64,000 nt of DNA. It comes from Magnolia sinica. Lineage: Eukaryota; Streptophyta; Magnoliopsida; Magnoliales; Magnoliaceae. Shown piece by piece: positions 1 through 64,000 of the stretch. The stretch's first letter is position 1. Every line of letters begins with the position of its first letter. The DNA is taken from positions 7,044,501 through 7,108,500 of the forward strand of contig NC_080577.1 in assembly GCF_029962835.1 (NCBI RefSeq). Direction: 5' to 3'. Under the pieces are notes generated by a model. The model did not search any database, was not told the DNA's origin, and was given only the letters and a program-made list of their open reading frames with translations. Made by a program: the position numbers and the translations under genes.

Positions 1-28
1 TCACAACCCTATACTTGGGGAGTGAATA
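1..28 (+). repeat. End of 5' LTR
   Basis: These bases match 6022-6049, the end of the 3' LTR, and lie directly before the primer-binding site. The rest of this LTR is left of the window. The final dinucleotide is TA instead of the canonical CA. Confidence 0.85.
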
Positions 29-34
29 AGTTTT

Positions 35-51
35 TGGCACCGTTGCCGGGG
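35..51 (+). promoter_or_regulatory. Primer-binding site complementary to tRNA-Asp 3' end
   Basis: TGGCACCGTTGCCGGGG is complementary, with one mismatch (A for G at 39), to the 3' end of plant tRNA-Asp including its CCA. It lies a few bases after the LTR end, as expected for minus-strand DNA priming. This primer is typical of Athila/Tat-type gypsy elements. Confidence 0.85.
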
Positions 52-686
52 ACTAATGATTGCGATTCTCTGAAATTAATTAGTTTTAGAATTAGGTTAA
101 GATTAGGATTTTACTAACTTTAGGTTAAAGGTTTTTATTTTATTTTTAGAAACTAACTTGTTTTCCTGTTTTGTAGGATCCTGAAATAACTTCTAAATTG
201 GTAATCTCTTTCTAATTCCTCTACTTTTTCTATTTTTAGAATTATTGTTTGAGTTTTAGAAACTTTCTTATTCTAGGCTTTCTTTTAATTTTAGAAATTT
301 TCTATTTTCTAGTATTTTTCTATTTTTAGGAATTAGTTTATTTTTAGAAACTTTCCTTTTTAAGAATTAGTTTATTTTTAGGTTTAGATTTTCTATTTTA
401 GAAACTTTCTAATTCTAGGTTTTCTTTTTTTGAAACTAACTTAGCTTTTAGGTTTAGGGAACTTTCCTTTTTAGAAACTAACTTTCTATTTCAATTGTAG
501 GAACTTTCTAACTTTAGACTTTCTATTTTAGAAACTAATCTCTTTTGTTTTCTTTTACAGGATCTTAACATAGGAACTTCTCATTTGGTACCTTCTTTCT
601 AACTTCTCCTCCTCTTATTTTAAACATTGCTGTAGGATCTTTTCTTCTGTTTTTCTTAGGATTAAATTCAGATTAAGGGCTTCATC
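52..686 (+). other. T-rich leader of the LTR element, degenerate internal repeats
   Basis: No ORF. The stretch is built of loosely repeated units mixing TTTTTAGAAACTTTCT and TTTAGGTTTAG. A longer unit beginning near 176 (GATCCTGAAATAACTTC) recurs near 561 (GATCTTAACATAGGAAC). This is the untranslated leader between primer site and ORF. Confidence 0.6.
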
Positions 687-2408
687 ATGTATATGCACGA
701 GTGGGAACGTCAGTATGCTGAGAAGAATAACCTATTTTGGGATGATGAAGATATAAATCAACCTATGCCTCAAAACTTTTCTGAAACTATCAGTGAGAAC
801 CGATCAGAATATAAAGATCAACCGGCTAAGAAGTCCTAACGTGATTATATGCAGGAGAACAAATACACCCCACGGATTAACAAAACAATACGTGAGTGTT
901 GGGGTTATCATAATTATGGTTGTGAGAATTATTATCACCCATCTGATAAAAAGAAAACAATGCGTGATTATATCATGAGTGATAATAAGTATTACCAACC
1001 AGCAGATTCTCTCACCTATGATCAGTATGACTATAACCGGTAGGAACATCAAAATTGGGTAAATGAACCATCAACATGTTATAATAATTCTCTTGGATCT
1101 CATACCTTTAAAATCCAACCAGAAACGACCCAAGAGGATTCACTTCAACTTGACATGGCCTGTCTTGCGAAAATTAGAAAAGCAATGGAAACACTCACTT
1201 CGCGCCTCAAAAAGATAGAAGAAGCTTTCTCATCCCAACCACAACTCAATCCAAAAATACAATGCAAGGAAAGTGATCCTCACTCACTTTTGAAGGAATC
1301 TGGAATTTGGAATGAGGAGTTGGATTCCATTAATGAGCATGCGGTTCAATCTCCTGATAAGAAGATCTCGATGACTATTCAAAGGAATGGTGAAGATACA
1401 TGAGTGTCTTTTAAATATAGTGATGATGACACACCTTCCTTACATAACACACAGGATTTCAATGATGAGGTAAAGGTTAGTTTTCAACCTCAACCGAATT
1501 TAGGAATAGAATGTGAGGAAGGCGATCCCACCCCAAATGTGCATTGCACTGAACTAGAATATGATGAATATTGGGACGGCGATCCTGAATGTGCAGCCAC
1601 AGTTCTCCTGGAATCTATCTCAAGTTTAGTCCAGGTCAATGATCAAGATGTATACAAAGTGGTCGGTCATAATGAGTCACTCGATTTAAAGGTGGAGGAT
1701 GAGCTCCTTACAACCGACCCTTCTAACTCTTGTGAAACATGTTTGGACCACACCTCTGAATCGAATGATGATGTGATTCAAGAGAAGGACGAGTTGTTCA
1801 TTACAACCCTGGAATTTAAAACCACTCGATTGAGGCCATCATCTGAGCTGTACACGTTTAACAATTCAACGCCTCGATTGAGTAGTCTCAATAAACAAAG
1901 TGATCACATCGATGCTTACCCTATTGATTTTCAATCTGTCTGTGTAGGACTGGAGAAAGAAAGCGTACATCTGGCTACTTTCAAGGATGATGGTTTCCTT
2001 AGGCAGATCATCGCGAGCTACAATGTGAAAAATAAGTCACACTCGGCTGAACTTCCCAACTCTTTGGATGATTGCTTGGCATACCTTGCAGATTCAAACG
2101 ATCCTATGTCAAAAGATAAAGTGGATGCCTTGCAAGACGACATCTCGGTAGTCATCACTGACCGAGAGAACCCTTATTCTGAAGCTCCTTCTTTCCCTGA
2201 TCCTAAACGTCTACCAGTAGAGGAAGAGGAGCTAAAAATTGAACCGAAGTTTGGAACTTCGGAATGTGTTGAGACTACATCACTTCTTAAGAAGTTTTCT
2301 AAACTTTATTTACTTGTAGTCTTTGATTCACCATGGGATACTAACGTTGAAACTTCTTCTGCCACAGGTGAATCGTATATACTCTGGATACCTCAAGCAA
2401 TTCAATGA
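687..2408 (+). pseudogene. Broken single ORF of the LTR element (gag-position protein)
   Basis: An ATG at 687 opens one frame that runs to a stop ending at 2408 (574 codons), interrupted only by in-frame stops at 837, 1041 and 1401. The pieces read as one protein: an acidic N-terminal part with tyrosine/asparagine-rich stretches, a probable short coiled coil around codons 155-180 (KIRKAMETLTSRLKKIEEA), then a long acidic tail rich in Asp, Glu and Ser. No CCHC zinc knuckle and no protease motif is seen, so a standard gag is not shown; only its position supports a gag-like role. Three clean nonsense mutations without frameshifts suggest moderate age. I do not recognise the family. Confidence 0.6.
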
Positions 2409-3996
2409 AAAATTTCTTATGAGGTACATAAGTATCTCTGAAAAGTCATGCTCCATAGCATCCAAGCCTATTGCAAAAAGGACTTTTGGATGATCCTGTT
2501 GAGGAACTTACTAAGAAACTTATCAAGATATTGGCCGGAAGAAGAACCTTGCGGTATGATTGAGTAGTTTTTCCCTGCATTCATAGGACTAGGGTAGTTT
2601 GCTTCATGTTGTTCTAGGTTAATTTGTTGTCTGACTGAAGGCTTAAACTTAGCGCTCCTGGGAGGCAACCCAGCTTTTCATTCCATTTCATTTTCCTAGT
2701 TAGTTAGTTCAATGTTTGTGGGTAACATTGCTGCAAACCCTCACGAGACTACAACTCGTCCACTAGGGGCAACTTAGGGGTTTAAAGGCTTGTTGCATAC
2801 GTTAAATGCAATCGAGAGCACCTGCGAAAGTGGTGTAGGTAGGATTTTATTTTTATTATTTTTATTTTTCTTCTGTTGGTTTCTCTCTTGTGCTGACCCG
2901 CTCTTACGTAGATATCTTTGGAAAGCCTCTTGATTCTTTCGTCCAGGTACTATCTTTCCATCACTTCTCTTATATTTTCGTTGTCCCATGTGCATTGCAT
3001 GCTTATTTCTTTTACATTGAGGACAATGTAGATTTTTAGTTGGGGGTAGGAGATTAGGCTACCTAATCAGTGTTTTCTTGGTCTTGAGCAAAAATTGTGA
3101 AAATTTTTAAATTTTTCTGAAATTTCGTATGAATTCGAAGTGATTTTGACGGCCATCTTGGATTTAGAATTACAAGATAAGTGATGTTGGTAATTTATGA
3201 CTCTTGGATTAGTATCTTTTAGATTTCACAGTTAAGTTTGAATTGTTAATCCATGATTAGAGGTTTTAAACATTGATTGAGTCATGATTTCACAAGACAC
3301 ATCTTGCTTTCACATAAAGGTTTCAGTTTGATATGGAAGGGTTAATTTGGTAATCACTAAGCATGTAAGGAACCAGCCTGAAAAATTTGTCCGTCATGAT
3401 CGATTGAAGAAAAAGAAAATACCTACGAAAAAAAAAAACAGATACCTTTGTAAAGGGTTGTACAAATAATTTTCACCATAGGTTTGCTTCTTATAGGTGT
3501 AGATTTAATTCCTCATGGATGATATGTGAAAAGGGTTGGGTGTACGATCTTTACCATAGGTTTGCTCCCTATAGGTGCGCATTCGATTCTCCTCTCCCTC
3601 AATGGAAAAATCAAAAGCGAGAAGAATGAAAAGAAAGAATTGTAAGGCAAGTTCTGGTTTAGGTTTTGAGTGTCCTGAATGCTCTTTTGATTATCAATAT
3701 TATCATAGAAATTATCTATTGAATTTCTTAATGATGATAAGCCGAGATTTCATTATACACTCATGGTACTCATTGTTTAGAATTGTTCTAATTAATGCAT
3801 AAATACTTTAAACTTGATTATGAAATTTATTGTGCGCTAGATTCCAGGAGGAAGTAATGCCCAACAATCATGCATCTTAGAATTTTCGTATCTAGATTGC
3901 TTTTCAAAAATCACTTGAGTTCATAGAGATTGTTCTGTAATTCTCGACTTATTTTTCGCATACTTTGCTCGAATTAGCAAAATGCTGGTTGGGGGT
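2409..3996 (+). other. 3' untranslated region and polypurine tract of the LTR element
   Basis: No credible coding sequence. It contains the AGCGCTCCTGGGAGGCAACC box near 2650 and the palindromic ACATTGAGGACAATGT at about 3016-3031 followed by a GTTGGGGGT run, both recurrent in plant gypsy elements upstream of the 3' LTR. A second tract, GGTTGGGGGT near 3987-3996, directly precedes the LTR start and is the likely plus-strand primer. Confidence 0.6.
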
Positions 3997-6049
3997 TGTG
4001 TTGAGGGTCGAATATTGCATATCAAACCCCGATTACTGCCTGATTTTACGTACACGATAATGCCTAATATTATAATTTAATCATGTTTTTGTTGCATGAT
4101 GTAATAAGGAGCTTTGATTGAAAAAGAGTATTAAAAGCATGGATTTAACGCTCCGAAGTCACCAGAGCAAGGAATGGACTCCAGGGGACCGAGATCGATG
4201 GATATACACGCCGGAGATTCGAGAAAATTGAGAAACTGAAGCTTAAGTGGCCTGAAAGTTGGTCAGAATGCAAGATCACAGGGTTTCCACCATCCACTCA
4301 GTTCGAAACTTCATACATGGCCTAAGGACCATAAATTAACCGTACACGTCAAATTTCAGCCATTAGATCCTCGTGGAAGTGGCCTAACAGAGAGATCAGA
4401 GGACAATAACCATTAAGAAAGCATCTTGGACATCCTTGGGAGATCTGAACCCAAACTGAACTGATGGAAAGAGCACGAAAAACGGTGGATATTTGCCAAA
4501 TTTCACTTCTTTTGGATGGTGCAGTAGGGAGGAACGAACGACGGACGTTTCTAGAAGGCAGAGTGGCAATTCTGTAAATATAATGAAATCCATATGCATG
4601 CATGCACGTAAGCTAGAGGTTTGCTTCAACGTTCGGTATCGACTCATCACAGGTTGATTGTGTGGCCCACCTAAAGTTTGGATCTACTTCATACTTTGAC
4701 CCATAAGCTTATACTTTATTAAGAAAATGATGAACGGAGTAGATCTTCGAAAATACCATCAGAAGTGGGCTCCACCTATTTTTTGCAAATTTTCCAAATA
4801 GAGCCATGCGAAAGTCCAGTGACGGACGTGCCATCCACTGGGTTTTTACAGTGGGCCCTGCCCATCAGTCTGATCATTGATCCAGACCGTCCATGTGACT
4901 CACGTGGTTTATCTTCACCAAGAACTAGGTGACGGAATTTCAAAAGGGAGCGAGTATGGGTTCTCGGCTGTTCAAATGCAGGTTGGACGGTGGCGTAAAA
5001 TATCCCATGGGCCACGTGACTGCAAGTCCAAACCGACCATCTCCGGTCGAAATTTCGAGGAGAATCTGGTGAACGGAGTGGATCTCCTGTCTGAATTTAA
5101 GAATGGGCTCCACCGGAAAAACAGCGTAAGAAATCTATTCCTACTACGATTCGGACTGTGAATAAAGGACGGTTCCAACTCCAGCAACGTGCGTAAGGAG
5201 CTTCCGCTCTCTCCGAGCCGACGTCCTTTTGGCTTATAAAAGAAAGACATGAGAGAGGGAAAGGGGATCTGGGAGCTTGGGCGTGAAGCACAGGATAGAG
5301 TTTATTTTTTTATTTTTATTTTTTTCCTTTTCTTTTCTTTTGAGATTTAGTTAATCAAAATTATGCTGGGCTAAACCTCTTAGCTAGGGCTAAGAGATGA
5401 AGCTTGTAACGTGATGGGAGAACTATTTGCTTGTGCCTTTTGTTTAGATTGAATAGATTTTTGATTTAATTTTATTATGGGAATATTTTCAATTTTTAAT
5501 GGCCTGTTGTGACTGAAATTACAATGGGTTTGCAATGGCTTTGAGTATTTCTTTTTCCTTATTTTGATTATGAAGCCAGGAAGCCCTGTTGTTCGCCATC
5601 GTCTCCTGGGCATGGTTGGATGTCGGTACCCTTCCTAACCTTCATAATCATCTGATTGGTTGGTAATTAGTTTAATTCTGTTGTTGACTTTGTCTCCTGG
5701 GCATGGTTTGGTGATGGAATCCATTCTAATTCATATACCTTTCATCTCCTTAAAATTATATCAGAGGAAGTTCAGTTTAATTTTTATGATTTTTGAAGCA
5801 GGCATAAGATCTCCCTAATCTTTACAAGTGGATCCTCTGAATCCCTAGTTTCTTATCTCCGATTTCTCTTAAGTTTTAGATTAATTTCTCACCATTATTC
5901 ATCACTTTATATTGGATTTAGATTTCATCTTAGGCTAGTTCTATTTCTGCCTAGTTTCAGGAAACGTACAAGTATCAGTCCCTTGGGATTCGACCTCGGT
6001 CTCACCGAGTTTATTATTACATCACAACCCTATACTTGGGGAGTGAACA
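3997..6049 (+). repeat. 3' LTR (about 2.05 kb)
   Basis: It starts TGTGTTGAGGG just after the purine tract (start uncertain by 2 bases) and ends CA at 6049, where it matches the 5' LTR tail at 1-28. A TATA-like TTATAAAAG at about 5235-5243 would be the promoter, giving a U3 of roughly 1.25 kb. After it come a T-rich stretch near 5300 and the TCTCCTGGGCATGGTT motif twice (near 5602 and 5692). The target-site duplication cannot be tested because the left flank is outside the window. Confidence 0.8.
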
Positions 6050-6051
6050 AA

Positions 6052-6636
6052 AAGGTCCAATGGAGTGTTGGTACAGGTGACCGCAGCTTCTGGCGATGCA
6101 ATTGGACCGGTCTTGGCCCTCTTCGAAATTTTTTGACGTCAGACATCTAAGTCAACGCTCTTTCCTTGCAAGTTAACCACGTGTTGGGCCCATCTGGTCC
6201 TCTCTCGCCGTCAATGGCTCTTTCCATGCTCCCTAGTCATGTTTTTGAGCATATTTTCTAGCGAGGATTCTGTGTTTCAGCAGGTCCTGATACTCCTCTT
6301 TGGCCCGTCACCTCTTTAGGCGCCTTCTCCGTAAAATCAACCTGGGACATCAGCAAGCTCAACGCTCCCAGAAAAGGCTGGGCGAGATGGGTGTGGCACA
6401 GGAAACTTCCGCCGAAAATTTTCCTTTTTATCTGAAAAATTCTTCACAATGCAATTCTGGTTGAAAAAGCAGTCCAATCCAGAGGCGTGTCCCCTTGCAT
6501 TAAAGTGCGGTTGTTGCAGGGAAGATTCTGAACAGGGCCCAGCCGAAGAGACCATGTCCCATCTCTTTTTGGACGAACAGCAAGCCTCATCCATCTGGAG
6601 ATTTTTTGCTGTTCAGGTAGGGATTTCCATCATGTA
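6052..6636 (+). pseudogene. LINE ORF2 C-terminal zf-RVT region, broken
   Basis: The first frame gives WSVGTGDRSFWRCNW, the conserved block seen after the reverse transcriptase of plant LINEs, then a stop at about 6148. Another frame from about 6290 gives PLWPVTSLGAFSVKSTW and WVWHRKLPPKIFLFIWK, the hallmark 'G-x-F-x-V-K-S-x-W ... PPKI' of zf-RVT. A further shift leads to CGCC, then MSHLFLDEQQASSIWRFF, where the family has its Cys/His cluster. At least two frameshifts; non-functional. Confidence 0.8.
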
Positions 6637-6917
6637 GACAACAACGGTGCAAGCAAGAATTCTGCAATGGAGGGCTTGCGCAGACAGAAGAGGACGCTCA
6701 GTACGTAACCTTCTTATTCCAGCTTTTATTCTTTGGGAGCTTTGGCGATCTAGGAACGGGGCTCTTTATGATGATAGAGCTATGAAGACTCCATCGGTTA
6801 TCGCAAAAGTCTCTTGGTGGCTAACCACCACCACCAATGAAGATGTTAAAAGAAGGTATGTGTAACCTCATCCAACGCAACAGTCTGTAGTCTCACGGTA
6901 GAAACCCCTTGCTAGTT

Positions 6918-7373
6918 GGGTGAAAGTAAATGTTGATGGGTCCTCTGGGGAAAACCCGGGCTTGGCTAGGGGTGGAGGTGTTTGTAGAAATGACAATGGT
7001 GACTTCATGTTTGGATTCGCTTTTGGTTATGGTGTGATGTCCAATATTAGAGCTAAATTCGTGCGGTTCATGATGGGCTTCTTTAATGCTTGGAAAAAGG
7101 TTTCTCCAAAATTGTGGTGGAGTCAGATTCGGAATTGGTGATTAAGGTCTTTAATGAGGAAGCAAACATTGGTTGGCAATGGAATGGTTGGAGAGCATTA
7201 TGGATAGACTTCGGAATCTTGCCTCGGTGGAGTTCAGACACGTGTTTAAGGAGGGTAATGCTTCGGTTGATGCGCTCGCGCGTGATGGAAGTGTGTCCCA
7301 AGGTCGTTTTCTTACGTCTTACAGGGCGGATTTGCCTCAGCAAGTGAGGGGTCTCCTCTTCCTTGACAATTAG
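6918..7373 (+). pseudogene. LINE-type RNase H domain, broken
   Basis: Three frames join into one RNase H fold: KVNVDGSSGENPG (first catalytic Asp), then IRAKFVRF, where the family has Ala-Glu and this copy has Lys in place of the catalytic Glu. A shift near 7090 gives VVESDSELVIKVF (Asp kept), and a shift near 7180 gives GNASVDALARDG (last Asp kept). Plant L1 lineages carry such a domain after zf-RVT, matching the position here. Frameshifts plus loss of one acidic residue mean it is dead. Confidence 0.85.
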
Positions 7374-7591
7374 TTGGTCTCGGATCGATTGGAGAGAGGA
7401 AGAATTAAGGCTTCAGTCTCTTTTGGTGTTCCTTTATTTTGTCTCTTTCAACTAGGGGGTCCCGGCTTCTTTACGATAGGTCTTCTGTAGGTCCTTTTTT
7501 CCTACGAAGACCCGAAATTCTATAACTTTTTGTCCATAAATGAAATATACCTCTTTTATTATTATTATTTAAAAAAAAAAAAAAAAAAAAA

Positions 7592-8677
7592 GTCCCTACC
7601 TAACTTAGGAGGCTAGCTTTAGGGAAAATGGTTCACTAAAGAAGTTAGTAAAGTTAAGAGTAGGTTTAGAATCGAGAATATTCAACCATCCCTTCTAAAC
7701 AAAAAAGGTGTCTCATATCTCATTTTCTTTATCACATCTCAATTAAGCTCAACTTACATTCTACTCCACATATTTCTAATATATCTACATTATTAAATTG
7801 CACTTTTAATTTTTTTTCTTTTTCTTTTGCATTTCTTTTTCTTTATTATATTCATCTATCTGGAATCATTTGACTCTGCAAATTAAGGCTATGATATTTT
7901 TATTTTTACTTAGTTTGATTCCTTGTGAGTTATGCAAAGCATAATTAGATATATAATGTCGAATTTTTGCTGAATCTTTTAAAAAATCATAAAATTTTAT
8001 AAAGTAGAGATCACATGATGTGTGGGTAGAAAAGGTTACCTAACCATTTCCTCTTCAGAAACAATTGTCGCTAATCAACCATAGATTTGCTTGAGTCAAA
8101 TTTTTTTATAATTGCCCCGACCCATAAGCAACTCTATGGTTTTTAGTCAATCATAGATTCCGTACTTCATTTGGCTAGTGGCAATTCCAAGAATAAAAAT
8201 CCATACGTTTTTACATCCGAGTCAATTCCACACCCATCTTTACAGTTGATAAGCAGAAGTGAAAGCTAGTGAGACACTTTTACAAGGAAGAGACCTTTCA
8301 CAAGGAGCTACTCTGGGATTGGTCTGTGCTCACATTTTCAACTGGTTGGATAGTCCTATTTAAAATTTGGATTTTGCTTTGTCGCTGATGGGGCCTGTCA
8401 CACTAACAACAGTAGAACTTACACCACTATATATATTGGCTTCACCATGGAAAATTCACTCTACACCAAAGGGAATTGTGTCCCGTGAGTTTTTATGTGA
8501 AATATGTATTCCTGCCATTCCAGCCAACCATATGATGGCTAGCTATGAGTCCGGTGAGACACACCAAGGGAAACAATTGAGAGGGGGGCGCACACTCATA
8601 ATTCTGCACGGACGGCCTGGGTCAATCATAATGAGTATGTGAAGTTTGGACCGTTCAGCCCCTTTATCTGCATTTGA
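7592..8677. other. Intergenic, no recognised feature
   Basis: AT-rich and non-coding. Short open frames (for example 8367-8642) have no protein-like character. I see no repeats with clear ends. Confidence 0.5.
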
Positions 8678-9166
8678 TGATGGGGTATGCATATAACCGT
8701 CATTTTGCACATCAAAAGAGCCCCGGTGAAATCAAGGGTGCTTGTTTCTCCCTTATGTTTTGTTTGCTGTGGCCCACCTGAATCACAAATTATACTGAAT
8801 TTCAGGACCTTATTCTAACATGATGTGACCCATCTGATGGTTGGAATTGATATCAACAGCACATTACAATGAATTGAAGCCTACCCCATGTGGCCTATTC
8901 AGTGCCCACGGGTCATTACAGTTCATTGGGTGAGAGAATACTATGAGATTTGGTCACATTAAACGTTTCAATCCACTTCTATAGAAGAGGAAATTATTAC
9001 AAAGTAACAAACCTAGGTACACGGATAACCTAGGTACACGGATAAAAGGATATGCATAAGCACATCTGACACTAACCAAGTACATGAGCCTTGTTTATTT
9101 AATTAAGGCAAGCATCTTTTTAATGACACACTATAATTCATATCTTCTTCATTAACCATCATACAA

Positions 9167-10963
9167 TCAAGGATAAACTTCGATAATCGACCGCAAACCC
9201 AAGACAGGTAGTATCTTGTAGTCAGAGAAACCAGCGTCAATGAAGATTTTCTGCCACACATGTTCTTCCCTCTCCTTGCCTGTTGAAGCCAACATCATCA
9301 TCACATCGAAGCAAAGCTTTGTCTCCATTGACTTGTAATCATCTGTGTCGCCATTCACAACTGTTTCTAGTAAGATCACCTTCCCTCCATCTTCTTTAGT
9401 TGGAATTACCTCTTTGCACCGTTTTAATATCTTCACGCAGTCATTATCACTCCAGCCGTGTAGGACTGACTGTAAGCCATTTTCACAATGATTAGAAGCC
9501 ATTGCTAGATATAAAATGGGCAGGTTTGGATCAGCCCAATTGCTTGACTACAGCCCATTAGTTTCTGGCACTAGCAGTGGTGAAGAAGAACACATACAAG
9601 GCAGCAAGTGTGTTGAGCATGGTTCTAAAACGCGTTGACACAACTCAAAGACTTGTTGAATCAATGCGATTACTCAAAAGAAAAGATGTTGGCAGTTCCA
9701 CTCAAATTCTCACCTTTCTAGCAAAGCAACAACCTTAACAATGGATGCACATGCAATGATGTTTTTACGACAAACTATCTAATTAATATGGAATTTACAT
9801 TCCAACACTATTGTCAAAAAAAGTTTTCAAAAAGCTTAATTTTTACAATGTCCAACATAATGATTATATGAAATTCGCCCCAAACATTAGTTGCAAAACC
9901 AAAACTTAGACGAAGTGCATAAAAATCAGACTCATTTGTGATTCTGATGGAGCATATCAAGGGAAACAATTTAGAGGGTGATCATTTCCCTGTACAAAGT
10001 TTCGGTCCACCTGAATCATAATCGTGAGTGATTTTTTCAGTACTTGGACTAAAATGAGGTGACCGACCTTGTGGTCGGGGTGGATTTTATTGTAAATGAC
10101 ATAGTGGGGGCCACCCAAGTAGCCGAATCATTTTCTAGATGGGTCATGGTCATAGAGTTTGTTTGGACAAATAAGTAGCGGTAAAGTACCTTGAGGAGAA
10201 GAGCGTCCGCAGGGGGGATCGACTCGAACATGTTCCCTCCAACCACATCTATTTTCGTACTCTTTGGCACGTGAGCAATAACATGTGGTTGATCAAACAC
10301 GGTGCATTTGACGTGTGGGAACGCATCAGCGATGGCGCGAGCTACAGCACCTGTCCCACCTCCAACATCGACCAACGACCGTAACCCGTCGAAAACCTGA
10401 CCATACTCTTTAACGACAATGCTAATGATGAACTGTGCATCACTGGCCATGGAATCGTTAAATAAGCAATTAATCTCAGGGATCTCGGCCGCGACCTCCA
10501 AGAAACTCAGTCCGTTTGCTTTCTCGAAGGCCGTGGTTTCATTGCCTTGGAACCAACTACTTAAGAAATTCCAATTTGTGAGTAGAGAAGAGTCGAGCTC
10601 CTCTAACACAAAGGCTGACAAACTGACAGTGGCCTCTTTGCGGAGGAGGCTAGAAGGTGGTGTGATAACATACCCTTCTTCAACTCCGTTATTGCCGTTG
10701 ATCTTTTCTACATCAAAAAACCCCAAGTGGACCAACAGACGCATCAGGCGGCTCATGTAAGGGGTTTTGGATGAGTTTATCTTTAGTGCAGCAACCAGCT
10801 CAGAGAGGGTCATTGGACGGCCATGATTGTGGATAATGTCTGGTATGCCCAGCTCAACAGCACACTTGAGGGACATGGAATTCACGTAATGATACAGATG
10901 GTTCCATACGTGGGCTTGGGCTTGCAACAGCTCATGGCCTCTCTCTCCTGAGTAGGGCGCCAT
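9167..10963 (-). CDS. Plant small-molecule O-methyltransferase (COMT-like class II), two exons, intact
   Basis: Joining exon 1 (10963-10190) to exon 2 (9469-9167) gives 358 residues, usual for cytosolic plant class II O-methyltransferases, which move the methyl group of S-adenosylmethionine to a phenolic hydroxyl. The N-terminal dimerisation domain (about 10-120, with HVWNHLYHYVNSMSLKCAVELG) is followed by the SAM site LVDVGGGTG at 197-205, acidic D224 in VFDQPHVI, catalytic His262 in VLHGWSD, Glu293 in VILLE, and the second acidic cluster GKEREE near 322-327. The C-terminus RSIIEVYP is canonical. The intron sits where the family has its single intron (after LLK), with GT/AG ends. Oddities: Gly263 replaces the usual Asp after the catalytic His, and Ser259 replaces the usual Trp that opens exon 2. 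The nearest relatives I recall are resveratrol/flavonoid OMT-like proteins; the substrate cannot be told. An AATTAAATAAAC stretch about 65 bases past the stop may serve polyadenylation. Confidence 0.88.
9470..10189 (-). other. OMT intron (720 bp)
   Basis: Donor AAG|GTACTT (exon ends at 10190) and acceptor GGCTTACAG|TCAGTC (exon begins at 9469), phase 0. The next AG, four bases further on, would shift the frame, so 9469 is preferred. Compared with copy B this intron lacks the hAT element and about 0.9 kb of neighbouring sequence. Confidence 0.8.
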
Positions 10964-11055
10964 CACTAACTCCCGTCTTTTACACCTGGAATCACAATAA
11001 ATAAAAAATAAATAAAATAAGAGGATTTTAAAACACAATAAAGCTACGTACTCCT

Positions 11056-11535
11056 GATTGTTGGCTGTACAAACCAGATTTACTGGCTTTGCAAAGCCGC
11101 AAAATAACTTAGAAAATCTAATTCCTTAGAAGGAAGGAAGAGAGAAGATAACAAAACAGAACTTTTACTTTTTTAAGACTGTTTTACCACTGCTTCACTC
11201 TTGCTACAACCTTATACCCAAGGTGCCGTTTTATAGGCATTTGCATCAATTGTGAAATGACTATAATACTCCTATTGGATGTTTCAATCATTTAATGTTA
11301 CTAGAAACCTATGTAGGCATTTCATCTTCCAAAACATCTAGTTGAGAATTGACTCGTACTGGCCTCATTGTATGGTCAAATTCCCTAAAGGGATTCAAAC
11401 TTTCTAATATTCTTGGAAAATTTTTCGGACCAAAATGTCATTATTCTTGGCTCAATAGTTGTACAGTTTAGAGTGCTAAGTTACGTGTTATTTCATTTCC
11501 GAGAAAGTGATATGGACGGGAGCCTTTTTAGGGTA
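11056..11535. other. Upstream flank of the OMT gene, no further feature
   Basis: This stretch holds whatever upstream regulation lies beyond the duplicated block. I see no clear TATA box at a standard distance; the leader just upstream of the ATG (10985-11030) is A/T-rich. No repeat with defined ends is seen. Confidence 0.4.
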
Positions 11536-11539
11536 GGCA

Positions 11540-12315
11540 AGGCCCAACTCATGGGGGGCCCACATTAATGTATGTGTATAATCCATGCCACCCATCATTT
11601 TTGCCGTATCATTTTAGGGTTAGGGCTCAAATATCAGCCTGATCCAGAGCTCATGTGGGCCACATAATAGAAAATAATGGTGACAATGACACCTACTATT
11701 GAAACTTTCCAGGCTCACTGTAATATTTGTTAGAAGTGGACATTGCCCAAGTCAAGACTTTTTAGGCCCACGGCGAGCTGACTGACAAGGTGGATGGAAC
11801 GGATCACCCCATTGTGAGCATTAGGCTATGGTACCAATGGCTATTCTTTCATTTGGTAGTAAAGAAAGTCAATAATAACAACGACGACCCATATGACCCA
11901 TATAACGTGACAACCACCTATATAACATGACAATCTTGACCCTTGCCACATTACAATCATGACCCATATAACATGACAATCAGGACTCATATAACATGAC
12001 AACCATGACCCTTATAAGGCCCACGATGGGGTGATCCGTTCCATCCACCTTGTCAGGCAGCTCGTCATGAGCCTAAAAAGTCTTAACTTGGGCAATGTTC
12101 ACTTCCAACAAACATCGTATTGAGCCTAGAAAGTTTTAATAATGGGTGCCACTATCACATTATTTTCTATTATGTGGTCCACTAGAGGTCTGGATCAAGC
12201 TAATATTTGGGCCCTGACCTGAAAATTATATGTTAAAAGAGGATGGGCGGCATGGATTATACACATACATTAATATGGGCCCCATGAGTTGTGCTTCCCA
12301 CGCCGGGCATGCCCA
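11540..12315. repeat. Large inverted-repeat element, arms of ~290 bp with a minisatellite core
   Basis: The left arm (about 11540-11850) reads GGGGGGCCCACATTAATG ... GATGGAACGGATCACCCCAT. The right arm (about 12020-12310) is its reverse complement, GATGGGGTGATCCGTTCC ... CATTAATATGGGCCCC. The core (11870-12015) is a degenerate tandem array of an ~18-24 bp unit like CCCATATAACATGACAA. The same arm and array recur at 14610-15220 and, reversed, at 18000-18870. It behaves as a foldback, non-autonomous DNA element; superfamily uncertain. Confidence 0.75.
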
Positions 12316-12319
12316 TAAA

Positions 12320-12323
<4 letters not shown>

Positions 12324-12389
<66 letters not shown>
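12324..12389. repeat. (TA)n microsatellite, 66 bp
   Basis: An uninterrupted TA run just outside the right arm of the inverted-repeat element. It explains the artificial Ile-Tyr open frames here. Confidence 0.97.
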
Positions 12390-12392
<3 letters not shown>

Positions 12393-12409
12393 TTTTAAAT
12401 TTTCATTTA

Positions 12410-13435
12410 TGTGGGGTCCATTCGGAAGATCCAAATCATCCATCGGGTTGGCCAGCTCACTGTGGACCCGAAGAGCCTTGCCTTTGGTAGGTTCCAATAC
12501 ACACATGCATCATAGTGGGCCTTAGAAAGTTTCAACAGTAGGTGCCATCACCATTACTGTTTTCTATGGTGTGGCCCACTCAAGAGATGGTTTTGGTTCA
12601 AATTTGAGCCCTAGCCCTAAAATATTCTTACCTACTGAGTGGAAGGTGTGGATTATACTCGTGCAACTGTGACCCTTATGACATTACAACCACGACCCTT
12701 ACTTTGTAATGTATAAGGGTCATGGTTGGTAATGGCCGTGGTTGTCACGTGCTGAGCGTCGTCGTTTTCATGGGTAAGTATTGCGCCCACTGTGATGTAT
12801 ATATTTTATTCATGACGTACATTCATTTTGAATGATCATTTTAATGAATGAGCCCTTCATCCGGTTGGTAATCACCTTTTGAATGCTTTGTATGGTACAT
12901 AAACATCAAGTGAACCCACAACGGTGAACGCTTCCAACTTGACTGTTTCCGGTGGTACTATCCACTTGAGTCTTGGATCTGCTTCATTTTCAGGATTCTC
13001 GTCCAAATAGGAGCTCGAGAAACTGATGGACGGACTGGATTTCACACGGAGACCTAGGTGGGCCCCATAGAACTTAGGAGTTACAAGAACTCCCTTCGAA
13101 AATGTTACAAGAAATTAACTCAGGGCCACAAAAGTTCTCGATCAAGCTGAAATTTGTTTATTTCCTTCTTTAATGTCTGTCTTAACTTGTGAACATGTTG
13201 GATCACAGATAAACATTACAGTAGACCTTACGGAGGTTTTAATGGTGGGCGTCACTCTCTCCACTGTTTTCTGTGGTGGGTTCCACTCGAGCTTTGGATC
13301 TGAATCATTCTTGTCTCATACCCTACATTGATATCTCCAAATGGATTGGCGGTGTGGATGCAACACGTACATCATGGTGGGTCCCACGTTACATGGCGAC
13401 GTCACTTCAGTAGCTAGTCTCGCTACAAAACCTGT
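12410..13435. repeat. Three partial GTGGGCC-type MITE copies
   Basis: Fragments at about 12500-12660, 12785-13070 and 13080-13435 carry the shared interior of the window's dominant repeat: a GTGGGCCC edge, a 'GATGTATGTGTTTTATCCA'-like block, a 'GGTGTGGTCCACTTGAG'-like block and an 'AAATGGATGGACGG'-like block. The last ends GGCGACGTCACTTCAGTAG ... CTCGCTAC, the terminal type also found at 17150 and 33390-33985. Confidence 0.6.
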
Positions 13436-13499
13436 GAGTATCTGATCCGCGTCGGTAATTTGCTAGATGACATCTAACGTATTGCAATACAATACGATT

Positions 13500-13925
13500 T
13501 GAATTTGGCAGTTCCTATTGTGCAGATGTGGGGTCCACTCTGTGCATGCATATATCCAATCCGTCCATTCCTATTGTGCAGATGTGGGGTCCACTCTGTA
13601 CATGCATAAATCCAATCCGTCCATCAGATGCTTCAGCAAATATGAACCAGGGCTCATGAATAAGGTGGGCTAAACCACAGCTGACAAGCTGGGAGTGAAC
13701 GCCCATCCTTGATTTCAATCGAAGACCCACCATATTGTTTATATGGAATCCAGGCTGTTCCAACCCTTCATCTGGCCTGGATGAAAGGACAGCCAAACAA
13801 TCATATCTTTTGCGATTAAGGTAGGGCACTGAGCATATCAAGGGCAGGCACCCCTCTCATTCTGCGCCCTCTTATGTACGGGTTGGATGCATGCATACAT
13901 CAAGTGGGCCCCACATCTGTACTGT
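13500..13925. repeat. Palindromic repeat with a 56-bp tandem duplication in its left arm
   Basis: A 56-bp unit beginning TTCCTATTGTGCAGATG occurs twice head to tail (13512-13567 and 13568-13623). The distal arm at about 13886-13925 is its reverse complement (ATGCATACATCAAGTGGGCC, CCCCACATCTGTAC). The centre around 13640-13850 is unique. Confidence 0.65.
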
Positions 13926-14481
13926 ACCACTCAAATTCAAAGGCTAAAATCACCTACGTATCCTATTGCAATACGTATTATAGCAAACTCCCTCAGTGTG
14001 CTTGTAGTGTATGGAAACCTTCCCAAGCAACTTGTTGCATTTGAACTACCGTCACATACATCACCAATCTGGACGGTCCATTAAGGTCCATCCCACTTTT
14101 CTATCGTATAGGAAGGCCCTAAAGATCCGTAACTGATAGCATAGCAGGCTATCAGTTATGGGTCCACCAGATTAACGATGCATCTCAACCCACGTGAAAG
14201 GAGCCGTTAATCAGCACTTTGAGCCATCTATTTGTTAGGACATAACATGGATCGATTATGGTTCCAAATATCCGTTGATGGCTTAAAAAACAGAGTATTA
14301 AAGTAATACCATCTTGCACATGGATTAGTTCATCCGATGATGTGACTTTTACTGATAACCCATGATATGTGTGCTAGAACTAGTGGACGGCTCAGATTGA
14401 TTGATTAAACTAACTATATGCCTTTATGCAAGTAGGAGCACTGTATTGTAGCATTTGATAGCACTAGATCATGAAATCGGA

Positions 14482-14484
<3 letters not shown>
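13926..14484. other. No recognised feature
   Basis: Non-coding; a short inverted match (CTGATAGCATAGCAGGCTATCAG near 14133) is the only structure noticed. Confidence 0.4.

Positions 14485-14531
<47 letters not shown>
14485..14531. repeat. (CT)n microsatellite, ~46 bp
   Basis: Uninterrupted CT run. Confidence 0.97.
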
Positions 14532-14532
<1 letters not shown>

Positions 14533-14599
14533 ACATTCACATGCCTGAACTTGCAGGTTATTGGTTGAGATATAAACTAGGGATTTTAATTATACTGAC

Positions 14600-16440
14600 C
14601 TTTGTATAACCTTAGGCTATGATACCAATGGCTATCCTTTCATTTGGTAATAAAGTAAGTGAACATATGACAATTAAGACCCATATAACATTGACAACTA
14701 TGATCCATGACAACTACCACCCATATGGGCCCGCATTGATGCGTATGTATAATCCACTTCACCCATCCTTTTTGCCGTGTCATTTTAGGGTTAGATCCCA
14801 AATATCAGCCTGATCCAGAGCTCGTGTGAGCCACATAATAGAAAATAATGATGACAGTGTTACCCACTGTTGAAACTTTCCAAACTTAGTGTGATGTTTG
14901 CTAGAAGTGGACATTGCCCAAGTCAGGACTTTTGGGGCACACAGCGAATTGGCTAACATGGTACATGAAACGGATCACCCCATTGTGGGCCTTAGGATAT
15001 GGTACTAATGACTATGCTTTCCTTTGATAATAAAGTAAGGGAACATGTGATAACCCCAACCCATATAACATAACAACTACAAACCATGACAACCACGAAC
15101 TATAACAATCACAACCCATATAACATTACAATCTTGACCCTTACCACATTACAACCTCAACCCTTGTCACATTACAACTACAACCCATAAAACATGCCAA
15201 CCACGACCTCGACTCTTAGGGCTTGTTTGGCCATTTGCCTTAGACTGGATTAGATGGGATGAAATTACATATAATGTCATCATAGCTACTATCAACGATT
15301 GTCGTGGATTTGCAGTGTATTTGGAAAGGCAAGGATGTCATGTAATCGTGTTTGGGAACACATGGATTTACAATGTAACGGTAAGGTTGCATAGTAGGCG
15401 TGTTTGGTATACAGCCCTATGGGAGGGTTGCGGATTAGCTACATAGCAGTTAGTGGTGGCACTCACCACGTAAAAGTGACGTTGCCAAGTTTTGTGGGTC
15501 TCATCATGATGTATGTTTTGCATCCACACCCGCCACCCATTTGGAGAGATCATTTTAGAACATTATCTAAAGAATGAGTCCGATCTAAATCTCGAGTGGA
15601 CCACACCATAGAGAACAGTGGAGAGAGTGACGCTCACCATTAAAAACTTTTAAGGGCCACAAAAGTTTTTGATCATGCTAATCTTTGTTTTTTCCCTTCT
15701 TTAGTTTCTATGTTAACTTATGTACAGGTTGGATCTACAGATAAACATCACGTTGGACCTTAGGAAGGTTTCAACGGTGGGTGAAACTCAAGCCCTGAGG
15801 CGGCATTCTCAACCCACCGTCACCTGTAGTGTGGTCCACCTGATGGTTGGATCAGACTAATTTTTAGGCTCAAGGGTTAAAATGACTGGGATAAAGAGGC
15901 AGATGGTGTGGATCTAACGGAATACCTCATGATGAGTCCCACGAGTGAAAACCCATTCCAAAACTCTACCCATTCCAAAACTCTACCCATGCAACGGAAA
16001 GAAATAGTCATTGATGTTGGAGCTTTCAAGTACTTGTACCTCACACTATGGCCCACCTGAGATGAGTATCAACTTTATTTTTGGTTTCGAAGGCTAAACT
16101 AGTGTGGAGAATCGGATGGACGGAATGGATGAAACATATGCATCATGTTGGGACCCACAAGTGGAGGGCCCACCCTTCCACTGTAACTTACCCTTCCGCT
16201 GTAACTCCCAGGTGGGATTTGAAAATTTTAGGAGAGGGACAACGAAATCCCACTGTTTAGGCGCAGAACTCAAAATAATTTTCATCCAAATCTTCCAAGC
16301 ATGCCAACACCATCTATTAGATGGGATTGTGAGTACAATCCCGTCTGATACAATCTAATACGGGCTGGCGAAACAGGCCCTTACTACATTATAATCACAG
16401 GCTTAATTTGTAGCATTTGATCCATTTTTTGTAGCGTATA
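14600..16440. mobile_element. Minisatellite-bearing element with a CACTA-like right end, containing MITE pieces
   Basis: This copy of the family seen at 11540 has the arm at about 14735-14985 and degenerate CCCATATAACATTACAA-type arrays at 14660-14720 and 15055-15215. It closes at 16378-16437 with ...CATTATAATCACAGGC and then CCATTTTTTGTAG, the reverse complement of the CTACAAAAAATGG end at 17938. Between 15410 and 16180 lie pieces of GTGGGCC-type MITEs. The right terminus reads GTAGCG instead of the expected GTAGTG. The left end was not found. Confidence 0.45.
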
Positions 16441-17129
16441 AACAAGTGACAATCTCACTTGTTTGGCAAATTAGTTTAACCGTCCACATCGAATGATCAC
16501 CCTCACAGCTGTACTATAATATAATGGATGTAACGTGTTTCGGTTCTAACGTGTCTCCCATGTAAATCTCCTGAGAAAAAAGAGTGAATCTGAGCGACGG
16601 ACTGGAACCCTGTACAACACTGTTTTACGCTGCTCGAAAAACATCCAAACTGTTTGGGTCCGCCATCTTGTATATATGAAATCAAATCCTTTCATCAGGT
16701 AGTAAGCATCATATTAACCTTTAATATTGAAAAAAATAATGGGATAAAATCTCAGATGGGCCACACAAAAGTGAAAAACGTAAAATTGTGCATATAACCT
16801 CTAAGTTCACTCTTTATGGACCAAGTAGTTTTGGATCGGAAATATTTTATATATTACCTTCATCCCGGTGAGTCACACCTGATGAACGGGTTTCATGAAA
16901 TATGAAAACCGAGATGCTCCAGACATAAACCTATGGTTGGTGTACCATCCTCATTGTTCCCTGTGGTAAGACCCACCTGAATATTGGATCCAAATATCAT
17001 TATAGATAAAATTCTAGAATCGTGGTTAACACCTGATGGACAGAATTTGGACCCAGAACAGCTAGGGTGTGTAAAACAGAGTGATGTAGACGGCTTCGTT
17101 AGGTGGATAACGCGACCACGTGTACCGCG
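16441..17129. other. Non-coding spacer with weak MITE remnants
   Basis: Short matches to the GTGGGCC-type interior (for example near 16740-17045) but no defined ends and no coding sequence. Confidence 0.35.
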
Positions 17130-17670
17130 TACGTTTTTCTTGGACGCGGATTAGCAAGCGAGACTTGCAATGAAGTGACGTCACCGTGCTATGTGGGTAC
17201 TATCATGATGTATGTGTTATATCCACACGGTCCATCCATTCGGAGAGATCATTTTAAGGCATAATCCAAAGAACGAGGCAGATCCAAAATTAAAATGGAC
17301 CCCACCACAAAAAAAAAAACAGTGGAGAGAGTGACGCCCACCGTTGAAACCTTCCTAAGGTCTACGGTGATGTTTATTTGAGATCCAATATGTTCATAAG
17401 TTAACATAGATATTAAATAAGGTAAAATACAAATATAAGCTTCATCAAAAACTTTTGTGGCCCTTAGAAGTTTTTAATAGTGGGCGTCACTCTCTCCATT
17501 TTTTCTGTGGTGGGGTCCACTTGAGCTTTGGCTCTTAATCATTCTATGGCTTATCCCTAAAATAGTCTCTCCAAATGGATAGACGGTGTGGATACTAAAA
17601 ATAATAATCATAGTGGGACGCATAGAACTTGGTGACATGACTTCACTCGTTTCCCTCACGCAAGCTTAAT
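17130..17670. repeat. Near-complete palindromic MITE, GTGACGTCAC terminal type
   Basis: The left end is GCGAGACTTGCAATGAAGTGACGTCACC with its interior arm to about 17400. The right half mirrors it, ending GACGGTGTGGATAC ... CTTGGTGACATGACTTCACTCG. About 250 bp of each half pair with the other. Same family as 33390-33985. Confidence 0.7.
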
Positions 17671-17908
17671 TTTTCACTGTTTTTCTTTCCCTCACGCCAG
17701 CATTTTACTGGGTGTAAATTATGCCCGAGAGATTGAGAGGAAATTGGATTACCTATTGAGTTACTCAATATGCTTTCATTGTACGGTTAGTTTGGGCCAC
17801 CTTGAATGTATGTAGTCTATCTATGCCATACGTCAATTTTTTCATCTAATTTAAGGAGTTGAGCCCAAAATTGAAGCATATCCAAAGATTAATTGGACTA
17901 TCTCACGA

Positions 17909-17972
17909 CCTTAATTTGTAACTTTTGATCCATCTACACTACAAAAAATGGATCAAAGGTTACAAATTAAGG
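17909..17972. repeat. Hairpin at a CACTA-like terminus
   Basis: Arms 17909-17933 and 17948-17972 are 25 bp each with one mismatch, separated by a 14-base loop. The loop and right arm contain CACTACAAAAAATGG, which resembles a CACTA transposon end facing right. Confidence 0.8.
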
Positions 17973-18880
17973 CCGTAGTTGTGATGTAGTAAGGGTCTAG
18001 GGCATGGTTGTCGTGTTATATGGATTGTGGTTGTAATGTGACAAGGGTCGAGATTGTAATGTGTCAGGGTCGTGGTTGTCATGTTATATACGTTGTGGTT
18101 GTCATGTTATATGGGTGTTATAGGGGTTGTGGTTGTCACATGTTCACTTCTTTTACAATCAAATGAAATGATAGTCATTGGTACCATAGCTTAAGGCCCA
18201 CGATAGGGTGATCTGTTCCATCTACCTTGTCGGCCAGTTTGCCATGGACCTAAAAGGTCCTAACTTGGGCAGTATCACTTCTAACAAACATCACACTGAG
18301 TTTGAAAAGTTTCAAGAGTAGATGCCACTGTCACTATTATTTTCTATTATGTGGCCCACATGAGCTCTAGATCAGCTGATATTTGAACTCTAGCCCTAAA
18401 ATGACATGACAAAAAGGATGTACAACATGGATTATACACATGTATTAATGTGGGCCCATATGAGTCGTGGTCGTCATGTTATATGGGTTGTATTGTCATT
18501 TTACACGTGTGTTGTATTGTCATTTTACACGTGTACTTGTCATATGTTCACTTCCTTTACTATCAAATGAAAGGATAGTCATTGGTACCATGGCTTAAGG
18601 CTCACAATGGAGTGATTCGTTCCATCCACCCTGTCGGTCAACTCGCGACCCATAAAGTCTTGACTTAGGCAGTGTCTACTTTTAACAAACATCACAGTGA
18701 GCTGGGAAAGTTTCAACAGTGGGAGCCATTGTCACCATTATTTTCTATTATGTGGCCCACATGAGCTCTGGATCAAGCTGATATTTGAGCCCTAGTCCTA
18801 AAATGACACGGCAAAAAGAAAAGGCAACATGGATTATACACATGCATCAATGTGGGCCCCACGAGTTGGGTCTTGCCTAC
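17937..18880. mobile_element. Minisatellite-bearing element, opposite orientation, CACTA-like left end
   Basis: From CACTACAAAAAATGG the sequence runs into arrays of GTTGTCATGTTATATGGG-type units (17990-18140 and 18470-18545). Two arms of the 11540 family, both reversed, follow at about 18190-18460 and 18590-18870. These are inverted relative to 14600-16440. No right terminus recognised. Confidence 0.45.
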
Positions 18881-20345
18881 GCTAAAAAAGACTTCCTTCC
18901 ACATCATTTTCTCATGATTGAAATAATATATAACTTTTTCCACACTCTAAACCGTATAACTACTAATACAAGAACAAAGGTATTTTGGTTCAAAAAAATT
19001 CCCAAAGCTTGATATAAGGCCACCCTCCTAATATTCCAAAGGTTGAATCCCTGGAAATTTGACCATACAACGAGGCTGGTCAAAATCCTCCGTCTAAAGG
19101 GGGAAGCGGAATGGTTGGTGTGGCCATCATGCGAAGACGAGCTTTGCAGCTCCTCAACCTCCAAGTTGTACAAACGGTTCAAAGTATATCAAAGTTATAT
19201 GGCCCCAAAATGATGTGTTTATTTATTATATCCACACCGTTCATCCATTTTTTAAGTTCATTTTAGAGAATTATACCAAAAATGATTAATATCCAAAGTT
19301 TAACTGGACCACACCAGAAATAGCAGTGAGGAAAATGATTCTCACAGTTAAAACATTTGTAGGGCCCACCATAGCATTTATTTTACATTTAATCTATTCA
19401 TAATTTAACATAGACCTGGATGAATAGGAAAAACAAATATCATATCGATCCGAGACTTCTGTGAGCCCCAGGAGGGTTTCAATGGTATACATTCAATCAC
19501 CCCACAGTTTTTGCAGTGTGGTCCACTTGTTCTTTGGATCTATCTTATTTTTAGTTTCAAGACTTCTTACAAGCTCTCCAAATGAAAGGACGGTTCGGAT
19601 ATAACACGTGCCTAATGATGGAACCCACAGAACTTGGTTATGTACCCACACCGGCCACATCGATGGTGTGCGGTACACCAGCCAATCAAGCTCATATTTT
19701 TATTTTTCTCTTCATCCATGTATAGGTAAACTATGACCGGATTGGATTACAAATAAACATCACTGTATACCTTAGGAAGGTTTCATCAATGGACATCATT
19801 ATCCCAATTATTTTCTACAGTGTGGTCCACTTTAACTGATCACTTAACTTTCCATATATTTCATTCCTGAATCATGCCCCAAAATGATTTGTTAAAACTG
19901 ATGGATGGCATGGATAAGACGTGTATTTCACAGTGGGCTCGGCAGCGTTTACTCGGTTACTCAGCATGCAATCCGCGTCGGACACACATTCTTGTGACAC
20001 CCTTTTTATCTACCCTGTTAGGGCTCATTTTAGGGCATGAACTAAAATTAACATTTAATACAATCGCTACATAGACCACATCAGCATAAATAGTGGAGAT
20101 AATGACATCTACCGTCTACTGTTGAAACTTCGTTGGACTCACCATAATATTTATTTTTCATCTAACGTGTTGATAATGTCACACATCTGGACGCAGGAAA
20201 AAGAAACTCTATTTAAAACCTTTGCTGCCTCAGAACCTTTCAATGGACATGCGTCAATTACCCAGAAGCTTTCGAATCTAAAATGATCTTTAAACAATGG
20301 ATGGACGGCATGGATACAAAAAGCACACCGGGCCTCACAGCGACC
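18881..20345. repeat. GTGGGCC-type MITE copies in tandem
   Basis: A fairly complete copy spans about 19195-19690 (GATGTGTTTATTTATTATATCC to ACGGTTCGGATATAACACG). Partial copies follow at about 19720-19950 and 19990-20340. The leading CAAGTTGTACAAACGGTTC at 19160 recurs at 23070, so these two copies share a terminal type. 18881-19150 is unassigned. Confidence 0.55.
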
Positions 20346-20399
20346 ATCACATCACTACACGGCGGGATGGTGGCGGCAACACCACCTGATCCGCATCCT

Positions 20400-21060
20400 T
20401 TTATTCAGTATTGAATCTTGAAAAGCACGCATTTTGGTCTAACTAGTTGGACACTGTATTTTGGTCTAACTAACTGGGCATTTAACGAGAAAATTTCTCT
20501 TAAATGCAATGTTATACACACCTAATTCGCATTAATTAATGCTAATTAATGTTAGGAGAGGGTGTTTGCTTTACGTTAGCTTTTCAAGAGGTCTTTTGAA
20601 AATGATCCCCCCGCCGAAGTGCTAATGTGCTAATGTAAAATTCACAGTGACTATCAAGGTGTGTCACCCCGTGTTAGATTTAGGAATCTAAAATCAACTT
20701 TACCTATGGTTCAAGGGGACCTTTCAATTGGAAATAGTGTGCAAAATTAAGTTCACCTTCCAAAATGATTCCTTTGATGAAGTACACTTAAATCAAGTAT
20801 CGTCCTGATTTTTATTTCTACGCCTAACATTTGGTGTGGCATCTAATGGTTGGAGTGGATTTCACTTACTTATAAATGTGGGCCTATAAAAATCAAAGGT
20901 AAAATTCTCTCCCTTTATTGATCTATTGGTGTGGTCTACCTGGATCAAAAGTCAATGTGATATCTTGTGCGGAGACGTAGAATGAGATGACACATCTGAC
21001 ACGGTCGTAGTGGATCTAATATGCACATCATGACATCACGATGTGCCAATAAAAATAAGG
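20400..21060. repeat. Dispersed repeat D, copy 1
   Basis: Shares with 22378-22960, in the same orientation, the blocks AAATTTCTCTTAAATGCAAT, ATTAATGCTAATTAATGTTA, TTCAAGAGGTCTTTTGAAAA and the later GGTGTGGTCTACCTGG region. Confidence 0.65.
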
Positions 21061-22330
21061 TCGGCTCGGCTACAAGAAAGAAAGGGCCATATTAAAAAAA
21101 AGAAAAAAAAGAAGAACAAAGTTACTGGTGGCATAATGTACAGACTGTGTGGAAGGGGTCGCACTTAATCCACCTTTTTCACACCCATGTCAGTACACAG
21201 CTCCATGTTAGCCACCCCCTGCTAGGGATCGATACCAAGACCTCAAGTGCTGAAACGAGGTATCTCCACTCAAGCTGCCAACCTCGATGTAAGTATTATA
21301 TATCCACGTTATCCATTGGATTTTTAAGCTCATTTTGGATCATTAATCAGAAAAATGAAGCACTTATAAATCTCAAGTGTATCATAGGAGTGGATATTGA
21401 ACTCTTAGCATTACAAATTTCCTAGGGTCCACTGTAATTTTTACTTGGCACTCAACTTATTTAAAAGGTCACAAAGACCTTCATGAATTAAAATAAAAAT
21501 AATAAACAAATTTCAGCTTATCCAAAACTTCTGGACCACAAAAAGTTTTTAATGGCCAATCACTACAGTTTTTGTGGTGTGGTCTACCTGAGAATTTTAT
21601 GTACTTTATTTTTCGAGTCATGTCCTAGCTGAAAATATGGATGTAGGGCATGGATATACAATAAGTATATCAAGGTAGGCCCATGATTAGGGATGCACAG
21701 TGCTGCGTTGGAACGGGTTGCACCTAATCCACTCCACTTTTTATTGGGAACACGCGCCTTTTCTCACTGAATTGGAAGAAGTTTAACAGCGGAAGAAGAT
21801 AAAGCCAAGCTTGATTTTTGATACGGCTCATCGTGTCATGTATGTAAGATCCACGACCTTAAGATGTGCAGTCTCATTGTAAGTTAGGGCTAAAATATAA
21901 GGCAGACTTCTAATTCAGGTGAGCCACACCAATAAAACAGTTGAAGTAGAGATGTCCACCTTTGATTTTGAAAGGACCTCGATCATGCTTATGTGAAATC
22001 AACTCCAACTATTAGATGTGACAGCAAAGGCTAGGTAAGGGACCCAAAAATAAGATCCACACTTGATTTAAGTGGGCCTCATCAAACGAACCATTTTGGA
22101 GAGAGATTTTTCAGCACACTGTTTTGTGGTCCACCTGAACCACCAATGGGGTTGATTTTCAGTTGGTAAGTCTAACATAGGGTGACACATGTGATAGTCG
22201 GGTGAATTTTACATTAGAACCACAAAAGGGCCCACCCAAGCCAATGACCATTTTGAAACACCCATTTGAAAGGTAAAATAAAAAAAGTCTTCTCTCTCAA
22301 TAATAATTAGCATTAATTAATTCGAACTAG
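21061..22330. repeat. MITE-rich stretch
   Basis: A GTGGGCC-type copy lies at about 21285-21700. Around 22240-22330 the sequence TTGAAACACCC ... AATAATTAGCATTAATTAATTCG is inverted relative to the D repeat, so parts of D flank this region in opposite orientations. No coding sequence. Confidence 0.45.
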
Positions 22331-22377
22331 TTGGACCTACCAACTCATTGTGTGTCAGCATTTCTTATCTAGGTGAG

Positions 22378-23010
22378 CATTTAATTAGAAAAAATTTCTC
22401 TTAAATGCAATAAAGACCTAGTTTGTATTAATTAATTAATGCTAATTAATGTTAAGAGAGAGGGCGTTTGCTTTACGTTAACTTTTCAAGAGGTCTTTTG
22501 AAAATGATCCCGGGTTGGGTGAGCCCCACCGTAGTGTTACTATAGTGTTAATGTAAAATCCACTATAACCATCACGTTTTTCACCCCATGTTAGACCTAC
22601 GAACCGAAAATCAACTCCATCCATGGTTCAAGTGGACCGCACAATCTGCACAATTGCAAAAAAAAATAAAAAAATAAAAAAAATAAAAATAAAAATCCCA
22701 CCTTTCAAAATGATTCCTTTGGTAAGGCACGCTTAAACCAAGTATGGCCCTAATTTTTGAGCTCAACGTAGAACGTTTGGTATAACATCTAATGATTGGA
22801 GTGGATATCACTTACTCATGACTGTGGGTTCTGTAAAAATCAAAGGTAGACGTCTCTTCCTCTACTGTTCTATTGGTGTGGCCTTCTGGATCAAAATTCA
22901 ATCTTGTTTTCTGTGCAATTTTCTAAAATGATATGGAAAAAAATGGATAGACGGTGTAGATAAAACATATACATTAGGATAGGCCCCACAAAGCCCAGAC
23001 TGTCTCTGGC
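22378..23010. repeat. Dispersed repeat D, copy 2
   Basis: Direct copy of 20430-21020, about 1.94 kb downstream, with indels and an A/T-rich expansion at 22655-22700. Confidence 0.65.
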
Positions 23011-23054
23011 TTCATTCGTTAAAGCGGATTGGCTGGAGTACATATGGTGGGATG

Positions 23055-23920
23055 ACGTGGGCTGCCGCTCCGAGTTGTAAAAACGGTTCAAGTATGTCAA
23101 AGTTACATGGGCTCCAAAATGATGTATTTATTATATCCACACTCGTTCACCTATTTTGTGAGATCATTTTAGAGCATGATAAGAAAAATTATTCATATCA
23201 AAATCTTAAGTGGACCACACCAGAAATTAGCAATGGTATAATGATTCTCACCATTAAAACATTTGTAGGGCCCACCATAGCGTTTATTTCTCATCCAATT
23301 TGTCCATAAGGTCATACAGACATGTATGAAGAGGAAAAACAAATATCATATTGATTCAAAACTTCTGTGACCCCAAAAGGGTTTCAATGGTACACGTTCA
23401 ATACCCCACATCTTTTTGCAGTGTGGTCCACTTGATCTTTCGATCTGTCTTATTTTCGATTTAAGCCTTAGTACAAGCTCTCCAAATGAAAGGACGGTTG
23501 GGATATAACACATACCAGTGACGTCAACAGACCAGCCAAATAGGTGGCGTGTGGTACACCAGCTAATCTGCTTCAGTTGGTGGGGGTAGCATGGCAATTC
23601 CGTCCCCGATTTAGGGGAGCAGATTAGGTGAGACCCGGGATCCATCCAGGTGGGTGAGAACCCTGACTGTGGGGGCCACTGTGATCTATGTGACTACATC
23701 CACACTATCCATTTGTATTGATTCAAAAAATGAAGCAAATCCAATTATTAAGTGGACCATACCATAGGAAACGGTAGTGATTGACCATTAATGGGCTATG
23801 AAACTTCTGGGCCACATGAGATTTGCATAATCCTCATTTTTGGAATCATTCCTTAAAATGATTTGAAAAAATAAATGGACGGCATGGATAAAACACATAT
23901 ATTAAAAATTTCTTGTGGGC
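23055..23920. repeat. Two GTGGGCC-type MITE copies
   Basis: The first spans about 23060-23560 with both arms. The second begins near 23612 with GGGGAGCAGATTAGGTGAGA, the terminal type of the complete element at 56917-57736, and fades near 23920. Confidence 0.55.
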
Positions 23921-26396
23921 AATAAAAACTCTAGATTAAGATGATATTTACGTGGTCATTTCATCTGGATCTTTTTTACGTTATCAACAGGTTAAATGGC
24001 AAATAAATATTATAGTGGAATCTATGAAGTTTTTAATAGTAGGGATTCAATTACAATAATTTTATATGGGTTAATGAGTCAAAATAACATATTTCAAATA
24101 TTTCATAAGTTAGTTAGCAGACTGATTGTTCTAGATTCACTATTAATTTTCCGACTTCAGATTCAAACTTCGATTCAGATTTCAGATTCTCACTTTGGAC
24201 TTCAGATTTAACAAACAGTCCCTAAATCTAATACAAAGCTCTTAACTTGCAAGATGCAGATATACATTTAGAGCTTTGCTAATCACACGCACGTGTGCAA
24301 TAAAGCTCTTGTACATGCCATATATGTGCTAGCATGACATGATAGGTCCAAAATCAAATCCATCCATCACAATTGTAGTCAAGAATCAGGTTGATCAACT
24401 CAACTAGTGGGTGACAGTTAGTGGAACAAATTTAAGGCTTTGAAAAACTCAGCTGAAGTTTTCAAACCATTTATCTATTTCTAATATTGGGCCCACATTT
24501 TTTTAATAAAAATAAGACAGGTACAAAGTAAAGTGCAGGAAAAGAAATCGATCTCACCTATGTAAACGACAAACCCACAATACTAACCAATCGCCCAAAT
24601 CCGAGGCAGGTTCAAAGAAATATATTTTACAAAAAAACTTTATAAAAATATAAAATAAAAAATTGCAATTTTTACAATGATTGTATGACTAATTAAGATT
24701 GCTCAATCACTATTACTATTTTAGGCCATGTGACATCTACAAGGTTAGGAGATGAATTATTCTCATTTTATTAATTATTTATGTGTATTAGGACATGCTT
24801 GAGCAGGGCTATACATCATGGGGGTCTGGGTGGCCTATGGGGCTTGGGTCTAATTTTTAGGCTCATTGCTCCATCTTGGGCCAAAAAATAGGTGGGCCAT
24901 GCTTGAATGTAACTGATAATTACTATTCATGGAATGACATCACCCCGAATCTAGGCACGTTTTTATCTGCCATGGACCTGCATTGGGCTTAACTTTTGCA
25001 TTTGGTTGCATTAGTGGTGCACACGGGTTAGGTTCGGTCTAGTTCTAGGGTGAAACCAGAATCGAACCATTCCTATCAGTTCCAGGAAACTCAAAACCGG
25101 TATCGGACCGTTTGCACCCTAGAACCGAACCGGAACCGGACCGTAACTGCATCTCCATCGATAGTTATATATCTTGTGCCGATCATGCATACATTTTCAA
25201 TTTTTAAGTAAATATCACATGGTTTAAGTTGTTGTTGTTTGTTTGTTTTATTTATTTATTTATTTTTAATAAGGATTAATATGAAATTAGGGACATTTGG
25301 GTTAACTCGTCGCCTGTAACCTGGTCGATCGGCCCAAGTCTAGTTCTAAATTTTCATAGGGATAGTCTTGGAGATGGTCATATACTTCTTTTAAAAATAA
25401 AAATAAAAATAAAATAAAATAAAATAATTCTCTTTTATATCTCACAAAATGGAGCCATTTTTTACACTATGAGGTTAAAATGCGGGTGATCAACCGAGTA
25501 AATGAACCTAGCCAGATGATTAAAAAAAATTGGACCCATTGGGTCAGGTTTTGGCTCAAAAACACCATGGTGATTATCAAGTGGTAGAGTCTAAGACCTC
25601 CCAAGCTTAACTCAGTCTGACCACCAAACCTTTCTTTTAAACCAATCGCATCTCGACCGCGTAAAATTAGGCCTAACCCACAAACAATCTAGAAGTGGCC
25701 CTTGAAAACTACTAAAATTAAAGTAATTAAGAGAACCTAACCAATTTCTACTTTGACCCCATCTAAACTAAACTAATATACTATTGGATTAGGTCAAGGT
25801 TTAAAATCTATATTATTAATTAAATAGATCTGCCAAACTCCCCCACGGCATTACCTGACCCAACCCATTTGCCCCCTAAATCCATATCGAAACGACTCAA
25901 TTTTCTTTGCTTGTAGGTACTAAATTATCATAGAGTAAGCTTTGTGGTTTATACCATTTTAGCACCATGACACAAAAAATGGAGTCTCTATCAAGAGGTG
26001 TTGGCAGGTAAAAATGCCGCTAACCGATGATAAGGACCTTTGGTAGTGTCTTAATCATTCTACCCTGTAAGGTATTATAGGGTTTTTTTAAATAGTATAA
26101 ATGGATGCACTATTTACTTGATGCATTAAAAAAAAAATTTGCATAGATCAAAGGGTGCATTTTACACCATTGAACTAAATGATGATTTCGTTTTTACACT
26201 CACTCACATCACATGGGCACTCGATCCCTTGATCTCAATGTTGAAACAGAAGTAGTCTACCACTAAACTATGGAATCAAACCCATATAGAAGATGAAACT
26301 TGATAATGAAAAAATCATCATTTGAATAATTTCAATGACCTAGATCTCTGACTACACAGCATCTTTAACCTGATTAACAATTGAGATTAAGTGAAT
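23921..26396. other. AT-rich stretch without genes
   Basis: About 2.5 kb with no coding signal. A hAT-like fragment may begin at about 25012 (TAGTGGTGCACACGGGTTAG, followed by GAACCGGAACCGG-type motifs to 25150), without a second end. A TTTA/AAATA run lies at 25250-25430. Decayed tRNA-SINE-like text (GGTAGAGTCTAAGACC near 25580; AGTCTACCACTAAAC near 26253) is possible. Confidence 0.4.
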
Positions 26397-26708
26397 TTAA
26401 TCTTCTTTCTTCTCAACTCGCAATAATTCTTTATATTGTTCCAACATATTAGGCAAAGCTTCAATGATATTTTAATTTGGGTCTCCTATGAAGTTTTCAT
26501 ATTCAATCATTGCATTAAAAATTGGCAATGTGCAATCTATTAACAAATCTAGTCAAATCTCCACCAAACATTGAGACAAAACTTTGGGACAAAGTAATCT
26601 TAATGGTAATCTAAATAGAGGGAATGTGCGGACATGATCTTTAACAAGCATTTCAAAATTGTGCATTGTTAAACTCCAATTTAAAATGTCTTTTAAGATT
26701 CCCTCGTA
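26397..26708 (-). pseudogene. Degraded ORF of unknown identity
   Basis: One minus-strand frame runs 104 codons from 26708 to a stop at 26397-26399 with only two internal stops (26553-26555 TGA and 26472-26474 TAA). It reads protein-like, with NFEMLVKDHVRTFPLF, LRLLCPKVLSQCL, MIEYENFIGDP and a charged end EQYKELLRVEKKED. The sequence around it is much more AT-rich and closed in all frames. I cannot name the family; it could be an exon of an old gene or a transposon protein. Confidence 0.35.
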
Positions 26709-27914
26709 CTTTTATTGAACGGTGAGAGATAATTGCTCATTATGTCCACCCAAGATAAATGTACATGATGATCATATTGATCAGATGTGTGGCCCATTAG
26801 CTAATTTTCTGAACCTTTGGATCAAATCGTCAAAGTATCAAACCACCCAAAATGCCATTTTTGGGGATATTTTAATCTCCACCGTGGGGTGGATGGTTGG
26901 ATGGACGAGTAGGGACACAGATTTGCCTTTGACAGGAAGTTCCTGTGCTGGAAAGTTAGATGGGCCCACCATGATGTCTGTGAGAAATCCACATCTTTTA
27001 CTGCAAGCATATTTTATTGGTCATATCCCAGAAAGGTTAATCTATTGAATGATTCCAACCTCTGGTTAGTCACCAATGCTGTTGAATTTGGGGTATTGAC
27101 TATTTTTCATTTTACCCCTTATTTGGTGGCTACCAATCCAAATATTAAAATTATCCGATCATTCTAGTTTTTAGATTATTACCCATCTACGATTGGACCT
27201 ACTATTTTAACGGTTTGGATTGATTTATTTCAATTCCATTTCCACAGCGGTTGTGTGCATGTGTATGGATATTCATATCCCACAGTGTACTTGTGAAGGT
27301 TCTTTGTCCTGTTCATGAGCAACTAGACTAGTATTTTAGATTTGATGGGTTCAGCGTTGATCGGGGAACGTTCGATATTCTGAGGGAGTATGAAGCTTGA
27401 TACTCACTCACTGAGAAATCGTACACGTGGCACACAAGTAATTCAAATTGAATTAGACAAGCTATGGTTATAGTTTAGATTCATCACAGGCTAAAAATCG
27501 AACTTGTTTGGACCATATAAAAATCAGGTTGGTGGACATTTACTGGACGGTTGAAATTAAAAATATCCAACGGTCCACTTTCAGCAAACGAGTATGGACG
27601 AATCAGAGATTGGCTTCTTCCAGCTGGGGTTGTGACCGGCTTCCACAACGTAGGCCATTTCACCTGAGCTAAACGTATGCACGGCTCCAATTTTTAAGTG
27701 CCTGTGTATCAAGCATCATATCCTGCCAGCTGCCAGAGTAGCAAAGTACTTGCCTTTTTAAGAGACGTGTTGGATGGTTATTTCCAAAAAGGGGTTTTCG
27801 CATAAAAATCTCGGCGATTGCTCCACCTCGACGGTGATTGTTGAGAAAAGAAATTACTAAAGTGCCCTCGTCAGAAAATTTTGGGGCCCACCACGTGTAT
27901 GACGTCCGGACAAG
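26709..27914. other. Mostly unassigned; one Mutator-MITE end
   Basis: GGACACAGATTTGCC and AGGAAGTTCCTGTGC at about 26913-26955 match the left terminus of the 32257 element, followed by GGGCCCACCATGATGTCTG. No right end is seen. The 108-codon open frame here lies across this repeat and is not taken as a gene. Confidence 0.4.
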
Positions 27915-28650
27915 GCTTCGCTAGTGGTCGGTGCTCTGTGGGCCCACCATGATGCGTGTGTTTGATCCACACGGTCCATTCATTTTTTTAGATCATTTAT
28001 TCATTTTTAAGGCTTTATTCCAAAAATGAGGCAGATCCAAATCTCAGGTGGACCACACCACAGGAAAACACTAGTAATTGAATGTCTACAATTAAAAACC
28101 TCCTACGGCACACTGTAATGTTTATTTGACATTTAACGTATGCAAGCGGTCACACAGACCTGCACGTGAATTTTAATGTTTATAAGTGGTGTATGTTATT
28201 TTTTTATGGTGTGACTCAGCTCATATTTAAAATGATTATAAAAAAAAACCACTAGGTAAGGCCCCATCGTGATGTTTGTTATAAATCATTTCCATCCATT
28301 CATTTTATCAGCTTATTTTAGGAAACGAGACTAAAAAACAATGTGAATCCAAAACTCAAGGAGGCCACACTAGAGGAGAAACTAGGGAAAGAATTGCATG
28401 CCGTCGAAACTTTCATGAGGTCCACCTTGATGTTTATATGTTATCCAAATTTTTTATGAGGTCATTCCCATTGCGATGAACTGAAAACACAAAAATCTTA
28501 GCGTTTCCTCTCATATAGCCCACTTGAGTTTTGGATCGGCCTCACTTTTAGTATTACATCTTAAAACTAAACACAAATGACAAAACAAATGAACAAAATT
28601 AGATTTATCACTAACATTATGGTGGGCCTACCTAGCTTCCCAGCATAGGA
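27915..28650. repeat. Two GTGGGCC-type MITE copies
   Basis: The first starts GGTCGGTGCTCTGTGGGCCC (about 27918), the terminal type of 43330-43834, and is truncated near 28235. The second runs from about 28255 to 28640 (GGCCCCATCGTGATG to ATGGTGGGCCTACC). Confidence 0.55.
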
Positions 28651-28655
28651 ATTTC

Positions 28656-29289
28656 TAGAGCAGTACATGAGTTGAACCAAGTCGAGCTTGGCACAGCTCA
28701 ACCCAGCTCCCCCACTAGCTGGCCCAGCTCAAACTCAGCTCAAATTGGTCCTCAAGCCTGACTGGCTAGCTCGGCTCGGCTCAGTCCTTGAGCCTGACTA
28801 GCTAGCTCGGCTCGGTTTAGTTAGCAGCTCCGGCTACTTCGAGCCAAGATCGAGTTAAGATCGAGCCTATGTGACATTTTCTTAAATATATAGAGTACAC
28901 CTTCAATTTCTCACGGAATGTAAACAGTAGAGCATCAGTTCACGGGTATTTCATTAAACACTTAGTATGTAATATAAAAATAAAAATACAAGGGTATTTG
29001 TTTCATATCCATACCTTCCTCGCCACCAGCTGATACTTCGTTGAGTCATTTCATCAAACAATAGCCGAGCAACAGGTATATCAAAATAACCGAGTCACCG
29101 AACTAATTCAATCCGAGTTGGATTCGAGTTGGGGTTTGATCCGAGTCAAGTCGAGCTTAGGCAAGCTCAAACTTGGCTCAATTTTTTTTTTCAAGTTCAA
29201 AAAATCAACTCGACTCGGCTCAAACACAATTTCGAACCAAGTCGAGTCGAGCGAGCTAACCGAGCTAACTCGGTTAGTGTACAGCTCTA
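28656..29289 (-). mobile_element. Non-autonomous hAT element (TCGAG/GAGCTCGG type), 634 bp
   Basis: Ends are TAGAGCAGTACATGAG and ...TGTACAGCTCTA (inverted, imperfect). Flanks GGAATTTC and GAAATATC agree at 6 of 8 bases, as expected for a worn 8-bp hAT target duplication. The interior is packed with GAGTCGAG, AGCTCGG and GAGCTCAAA motifs. It is the reverse-complement relative of the 51617-52216 element and of the copy entering at 63547. Confidence 0.75.
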
Positions 29290-29664
29290 GAAATATCCTG
29301 CCAAAGCTGTTTGCAGGCATCTGTCATCCCTAAGAAATACATGTGAGCCCCACAATTTCCCTCCATTTCACGGCTCCAAAAACACTTATCTGATGAGGAT
29401 TATTTATTTAAATCCTAATTTGCCAGGGGTTCGTGGTAAAACATTCCTTTGATAAACAAATGAGGCTTACATTAAGGAATGTCGATCTTATGGGAACCAC
29501 AACATACAGTTGCCCGAAAACGTCCTAGATTAGAAGATCCCAACCCTTCTAATATCATCAAAAATAGACCGTTAGGATTAAAAGTACACGAATTGTCTAC
29601 AAAGAATACATGATTGGACGGTTAGCACCTTCCACTCAATAACACCGTTTGATCATGATTTAAC

Positions 29665-30030
29665 ATAGGATGTAAATGGGTCCGATTCGGGTGTATCTAG
29701 ATAGGACCCGATTCCTATATTCAAATCCCAGTATGGAGAGGGTCCGAAACCTATCGAAATTAGGAGTGACAATTGGGTCGGGTTCGGGCAGGTCGGTGTT
29801 AACCCAACCCTGTCTCAGAGAATTCTTGACCAAACCCGACCCATGACCAATTACCCTCTGACCCAACCCTAACCACTTGATGACTCATCAAGTAGTCCCA
29901 ACTCATTGATAATCTACGTGGGCCCAGCAGGGGCGATCTGGGTCGGATAAGGTTCGATCAACCCATTTACTTAAATGGGTCACATTTCTACCCCAAACCG
30001 GACCCGTTGCCAATTTAGATTGGCCCGAAC
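29665..30030. repeat. Iterated GGGTCGGG/CCCGACCC region, possible hAT relative
   Basis: Starts near TAGGATGTAAATGGGTCC and again at TAGGAGTGACAATTGGG (about 29761), followed by many GACCCAACCC, CCCGACCC and TCGGGTTCGGG motifs. The architecture resembles the other hAT-type repeats, but no paired ends or target duplication were established. Confidence 0.35.
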
Positions 30031-30370
30031 CCACCACAAAGGCCTATCAGGCCAGTGGACCCATGGTTGGTGGTGAAAGAGGCATATGCATGTTTTGTTT
30101 GAAAAAATGGTGGTGACTCTTCCATGTAGAGGCGTGAACATCACAAGCATGGTAGATGTTACAATGAGAGTTTATAATCAATCATCGGATTTCCTTAAAA
30201 TTTAGACCATTCACTCTTTTTACTCTTAACCATCCATTTGATAGCCATTAATCGAATGGCTAGGATCGCTTTATCAATATGAATCTCAAAACATGTTTCA
30301 TCCACACTTGGACCCACTTTTCTGACGGTCCAGATAGTTGTATACCATCACCACATGTGAGGATGACGAG

Positions 30371-31105
30371 TGTTATGGGAAACATGGGTCCATCCATAAA
30401 TGAAGGTCGGACCAATGACCAGCACGGCCCAATGGTGAACAAAGAGCCAGCCGACGAACGACCAAGGTCGGCATGGCCCTCAGCGGATTTACCCAATGGC
30501 TTATTTACCTACCCTCAGCGGACTTCCCCAATGGCTTATTGGAGCTATCGGGCCCAGCAAAGGAGCCAAGGGCTACCGAGGTTAGTGATCATAAGGACAT
30601 CACAAGCCCGCTTCGTCAGTTTAATCATCGGAACGACACCGACCTTCTGATAGCTCGGCCAGCATATCACTAAGGAACCGCTACCTCTGTCATCCGACCT
30701 TATCTATAGGTCAAGCGAGTTCATTGGCTCCTGACTGGCATCCGACCTTATCCAACGGAACGGTCCAAGATTTCCTCCGAGGATTTCAGAGGAATAAGCT
30801 CAGAATCCCAAGGATCACAGGAAGATCCCGATCCGTTAGGGATTTCAGCTTAACACATATCTACCAAACAGAAAAGATCGCTCAACGGTGTAATCTTCCC
30901 TCTCTTACAAAAGGGGAGTCCTCTAATGGTGAAAGGTACATGTACTCACACATCGATAATCCCTTACGTTAAGTAATCTCTATAAAGACTTGGATTCCAG
31001 ACTTTGGCATCAGAGTGTCCCATGTACTAGCTAGGGTCTTCCTTGTTGTTCCTTGTGTAGGTACTTAAGGGTCCAAAGAGGGTTAACCATAAAACAAAAT
31101 CAACA
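30371..31105 (+). repeat. LTR of a second gypsy element (735 bp)
   Basis: TG at 30371 (TGTTATGGGAAACATGG) to CA at 31105 (AAATCAACA). Directly after it, GTTTGACGCCGTCTGTGGAA is the primer-site-like sequence that follows the 5' LTR in many plant gypsy elements. Open frames inside the LTR are not genes. No 3' partner LTR is present. Confidence 0.65.
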
Positions 31106-31163
31106 GTTTGACGCCGTCTGTGGAAAGACAACGTTAGAAGCCATTCCCATTATAAGTTCAATA

Positions 31164-31667
31164 ATGGCGAGGGGAAAGAAGAAAACTAGGGCCTCTCCTG
31201 TTGCAACGGACCTTGTGCCGCCACTGGAGCAGTCCAGTAGCTATCGGGACTCTGCCTCCCAACAACACGCTGACTCTAGTCCTGCAAGGCAGACACAATG
31301 GTCCCGCAATAGAGGAGGACAGCCGAACTCCCTTGACCAGTAGATGAAAACATTAAACGATAATATGAATTCCATGAGGTGGTTGCTGGAACAGTTAAAA
31401 CCCCAACCCAAACTGGGAGCTGGATCGGCAGTAGGCCCGACAGCTCAAGACTCCTCTCAACCCCCCAATGTTCCTACTGCGTCGCACAGAAGCCACCAGT
31501 TTAGGTCAACAAAGCCCACACCAAATGGGCAATCAGGAAAGCTGACCAAATGGACGATTGAACTCAGTGAGTTTGACATTAAATTCCGCCTCCGCATGAC
31601 AATCAAGGGCCAAGCCATAGCCGATTTTATTGCCAAGCTCAGCGATGGGCACAACCAAGAGCTGAAC
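31164..31667 (+). pseudogene. Internally deleted gypsy polyprotein: gag start fused to RNase H end
   Basis: From ATG at 31164 (MARGKKK) a Ser/Gln/Pro-rich gag-like leader runs with one in-frame stop at 31341-31343. Near 31535 the frame passes without a shift into KLTKWTIELSEFDIKF and IKGQAIADFIAKL, the RNase H block that precedes integrase in gypsy pol. Everything between (rest of gag, protease, reverse transcriptase) is missing, a deletion of probably 3 kb or more. From about 31670 the sequence turns into a MITE. Confidence 0.75.
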
Positions 31668-31674
31668 AATCATT

Positions 31675-31964
31675 CTGATGTAAGTGTTTTATCCACGTCA
31701 TTAATCGCTGTTCTCATATCATTTTAAGGTATGATCTGAAAAATGAGGCTGAACTCACGATACAAAAGGAAGTTGAAGTGATAATGACACCCACCGTTGA
31801 AACCTTTTTAAGGGCCACCATGATGTTTTTTTTTACCGTCTTATCTATTCATAGGATCATGTAGATGTGGATGAAGTGAAAACACAATTATCAACTTGAT
31901 CCGAAACTTTTTCAGCTTCCAAGGAGTTTTTAACGGTGGACGTTCAATCCCCACTTTGTGGTCC

Positions 31965-31999
<35 letters not shown>

Positions 32000-32240
32000 C
32001 ACGCACACACCCCTCACACACTCACGCAGTAGTGGGATTTCACTCCCTATGGATACTCGAACCCTTGACTGGGTGTTAAAACTCCTGATAGTCTACCACC
32101 GGAGCAAGATGAAGGATCCACTTTGTGGTCCACTTAAGCCTTTCACCTGCCTCATTTTTTTGGGTCATATCTTAAAATGCTCGGAGAAAAAGGATGAAGG
32201 TCGTAGATAAGACACATCACGGTGGCTCCACAGTCCTCTC
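31675..32240. repeat. GTGGGCC-type MITE copy split by a SINE
   Basis: The left arm begins near CATTCTGATGTAAGTG and the right part ends GGATGAAGGTCGTAGATAAG ... CACGGTGGC. The SINE at 31969-32117 interrupts it; removing the SINE and one 18-bp duplicate restores an uninterrupted MITE interior. Confidence 0.7.
31969..32117 (-). mobile_element. tRNA-derived SINE with perfect 18-bp target duplication
   Basis: CCACTTTGTGGTCCACTT occurs at 31951-31968 and again at 32118-32135, flanking 149 bp. On the minus strand the insert carries a box-A-like TGGTAGACTATCAGG and a box-B-like GGTTCGAGTATCC in pol III promoter order, and ends in an ACAC/TA-rich tail (the (TA)n at 31969-31998). A related copy is at 58195-58306. 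The long perfect duplication implies LINE-assisted, fairly recent insertion. Confidence 0.85.
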
Positions 32241-32256
32241 TAGTGTAAGTTTCCAC

Positions 32257-32791
32257 GGACGCAGATTTCCTGCAAAAGACTTTGCAGGAAGTTCCTGTGC
32301 TCGGACGCAAGGTGGGATCCTCCGTGATGTTTATTAGAAATCCAACCGTTCATCCGTTTTTCAAGCTCTTTTTAGGACATGCGGCAAAAAATGAGGAGGA
32401 TCCAAAACTCAAGTGAGACATACAAGATGAAACAGTGGGAAAAGGAATGCCCACCGTTGAAACCTTCCTAGGCTCCACCTTGATGTTTATATTCCATTCA
32501 AACCGTTTATAAGGTCATTTTCACTGGGATGAAGTGAAAATACCAAAAATTTGACAGGTACAAAACTTTTGTGGCCATATAATTGTTTCAACGGTGGTCA
32601 CTAAATCCCCAATGTTTCCTCTCGTGTGGCCCATTTGAGTTTTGGATACATCTTATTTTTAGCCACATGTCTTAAAATGAGCTCTAAAAACAGATGGACG
32701 GAGTGGCTTTCTCACAAACATCGCAGGGGCCCCACCCAGACTCCTTGCGCAGGAACTTCCTGCTAAAGGATTACGCAGGGAATCAGCGTCC
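32257..32791. mobile_element. Mutator-type MITE with perfect 9-bp target duplication (535 bp)
   Basis: AGTTTCCAC flanks it on both sides (32248-32256 and 32792-32800). The ends GGACGCAGATTTCCTGC ... AGGAAGTTCCTGTGC and their inverted partner form terminal inverted repeats of about 45 bp, after which the GTGGGCC-type palindromic interior continues. Nine-base duplications are the Mutator signature. No transposase. Confidence 0.9.
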
Positions 32792-32813
32792 AGTTTCCAC
32801 GGACCCCCAATCG

Positions 32814-33336
32814 GGAAACGGATTGGCCACCAGCCAATGGCGGTGGTTGGTGCTCTATGGCCCACCATGATGTCTGTGTTTCATCCATGCCGTCCATCTA
32901 TTTTTACAAATCATTTTCAGTATGAGACCAAAAATTAGGTATATCCCAATCTCAAGTGGACCACATTACAGGAAACAGTGTTAAATGAGCATCGAACATT
33001 AAAAACATTTTGGGGGCCATAAAAGTTTTGGATCAAGCTGATTTTTATTTTTTCCCTTCATCTGGGCCTTTATAACCTAATCAACAGATTGGATGCCAAA
33101 TAAACAATACAGTGGACCTTTGGAGGATTTTAATGGTGGATATCCAATCACTATTGTTTTCATGTGGTGTGGTACGCCTGAAATTTACATCTCTATTATT
33201 TTTGGCATCGAGCCCTAAAATTATCCGTAATAATTGATGAACGGAATGGATGAAACACATACATCATGGAGGGGCCCACAGAGCACCAACCACCAGCCAT
33301 GGGGATGGTGTCAGGGGGAGTAGCCAATCCATTTCC
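32814..33336. mobile_element. Mutator-type MITE, GATTGGCTACT terminal type
   Basis: Begins GGAAACGGATTGGCC and ends with the inverted GTAGCCAATCCATTTCC. The flanks CCCCAATCG (32805-32813) and CCCAAATGG (33337-33345) agree at 7 of 9 bases. Interior is palindromic with GGTTGGTGCTCTATGGCCCACC at both sides. Sister copies: 34000-34490 and 43330-43834. Confidence 0.75.
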
Positions 33337-33384
33337 CCCAAATGGGGACGGATGGATGCTGATTAGACAAATGACAGGTTGTGT

Positions 33385-33990
33385 AGCGAGACTCGCTACT
33401 GAAGTGATGTCACCAAGTTATCGCAAAGTAATGTCAGACCTGCGCTTATGTATGTGTTGTATCCACGTCTTCCATCCATTAGGAGATATTATTTTAGTAG
33501 GGCATGAGACAAAAGAACGAGTTAAATCCAGATCTGGAGTGAACCCCACCACAGTGAGGTTGCTAACCTGGAGTGTGTGTACTGACATGGAGTGTGTACT
33601 ACAAGCTAACCTTACAAAAAAAGAAAAAAAGAAAAAAAAAACACAGAAAACGGTGAGAAGAGTGACACCTACCGTGGAAACCTTCCTAAGGTCCATTATG
33701 ATATTTATCCGAGATCCAACGTGTCCATAAGTTAAGATAGACATGAAAGAACCGAAAACACAAATTTCAGCTTGACGGAAAACTTCTTTGGCCCTTAGGA
33801 ATTTTTAATGGTGGCTGTCACTCCCTCCACTGTTTTCTGTTGTGGGGTCAACTCGAGCTTCATATCTGGCTTATTCTTTGGCTCATGCCCTAAAATGATC
33901 TCTCCAAATGGACAGACGGTGTGAATACAACACCTACATCATGGTAAGTCCCACATAACTTGGTGACGTCACTTCACTAACAAGTCTCGC
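33385..33990. repeat. Palindromic MITE, GTGACGTCAC terminal type, complete
   Basis: Left end GTAGCGAGACTCGCTACTGA, right end the inverted CTAACAAGTCTCGCTAC, each adjoined by GTGAYGTCAC. Interior arms pair over most of their length. A GTGTGTACTGACATGG stretch with an A-rich tract (33555-33655) appears inserted in the left arm. The overlapping long open frames on both strands are by-products of the palindrome. Confidence 0.75.
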
Positions 33991-33999
33991 TACTCCCCC

Positions 34000-34490
34000 T
34001 GCCACCACTCTGGGGGCTGATGGTCGATGATCTGTGGGCCCCAACATGATGTTTGTGTTTCATCCATTCTGTTCATCTATTTTTACCAATCATTTTAGGG
34101 CTTAAACCGAAAAATGAGAGGGATATAAATCTCAACTGGACCACACCACAGGAAAACAATAGTGATTAGATATGCACCATTAAAATCCTCCTAAGGCCCA
34201 CTGTACTGTTTATTTGACATTCAATCCGTTGATTAGGTCATACAGACCCAGATGAAGGGAAAAACACAAAGATCAACTTGATCCAAAAAGTTTTTAATGG
34301 TTAACGTTCATTCAACACTGTTTCTTGTAAAGTGGCCACTTGATATTGGGATATACCTCATTTTTGGTCTCATATAATAAAATGATCTAGAAAAATATAT
34401 GGACGAGATGGATGAAACAAATACATCATGGTGTGTCCCACAGAGCACCAACCACCAGCCATTGGCCAGTGGTAGGGAGAGTAGCCAATC
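34000..34490. repeat. MITE, GATTGGCTACT terminal type, left end clipped
   Basis: Starts at GCTACTCCCCCTGCC directly against the previous element, lacking the first ~12 bases of its terminus, and ends GAGTAGCCAATC near 34490. Likely formed when one element inserted into the end of another. Confidence 0.65.
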
Positions 34491-35340
34491 AGTTAACACC
34501 TATTATTGGCAGAGGAGAAAACACCCAGGTCATGTGGGGTCCACCATGTTGTTATTGTGAAAGTTCCTCAGTGTGGCCCACTTGACTCTTGGACGGGCTG
34601 ATTTTTAGGGATACTGTTATCATCATGTTGCTAAACTGATAAACGGGCTGGACGTAATGTACACAATATGGTGGGCCAAGCACGCAAGCCTATGATTGGC
34701 ATTCCTACCCCATTGTTCCATGTGGTGTGGCCCACCTAAATGCAGATCAGGCTAACTTTTCTCCCCAGGAATTAGCATAGAAGGGCTTACCTTATTGTTA
34801 GAATGGATGACGCAAACACAACACGGTGGGGCCCCGGGGCTCAACTGTTGTATGCGCTGAGTAGGCCTATAATGTACTGAGTAAACTCTGTGGGGCCCAC
34901 TGTGGTGTACATGTCTTGCCCACGCCGTCCGTATGTTATATCAGCTCATTTTAGGACAAGAGTCCAAAATTAAAGCATATCCAAGCCTCAAGTGGACCAC
35001 ACCCTAGGCAATAGTAGGAAGTGATCTCTTACCATCAAAAGCTTACTGAGGGCCACAGAAGTTTTGGATTGTGCTAATATTATATCAGCTCATTTTAGGA
35101 CAAGAGTCCAAAATTAAAGCATATCCAAATCTCATGTGGACCACACCCTAGGCAATAGTAGGAAGTGATCTCTTACCATCAAAAGCTTATTGAGTGTCAC
35201 AGAAGTTTTGGATTGTGCTAATATTTGTATTTTCTTTCGATCATGTCTATGTGAACTTATGAGCAAGTTGATAATGAATGGACAAGTTATCCTGCTGTTT
35301 CGTGTAGTGCCGTCCAATTGAGATTTAGATGTACTTCACT
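34491..35340. repeat. MITE pieces, including a split GAGTAAACTCTG-type element
   Basis: Partial copies at about 34510-34850, then an element starting TGAGTAAACTCTGTGGGGCCC (about 34879). Its interior holds the 144-bp tandem duplication at 34937-35224 and stops near 35340 where the CACTA-like end begins. The matching inverted edge GGGCCCACAGAGTTTACTC sits at about 43235-43254. Confidence 0.6.
34937..35224. repeat. 144-bp tandem duplication
   Basis: Copies 34937-35080 and 35081-35224, both starting TATATCAGCTCATTTTAGG and ending TGTGCTAATAT, with only a few differences. It is a recent local duplication inside a MITE. Confidence 0.92.
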
Positions 35341-35344
35341 TTTG

Positions 35345-35830
35345 AGCTCTACAAGAAAATGAGGCTTTAGCCTTGAACCAAAACCGTGGCTAAAAAGGTT
35401 AAAATTTGAGGTTAAAGTCTTTAACCTTAATTTTACCTTAGTTATCCAAATCGAGGTTGGAACTGCCGTGGCTAAAGTCTTTAGCCTCAGTTTTAGCAAC
35501 CAAGGCTAAAATGACTTTTATAACTTCGGTTCTTCAAATGAAGCTAAAAAAAAACCTTTTTAGCTTCAATTGTCTCGAAATGAGGTTAAATCAAAATTTT
35601 AGCATCTGTTGTTTCCAACCGAGACTAAATCTAAATTTTAGTCTCAGTTGCCTCTAACCGAAGCTAAATTTATTTTTGACCTTGGTTTTCAACAACCGAG
35701 GCTAAAGCTTTTAGCCACGGGAGTTATAGACTTAGTTTGGATAACTGGGGCTAAAGATAAATTTAGCCTTTGTTATCAATTGAGGTTAAATTTGATTTTT
35801 TAAACCTTAATTCTTAACAACTGATGCTTA
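35345..35830 (+). mobile_element. CACTA-like left end with iterated CCGAGGCTAAA motifs
   Basis: CTCTACAAGAAAA at 35345-35357 matches the CACTA terminus CACTACAAGAAAA but for one base. For the next ~480 bp, variants of CCGAGGCTAAA and its complement TTTAGCCTCGGTT recur every 25-40 bp in both orientations, the usual subterminal transposase-binding arrangement of En/Spm elements. No transposase and no right end were found. Confidence 0.6.
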
Positions 35831-36731
35831 ATTGTTTATTTTAATCCATTCATTTTTTTTTAATAAAAAAAAGTGGGATCTACTGTAGATGGAACTTGAT
35901 TGAAGAAATACATAGATTGGATCATCCAAACAACAAAGTTTAAATCGACAGTGGCCAGGAAAAACATTAATGGTCAACATTAAGGGCTGAAAAGTAAAAA
36001 TAAGTGATGACTATGGTCTTACTCTAAATGTGATTCTCTTGACATCATCCATATATAACATGGACCATTTATCGAACAGCTCAGATTTTAATCCATTTAT
36101 AAACCTATGCATAATCATTCATTCAATCAATCAAATACAATCATTTATTTTAATCCATTAGTACAATACCAATTAAAAAAAAAGTTATCCATTCATAAAA
36201 GCATAATACTAATAAAAAAGTTATCTATAGTTGCATTCTCTGGAGTACCATAGCTAACCCACCGGCCTTAATTTTCAAACTGATCAATGAAAGCTGCCTG
36301 ACCATACCACCCAAAGCTCCCCCCTCTACAGCAACAACCTACAGATAATTTATAAGCAAATTGAGGGATTTTAGAGTCAACATATAGGAATAGAAGCAAC
36401 TACATGTTACTAAGTAAAAGAAATGAAGATGAAGAAGATATGCTGCATTGGAAGAAATAAATGAAAACCACCCAGGTCTACTCATAGTTGGGAGAGGTCT
36501 TGCCTTCATTGAGCTTAAGACCCATCACCCTTGGCTCAACCATGATGGGACCACATGCCTGCATGGCCGACATAGTGGGTCCTACTACCGTAGATGGGCA
36601 ATGTTGACAATCCTATGCACTAGATTTCCCCATTAAACATATGGATAGGCAGTTGATTGCAAGCGAATCTTTATCATTGAGCGGCAAGACCAATGGTCCA
36701 GACAGTGGGTTCAATCATAACTTCCAATTTA

Positions 36732-37452
36732 TGACGCAGGGGAGGACGTGAGGTCACCGTCTTCCTCAAGAGGATAACTATTCCGAATCCACAGAACTTC
36801 TCTGGACTCCTCGTAGAGACTTCTTGAATCCACGAGGAAAGAAAGCAGGAAATAGAAATAAATTCTAATAAATTTGAATTTGATTAATGAATGAATAAAA
36901 ATGAGTTCACAACCCTTTAAATAGGGGTACCAAGCAATGGGAAAGAAATCAAAATCAAACTACAACTAAAACTCCTAGAATTCGCGACTTACTATAAATA
37001 GTAAACTTACTATTTATAGACGGTCGTGATGTCTACTAGTGCGCAAGGTTTTCGGCCAAAAATAGTAAGTGTCCTATTTGGCTTCACCAAACCGTTCTCC
37101 TAATTATTCTAAGCTCTTTTCACGTTGGGCGCAACTCCTAAAGCCCGACGGATGAAAGAGTTATAATCAAACTAAAACTTATTATTTATAGTAAAAACGA
37201 AATTAAAACACGGAAATGACCATCGATCAAGGGGTTTTTCGCAATTTCGGACTGCGCAACCCGGCATAGCGGGGTTGGTTGGCTAAAGTAGCTCGTTCTA
37301 CCCCAAAATCATATATTTTACGTCAGATAACTCATTCCGGATTGCGAGATACGCCCGATCTAAGGTCCGACGGTCCAGATCACTTATGTCGTCGACCAGG
37401 CCTTTTCTGATCCATCTTGGCCATGAAACTGTCTGCGACCCGCTCTACATCA
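36732..37452 (-). repeat. Solo LTR (family L), 721 bp
   Basis: TG...CA ended, flanked by ATTTA (36727-36731) and TTTTA (37453-37457), 4 of 5 bases equal. Its sense is minus: TGATGTAGAGCGGG at the start, a TATTTAAAGGG promoter-like box (about 36918) before TTGTGAACTC, and ...CCTCCCCTGCGTCA at the end. Relatives: 42765-43208 and 54875-56542. The original host of this family is not known to me. Confidence 0.75.
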
Positions 37453-38528
37453 TTTTAGGTTCATTGCCAAAGCCAAAGCTACTGAATCCAATGTAAGCAA
37501 CCAACCATACCAATATCAGGAGTACTGCAGAGAAGTTTCAAAGCATTGTATATCTAAACCCACCTTTAACCCCTCACTGCGAAAATGGTAGGGTTCTTGA
37601 AACATTTATAGCTATAGGTAGACAAGGTTTTTGCAAGCATATGTATTTTTTTCGTCTCTGTGTTATTTAAAACTTGCAGAACTCTTTGTAGTTTGGTTTT
37701 CTGATCTCACCTATAGTTTTCTTTTTAAACTTAAGAAATTAACATTAAACCCTTCTTCAAAAAGAAAGTGTTTCCTAATCATTTATGGTAAAAGAATTTC
37801 ATAGAGTTAGCTAATTATTGATTTTATAGTTATATCATATATAAGATGTTAATTACTGCAACTGAGCCTATGAAGATTCCCTAAAAGTCTTCTCGTAGAC
37901 TTAATTTGGCTGAATCGGATTTCTTGAGTTTTTAGAACTATGCTATAAATGGCTTTTGTTTTTTTGTTTTTGGAACTATTAATCATGCATTATAAAGCAC
38001 AAAGCTGCCCACAACAGTGATGTTCACTAACTAATATATGTACATAAAAACAAAGCCTCGATGAGATTTTTTTATAAAAAAAAAAGACAGGAATTTCTTT
38101 TTCATACTTCAAGACAGGCTTAATGGCATCAGTGATGGTGCCTTACAATCAATAACTCTAGTACAATCACAACAACAATTCATGGAATTAACAAGCGAGA
38201 AATATGTTCTTATGGTTGTGAAAACATTTTCAATGCCATAATATGCAAGAGGGCAAGTGTAGGATCACCTGGTTTATCATGTTCCATTGCCCCACATGTG
38301 GATACAAGTTGGACTGATGTATAGCAAGTAAATATGCACGAACTGATGTTATAAATGAAAAAGAAATCATCAATGATTGCCTAAGCATGATGTCTTGCCA
38401 AAAGTGTTGCAATCCAATGCAAGGCCTCAATTTTGGTAGCATCTCATTCATTAGATAGTCGTCTGACAAACAAAACTACTACTCATTAACATCTAGTCAT
38501 ATTACATAGGAAGAAGAAAACATCTTAC

Positions 38529-38609
38529 CTCTGCAGCAGAAATGTAACCATTTTGATCCTTGTCAAAGATCTTGAAAACCTCCTTCAGTTCCTCCTCAGA
38601 ATCAGTGTC
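38529..38609 (-). pseudogene. Captured calmodulin exon (third EF-hand)
   Basis: The 27 codons read [12 protein letters not shown], then the calcium loop [12 protein letters not shown] with its Asp, Asp, Asn and Glu ligand positions intact, and no stop. This is the EF-hand 3 of plant calmodulin or a close calmodulin-like protein. It is flanked by AG (38610-38611, minus strand) and by donor GTAAG (38524-38528), so it was copied with its introns. EF-hands 1, 2 and 4 are not found nearby. A short fragment cannot work as calmodulin; the clean frame suggests recent capture or use in a chimeric transcript. Confidence 0.85.
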
Positions 38610-40229
38610 CTTCATAACAAGTGGAAATGGGAAAAGTTAGAAATGCCTAACAGAAGCTGGCAACTATTATTGCCTAATAATATTCATAAGGATTAGAATC
38701 ACACAGTCACACAAAGAGGTTTACTACTCTATAAGGAGGTTTAGTATAAAAGGAAAAAAAAAAAAAAAGGGCCAAATGCAAATTCATATATGTTTGTATT
38801 TTTTAAAAAAATTATTATTTATTATTATTATTATTTTATTATTTTTTTCGCCTAAATCTCAATCTAACTTATTTTCTTGTTTAGTCCCTGCACATCTGCA
38901 TGCATACACATATATGCCTTATATTGCATTGATAGGTGATCATGATCTTAGGCACTTGAAAAATATGATTTGCAGTTTAAACGAAAATCAAGATACATTT
39001 ATTTGAATAGCTAACAATGTTTTCTGCATTCAACTAGAATTTTCATGGTAAATGATGATTCAAAGGGAGATCTATATGAATCAGATTCTTGATCCTAATC
39101 TTAGCTGATCTATATGAATAAGAGGAATGTTTGCAAGTGAAAACTCATGACCATACAAAATCTATGGGCACTGGATGCATGATTTTGCATTTGGTAGCAC
39201 AACAATCATCCATTTTCTTTTTATAGTGATTTTGCATTTTGCAATGTAATATATACTATTGCAATGAAAACACCATGCATTAAATTTTGTCAATGTTCTA
39301 TGTCATTTGAAAACATCATGCATTGAGGAAAGCACTTTTTTGGATGAATTGTTTTTTTTTTTTTTTCCTTCCTTTTTTTAAAACAAAAAAGCCCCCAATA
39401 TCTTGACGCAACCAAACAAAAAATCCCCAACTTTTTCTCTTGAAAAGATGGCTCCTTGGTACAGATAAGCCAAATTATTGGGGATCAAGAAGTTTTTAAT
39501 TGCGGGTGCTTAATCCCCACTGTATGTATTTTAAACTTTCTAAGTGAAAAAAAGAAAAAGAAAAAGAAAAAGAAGTGGAGTTAACAAGCTACTCATAAAT
39601 TTTGAGATCAAGGAGAGGAGACACCATTTTTAAAGTAGGGAAATTATCCAGTAAGGAACTCCAATTGCAAATGGCTATGGGAACATGAAACAGAACTACT
39701 GTGTTTTGCAATGGATCATTTCCCACAACACTATTGGTATCAGAGAAATAACCTCTTAATAGTACCCAACTACTTAGTGAAGCTGGTTACACTCATCGCA
39801 GGCATGATGGGGGCTCACGTCTCCTTGATATAGTGATGAGGTGAGGCAAAGGGAACAGAGTAACTAATTTAAATTGCTTTATACCACATTCTGCCTGGTC
39901 TTAAACACTATGACCCAACCATTTTTTAGATACGGTGATAATTAACTCGACCAAGCAACTGGCGAGCATTATATAGGAAACCGTTGGAAAATAGTACTCA
40001 CAAACCTTTTGAATACTAAGAGCAGTCAATGACTGATGCTCTAGTCACTCCGTCTTTAGGAAGAGTTTTGGCTACTTCATATGCCTCCTGGAAAATCAAA
40101 TCCTCAAATTCCACATTAAATGAAGCGATTAAAATAAGCAAATCACTAAACTAAAATTTGAAAAAGTCCAAACTGAAATAAGACAGACTCATGTGTTATG
40201 TGAGCACAAAAGAAAGCAATAAACTTTAC

Positions 40230-40358
40230 TTGCCGGATTGGCTCTGGTACACAGTAGTTACAACACATTTTAACAAACTTGACAGATGCATCGAGAGATA
40301 TGCGATGTCCAATAGATATGAATATTGGCTTTAAAGAACCTTGAGTACATCGCATTGC
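40230..40358 (-). pseudogene. Captured endonuclease V exon
   Basis: Forty-three codons without stop, containing LKPIFISIGHRISLD, VKFVKMCC and VPEPIRQ, the C-terminal signature of eukaryotic endonuclease V (an inosine-specific nucleic-acid endonuclease). Acceptor GCAG lies just before (40359-40362, minus strand) and donor GTAAAG just after (40224-40229). Arg-to-Cys changes in the usual CRYRVPEPIRQ block (CNYCVPEPIRQ) look like C-to-T decay. No other endonuclease V exon is visible. Confidence 0.85.
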
Positions 40359-41744
40359 CTGCACAAAATTTTGAAATTCAAAACAAAACCATATAATGTA
40401 GAGTTAACTAGCCTAAGCTGAATTCTCTTACCGCCCCCTAGAAAGTTTGTTTTTTATCGTTAAGAAAGGACATTTCTACTTATTTATTTATTTATTTACT
40501 TTTTTCTTTTTTCTGAAAAATGAGTATGGTTCAGTTTTCACAGGAAATACATCAACTGAAAATACAAAGAAATTGAAAAGACCCTAAATGTGTCTAGTGA
40601 GTACCAAATGATAAAGAAATAAATGAAAATCCAAAAAAGAACCTATGAAAATCAAAGGTGGCCCCGCCTTGTAGATGGCCTGGCCAAAATAACAGCCCAG
40701 TTCATTTATCAGGTAGGCCCCACCCTGTAGATAGCCTGGCCAAAATAACAGTCCAGTCCACTTATCAGGTGGAGCACACCTGCCAGTTAAACCTGGATAT
40801 TTGTTGCAGTCATGACGTATGTGAGAGGTAATCAGTTTCAAAAATCATCTAGCAATATTACGAATTCTGCATGCATTGTGATTACATGCTCCTATGAACT
40901 GCAGTAAATAGATCTTCTATGAAGTGACATCCATGCCATAAATGTGTGAAACATGTAGAGTCATCAGGACTATCAATTTGGTGGGCCACCATACAACAGA
41001 GCCAATTCAAACAAACAAATTAGCATTTTAAGGCTATTCTTCTTCAACTAAGGGAAAATTGAGAAGTCTAAGGGAATCAAATTCCTTTGAACTAAGAGTT
41101 CATCCTAAGACCTTAGCTAGGGTGCAAAATAATTGGGTAAAATCGCGAATTTTTCTCACAGTCGAAAATTTCCATCTTTGTCTGTTACTTGAGATAATTC
41201 CTTCATTTACTCAACTCTTCCACAAAAATTACTTCTTTGTAACAAAAGAAAATCATAACAAAGATATGATCTTTATAACTTACAATAATATATGACTAAA
41301 ATCTTTTTTGTTTCCTTAAACAGATGAATCCCAGAATACATGAGACTTGATACCAGCTGTGCTTTGTACATAGTGGTCAGTTTTAGAGTAGATTGCTTGA
41401 TCATTTTCAAGGTTCTGTTCCAGGCAACAAGTTTCTCCATCTTCTCTACCTATGGCTTCCCATTTGTGGTTTAAAGTTTGAGGATTTATTATCCAAACAA
41501 GTTTTCATCCACAAAAGAAAATTTTTTTTGACTCTGTAACAGATTTAATCGGTTTCATGAGAGAGAGTGAAGCTGAAGATGGCTGTAATAATTATATGTA
41601 AATATGTTGAAATCATGTAGTATCTTCCTCTGACAAACTGATACAATTACATGTCTGCAAGCTTCAAGTTGTGTGAATATTTTTTAGTCAATACACCTAC
41701 AATGCAAAACAGAAACTGTAGAAGTTGGGATAATGACCACTCAT

Positions 41745-41819
41745 TGCTAATGAGTCGAGAACATTATGAACTCCTGGTAGTTGTAGGCTGATGACAGCCA
41801 CTGGACTTCCCCTGTGACA
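41745..41819 (-). pseudogene. Captured MurC-like (Mur ligase) exon
   Basis: Twenty-five codons, HRGSPVAVISLQLPGVHNVLDSLA, carry the 'PG-x-HN-x-L-x-(A/S)LA' block of UDP-N-acetylmuramate-alanine ligases, a family with plant (plastid-derived) members. The acceptor CTGCAG precedes it (41820-41825, minus strand). The expected donor GTGAGT reads ATGAGT, so splicing would fail here. Family call rests on one motif. Confidence 0.65.
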
Positions 41820-42178
41820 CTGCAGGCAATAATTACGTCAGAATTGGTAATTCTATAATAGATGCTTTATGCACTGAACACGCAAGCCATGGACATCATG
41901 TTATAATACCACCACAATTTTTTATATTGAAAGGTGAATACACACACACACACTCTATAATAGAAGCAAATCTCTTCTATAGTTCAACTTTGTCATTTCA
42001 ACAGACTTTTAGTGAATGAATCATCCAATCCATTAAAAAAAAAATGTACAAATAAGCCCAATTCAAATTAATGAAAGCAAAAAAATCAAAAATCAAAAAT
42101 CAAAAATCAAAGGAAAATTGCAACAAGCGTTTATACATGCATCACAGAAAATAACCAACAAGGAAACTTGAAACTTAC

Positions 42179-42301
42179 ATGGCCAAAATTATGACCCAAG
42201 TTCGATGTTGCCCTCACTCCACCTTCCCTCTCATCCAAGGAGACAACCTCAGCTTTGTTTTCACAAGAACGCTTGATAGCATACGCCAATGCGCTTGGGT
42301 C
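42179..42301 (-). pseudogene. Captured 3-dehydroquinate synthase exon
   Basis: Forty-one codons without stop: [20 protein letters not shown], then [19 protein letters not shown], matching the metal-binding 'R-A-x-L-N-L-G-H-T-F-G-H' block of plastid 3-dehydroquinate synthase (second step of the shikimate pathway). Both His are kept; Leu-to-Ser and Thr-to-Asn differ from the usual. Acceptor AG (42302-42303) and donor GTAAGT (42173-42178) flank it. No further exon nearby, so it is a fragment. Confidence 0.85.
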
Positions 42302-42400
42302 CTTGGATCATATATAAACGCAATAATCATTAAGAAAATATTATTATCTTAGTTATGAAAGTAAATATTATTTAGTTTAGAGCCTGGCCATCCACATGCA

Positions 42401-42764
42401 AGCACAAGTGCCAATTTCACGTGCAAGAGATCCGAACTTTCCATCAGGTGGGGCACACTGATTAGATGTAATCATTAAAAATTCAGGACATTTCACTCTT
42501 CATGTGGGCCAAAATGAACAAAATAAATGGATAACTAAATTTTTTTAGTTAGCCATATATTTATTTTATACCCAATAGCTCATTTTTGGGCATAATGGCC
42601 TAATTTGAGGGAGAAGATCTGGTCATTGTCCCACCTTATGGAGAGCTTTGATATCCCACTTGAATGTCATATAGGCTCATGGGCAATCCAAATTGTCAGA
42701 TATGCTTCACTTTTGGGCTGATCATGCCCTAAAATGAGGGGATAGAATGGACGGAGGCCTTAGA
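42401..42764. repeat. MITE remnants
   Basis: GTGGGCC-type pieces (TTCATGTGGGCC near 42503; CTTCACTTTTGGGCTGATC at 42708 onward) leading into the GGACGGAGGCC arm that the LTR at 42765 interrupts. Confidence 0.5.
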
Positions 42765-43208
42765 TGATGCAGGGATGAACATGACGAGGTCGATCACCGT
42801 CTTCCTCAATGATAACTACTTCGAATCCACGAAGCTTCTTGGGCTCCTCATGGAGACTTCTCGAATCCACAGTGAAAAAAACAAGATTTGAACGAGTTTC
42901 GAAACTAAACTACAACTAAAACTCCCTAAAACTCTTAACTTCCTATAAATAGTAAATTTATTATTTATTGTAAGTTTCCTATGTTAACCAAGTTATTCTC
43001 CTAATTTTTCTAAACACTTTTTATGTTGGCATGGTTAGTTAAAGTAGCTCTTCCTATCCTAAAATCATATATGGTGCATCGAGTAACTCATTCCAGTTTG
43101 CGAGATATGCCTGTTTTAAGGTTCTAACGGTCTTGATGACTTTTGCCTTTGATCGGGCATTCTTTGATCCATCTTGGACATAAAAGTATCCGCAACCGCT
43201 CTACATCA
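42765..43208 (-). repeat. Solo LTR (family L), internally deleted, 444 bp
   Basis: TGATGCAGGG ... CTCTACATCA, flanked by TTAGA (42760-42764) and CTAGA (43209-43213), 4 of 5 equal. It is ~280 bp shorter than the 36732 copy through internal loss. Removing it joins GGACGGAGGCCTTAGA to TAAGACACATACATTG, a continuous MITE arm, so the LTR inserted into a MITE. Confidence 0.8.
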
Positions 43209-43329
43209 CTAGATAAGACACATACATTGCAGTGGGCCCACAGAGTTTACTCTAGTATGGTACCGCATGTTGAAGGGAGCAAGTAGGTGCGACCCCTTCC
43301 TCAACCAAGACGGTGCTGCCCTTAGTATG

Positions 43330-43834
43330 GGAAATTGATTGGCTACTCCCCCTGACACCGTCAATGGCTTGTGGTCGGTGCTCTGTGGGCCCCACCATGA
43401 TGTATGTGTTTCATCTATGCCGTCCATCTATTTTTACAGATCATTTTACAGTATGAGACAAAAAATCTTAAGTGGACCACATTATAGGAAACAGTGTTGA
43501 ATGAGCGTCGACCATTAAAAAACATTTTGGAGCCATAAAAGTTTTGGATCAAGCTGATTTTTGTTTTTTTCCTTTCATTGGGGCCTGTATGACCTAATCA
43601 ACATATTGGATGTCAAATAAACAGTACAGTGGGCCTTAGGAGGATTTTAATGATGGATATCCAATCACTATTGTTTTCATGTAGTGTGATCCAACTGAGA
43701 TTTATTTACCTCTCATTTTTGGGATTAAGTGATAAAATGATCTTTAAAAATGGATGAACGGAATGGATGAAACACATACATCATGGTGGGCCCCACAGAG
43801 CACCGGCCACCGTGGCAGTAGCCAATCCGTATCC
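43330..43834. mobile_element. Mutator-type MITE, GATTGGCTACT type, near-perfect 9-bp duplication
   Basis: Flanked by CTTAGTATG (43321-43329) and CTTACTATG (43835-43843), 8 of 9 equal. Ends GGAAATTGATTGGCTACT and inverted AGTAGCCAATCCGTATCC. Interior is an extended palindrome with GGTCGGTGCTCTGTGGGCCC at the left and GGGCCCCACAGAGCACCGG at the right. Confidence 0.88.
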
Positions 43835-43844
43835 CTTACTATGG

Positions 43845-44770
43845 GGCTCACCCTGATGTATTGTGTCATACATCTACGTTGTCCATCTGGTTTGCCAGCT
43901 CATTCTAGGAGCAGGTTGTTTTGAGCTACAAAAGTTTTGGATATAGCTAATGTTTTGTTTCTCTTCACCTAGGTTTTTTGACATTACTAATAGATTGTAT
44001 GGTAAATAAACATTGCCGAAACACCGCAGTTGGCACATGAAGTTTTTAATTACGGGTGTTCAATCACCATTGTTTCATAACCTATGGTCCAACTGAGATG
44101 CAATCATTTTTGAGCTTATGCTCTAGAATGAACTGAGAAAATGGATGGATGTCATAGATATATGATACATACATAAGGTGAGCCCCACTGTAAGAATCGC
44201 ACGGTCTTGGGTGAGTAGAACGTAATTTGCTTACCGTATTGAGTTACTAAATACACCGACTCACATTGCGTGGGTCGCCGCACATTGTTCTTGTGGCCAG
44301 AAGCTAGGGGGGGCCCTCCGTGATGTTAGTCAGAAAGTCATCCTGTCCATCTATTTTTCCGTATCATGTTATGACATCAGCCTGAAATTGAGGTAGATCC
44401 AAAACTTAAGTGGACTACACGGTAAGAAAAAGTCGTAGAAAAATGCCTAGCATTGAAATCTTTCTGGATCCACCATTATTTTCATTTGCCATTCAAACCG
44501 TTCATTGGGTCATTCCTACTGAGATGAACTGAAAACACAATAACATTAACCTGATCCGAAACTTTGTATTATAACCCAACGAATGCTTGACTGTAAACAT
44601 TCAATTCTCACTATATTAATGTTGTGCGGCAAACTTGAATTTTGAATTTGCCTCATTTTTTTAAAATTAAGCTCCAAGGCCAAGAATGATATAGAATAAC
44701 TTATGGATGGGGCTGGTTTCTGACGAGCTTTACGGTGAGCCCCACTTAGCTTGTGACCGCAATCCGGGTC
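43845..44770. repeat. Two complete GTGGGCC-type MITEs
   Basis: About 43845-44195 (ATGGGGCTCACCCTGATG to AGGTGAGCCCCACTG) and about 44300-44770 (GCTAGGGGGGGCCCTCC to GTGAGCCCCACTTAGC), each with pairing arms. Confidence 0.6.
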
Positions 44771-44834
44771 CGTCCGAAAGCCAGCGTGGGAAAACCCAAG
44801 CTGTTTGTTCACCTTTTAAAAGGCAAGGAATGCT

Positions 44835-45115
44835 AGGGGAGTGGATTAAGTGAGACGTCCCACTCACCCAAGATGGTTTAGGTGGGCATCGAGTCGAGTC
44901 GGACTGGATTGGGTCCAACTCGACTCGATCTGAATTTTTCAAATAATTGATCTGAACTTGATTCGATCTGGGACCAAGTCCATGTCAGCTGACTCGATCT
45001 GATCTGATACACTACTGGCCTGACTGGAATCGAGTCTGACTCGGTTAATGAAACCGAGTTGGATCAGGTTGGGTACAATTCTGATCAGGTTAGGTATGGA
45101 AGGGAAATCGACAGA
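44835..45115. repeat. MITE edge followed by a GACTCGATC-rich hAT-like left part
   Basis: GGGGAGTGGATTAAGTGAGA (44836) is the terminal type of 56917. From about 44877 TTAGGTGGGCATCGAGTCG begins a stretch dense in GACTCGATC/GATCAGATC motifs to about 45115. Its possible right half lies at 46440-46502 plus 47743-47886, which ends CCAGCTCTA; the flanks do not match well, so the pairing is tentative. Confidence 0.4.
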
Positions 45116-45199
45116 TGAGCGGGATCAGGGTAGAGGAGAGAGAAGTGGGTGAAGTAGTGGTTACCGTTCCATCGACGGGAAGCGAATGGGCTGCTGGTG

Positions 45200-46439
45200 T
45201 ATCGATGTCAACAAGTTCCGTGAGTCATACTATAAAGTATGTGTTATATCCAAACCGTCCATCCATTTAGAGAGCTCGTCTTAAGTCTTGAGCCTAAAAA
45301 TAAGACAGATCTAAAGATCAGCCACACTACAAAAAACAGTGGGGGATTGAATGTTTACCATTGAAAGTTGAAACCCTTTTGGAGATCATAGAACTTTCAG
45401 ATCAATATGAAATTTGTTTTTCCTCTTCATCTATGTATTTTTAACCTTATTAACAGATTAGATGGAAAATAAACATTATGGTGGGCCCTACGAATTTTTT
45501 AATAGTGAAAATCATTATCTTCGCTGCTAATTTTGGTGTGGTCCATTTGAGATTTCTATATGATTCATTTTTTTTCTTCTAATGCTCTAAAATGATATCG
45601 AAAAATGGATAAACGGTATGAATATAATAAAAACATCATTGTGGGGGTCATGTAACTTTGGTCTCATTTGAGTTGTTCGTACAACTCGGAGCTCGAGGCG
45701 CATTGGCGCTTGTCTTCGCACCACACGTATCTATACCATTTGTGTATAGCTGGTGTCAGTGGCCTGTGCTACATGAAATTGGATTGCAGTATGACTCTTA
45801 TTTTACTGAGTAAACTATGTTGGGCCCACCGTGAATGCATCTGGTTTATCCATGCCGTCTATTCATTTTTCTAGATCATTTTAGAGGTTGAACCTAAAAT
45901 TGATGCATATCTAAAGCTCAAGTGGACCATACCATAAGAAAAAGTAAAACTATTGATTTCCAATATTGAAAACTTTATAAGGCCCCAGTGATGTTTATTT
46001 GTCACCCAACCTGTTCATAAGATCAGAAAGACATGGATGAAGGGAAAAAACAAATATCAGCTTGATCTAAAACTTCTTTGGCCCCCAATAACTTTTCAAC
46101 GGTAGATGTTCAATTCACACTATTTTCGGTGGTGTGCTCCACTTGAGGATTGGATACACTCCATTTTTGGAATAAAGCTTCAAAATTATCTGTTAAAAGA
46201 GATGGACGGGGTGGATAAATTGCATGAATGATAGTTTGGCGCATACTGAGTTACTCAGTACGCAATCCGCTTTCATGGTACACCACTACACCAGCCAATC
46301 TGCTTCCGAACTAGGTTTCAAGGTTAGGTACGCCTACCCAACGTAGGCCTCATCAATGCGCCACCCACTGGCCACTGCTCTCGCCTCATTTCTTGGTAAA
46401 TGGTTAAACTCTAGCCCTTTATTTCTCAACGGTTAAAGA
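45200..46439. repeat. Two GTGGGCC-type MITEs
   Basis: About 45200-45690 (ATACTATAAAGTATGTGTTA to AACATCATTGTGGGGGTC) and about 45795-46270 (GAGTAAACTATGTTGGGCCC to a CGCATACTGAGTTACTCAGT end). 46271-46439 is unassigned. Confidence 0.6.
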
Positions 46440-46502
46440 TGCAAACATCCAACGGCTCTATTTTAACTTCATACGACCTAACCGGATTGGATCGGTCTGG
46501 AT

Positions 46503-47742
46503 TAGAGGTGGGCATCGGTCCTGATCGGAGCGGATTGGGTTCAACCCGATCAGATCCGAAATGGCCATGGATGGACCCGGACTCGATCAGATCCGGAATC
46601 AAATCCGGGTCACTTGACCCGAACAGATCCGATACATAATTCGTCTGACCCGAACAGAGTCCAACTCGGTCAGAGAAACCGAGTCTGATCGAGTTGGGTA
46701 CGATTCGGATTCGTATGAATTTAATTTAATTTTTCATATAATGTGGCCCACTTCAACCTTTAATATATGTTTTTTTTTTTTTCTCAATGCCTTAATTGAT
46801 ATGTCAAAATGGATAAACGGTTTAGATAAAACATATACATCAAGGTGGGCCCCACATAGCTATACAAAAACTATCTGTTTTTGTGTTTATGTTTTTACCG
46901 AACGTATAAAATAACGTGCACTGCACGAAAGCACCCAGCTTCTTTTTTATATATGTACAGTGAGTGAGACTTGCTGTAATGAACTTAGCAAGTTATGTGG
47001 GTCTTATCATGGGGTATGTGTTATATCTAAACCGTTCATCTATTTGGTAAGCTCGTTATAAGGCTTACAATGAAAAATAAGACAGATATAACTATCAAGT
47101 GGACCACACGAAATATTTAATGGTGAAAATCATTTGAGGCTGCTACTTGTGGTGTGGTCCACATGATCTTTGGATATTAATAATTTTTTAAATAATATAC
47201 TAAGATGATCTCTAAAAACATATGAACGGTGTAGATATAATAAATACATCACTGTGAGGCCCATATACCTTTAATCTCCTTTGAACCGTTCGTACAACTC
47301 GGTGTTGACATGCATAGCACGTAATACAGATGTTTCTCATTTGTTGACATGCCGTGCAAGTAACTTATAGACGAGTAAACTCTGTTGGGGCCCACCATGA
47401 ATGCATGTGGTGTATCCATGCCGTCCATTTGTTTTTTCAGATTATTTTAGCTGTTGAACCCAAAAGTGATGAATATTCAAAGCTCAAGTGGACCACACCA
47501 TAAGAAAAAGTAAAAATATTATTTTTTACTCCGGATCTGGCCGGATCGGAACGGTCCGGATCTATTCGGATCGGGTTTTCGGATCGGAACGGTTCGGATT
47601 AACCACTATCCGATCTCGATCCAAAAACTAGTCGGATCTAAATGATCTTACCCGATCCAGGCCGTCGGTTCTGTTTGGAACGGGTCTGATCGGGTCTGAT
47701 CGGGTCGGATTCACCGGATCGGTTAAAAAATGCCCACCTCTA
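46503..47742. mobile_element. hAT element (CGGATC type) with perfect 8-bp duplication, 1240 bp incl. nested MITEs
   Basis: GTCTGGAT flanks it on both sides (46495-46502 and 47743-47750). Ends TAGAGGTGGGCA and inverted TGCCCACCTCTA match over all 12 bases. The two ends (46503-46735 and 47525-47742) are packed with GATCGGAT, CCGATC and CGGATCGG motifs. The middle (about 46740-47520) consists of three nested MITE pieces, GTGGCCCACTTCAACC to GGTGGGCCCCACATAG, about 46960-47310 and about 47365-47515. No transposase. Confidence 0.9.
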
Positions 47743-49345
47743 GTCTGGATTGGCCACTGAACTAAACTCGATCCAATGTACGGTCGGATCTGAGTGGGCC
47801 TACTCGATTCGACCCGATCTTGGCCTTCGGTTCAGATCAGATTGGGCTGGATCCGTCGGATCATGTCAGATTTAGCCCAGCTCTAGGTGTGGTACTTACC
47901 ATGGGCCCACCTTGCATGTACGCATTCTGCATCCACACCCCCCATCCGGTTTTACAGATCATTTTAGGAAATTATGCCAAAAATGAAGTGGATCCAATTA
48001 TCAGGTGGACCATACCATAGAAAGCAGTGGTTATTGGCCATTAATGGGCCCCAAAAGTTTTGGATCAATCTAATATTTGTTTTTTTTCCTTTCATTCAGG
48101 CTTATGTGACCTTATCAACGGATTAGATGACAAATAAACACTAGGGAAACATTAAGATGCCCCGTAATAAGTCTTCAAAGGTAGGGCATTCAATCACCAC
48201 TATTTCCTAAAATATGGTCCACCTGAGTTTTGTATCTTCTTCATTTTTGTAATCGTGCCCTACAATAATCTGGAAAAATGGATGGACAATGTGGATAGAG
48301 AATGCATACATCAAAGTGGGCCCTACGGTAAGGGCCGAAGGTCTTGGACGAGTCTGACGCTGCCCGTAGCTAGGCTATACACGAGATGGTGCTTGTAAGC
48401 TTCACCATGATGCATGTGTTTGATCCACGCCATTCATATACTCTTTTTCAGTTCATTTTAAGGCATGAGCTCAAAATGATCAAAATCTCAACATCACAAT
48501 AAGATAGTAGTGATTGAACGCCTACGGTTAAAAACTTTCTAGAGTCCACTGAAATGTTTATTTTTTCATCGAACCTGTTGATCAGGTCACACATACATGA
48601 ATAAAGGGAACACGTAAAGATCAGCCTCATCCAAAGTTTTTGTGGCCCTCCAGAAGTTTTTAATGGTGAGCATTCAATCACCACTGTCTCCCATGGTGTT
48701 GGTGTGGTCCAAAATAGATTTGGATCTGCTTCATTTTTGGAGTCATACCATAAAATGATCTGTAAAAATGGATGAATGGCTTGGATAAATCATATACATC
48801 ATCGCAGGGCCATAGAGCACCGTCCGGCTACAGAAAGCGGGCAGTGGCGTGGGCAACATCACTTGATCCGCACCCTCTATTGGCTCTTCCAAAGCACGTT
48901 GCTACCTTTTTCTGGGCATTCTGTGGCAGAGAAGGACGGGACGTTTGGACCAGTGGGAGGAGGATGCGGACGGACGTGGATTACTAACACTACGCTGTGT
49001 GTTTTATCCACGCGGTTAATAGGTTTTTACCATTCATTTTAGGAAATGAGACCAAAATCGAAGCACGTAAACCTCAAGTGAACTACACCACACGAAACAG
49101 TGGGAATAATCACATCCACCGTTGAAACCTTTCTATGGACTACAGTGATGTCAGTTTGATGTTTATTTGTCATCCAAAACTTCTATGACTCGAAAAGCTT
49201 TCAGCTGTTTCCTATGGCTTGAGCTCGTGCCTCAAAATAAGATGGAAAATTAAATGGACGGTGTGAATAAGACATGTACATTATAGTGGGCCCCACTGAG
49301 TTTACTCAACATACTATAGGTTGCTGAGTTACTCAGTGTCCAGTC
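47743..49345. repeat. Right part of older repeat, then three GTGGGCC-type MITEs
   Basis: 47751-47886 continues the sequence left of the hAT insertion (GATTGGCCACTGAAC ... CAGCTCTA). MITE copies follow at about 47890-48345, 48370-48820 and 48985-49310, the first two with both arms, the last ending GTGGGCCCCACTGAGTTTAC and CTGAGTTACTCAGT. Confidence 0.55.
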
Positions 49346-49384
49346 CCTCCGGTGAGGAATAAGGCATACCCGATTGGATTCGAT

Positions 49385-50235
49385 TGGAAACCTTCCACCA
49401 TATATTGTTATAAAGATGGGCCAAATCCAGTAGGCATTCAAGGAATAACTTTCAAAGATGATTTATATGTTTATTATGGCATTAGTCTACTTTCCAATCA
49501 AATTGACACCCCTCCATCAATAAAAGTGGCATTTGTTGCACAACCATTGATCAGACATATATGTCGAATCCAAACACACTGAGAATCACGTGGGCCTCCC
49601 TGTGATCTTTATGCATGACATGAATCATTGGTATCAAAATGATTATCGAACACACCACCTTTAGAGCTTGTTTGGATTAGGATTACCATAGTAATTAAAA
49701 AAATGCAATAATTTTAAAATTCTCTATCAAAATATTTTTATTTGACTGGGGACAGTTTTACTTAGTTATTGAGGGCACTTATTATTATTTTAATGTCAAA
49801 TTATTAAATCCATACAACATCACCTTGCACTTGAAAATCTTTGTGAGACTCCTCATGATGCATGTATTTTAATCATCCATACCATCCATCATCCATTTCT
49901 CCCGCTCATTTTAGGGCACCCAAAAATGAGGCAAATCAAAATCTCATGTGGACCACAATATAAGAAGCAATAGTGATTGAACACCCACCTTGAAAAACGT
50001 CTTAAGCCCATCGTAATGTTTACTCATCCAACCTGTTGATCAAGTCATATACACTTGGATGGAGGGAAAATACAAATATCACCTTGATCCAAAATTTTTG
50101 TAGCCCCTAATACGTTTGCAATGGTAGGTGCTCAATCACCAACTGTTTCTTATTATATGGGGCCTAAGATTTGGATCTGCTTTATATTTTGGGTGAGTTC
50201 GAACCCATGGCTTAGTGATAGACAAAGTGCATTTC
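49385..50235. repeat. Dispersed repeat C, copy 1
   Basis: Shares with 55415-56465 and 57737-58700, same orientation: GTAGGCATTCAAGGAATAAC, CACGTGGGCCTCC, TAGAGCTTGTTTGGATTAGG, ATGCAATAATTTTAAAATTC and a terminal GGGTGAGTTCGAACCC. Part of the interior is GTGGGCC-type. Confidence 0.7.
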
Positions 50236-50262
50236 AACAAGAGCGCTCGCGGTTAAGTGCCA

Positions 50263-50355
50263 ACATGGCGTTTGTTAAAATTTTATATATATATATATAA
50301 CAAACGCCATGTGGTTAAGTGCTCGATATATATATAATTTTAACAAACGCCATGT
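50263..50355. repeat. Triplicated ACATGGCGTTTGTTA motif forming alternative hairpins
   Basis: ACATGGCGTTTGTTA at 50263-50277 is followed by its complement TAACAAACGCCATGT at 50298-50312 and again at 50341-50355, each pair separated by TATATA runs. GGTTAAGTGC also repeats (50251, 50313). Confidence 0.85.
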
Positions 50356-51616
50356 ATATATATATGAACAACTAAGCTTCTCTATACTACACTAGGCAAT
50401 CTAGGGGTGTCAATGGGATGGAGTATGCAAATAGCCATGCCATTGTGCACATCAAGAGAGCGCCGGTGAAATCAAGGGTGCTTGTTTCTCCTTTATGTTT
50501 TTCTTGCCGTGGCCCACCTGAATCACAAATCATCCTGAATTTCAGACCCTGATTCTAACATGATGTGACGCATCTGATGGTTGGAATTAATTGATGCCAA
50601 CAGCACATTACAATGAAGCCCACCCCATGTAGCCTATTTGGTGCCCACGGTTCTTTACAGTTCATTGGGTGAGAGAATAGAATGGGATTTGGTCACATTA
50701 AACAGCTCAATCCATTTCCATAGAAGAGGAAATTATTACAAAGTAACCAACCTAAGTACTCATGGAAGCCTTATCAACGACACAGATAAAAGGATGCATA
50801 AGCACATCTCACACTAACCAAGTACATGAGCATTGTTTATTTAATTAAGACAAGTCTCATCTTAATCACACACTATAATTCATTTCTTCTTCATTAACCA
50901 TCATACAATCAAGGATAAACTTCGATAATCGACCGCAAACCCAACACAGGTATAATCTTATAGTCAGAGAAACCAGCGTCGATGAAGATTTTCTGCCACT
51001 CATGTTCTTCCCTCTGCTTGCCTGTTGAGTGTACCATCATCGCCATATCAAAGCAAAGCTTTGTCTCCATTGACTTGTAATCATCGGTATGGGTATTCAT
51101 AACTGTTTCTAGTAAGATCACCTTCCCTCCATCTTCTTTACTTGGAATCACCTCTTTGCACCGTTTTAATATCTTCACGCAGTCATTGTCGCTCCAGTCA
51201 TGTAGGACCGACTGTAAGCCATTTTCACAGCGATTAGAAGCCATTGCTACAGATGAAATGGGCTGGTTTGGATCAGCCCAACTGCTTAACTACAAGGCAA
51301 CAAGTGTGTTGAGCATGGTTCTAAAACTGGTTGACTCAACTCAAAGCATGGCTGAGACAACTCGAATTGGGAAGTTTTTTAGCTGAGTCATTGGGAAGCA
51401 AGGTAGTGAGTGTGACTTGGCCTGGACTAGACTTGTTGATTCAATGGGATTACTTAAAAGAAAAGATGTTGGCAGTTACATTCAAATTCCCACCTCACTA
51501 AGGCAACAACTTTAAAGGCACATGCAACTACATTTTTATGACAAACTACTTAATTAATTTGGAATTTACATTTCAGAACGTTTTTCAAAAAAGTTTTCAA
51601 AAAACTGCCTCTTTAG

Positions 51617-52216
51617 TAGGGGTATACACGAACCGAGTTAGCTCGCTTGACTTGACTTGAAAAAGCTTGATTCGACTCAGTTCGAAGCTAAGTTCGAGCC
51701 GAGTCGAGCTGATTTTTTTAAGCTCGAAAAAATTTCGAACCGAGTTCGAGCTTGCCCGAGCTCGACTCAACTTGGATTGAACCCCAACTCGAATAGAACT
51801 CGGATTGAACTAATTCAGTGACTCAGTTACTTTGATATTGATGTTGCTCACCAAGTGTTTGACGAAATGACTCAAGGAAGTGTCGGCTAGTGGCAAGGAA
51901 GGTATGTATATAAACCAAATATCATTTTTTCTTGATTTTGATGTTGTCTACAACGTGTTTGATGAAAATACTTGTAAACAGCTGCTACTATTTTACACAC
52001 GGTGAGAAATTGAAAGTGCAAAGCATGTGTTTGTGAAAATGCTACGGAGGCTCGATTTTGGCTCGAACTTAGCTTGAACTGGCCTGAGCTGTTGACCGAA
52101 CCGAGCCGAGCTGGCCAGTCAGGCTCAAAGATCAAGCCAAGCTGAGTTCAAGCTGGGGTTAGCTAGTGGCCGAGCCGAGTTGAGCTAAGGCCAACTCGAC
52201 TCGGTGTACACCCCTA
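51617..52216 (+). mobile_element. hAT MITE in the OMT pseudogene intron, perfect 8-bp duplication (600 bp)
   Basis: CTCTTTAG flanks it at 51609-51616 and 52217-52224. Terminal repeats TAGGGGTATACAC and GTGTACACCCCTA differ at one base. Interior dense in GAGTCGAG, GAGCTCG and GAACCGAG motifs, with an AT-rich middle (51830-52030). The same family is at 28656-29289 (reversed) and from 63547. No coding capacity. Confidence 0.95.
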
Positions 52217-52224
52217 CTCTTTAG

Positions 52225-53155
52225 TCATAAAGCAAATGGGTTTGTGGCTCCAATGGGCCCCACCATGATGTTTATGTGAGTTCCACCCTAAACACCAGGT
52301 GCCTAACCCCATGTCACCTCCCTAACCCCTTGTTAGGCCAATGGCCCAAAAATCAGCCCCCTTTACTCATGTCATTGCTGGATCCATGCTACCAGCACTC
52401 CTGGTGGGAGAGGGAACACACACCTATTTGTTTGTGTCGACCGGATCTAAACCCCATATGAGGCTCTGACTGGATGGACAATACCCACTTTTGAAGATCT
52501 GTGTTGAGGGGAGCCAGCTACGGTAGCAACCTTCATGTAACCTCATATTAGGCCAAGGGTTCAAAAATCCACTCCATTTGTGATTCATGTGGACCACATG
52601 ATTGGAAATAGTGTATAGGGCAACAATCCTCTTCCATAGCATTTCAGTATAGCCAACATGAATCATGAATGCGTATGATTTTTGGCAAAAAAAAAAAAGG
52701 CTTAAAATTTGTTTGGATTTCAATGGTTAGAGTGGATTTTATATAATTATGATATGGGCCCTGTAATAACAAATTGTGCACATTTCTCTCAATTTTTTCC
52801 TTCAGTGTGCCCCACCATAATCTCAGGTCAAATTTATTTTTTTCCTTTTTTTCATCTCTGTACTTAATATGGTACTAAATATCTAATGGCCGGAATGGAT
52901 ACCTACTGGTAAATAAATATCCGGGTGGCCCCCTCAAAATCAAGAGTGGCAAACCCTGTTCTTAGGTTTTTTTCTTTTCTAAATAATTTCCAGTATAGTT
53001 GAATACAAAGGACGCAATATGTATGCAAAATCTATCCATCCATTGGATGCATAATTAAAGTTTAGATCCATAACCAAAAAATCAGGCTGACTTTAACTCA
53101 CGTCAGCCACGCTGAAAAAAAAAGAAAAAAAAGTTGCCAAAGACACATCCAGTAC
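52225..53155. other. Extra intron sequence absent from the intact OMT copy
   Basis: About 0.93 kb between the hAT duplication and the point where similarity to the other intron resumes (near TGTCCAACATAATAATT, 53170). MITE-like phrases (GGGCCCCACCATGATG at 52256; CATGTGGACCACATG at 52588) but no clean ends. Either inserted here or deleted from the intact copy. Confidence 0.5.
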
Positions 53156-54375
53156 CCTTAATTTTCCGTGTCCAACATAATAATTAAATGAATTCCAGTC
53201 CAACCATTAGTTGCCACACCAAAATTTTGTCCAAGAGTATAAAAATCAGGCTCATATGTGATTCCGATGAATCATAGCAAGTAAAACAATTTGTAGGGTG
53301 ATCATTTCCCTGTACACTGTTTCCATCCACCTGAATCATGAATGTGATTGATTTTCTGAATAATTGGACTAACATGAGGTGACACACCTTATGGTTGTGG
53401 TGTGGATTTTAGGTAAATACCATAGTGGGCCCAGCCAAGTAGCCTATTCATTTTCTGGGACGCCATCTCGAGTAGATGGGTCGCAGGGTTGCTTGTACAA
53501 ATAAATAGCGGTAAATTACCTTGAGGAGATGAGCGTCCGCAGGGGGGATCGATTCGAACATGTTCCCTCCAACCGCATCTATTTTCGTACTCTTTGGCAT
53601 GCTGGCAATCACGTGTGGTTGATCAAAGACGGTGCATTTCACATGTGGGAACGCATCAGCTATGGCCCGAGCTACAGCCCCTGTCCCACCCCCAACATCA
53701 ACCAACGACCGCACCCCATCGAAAACCTGACCGTACTCTTTAACGACCATGTTAATGATGAACTGTGCATCACTAGCCATGGAATCGTTAAAGAAGCAAC
53801 TAAGCTCAGGGATCTGGGCCGCGCCTTCCCAGAAACTGACTCCGTTTGCTGTCTCGAAGGCCGTGGTTTCATTGCCTTGGAACCAACTACTTAAGAAATT
53901 CCAAGGTGTGAGTAGGGTAGAGTCTTAACTCCCCTAATACAAAGGTTGACAAACTGACTGCGGCCTCTTTGCGGAGGAGGCTAGAAGGTGGTGTGATAAC
54001 ATAACCTTCTTCAAGTCCTTTATTGCCGTTGATTTTTTCTACAGCAAAAAAGCCCAAGTGGACCAACAGACGCATCAGGCGGCTCATGTAAGGGGTTTTA
54101 GATGAGTTTATCGGAAGTGCAGCAACCAACTCAGAGAGGGTCATTGGACGGCCATGATTGTGGATGATGTCTGGTATACCTAGCTGAACGGCACACTTGA
54201 GAGACATGGAATTTACGAAATGATAGAGATGGTTCCATACGTGGGCTTCAGCTTTCAACAACTCATGGCCTGTCTCCTTGGTTGGGCGCCATCACTAATT
54301 CCCGTCTTCCACACCTGGAATCACAATAAAAAAAGATCGGATTTTAAAACACACTAAAGCTGTATACTCGTAATT

Positions 54376-54874
54376 GGTCATACTCCATTTCCAAATATAT
54401 AGGCACCAAATGAAAAAGCTACCAGGAAGAATGTGTGTACCTCCAAATACATCTAAACGGAGCTGCCAAACAAGTAATATTTATCATTATCTACAGAAGT
54501 CTCCGTATGCGTCTCGCTCGCATGAGATTAAGGTGGAAAACGCGCAATATGTACCATTTCTAGCATGCGTGTGCCAGATCATGATCATTCACCAGGAGAG
54601 ACTAACCACAAAAATGCATGTCTCACATTTCAGCTGGTCCACATATTAGGAGGGCTATAATTGTACACCCATTGTTGACCGTTCGTCGGTTTCTTTTCAT
54701 AATTTGCTTCTTTAAATTAAATTTTTATTTTTATTTTTTAAAAAAACCTGCGTGGCCCACCTAAACAGGATACTTCCTGATTTAATTCCAAGGCATCTAA
54801 AGAATGGCACCCTTATGAGCGGCTTGGATCTCTCTTTCTCTCGCCACAGTAAGTTTCCACAGGACCCAAATCCG
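54376..54874. other. Upstream of OMT pseudogene, no recognised feature
   Basis: Non-coding. The short GTAAGTTTCCACAGGACCC near 54850 resembles the target and edge of the 32257 Mutator MITE. Confidence 0.35.
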
Positions 54875-56542
54875 CCATAGTCAAGATGGATCAGAAAAGG
54901 CTTGATCGGAAGCAGAGTTGATCTAGACCGTCAGAATTTAAAATGGATGTATCTCACAAACCGTATGAGCTATCGGGTGTACCATATATGATTTTGGGGT
55001 AGCATGAGCTACTTTAGCCACCCAACCCGCTAAACTAGGTTGCCTATGCCAAATTTGCAAAATACCATCCGATTGACAGTCAAAATCTCATTTTATTTTT
55101 GTTTTTACTTTTTTTTTTTTAGTATGTTTTAGTTTCAGGATAAGTATTCATCGGCTTTAGGAGTTGCCCCCAACATGAAGAGTACTTGGAATAATTAGGA
55201 GAACCTCATGGTTCAACCAAATAAGACACTCACTATTTTTGGCCAAAAACCATGTGCGCTTGTAGTTTGATTCCGAAACTTCTCCTATGGCTTAATATCC
55301 TTATATAAAGGGTTGTGAACTCATTTATTTCAATAATCATTAATTAAATTATGAATTTTATATAATTTATTTTCTATTTTCCTCACTTTTTTTGCCCGTG
55401 GCTTCGTGGAAAGCTTGAACCACATATTGTTATAAATATGGGCCATATCCTGTAGGCATTCAAGGATTAACTTTAAAAAATGCTTTGCATGTTCCATTTT
55501 ACAGCAACTTACCTACCAATTAAATTGTGCCCCTCTGTGCATAAGAGTAGGATCCAATCTGTCTGTTGCATGAGCGCCGATCACACATGTATGTCGAATC
55601 CAGACCAACTGAGAATCATGTGGGCCTCCTTGTGATCTTTATGCATCACATGAATCATCGGTATCAAAATGATTTTCAAACACACCACATTTAGGGCTTG
55701 TTTGGATCAAGGATTACTATAATAATGCAATGAAAAATGCAATAATTTTAAAATTCTTTATCAAAATATTTTCTTTTGACTGAGGACAATTATGCACTTT
55801 TCTATTATTTTAATGTCAAATCATTAAATCCATGCAACATACATCACCTTACTAGAAAAAGTTATATAAGAATGTCCTGATGTATACATTTTTTTTTTAA
55901 TCCGTGCCATATGGACCATAGCATAAGAAATAATGGTGATTGGACACCCACCTTGAAAAACGTCTTAGGTTCATTGTAATGTTTACTCTAACCTATTGAA
56001 CAAGTCATATACACTTGGATGGAGCTGATATGCCTTAAGACGTTCAGAAAAAACTCAGCAAGAAATCAGATCGAGAGTGATTGTACAGAAGGTGATATAA
56101 TCTTAAGGATTAGAGTACCTTTTTCCATATCCATTCACAGCAAATAATTGTCTTTTCATGAAAGGACATGAATCTTTTTCCTATGGCAGTTATTTTTATA
56201 TCCATTCAGCCAGGAGCAGTTGTCCAACAGGAAAAACTATATCCACATATACGACACATGGCGTAGGTGCCACATGTACAATCATGTCATAATTACTTTC
56301 AATCAATAAAAAAAAGTAATAAAACAACAGAATATTATGGCTCAAAAAGAATGAACCGAGTGCCAAAAAGACTTGAATGGTAGAAGTTCAATTACCAACT
56401 GTTTCCTATGATATTGTTGGCCTAAATTTTGGATCTACCTTATATTTGGGGTGAGTTTGTAAGGAATTCAGAAAGCTTTGTGATTTCGTAGTTATCTTCA
56501 AGGAAGATGGTGATCAACTTCATCACGTCCTTCCCTGCATCA
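54875..56542 (+). repeat. Family L LTR, plus orientation, split by repeat C
   Basis: The first part (54875-55413) matches the LTR from CAAGATGGATCAGAAAAGG through a TATATAAAGGGTTGTGAACT promoter-like box at about 55303 to GTGGCTTCGTGGAAAG. The last part (about 56466-56542) resumes with TTCGTAGTTATCTTC and ends CTTCCCTGCATCA. The 5' end is truncated by about 40 bases. Joining the parts gives one LTR, so the ~1.05 kb between is a later insertion. Confidence 0.7.
55415..56465. repeat. Dispersed repeat C, copy 2, nested in an LTR
   Basis: CCACATATTGTTATAAATAT through AAGTTCAATTACCAACTG to GGGGTGAGTTTGT. Compared with copy 1 it carries about 300 extra bases at 56030-56350. Insertion into the LTR dates this copy as younger than the LTR. 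Confidence 0.7.
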
Positions 56543-56916
56543 TGTGATTCACTTGAGCGTCTCAACTATTTTATTATTGGATTCATGCTTAAAACGATCC
56601 AGAAATTCTAACTGGCAGTATGTATATAAAGTACATGCACCAGGATCGCACTCACAGCAACCAAGACAGCATGGTGCGGGCAGTACCAGCTGTCGGCGGT
56701 TTTTATTAACTCTTGAAAAGCACGGAGCGAGAGATGATGACAATTGGAATAATTTACTTAGTTTCATTTTCGGCATCATGGGAATCACGTGACTGACAAG
56801 AACGGGAGTCGCGTGGTATAGGATGCAGACGGATGTGGGTTGTGCACTGGTAACGAATGAGGCCGATAATGATGCATGTGTCTTAAAGTTTTATCAGACC
56901 ACTGGCTGTTATAAAG
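56543..56916. other. No recognised feature
   Basis: Non-coding spacer; open frames on both strands are short and without protein-like features. Confidence 0.35.
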
Positions 56917-57736
56917 GGGAGCGGATTAGGTGAGATCCCAGATCCAGCAAGGTTGGTGGGACCTTTTTTTTTCTGGAAAGAGCTTTGTATATGTGTATAT
57001 GAACAGAGGGTGTACAGAATAATATTTCAGGACAAGTCGGGCCTCTCCTATCATATAAGAAGGTAAGCAGGAAGCAACAAAGGGCTCCTGACGACCTCTC
57101 CTGATGACCAAAAAAATCACAGCCCATAATCCTACTTTGGGCCGGAATGCTGACCCAGGCCACTCCTCCATACGACCCGCAGAGGGAAAAACAGAGCAGC
57201 AAAGAGTACCACCCCAAACCAACTTGCCAAGAGCTAAAGCTTGGTGGGACCCTTGAATGTGGGGCTCATAGTGATATATTTGCAATAAATCGACACTATT
57301 CAACCGTTTTGAGACCTCATTTTAGGACATGATCCCAAAAATGAAGTAGATCCAATTCTTATGTGGACCATACCACAGGAAACAATAGTGATTGAATCCC
57401 CACCATTAAAAACTTCATTGGGGCCACCGGAATGTTTATTTGCCATCCAAGATGTTGATAAGGTTACAAAGATCTAGATGAAGATATCACAAAAATATCA
57501 GTTTGATCCAAAACTTGTGTGGCCCACGAGAAGTTTTTAATGGTCTACTACCACTGTTTCCTGTATTATGGTCCACCTGAGATCTGGATCCGCTTCATTT
57601 CTTGCAGCATGCCCTAAATGATTTTTCAATATGGATGGATGGCGTGGATGTAGTCATATACAACACAGTGGGCCCCATGGTCAGGGGTCCCACCCACCTC
57701 AGTGGATCATGGTCTCACCAAATCTGCTCCTCTCAA
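56917..57736. mobile_element. GGAGCGGATT-type MITE split by a retroposon
   Basis: Left end GGGGAGCGGATTAGGTGAGA (56917) and inverted right end TCTCACCAAATCTGCTCC (to about 57733). The GTGGGCC-type interior arms are at 57255-57685. The insert 56964-57240 separates the left terminus from its arm. Confidence 0.7.
56964..57240 (-). mobile_element. Retroposon insert with 11-bp target duplication
   Basis: TTGGTGGGACC occurs at 56953-56963 and 57241-57251. On the minus strand the insert ends in an A-tail (the T8 run at 56964), following GCTCTTTCCAG. The body, with CTGCTCTGTTTTTCCC and GGTCATCAGGAGAGG, resembles a LINE 3' end more than a tRNA SINE; no pol III boxes seen. Target duplication and poly-A indicate LINE machinery. 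Confidence 0.75.
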
Positions 57737-58730
57737 TTGAGTAGGCATTTAATGAATAACTTGCAAAGATATGTTGCAATTCTCATCTGGCAACCACCTG
57801 TCGTCCAATCAAATTGTATTACTTCATGCCTTAGGTAAGATATAGTCCATTTGTCACATATATGTCTTTTGAATCCAAACCTACCTCCTGGTTATCTTCA
57901 TATGTCATATGAATCACAGCTATCAAAATCATTTTCAAATACCACGGGCTTACTTGGATTGAGAATTACCGTGCTAATGTAATGAAAAGTATAATAATTA
58001 TAAAATTCTTTATCAAAACAACTGCATTTGACTAAGGATTATCATGTTTGGTTTATTGACAATTTTTTTTTATTATTTTAATGTCAAATCATTAAATCCA
58101 TATGGCACACATCACCTAATTGTTACCATGTACTAGTAGAAAAGCTCTCTGGCCACTTATTTTTATTCATTTTTTATTTTTTTTAAAACCTTTTTTTTAA
58201 CACACGTACACACCCCCACACACTTACGCTAGTGAAATTTCACCACCTATGGATACTCGAACCCTTGAGTGGGTGTTGCAACTCCTGAAAGTCTACCACT
58301 TAAGATATATGTGTTTCATTTGTGTTGTCCATATGTTTTTTCAACTCATTTTAAAGTATGAGCTCAAAAAATGAGGCAAATCCAATCTCAGGTGCACCAC
58401 ACTATAAGAAACAATGGTGATGGAATGTCCACCTTGATAACCGTCTTAAGCCAAGTGTAATGTTTATTTTCCATCCAACTTATATTGATTAGGTTATCCA
58501 AACTTAGCTGGAGGGAAACACAAATATCAACTTGATCTAAGACTTTCATAGCCCCTCGTAAGTTTCTAATTGTGGGAGTTCAATCATAGATTGTTTCCTG
58601 TGATATGGTCCACCTAGGATTTGGATCTGCTTCATATTTGATGTGGGTTCCAACCATGGCTCATCGATGAATAAAGTACACTTCAAGACGAAGGTCATGG
58701 GGTTAATGTTATGGAAAATGTTTTGATTAA
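57737..58730. repeat. Dispersed repeat C, copy 3, containing a SINE
   Basis: Begins GAGTAGGCATTTAATGAATAAC and ends TGTGGGTTCCAACCATGG. Interrupted by the SINE at about 58195-58306. Confidence 0.6.
58195..58306 (-). mobile_element. tRNA-derived SINE, second copy
   Basis: On the minus strand it reads GGTAGACTTTCAGGAGTT (box-A-like) and AAGGGTTCGAGTATCCATAG (box-B-like), then TTTCACTAGCGTAAGTG and an ACAC/A-rich tail, the same order as 31969-32117. Flanking duplication is short or worn. Confidence 0.7.
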
Positions 58731-58959
58731 AAATATTTTAAATAAAAAATTATATATAAATATATAAAAAGGTTCATGAAAAACTTGGTTTTTTGTGTTT
58801 TGGGAATAGTCCTGTATCGGAAAGGAGAGAAGACATTTTTTTCTTAATAAGTAGGTCTTGAGTAACTTACTATTTACTTAATGAATCAGATGAGAACTGA
58901 GACTTGCACGCACGCACGGGCTCGAGCATAGTCTTAGGCTTGTTTTGAGGGCGTGTGCA
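58731..58959. other. No recognised feature
   Basis: AT-rich spacer. Confidence 0.35.
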
Positions 58960-59390
58960 TGTGATGCATTGTAGCTGTAGAGTCGCTAGTAGCGCCATTT
59001 TGCATGTGTCGCAGATGGGTCGCTCCCTCATGACCTTATGCGAATAGGTGCGACAATGGCTAAGAGAAATTGGTTAGGTGATTGGATTCAGAGTATTGTG
59101 GAAAGAGGTCTGAGAGAGACCTATCTACCTTATATAAGGGGTAAAACTAGGAGGAATACTAATGAGCTCGGGCATATGAGGCAGTGTAGTTGTAGAGGCG
59201 CCAGTGGCACATTTTGCATGTGTCACAGATGGGTCACTCGCTCACGACCTTATGCGAACAGGTGCGACAATGGTTAAGAGAGATTGGTTAGGTGATCGGA
59301 TTTAGAGTATTGTGGGTAAGAGGTCTAAGAGAGACCTATCTACCTTATATAAGGGGTAAAACTAGGAGGAATATCAATAAGCTCATGCCC
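58960..59390 (+). repeat. 214-bp tandem duplication with TATA-like motif
   Basis: Unit 1 about 58960-59174, unit 2 about 59175-59390, offset 214-215 bases: AGATGGGTCGCTC/AGATGGGTCACTC, GGTGCGACAATGG, CTTATATAAGGGGTAAAACT. The TATATAAGG box before GGGTAAAAC suggests a duplicated promoter segment of an LTR, but no LTR ends were found. Confidence 0.8.
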
Positions 59391-60006
59391 ATCCAACCTT
59401 ACAAATCAAATCAAATCTATAATGCAATGCTGCTTATCATTTTATTCTGTCTTGGAATAACTTATCTTAGATTACAAAAATTCGTTTACACAATGCTATG
59501 CAAGACCAACTTTAGCATAGGAGTAGTATAATCCTATTCATCTACAATACTATGCTGGACAGACCTAGACTACTAGTAGCATAATTCCCTTCCATCATTG
59601 CAAGCATTAGATCACAAGATAGTCCTTTTTTCTTTTATTTTTAGTAGTGTAATTTTCTTCATTTATGCCCAAATTGATAGGCTAAAGAAGATTAAATTTA
59701 GGGCATCATCATCTACGTCACAAATGATGGATCACAAATAGATATCATTATAATTTTTTTTAGAAATATTTATTTCAATTTAATACAATTGAGTTCCTCT
59801 ACTCTCACATTGCGCAAGTCGAATGATCTCTACTATTGTCAAGCTCCAAAATTTGGTGCACAATTTGGTTAGACCCGACTCTGAATCACAGGTTGTGATT
59901 AAATTTTTAAATATTCTCAACTACAAATTTAATAAAAAATACATTACAATAAATCAAATATTCATCCGATACAATGTTTAGACTCACTTTTAAGTTTTTT
60001 ACTGTA
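59391..60006. other. No recognised feature
   Basis: AT-rich, non-coding. Confidence 0.35.
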
Positions 60007-60012
60007 CACTAC

Positions 60013-60115
60013 CAAAAGATAGAGCAAAGATGATAGATGTGTGGCCATTTGGCTACGGCTTATAGCCGTCGGTAAGAAAGACGGCTAACATCCGTCGCTA
60101 AATGAGAAGAATTCT
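60013..60115 (+). mobile_element. CACTA-like terminus with ACGGCTA motifs
   Basis: CACTACCAAAAGATAG near 60013 is followed by GGCTACGGCTTATAGCCGTC, GACGGCTAACATCCGTC, the subterminal motif type of plant CACTA elements. After about 60115 the sequence turns into a MITE; the element is truncated or nested. Confidence 0.55.
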
Positions 60116-60500
60116 ACACCAAAGATTTTTCAGGGTGGACGTTCAATCGCTACTGTTTTCCTGTGGTGTTTTTCACCCGAGATTTATTTCCACTGAATTT
60201 TTGGTATCAACCTTATAAAAGTTTTTACTAATGGATTTACGGTGTGGATTAAACAAAAACATAATGCTGGGGTCCATAGAGCCGTACCAGATACAAATTG
60301 CAAGCTACCGTTTTCATTTGTACGGTAAAAAGTTAGATTTGTATTTTTTGTTAAATAGTGGTGACCCATTCATAGAAAATGTGGGTTTGATATATGTCTA
60401 TCCAGACCATCCAAATAATGGCCCTTGTTGTATATGGATTATATTGATGTAATAATATTTTAAGCATCCACTAAATGGACCCTTAATTGTACGGTTATGA
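60116..60500. repeat. MITE remnant
   Basis: GTGGACGTTCAATCGCTACTG and CTAATGGATTTACGGTGTGG belong to the GTGGGCC-type interior; no left edge. Confidence 0.45.
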
Positions 60501-62560
60501 ATACTATCTAATTATATACCATATGTTAAACTCACATTTTATGGATTTCAATACTTATCCAATTTCATCAGCGAAATTTTCATTTTCCGTCATTCGACCG
60601 CCCTTTTCTTCCTCTCCCTTCCCTCTTTCGAGCGTCGCCAGTCGATCGCCCTTCTGCCTTGCGGTGGCGTGATGATTCAGACCGTTCATCTAGAAGCTCG
60701 TATACGGATTTTATGCTAAGGTGAGTCATGGAATGTAATCAGATTTTTCTTTATTAAATCATGGGAGAAGATAACACATCCCCTACTGTCATCACCATCC
60801 ACAATCATCTCTGTTAATTCCAGCATCTCATCTGTGCAAACCAGCACTTTCACCATCGATCTCATCTCTGCCACAAGACCTGAAATCCACGTCTGTTAAA
60901 ACAACAAACTCCAACCCCATTTTTACAAAATCAGCCAGTAAGAACTCAACTGCTGCTTACGAAGCCACCCATCAGCAAATACGCCTAGAAACCCATCTTC
61001 AATGATGACCAGAGACGCGTAGCAGAGCTGAACAGAACATCAACCCTCTTTTACTCTTATTTCGTTCATCCACCTACGGTGCTCTACATGTGCACTGCAC
61101 AGTGTCTACACACCAGATCTGTTCAGGTTAATGTTACAAAACGGGATTGACTTTTATTTTTAAAATGAACTGGATTAATTGCAAAATAATATTATAAAGG
61201 TTTCCAAGTTCAAGATTCAGATGTTGATCTGTTGGACCAGCCAGTGAAACTGAATCATAGGTGATATCATTCATTGATTATATGCAATAGGTAGTTTTCA
61301 GATACAGAACAATGGGAAGTGCTAGCTTGCCTATATATCTAATTTGGTGACTCTTAGAGCAGTTACCCATGGTAATTTTCAGATAAGTACAACTCTTAAA
61401 GTAGTTCCAGGTGACATGTTTGACAAAATGCCGCAACAAAACAAGCTTTTGTTTCTTTCTTTCTCCAATATTTATAATTCAATCCAAATTCTTCTTTTAG
61501 CAAAATATGTCAAGGCAACGAAGGGTTAGGTAGCTAACCCTCCGTATCATTCCAACACGTTTGGCATGCATAGACTGATCCAATGCAAGTGGGAATGGGA
61601 CTGTTCGGGCCCATCATAACCATTTAAATTGTCATTTGGCCTACGTATGATTTCTAAGGCTCTAACAGATTTCTAAGGCTACCATACATAGATTGAATGT
61701 GCAGATAATGCAGATTTCTAAGGCTATCAAATCCTTTGAGTTTGACCTTGAGAAGAAGAAAGTAAGTTTCAGATGCACACAGGCAGTTGCTGATGTTGGC
61801 CTGTTTTTTGGTTCTCGCTTCTCAAGTAAGTATGCTAATATGAGTGGTTTTCAACGTCAGGAGCCATGTTCTTTTCTGATTAACCATTTTCTATTTCAAA
61901 TGCTCTTGATTCATCAGATATACTCTATTTTGGATCTTCCTGCTAATCAGCAAGCTAGCATTCAGATACTATGTTGAGGTGATTTCATTTCTTCACCAAC
62001 TCTTACATGAATTTATCATCATCAGGGATTCAGATTAGTAGTTGCTATGAATTAGAGATTATTAATGCATTAGATTTTCATTATATGGATATTTAATTTG
62101 TTGTTGAGAGATGCTGTTGCAAGCAATCACAACCATACTGGCCTCATTGACGGTGAAATAATCCCTACAGGTGGTGGTGTTATTTGTACTTAAGATGTTT
62201 TAGTGGCAATTATCGAAGTATAGATATTCAAAAAAAATAAATAAATAAATAAAAATCATCTGAAGCAGTAGCTAGATCCGATAGCTCAAAACAGTACCAA
62301 ATCCGTGGGGGCAACTGCTAGTTCGTCTACAGAGGAGCCGTTGATAGTTGGACCTCAAGCTTCTTCTAAGAAAGCCAATGGGAAGGTACCAGACAAAAAT
62401 CCTTCCCAGTAGCAGCAGACAGCTTTGCGGGTCAAAACAGTACCAAATCCTTAGGGGCAACTGCTAGTTTGCCTACGGAGGAGCCATTGACAGCTGGGTC
62501 TCAAGCTTCCTATAAGAAAGCCAATGGGAAGGCTGAGCTGGGTCTTCTCATCATGCTCCT
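60501..62560 (+). other. Possible decayed gene fragment
   Basis: Base composition is less AT-rich and shows few MITE features. 60560-60680 is pyrimidine-rich with short Ser/Pro coding potential, like a 5' leader. 61693-61977 is an open frame (FEFDLEKKKVSFRCTQAV..., LDLPANQQASIQIL). 62287-62540 holds two coding-like units (TEEPL, QASSKKANGK). The pieces are in different frames and I recognise none of them, so no gene is claimed. Confidence 0.3.
62287..62540. repeat. 146-bp tandem duplication
   Basis: CAAAACAGTACCAAATCC starts both units (62287 and 62433), with AAGAAAGCCAATGGGAAGG ending the shared part of each. The unit length is not a multiple of three, so the second copy is in another frame; it breaks any older ORF. 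Confidence 0.88.
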
Positions 62561-62880
62561 TTATCTGCATGCCTGAAAATGAAACCACATCTAATGTACT
62601 TTGCGATAACAACATGCTGAATTTTCCTCATTTTTAGTTGCTTCTCAGCCTTCAAAGAACTCACTAATAGCGTTTTGGACCTTGTCATTCCACCACTAAG
62701 TTTCCTTATATGAGAGGTGTTTCCTTTCAGATACTCCTAGAACTTTTGTTGCCACTTTCCTAATGCACTCAGCTAATCTCATTCCACATGATAGGAACCT
62801 CATCCTCAAAATTCCACTTTGCATGACTACTCGTTGTAGGGCAGGAGCATGCCTACAACCTCTGTGGGGCAAGTGACTTA
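62561..62880. other. No recognised feature
   Basis: Non-coding spacer. Confidence 0.35.
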
Positions 62881-63160
62881 ATGTGCATAAGATCCACATC
62901 GTTCATCAGGCATGCCACCTAATGTTTGGCCTTGATCCTGAACATCACGCTGATCCAAAACTCAGGTGGGTTTCACCATAGGAAATAACGTAAAATCACA
63001 CCAAAACCTCTGATTTACGTGCTGTGGTCCACCTATGTTTCGGAACATCCTGATTTTTGGAAAGACCCTTCATCCTGATGATTTGCATCAAATAAACAAA
63101 TTGGGTGGCATTTATATACCATGGTGGGCCCCACACTCAACTAATGGTGGGTGTCCCATC
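62881..63160. repeat. Partial GTGGGCC-type MITE
   Basis: GTGCATAAGATCCACATCG through GTGGTCCACCTATG to CATGGTGGGCCCCACACTC; the left edge is worn. Confidence 0.5.
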
Positions 63161-63546
63161 TCAACTTCCCTGCGGTGTTTCCTACATGATTTTTAAAATG
63201 TACATTTTTTTTTCTAACACAAATAAAAAATATCACTATAACTAGATCACATATGGTTAGATCGTCGCTCCGTTTCTCCCTTAACTAGTATCTAAGTTGT
63301 GGAATACTGTTAATGTGGGTGTGAGCATAACAGCTCGTGGGATCGTATCTAATCCAAATTTGAAATTTGTATAATTATACAAAATGTACAAATAATGAAA
63401 ATACTTTGTTTAAATTTTAAAATACAATATAAAGTACTGAATCTTAAAAGATGAGATGAATGCAATACTGAAAGTGTATAGATGCTCCGAATTTCAAACT
63501 TTTCATGAATTATATAAATAACAATTATCTTTTACAACACTGTATC
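63161..63546. other. AT-rich spacer
   Basis: No coding sequence or defined repeat. Confidence 0.4.
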
Positions 63547-64000
63547 TAGGGATGTACGCGAGCAGAGTTAGCTCTGTAGCTCGCTCGATTCGACTCGGTT
63601 CGAAATTGAGTTCGAGCCAAGTCGGGCTGATTTTTTGAGCTCAAAAAAATTTCAAACCGAGTTCGAGCTTGCCCGAGCTCGACTTGACTCAGATTGAACC
63701 TGACTCAAACGAACTCGGATCGATTCAGTTTGGTGACTCGGTTACTTTGATATTGCTGTTGCTCACCAAGTGTTTGATGAAATGACTTAATGAAGTATGA
63801 CTGGTGGCAAGGAAGGTACGCATATGAAACGAATACCCTTTTTTTTTCTTGATTTTTATGTTGCTTACAAGGTGTTTAATAAAATACTTGTAAAACTACT
63901 ATTGTTGTTTTATATACAATGAGATTTTGAAGGTGCAGACCATGTGTTTGTGAAAATGCCGCACAGGTGAACTCGGCTCGAACTGGCCCGAGCTATTGAT
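63547..64000 (+). mobile_element. hAT element (TCGAG/GAGCTCG type), runs off window
   Basis: TAGGGATGTACGCGAG begins a copy that follows 51617-52216 motif by motif (GCTCGATTCGACTCGGTTCG, GCTCACCAAGTGTTTGATGA) to the end of the window. The 8 bases before it are ACTGTATC; the right end and its duplicate lie beyond 64000. Confidence 0.8.

Follow-up and report, generated by a model that had tools for sequence, protein, structure and literature searches.

Pieces of at least four unrelated genes in the probable remains of a Pack-type transposon of Magnolia sinica

How did single exons of unrelated genes come to lie together on one strand of the Magnolia sinica genome? In the window, the whole 64-kb stretch of DNA analysed here, an earlier note had reported one minus-strand exon from each of four genes, and our analysis confirmed all four. 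They belong to a calmodulin-like gene (CaM; 38529..38609, 27 codons, phase 0-0), an endonuclease V gene (EndoV; 40230..40358, 43 codons, phase 0-0), a MurC-like gene (41745..41819, 25 codons, phase 0-0) and a 3-dehydroquinate synthase gene (DHQS; 42179..42301, 41 codons). AG precedes all four exons, GT follows three of them, and all four are open in the frames of their own genes. The CaM exon matched the EF-hand (E 5.2e-9) and the PDB calmodulin 1rfj (E 7.1e-19), the EndoV exon corresponds to PF04493 (E 1.3e-10), and the DHQS exon matched PF24621 (E 8.6e-12) and Actinidia DHQS (E 2e-19). The earlier note had named the missing exons of any of these genes, placed around the pieces, as evidence against its reading; a tblastn search of the 64 kb with the DHQS, EndoV, CaM and MurC proteins, in which rows of at least 22 bits were considered, identified no further exon above noise.

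The identity of the MurC-like piece was settled by DNA and not by protein comparison, because the captured minus-strand segment (41047..41949) is 92.4% identical to locus L045 (C6:94.397 Mb), whose flanks carry two more MurC exons in the right order. At the protein level, the exon gave no significant match in Pfam, PDB or NCBIfam. Our own MurC profile ranked the frame of this exon first of 2167 segments, yet with E=1.2, a value that decides nothing; one of the ten rows of the profile (L006) is apparently a wrong-frame translation. Compared with E. coli MurC alone, the piece scored 40, which was equalled in 3 of 2000 shuffles, and other stretches of the window (3187 compared) reached 46 and 45, above the MurC piece itself. 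The 5' splice site of this exon has been lost, reading ATGAGT in the window versus GTGAGT in the parent.

The DHQS piece (42114..42338, minus strand) retains intron sequence on both flanks and is 93.3% identical to its parent on C4 (L013/L015, 101.022 Mb). The exons preceding the captured one are present in the parent and in order; those following it were not found within 6.4 kb downstream. The parental acceptor CAG has become CAA in the window, where another AG lies one base further on. The start of the parent exon lies one base before that of the window version, giving phase 2-0, and the window version is 0-0 only via the displaced AG. Two further changes in the window affect positions that are identical in the parent and in the four DHQS alignments compared.

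The captured EndoV module (39960..40632, minus strand) recurs at no fewer than 26 other loci, with 92–94% identity over approximately 39960-40438 (best 40 of 522 candidates scored), and its parent gene was located at C10:88.141-88.146 Mb. Positions 40011-40144 of the window correspond to the region downstream of that gene; a putative separate gene suggested by the peptide EAYEVAK (40022-40090) falls within it and was rejected. Approximately 190 bp of the EndoV gene are absent from the window and from L038, L039, L044 and L048, that is, from all five copies reaching that point (L040 stops short, and L047, L049 and L050 were left out of this comparison). We did not take this common gap as a sign of a single capture, since the same picture would arise if the gene itself had gained an insertion afterwards.

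The parent-gene searches covered the same genome (1.84 Gb) and yielded multi-exon donors for three of the four pieces, on C4 for DHQS, C6 for MurC and C10 for EndoV, as anticipated by the earlier note; none was found for CaM. The parent matches extend past the exon into the adjoining intron at 92–93% identity. Because intron sequence is retained in the DHQS, MurC and EndoV pieces, the capture from unrelated genes proceeded by DNA copying, as had been proposed, and a retro-copy (processed pseudogene) was rejected.

The captured calmodulin-like module (38317..39130, minus strand) is marked by recurring match boundaries at other loci. The match covers exactly 38317-39130 in L041, L042, L043, L060 and L062 (L061 being the same place as L043), 38317-39123 in L051 and 38318-38824 in L052. 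When all 38 candidates were scored, the exon-containing part had at least 15 other near-full copies, and no parent gene was identified. Further left, a decayed piece at 36240..36338 (minus strand, exon end approximate) translates as EGGALGGMVRQLS ... IDQFEN-stop-GR, with a frameshift and a stop inside. The peptide QLSIDQFENEGR is given for BSU1-like 2 of Selaginella, Arabidopsis and rice (PMC4022089), and this putative fifth captured piece resembles an exon of a BSL/BSU1-like phosphatase.

The open frames had been read previously as a sign of youth, which our data contradict. Divergence from the parents amounts to 5–7% (K 0.05–0.07) for the DHQS and MurC pieces, which, together with the two lost parental splice sites and the frameshift and stop in the BSL-like piece, indicates that the mosaic is decayed and not young.

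As for the carrier, a CACTA element had been suggested, and we identified a CACTA-like left end at 35347..35830 (plus strand). It comprises CTCTACAAGAAAAT, which has one mismatch to the CACTA terminal sequence, and contains clustered short subterminal repeats in both orientations (35380-35830) that occur at the left end only. Over 455 bp, it is 81% identical to the corresponding end of an intact CACTA in L048 (C2). The suggestion of a CACTA carrier is supported by this end and by the intact relative, which has the same end family, a 3-bp target duplication and the EndoV piece, but no right CACTA end was recognisable within 84 kb (C5:7034600-7118400), and the right border of the mosaic is not a CACTA end. 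For want of a right end in these 84 kb, we infer rather than observe that the mosaic lies inside a CACTA. A six-frame Pfam scan of 34.0-44.0 kb identified no transposase.

The L048 element spans 7.6 kb (1830-9467), has matching inverted ends at both sides and is flanked by a 3-bp target duplication (CTA/CTA). It carries exons of EndoV and of actin, both on the same strand, and gave no CaM, MurC or DHQS match. Its CACTA end is 81% identical to that of the window (K 0.19), whereas the EndoV pieces of the two are 94% identical (K 0.06). L048 also has in common with L047, L049 and L050 a 3.6-kb EndoV-bearing repeat, and no CACTA end was found in the 9.9 kb of each of these three loci; the EndoV piece may thus have reached L048 inside another repeat. 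The CACTA end cluster was absent from 15 of the 18 locus stretches examined, L047, L049 and L050 among them. In L042 and L043, a CACTA end is located on the far side of the calmodulin piece and faces away from that piece.

Two of the fusion points within the mosaic recur elsewhere. The spacer (40436..41046) is common to EndoV-bearing copies in its left part and is fused to the MurC piece at its right end; this junction at 41047 was found again in L044 (C1; 95.7% over 208 bp) and L040 (C3; 94.2% over 69 bp). The right-hand piece (42299..42704) is common to L046 (C4:115.189 Mb), with similarity ending at 42704, and there 41047-41180 is joined to 42299-42704 with a 7-bp overlap. The recurrence of both patterns on other chromosomes indicates that some sections of the composite had already been fused when they were copied. 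L046 was considered as an empty precursor site and dropped, its 42299-42338 part being already within the DHQS piece; we take it as a sibling with a deletion. Among the best 40 of 522 candidates scored, there was no second locus holding all pieces.

Based on this, the region is very probably what is left of a non-autonomous DNA transposon of the Pack type, most likely a CACTA, with pieces of at least four and probably five genes. Such a carrier would have collected genomic pieces, each an exon with adjoining intron, from unrelated genes, possibly through the mechanism proposed for Arabidopsis Pack-CACTA, in which CACTA ends insert in tandem and are excised aberrantly, and all pieces would sit between the end at 35347 and a right end that has since been lost. 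With splice signals in a single direction, a chimeric transcript could arise, in which EndoV and CaM would join in frame and DHQS would do so only through the displaced AG; in MurC, the 5' splice site is gone.

A possible but rather doubtful alternative is that the pieces arrived as nested independent insertions, each in its own mobile repeat, such as the 3.6-kb repeat with EndoV and the one with calmodulin, and that the CACTA end at 35347 just happens to lie next to them. EndoV and CaM are each multi-copy, no other locus among the best 40 of 522 scored has both, and the EndoV-bearing L047, L049 and L050 lack CACTA ends nearby, all of which fit independent movement; the recurrence of the spacer/MurC fusion in L044 and L040, and of MurC intron joined to 42299-42704 in L046, speaks against it, because recurring fusions imply that parts of the composite predate their spread. 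This alternative is partly compatible with a CACTA carrier, and our likelihoods for the two are not exclusive. Helitrons typically pick up several same-strand exons with introns, which agrees with what we observed, but in a simple hairpin-plus-CTRR scan of the entire window the three hits obtained all fell near 16.3 kb, none of them close to the mosaic, and the mosaic has a CACTA end instead. A Helitron carrier is very unlikely. TC-type 5' motifs are so short that they allow no judgement. We consider still less probable a Pack-MULE bounded by the long inverted repeats that flank the region (34.0-34.5 kb and 43.4-43.8 kb; 86% over 273 bp): each arm is palindromic and its family is dispersed over the window and also occurs near L047 and L050, so that the arms read as two separate MITE-like copies. 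The best 9-mer pair in the corresponding target duplication test has one mismatch.

The least probable reading is a functional chimeric gene with the exon order DHQS-(MurC)-EndoV-CaM. Four same-strand exons, open in the frames of their own genes, would suit it, but the MurC 5' splice site and the DHQS acceptor are lost, the BSL-like piece is broken, and the two DHQS changes fall at positions constant in the parent and the compared alignments. It is also highly improbable that the transposon lineage accumulates single, same-strand, frame-keeping exons by exon shuffling under selection for coding capacity, and not at random. This idea draws on the MurC, EndoV and CaM exons being phase 0 on both sides and on EndoV and actin sharing one strand in L048, as frame-keeping exons would leave transcripts open. 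We lowered an already small estimate for it because the DHQS parent exon has phase 2-0 and becomes 0-0 only via the displaced AG.

With a Pack-type CACTA as the preferred carrier, the closest precedent is Tgm-Express1, a 5,725-bp CACTA of soybean at the wp flower-colour locus, described as carrying pieces of five unrelated genes whose introns are canonical and which are spliced into the host transcript as cassette exons (PMC1947982). Both combine a CACTA carrier with intron-bearing fragments of unrelated genes; Tgm-Express1 is reported to have inverted repeats at both ends and to be transcribed, whereas the window mosaic has one end missing and decayed pieces, and a transcript of it would be putative. 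Pack-CACTA/Pack-TYPE elements of Arabidopsis, rice and maize are described as TIR elements that are non-autonomous and contain coding DNA drawn from several loci (PMC8903248; PMC13317346), and in maize the Pack-CACTA hold the most distinct loci (PMC8903248). Like these, the mosaic has host-gene fragments with parents elsewhere (DHQS, MurC, EndoV) and no transposase of its own was found; unlike them, the window copy showed no inverted end pair within the 84 kb, and hence no such pair with target duplication as sought by packFinder, and its host is a Magnolia. The 10 literature matches listed, out of 1,213 for three magnoliid genera, hold no mention of Pack-CACTA, which leaves its absence in print unproven. 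L048 shares with the mosaic the left-end family, the EndoV piece and the location of recognised exons on one strand, and differs in having actin, both ends and a target duplication, compared with CaM, MurC and DHQS in the window. The mosaic is most likely another case of the known Pack-CACTA type. With the parents, an intact relative and the fusion points all in one magnoliid genome, it offers a worked example of how a multi-gene transposon is assembled step by step, and the order of the steps can be tested through the fusion points that copies share; loci of this kind are easily mis-annotated as genes.

Weak matches to GlnRS (E 0.64), TolR (E 0.7) and LicD (E 0.0022, below the cut-off) were taken as chance. 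A solo-LTR-like repeat (TG...CA), aligned with two other copies, lies at 36732..37452 and a second copy at 42765..43208, both on the plus strand. We rejected these as the LTR pair of one retrotransposon, as the copies differ and as the flanking 5 bases, compared by eye, give each copy its own near match (4/5), versus 2/5 for the cross pair. They are probably later nested insertions.

A genuine Pack-type collection of gene pieces, since decayed, is present in the window (about 35347–42704); its kind is already known, and it is unusually well documented here by parents and siblings. The calmodulin, endonuclease V (EndoV) and 3-dehydroquinate synthase (DHQS) exons of the earlier note, each single and on the minus strand, were all clear by protein comparison. 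Its MurC-like exon gave no significant match in any protein search (E = 1.2 with a purpose-built MurC profile, equivocal against E. coli MurC alone) but was settled by DNA: we assign 41745–41819 to a MurC-like gene because the surrounding 41047–41949 matches a locus on chromosome C6 with flanking MurC exons. The whole 64-kb window was searched with E. coli DHQS and most of the Actinidia protein, with E. coli EndoV and part of that of Thermotoga, and with calmodulin and E. coli MurC; considering rows of at least 22 bits, no further exons of these genes stood out from noise. Pfam comparison of both strands of 34.0–44.0 kb gave no further convincing domain or transposase, and the minus strand of 24.2–34.2 and 43.8–53.8 kb gave O-methyltransferase exons only.

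Parents of the pieces were sought in the same genome (1.84 Gb in 127 contigs), where the window is C5:7044501–7108500. The DHQS piece (42114–42338) is 93.3% identical to a stretch at C4:101.022 Mb, a match that spans the exon and runs into intron at either side. There, the exons preceding the captured one are present in order; those following it were not found in 6.4 kb downstream. The parent reads LNLGHTFGH where the window reads SNLGHNFGH. The MurC piece is 92.4% identical to C6:94.397 Mb, where residues 159–203 and 298–384 flank the matching exon, ordered and on the same strand. This locus (L045, 3575–8842) is a several-exon MurC-like gene on a flowering plant chromosome. For EndoV, a family search identified the parent at C10:88.141–88.146 Mb (profile positions 4–76, 95–128 and 150–195, ordered), and window 40011–40438 is 92–93% identical to the last part of this gene, minus about 190 bp. 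The calmodulin piece (38317–39130) is 86–90% identical to the compared loci; the 341-bp exon query is covered almost completely (at least 289 bases) at 15 other places, and no parent was identified among them. One of the compared loci, L043, contains a second calmodulin-like exon piece (LGDDQISKLKEAFGMFDKN) at 8146–8202, 3.6 kb from the first.

The DHQS, MurC and EndoV copies contain intron bases and so cannot have passed through a spliced RNA; the capture by DNA copying, introns included, proposed earlier is upheld. Divergence (K) is 0.05–0.07 from the DHQS and MurC parents and 0.04–0.08 from the other nearest copies of the pieces. The DHQS, MurC, EndoV and calmodulin exons measure 123, 75, 129 and 81 nt, the last three with phase 0 on both sides; the parental DHQS exon is one base longer (phase 2-0). 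The suggestion that the element is young was not supported, as the collection is decayed: the parental DHQS acceptor CAG has become CAA, with another AG one base on, the 5' splice site that follows the MurC exon in its parent is gone, and a fifth, BSL/BSU1-like piece is a broken copy. Near 36338–36240 (minus strand) its frame reads VVAVEGGALGGMVRQLS, then IDQFEN-stop-GRWVSYGTP one base off register; QLSIDQFENEGR is the peptide of BSU1-like 2 from Selaginella, Arabidopsis and rice (PMC4022089). A predicted transcript would at best join DHQS (via the displaced AG), EndoV and calmodulin in frame. The fragments carried by soybean Tgm-Express1 were found to be spliced as cassette exons (PMC1947982).

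Genomic segments were copied and fused, and the fused parts spread; some parts of the mosaic were thus joined before spreading. The fusion of spacer and MurC piece at 41047 recurs on C1 (95.7% over 208 bp) and C3 (94.2% over 69 bp). On C4, locus L046 joins MurC intron to 42299–42704 via a 7-bp overlap, and its similarity to the window ends at 42704. Among 40 scored of 522 candidates, the EndoV module (39960–40438) had at least 26 other copies at 92–94%, and no second locus held all pieces.

The window has a CACTA-type end at 35347–35830, whose subterminal repeats run in both orientations. A second end cluster was found neither in the window nor in the 9.9 kb flanking it to the left and to the right. 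An intact element on C2 (L048, 1830–9467) has CACTACAAGAAAA and repeat clusters at both ends, with CTA on either side. Its left end is 81% like that of the window (K 0.19). Inside it lie the EndoV piece (94%) and, in matching orientation on the strand scanned, an actin exon (PF00022, 4.2e-9). The CACTA carrier postulated earlier is thus observed for the EndoV piece, between the intact ends of L048. For the whole collection in the window, with its one end, we infer such a carrier. It speaks against this that an end cluster occurs in just three of 18 examined stretches (L042, L043, L048), points away from the calmodulin piece in L042 and L043, and was not found in 9.9 kb of each of L047, L049 and L050, which share with L048 the 3.6-kb repeat containing the EndoV piece. 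In these last three loci the repeat adjoins long stretches matching mutually in many shifted registers, tandem-array-like. Tandem CACTA insertions followed by aberrant excision may have taken up the DNA in between, as proposed for Arabidopsis in a review (PMC13317346).

Two minus-strand O-methyltransferase gene copies (9170–11125 and 50912–54291) lie about 43 kb apart with the mosaic in between; 300-bp stretches of them are 91–92% alike, and the second has a Pfam match. Solo-LTR-like repeats (TG...CA) occupy 36732–37452 and 42765–43208, with a third, more diverged relative at about 54850–55560 (ends approximate). GGGCCCCAC repeats, in some cases palindromic and MITE-like, are dispersed throughout the window (e.g., 34015–34460 and 43371–43810), one family having 11 members there. 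Immediately left of the CACTA end, 34933–35220 is a 144-bp direct duplication with 95% identity.
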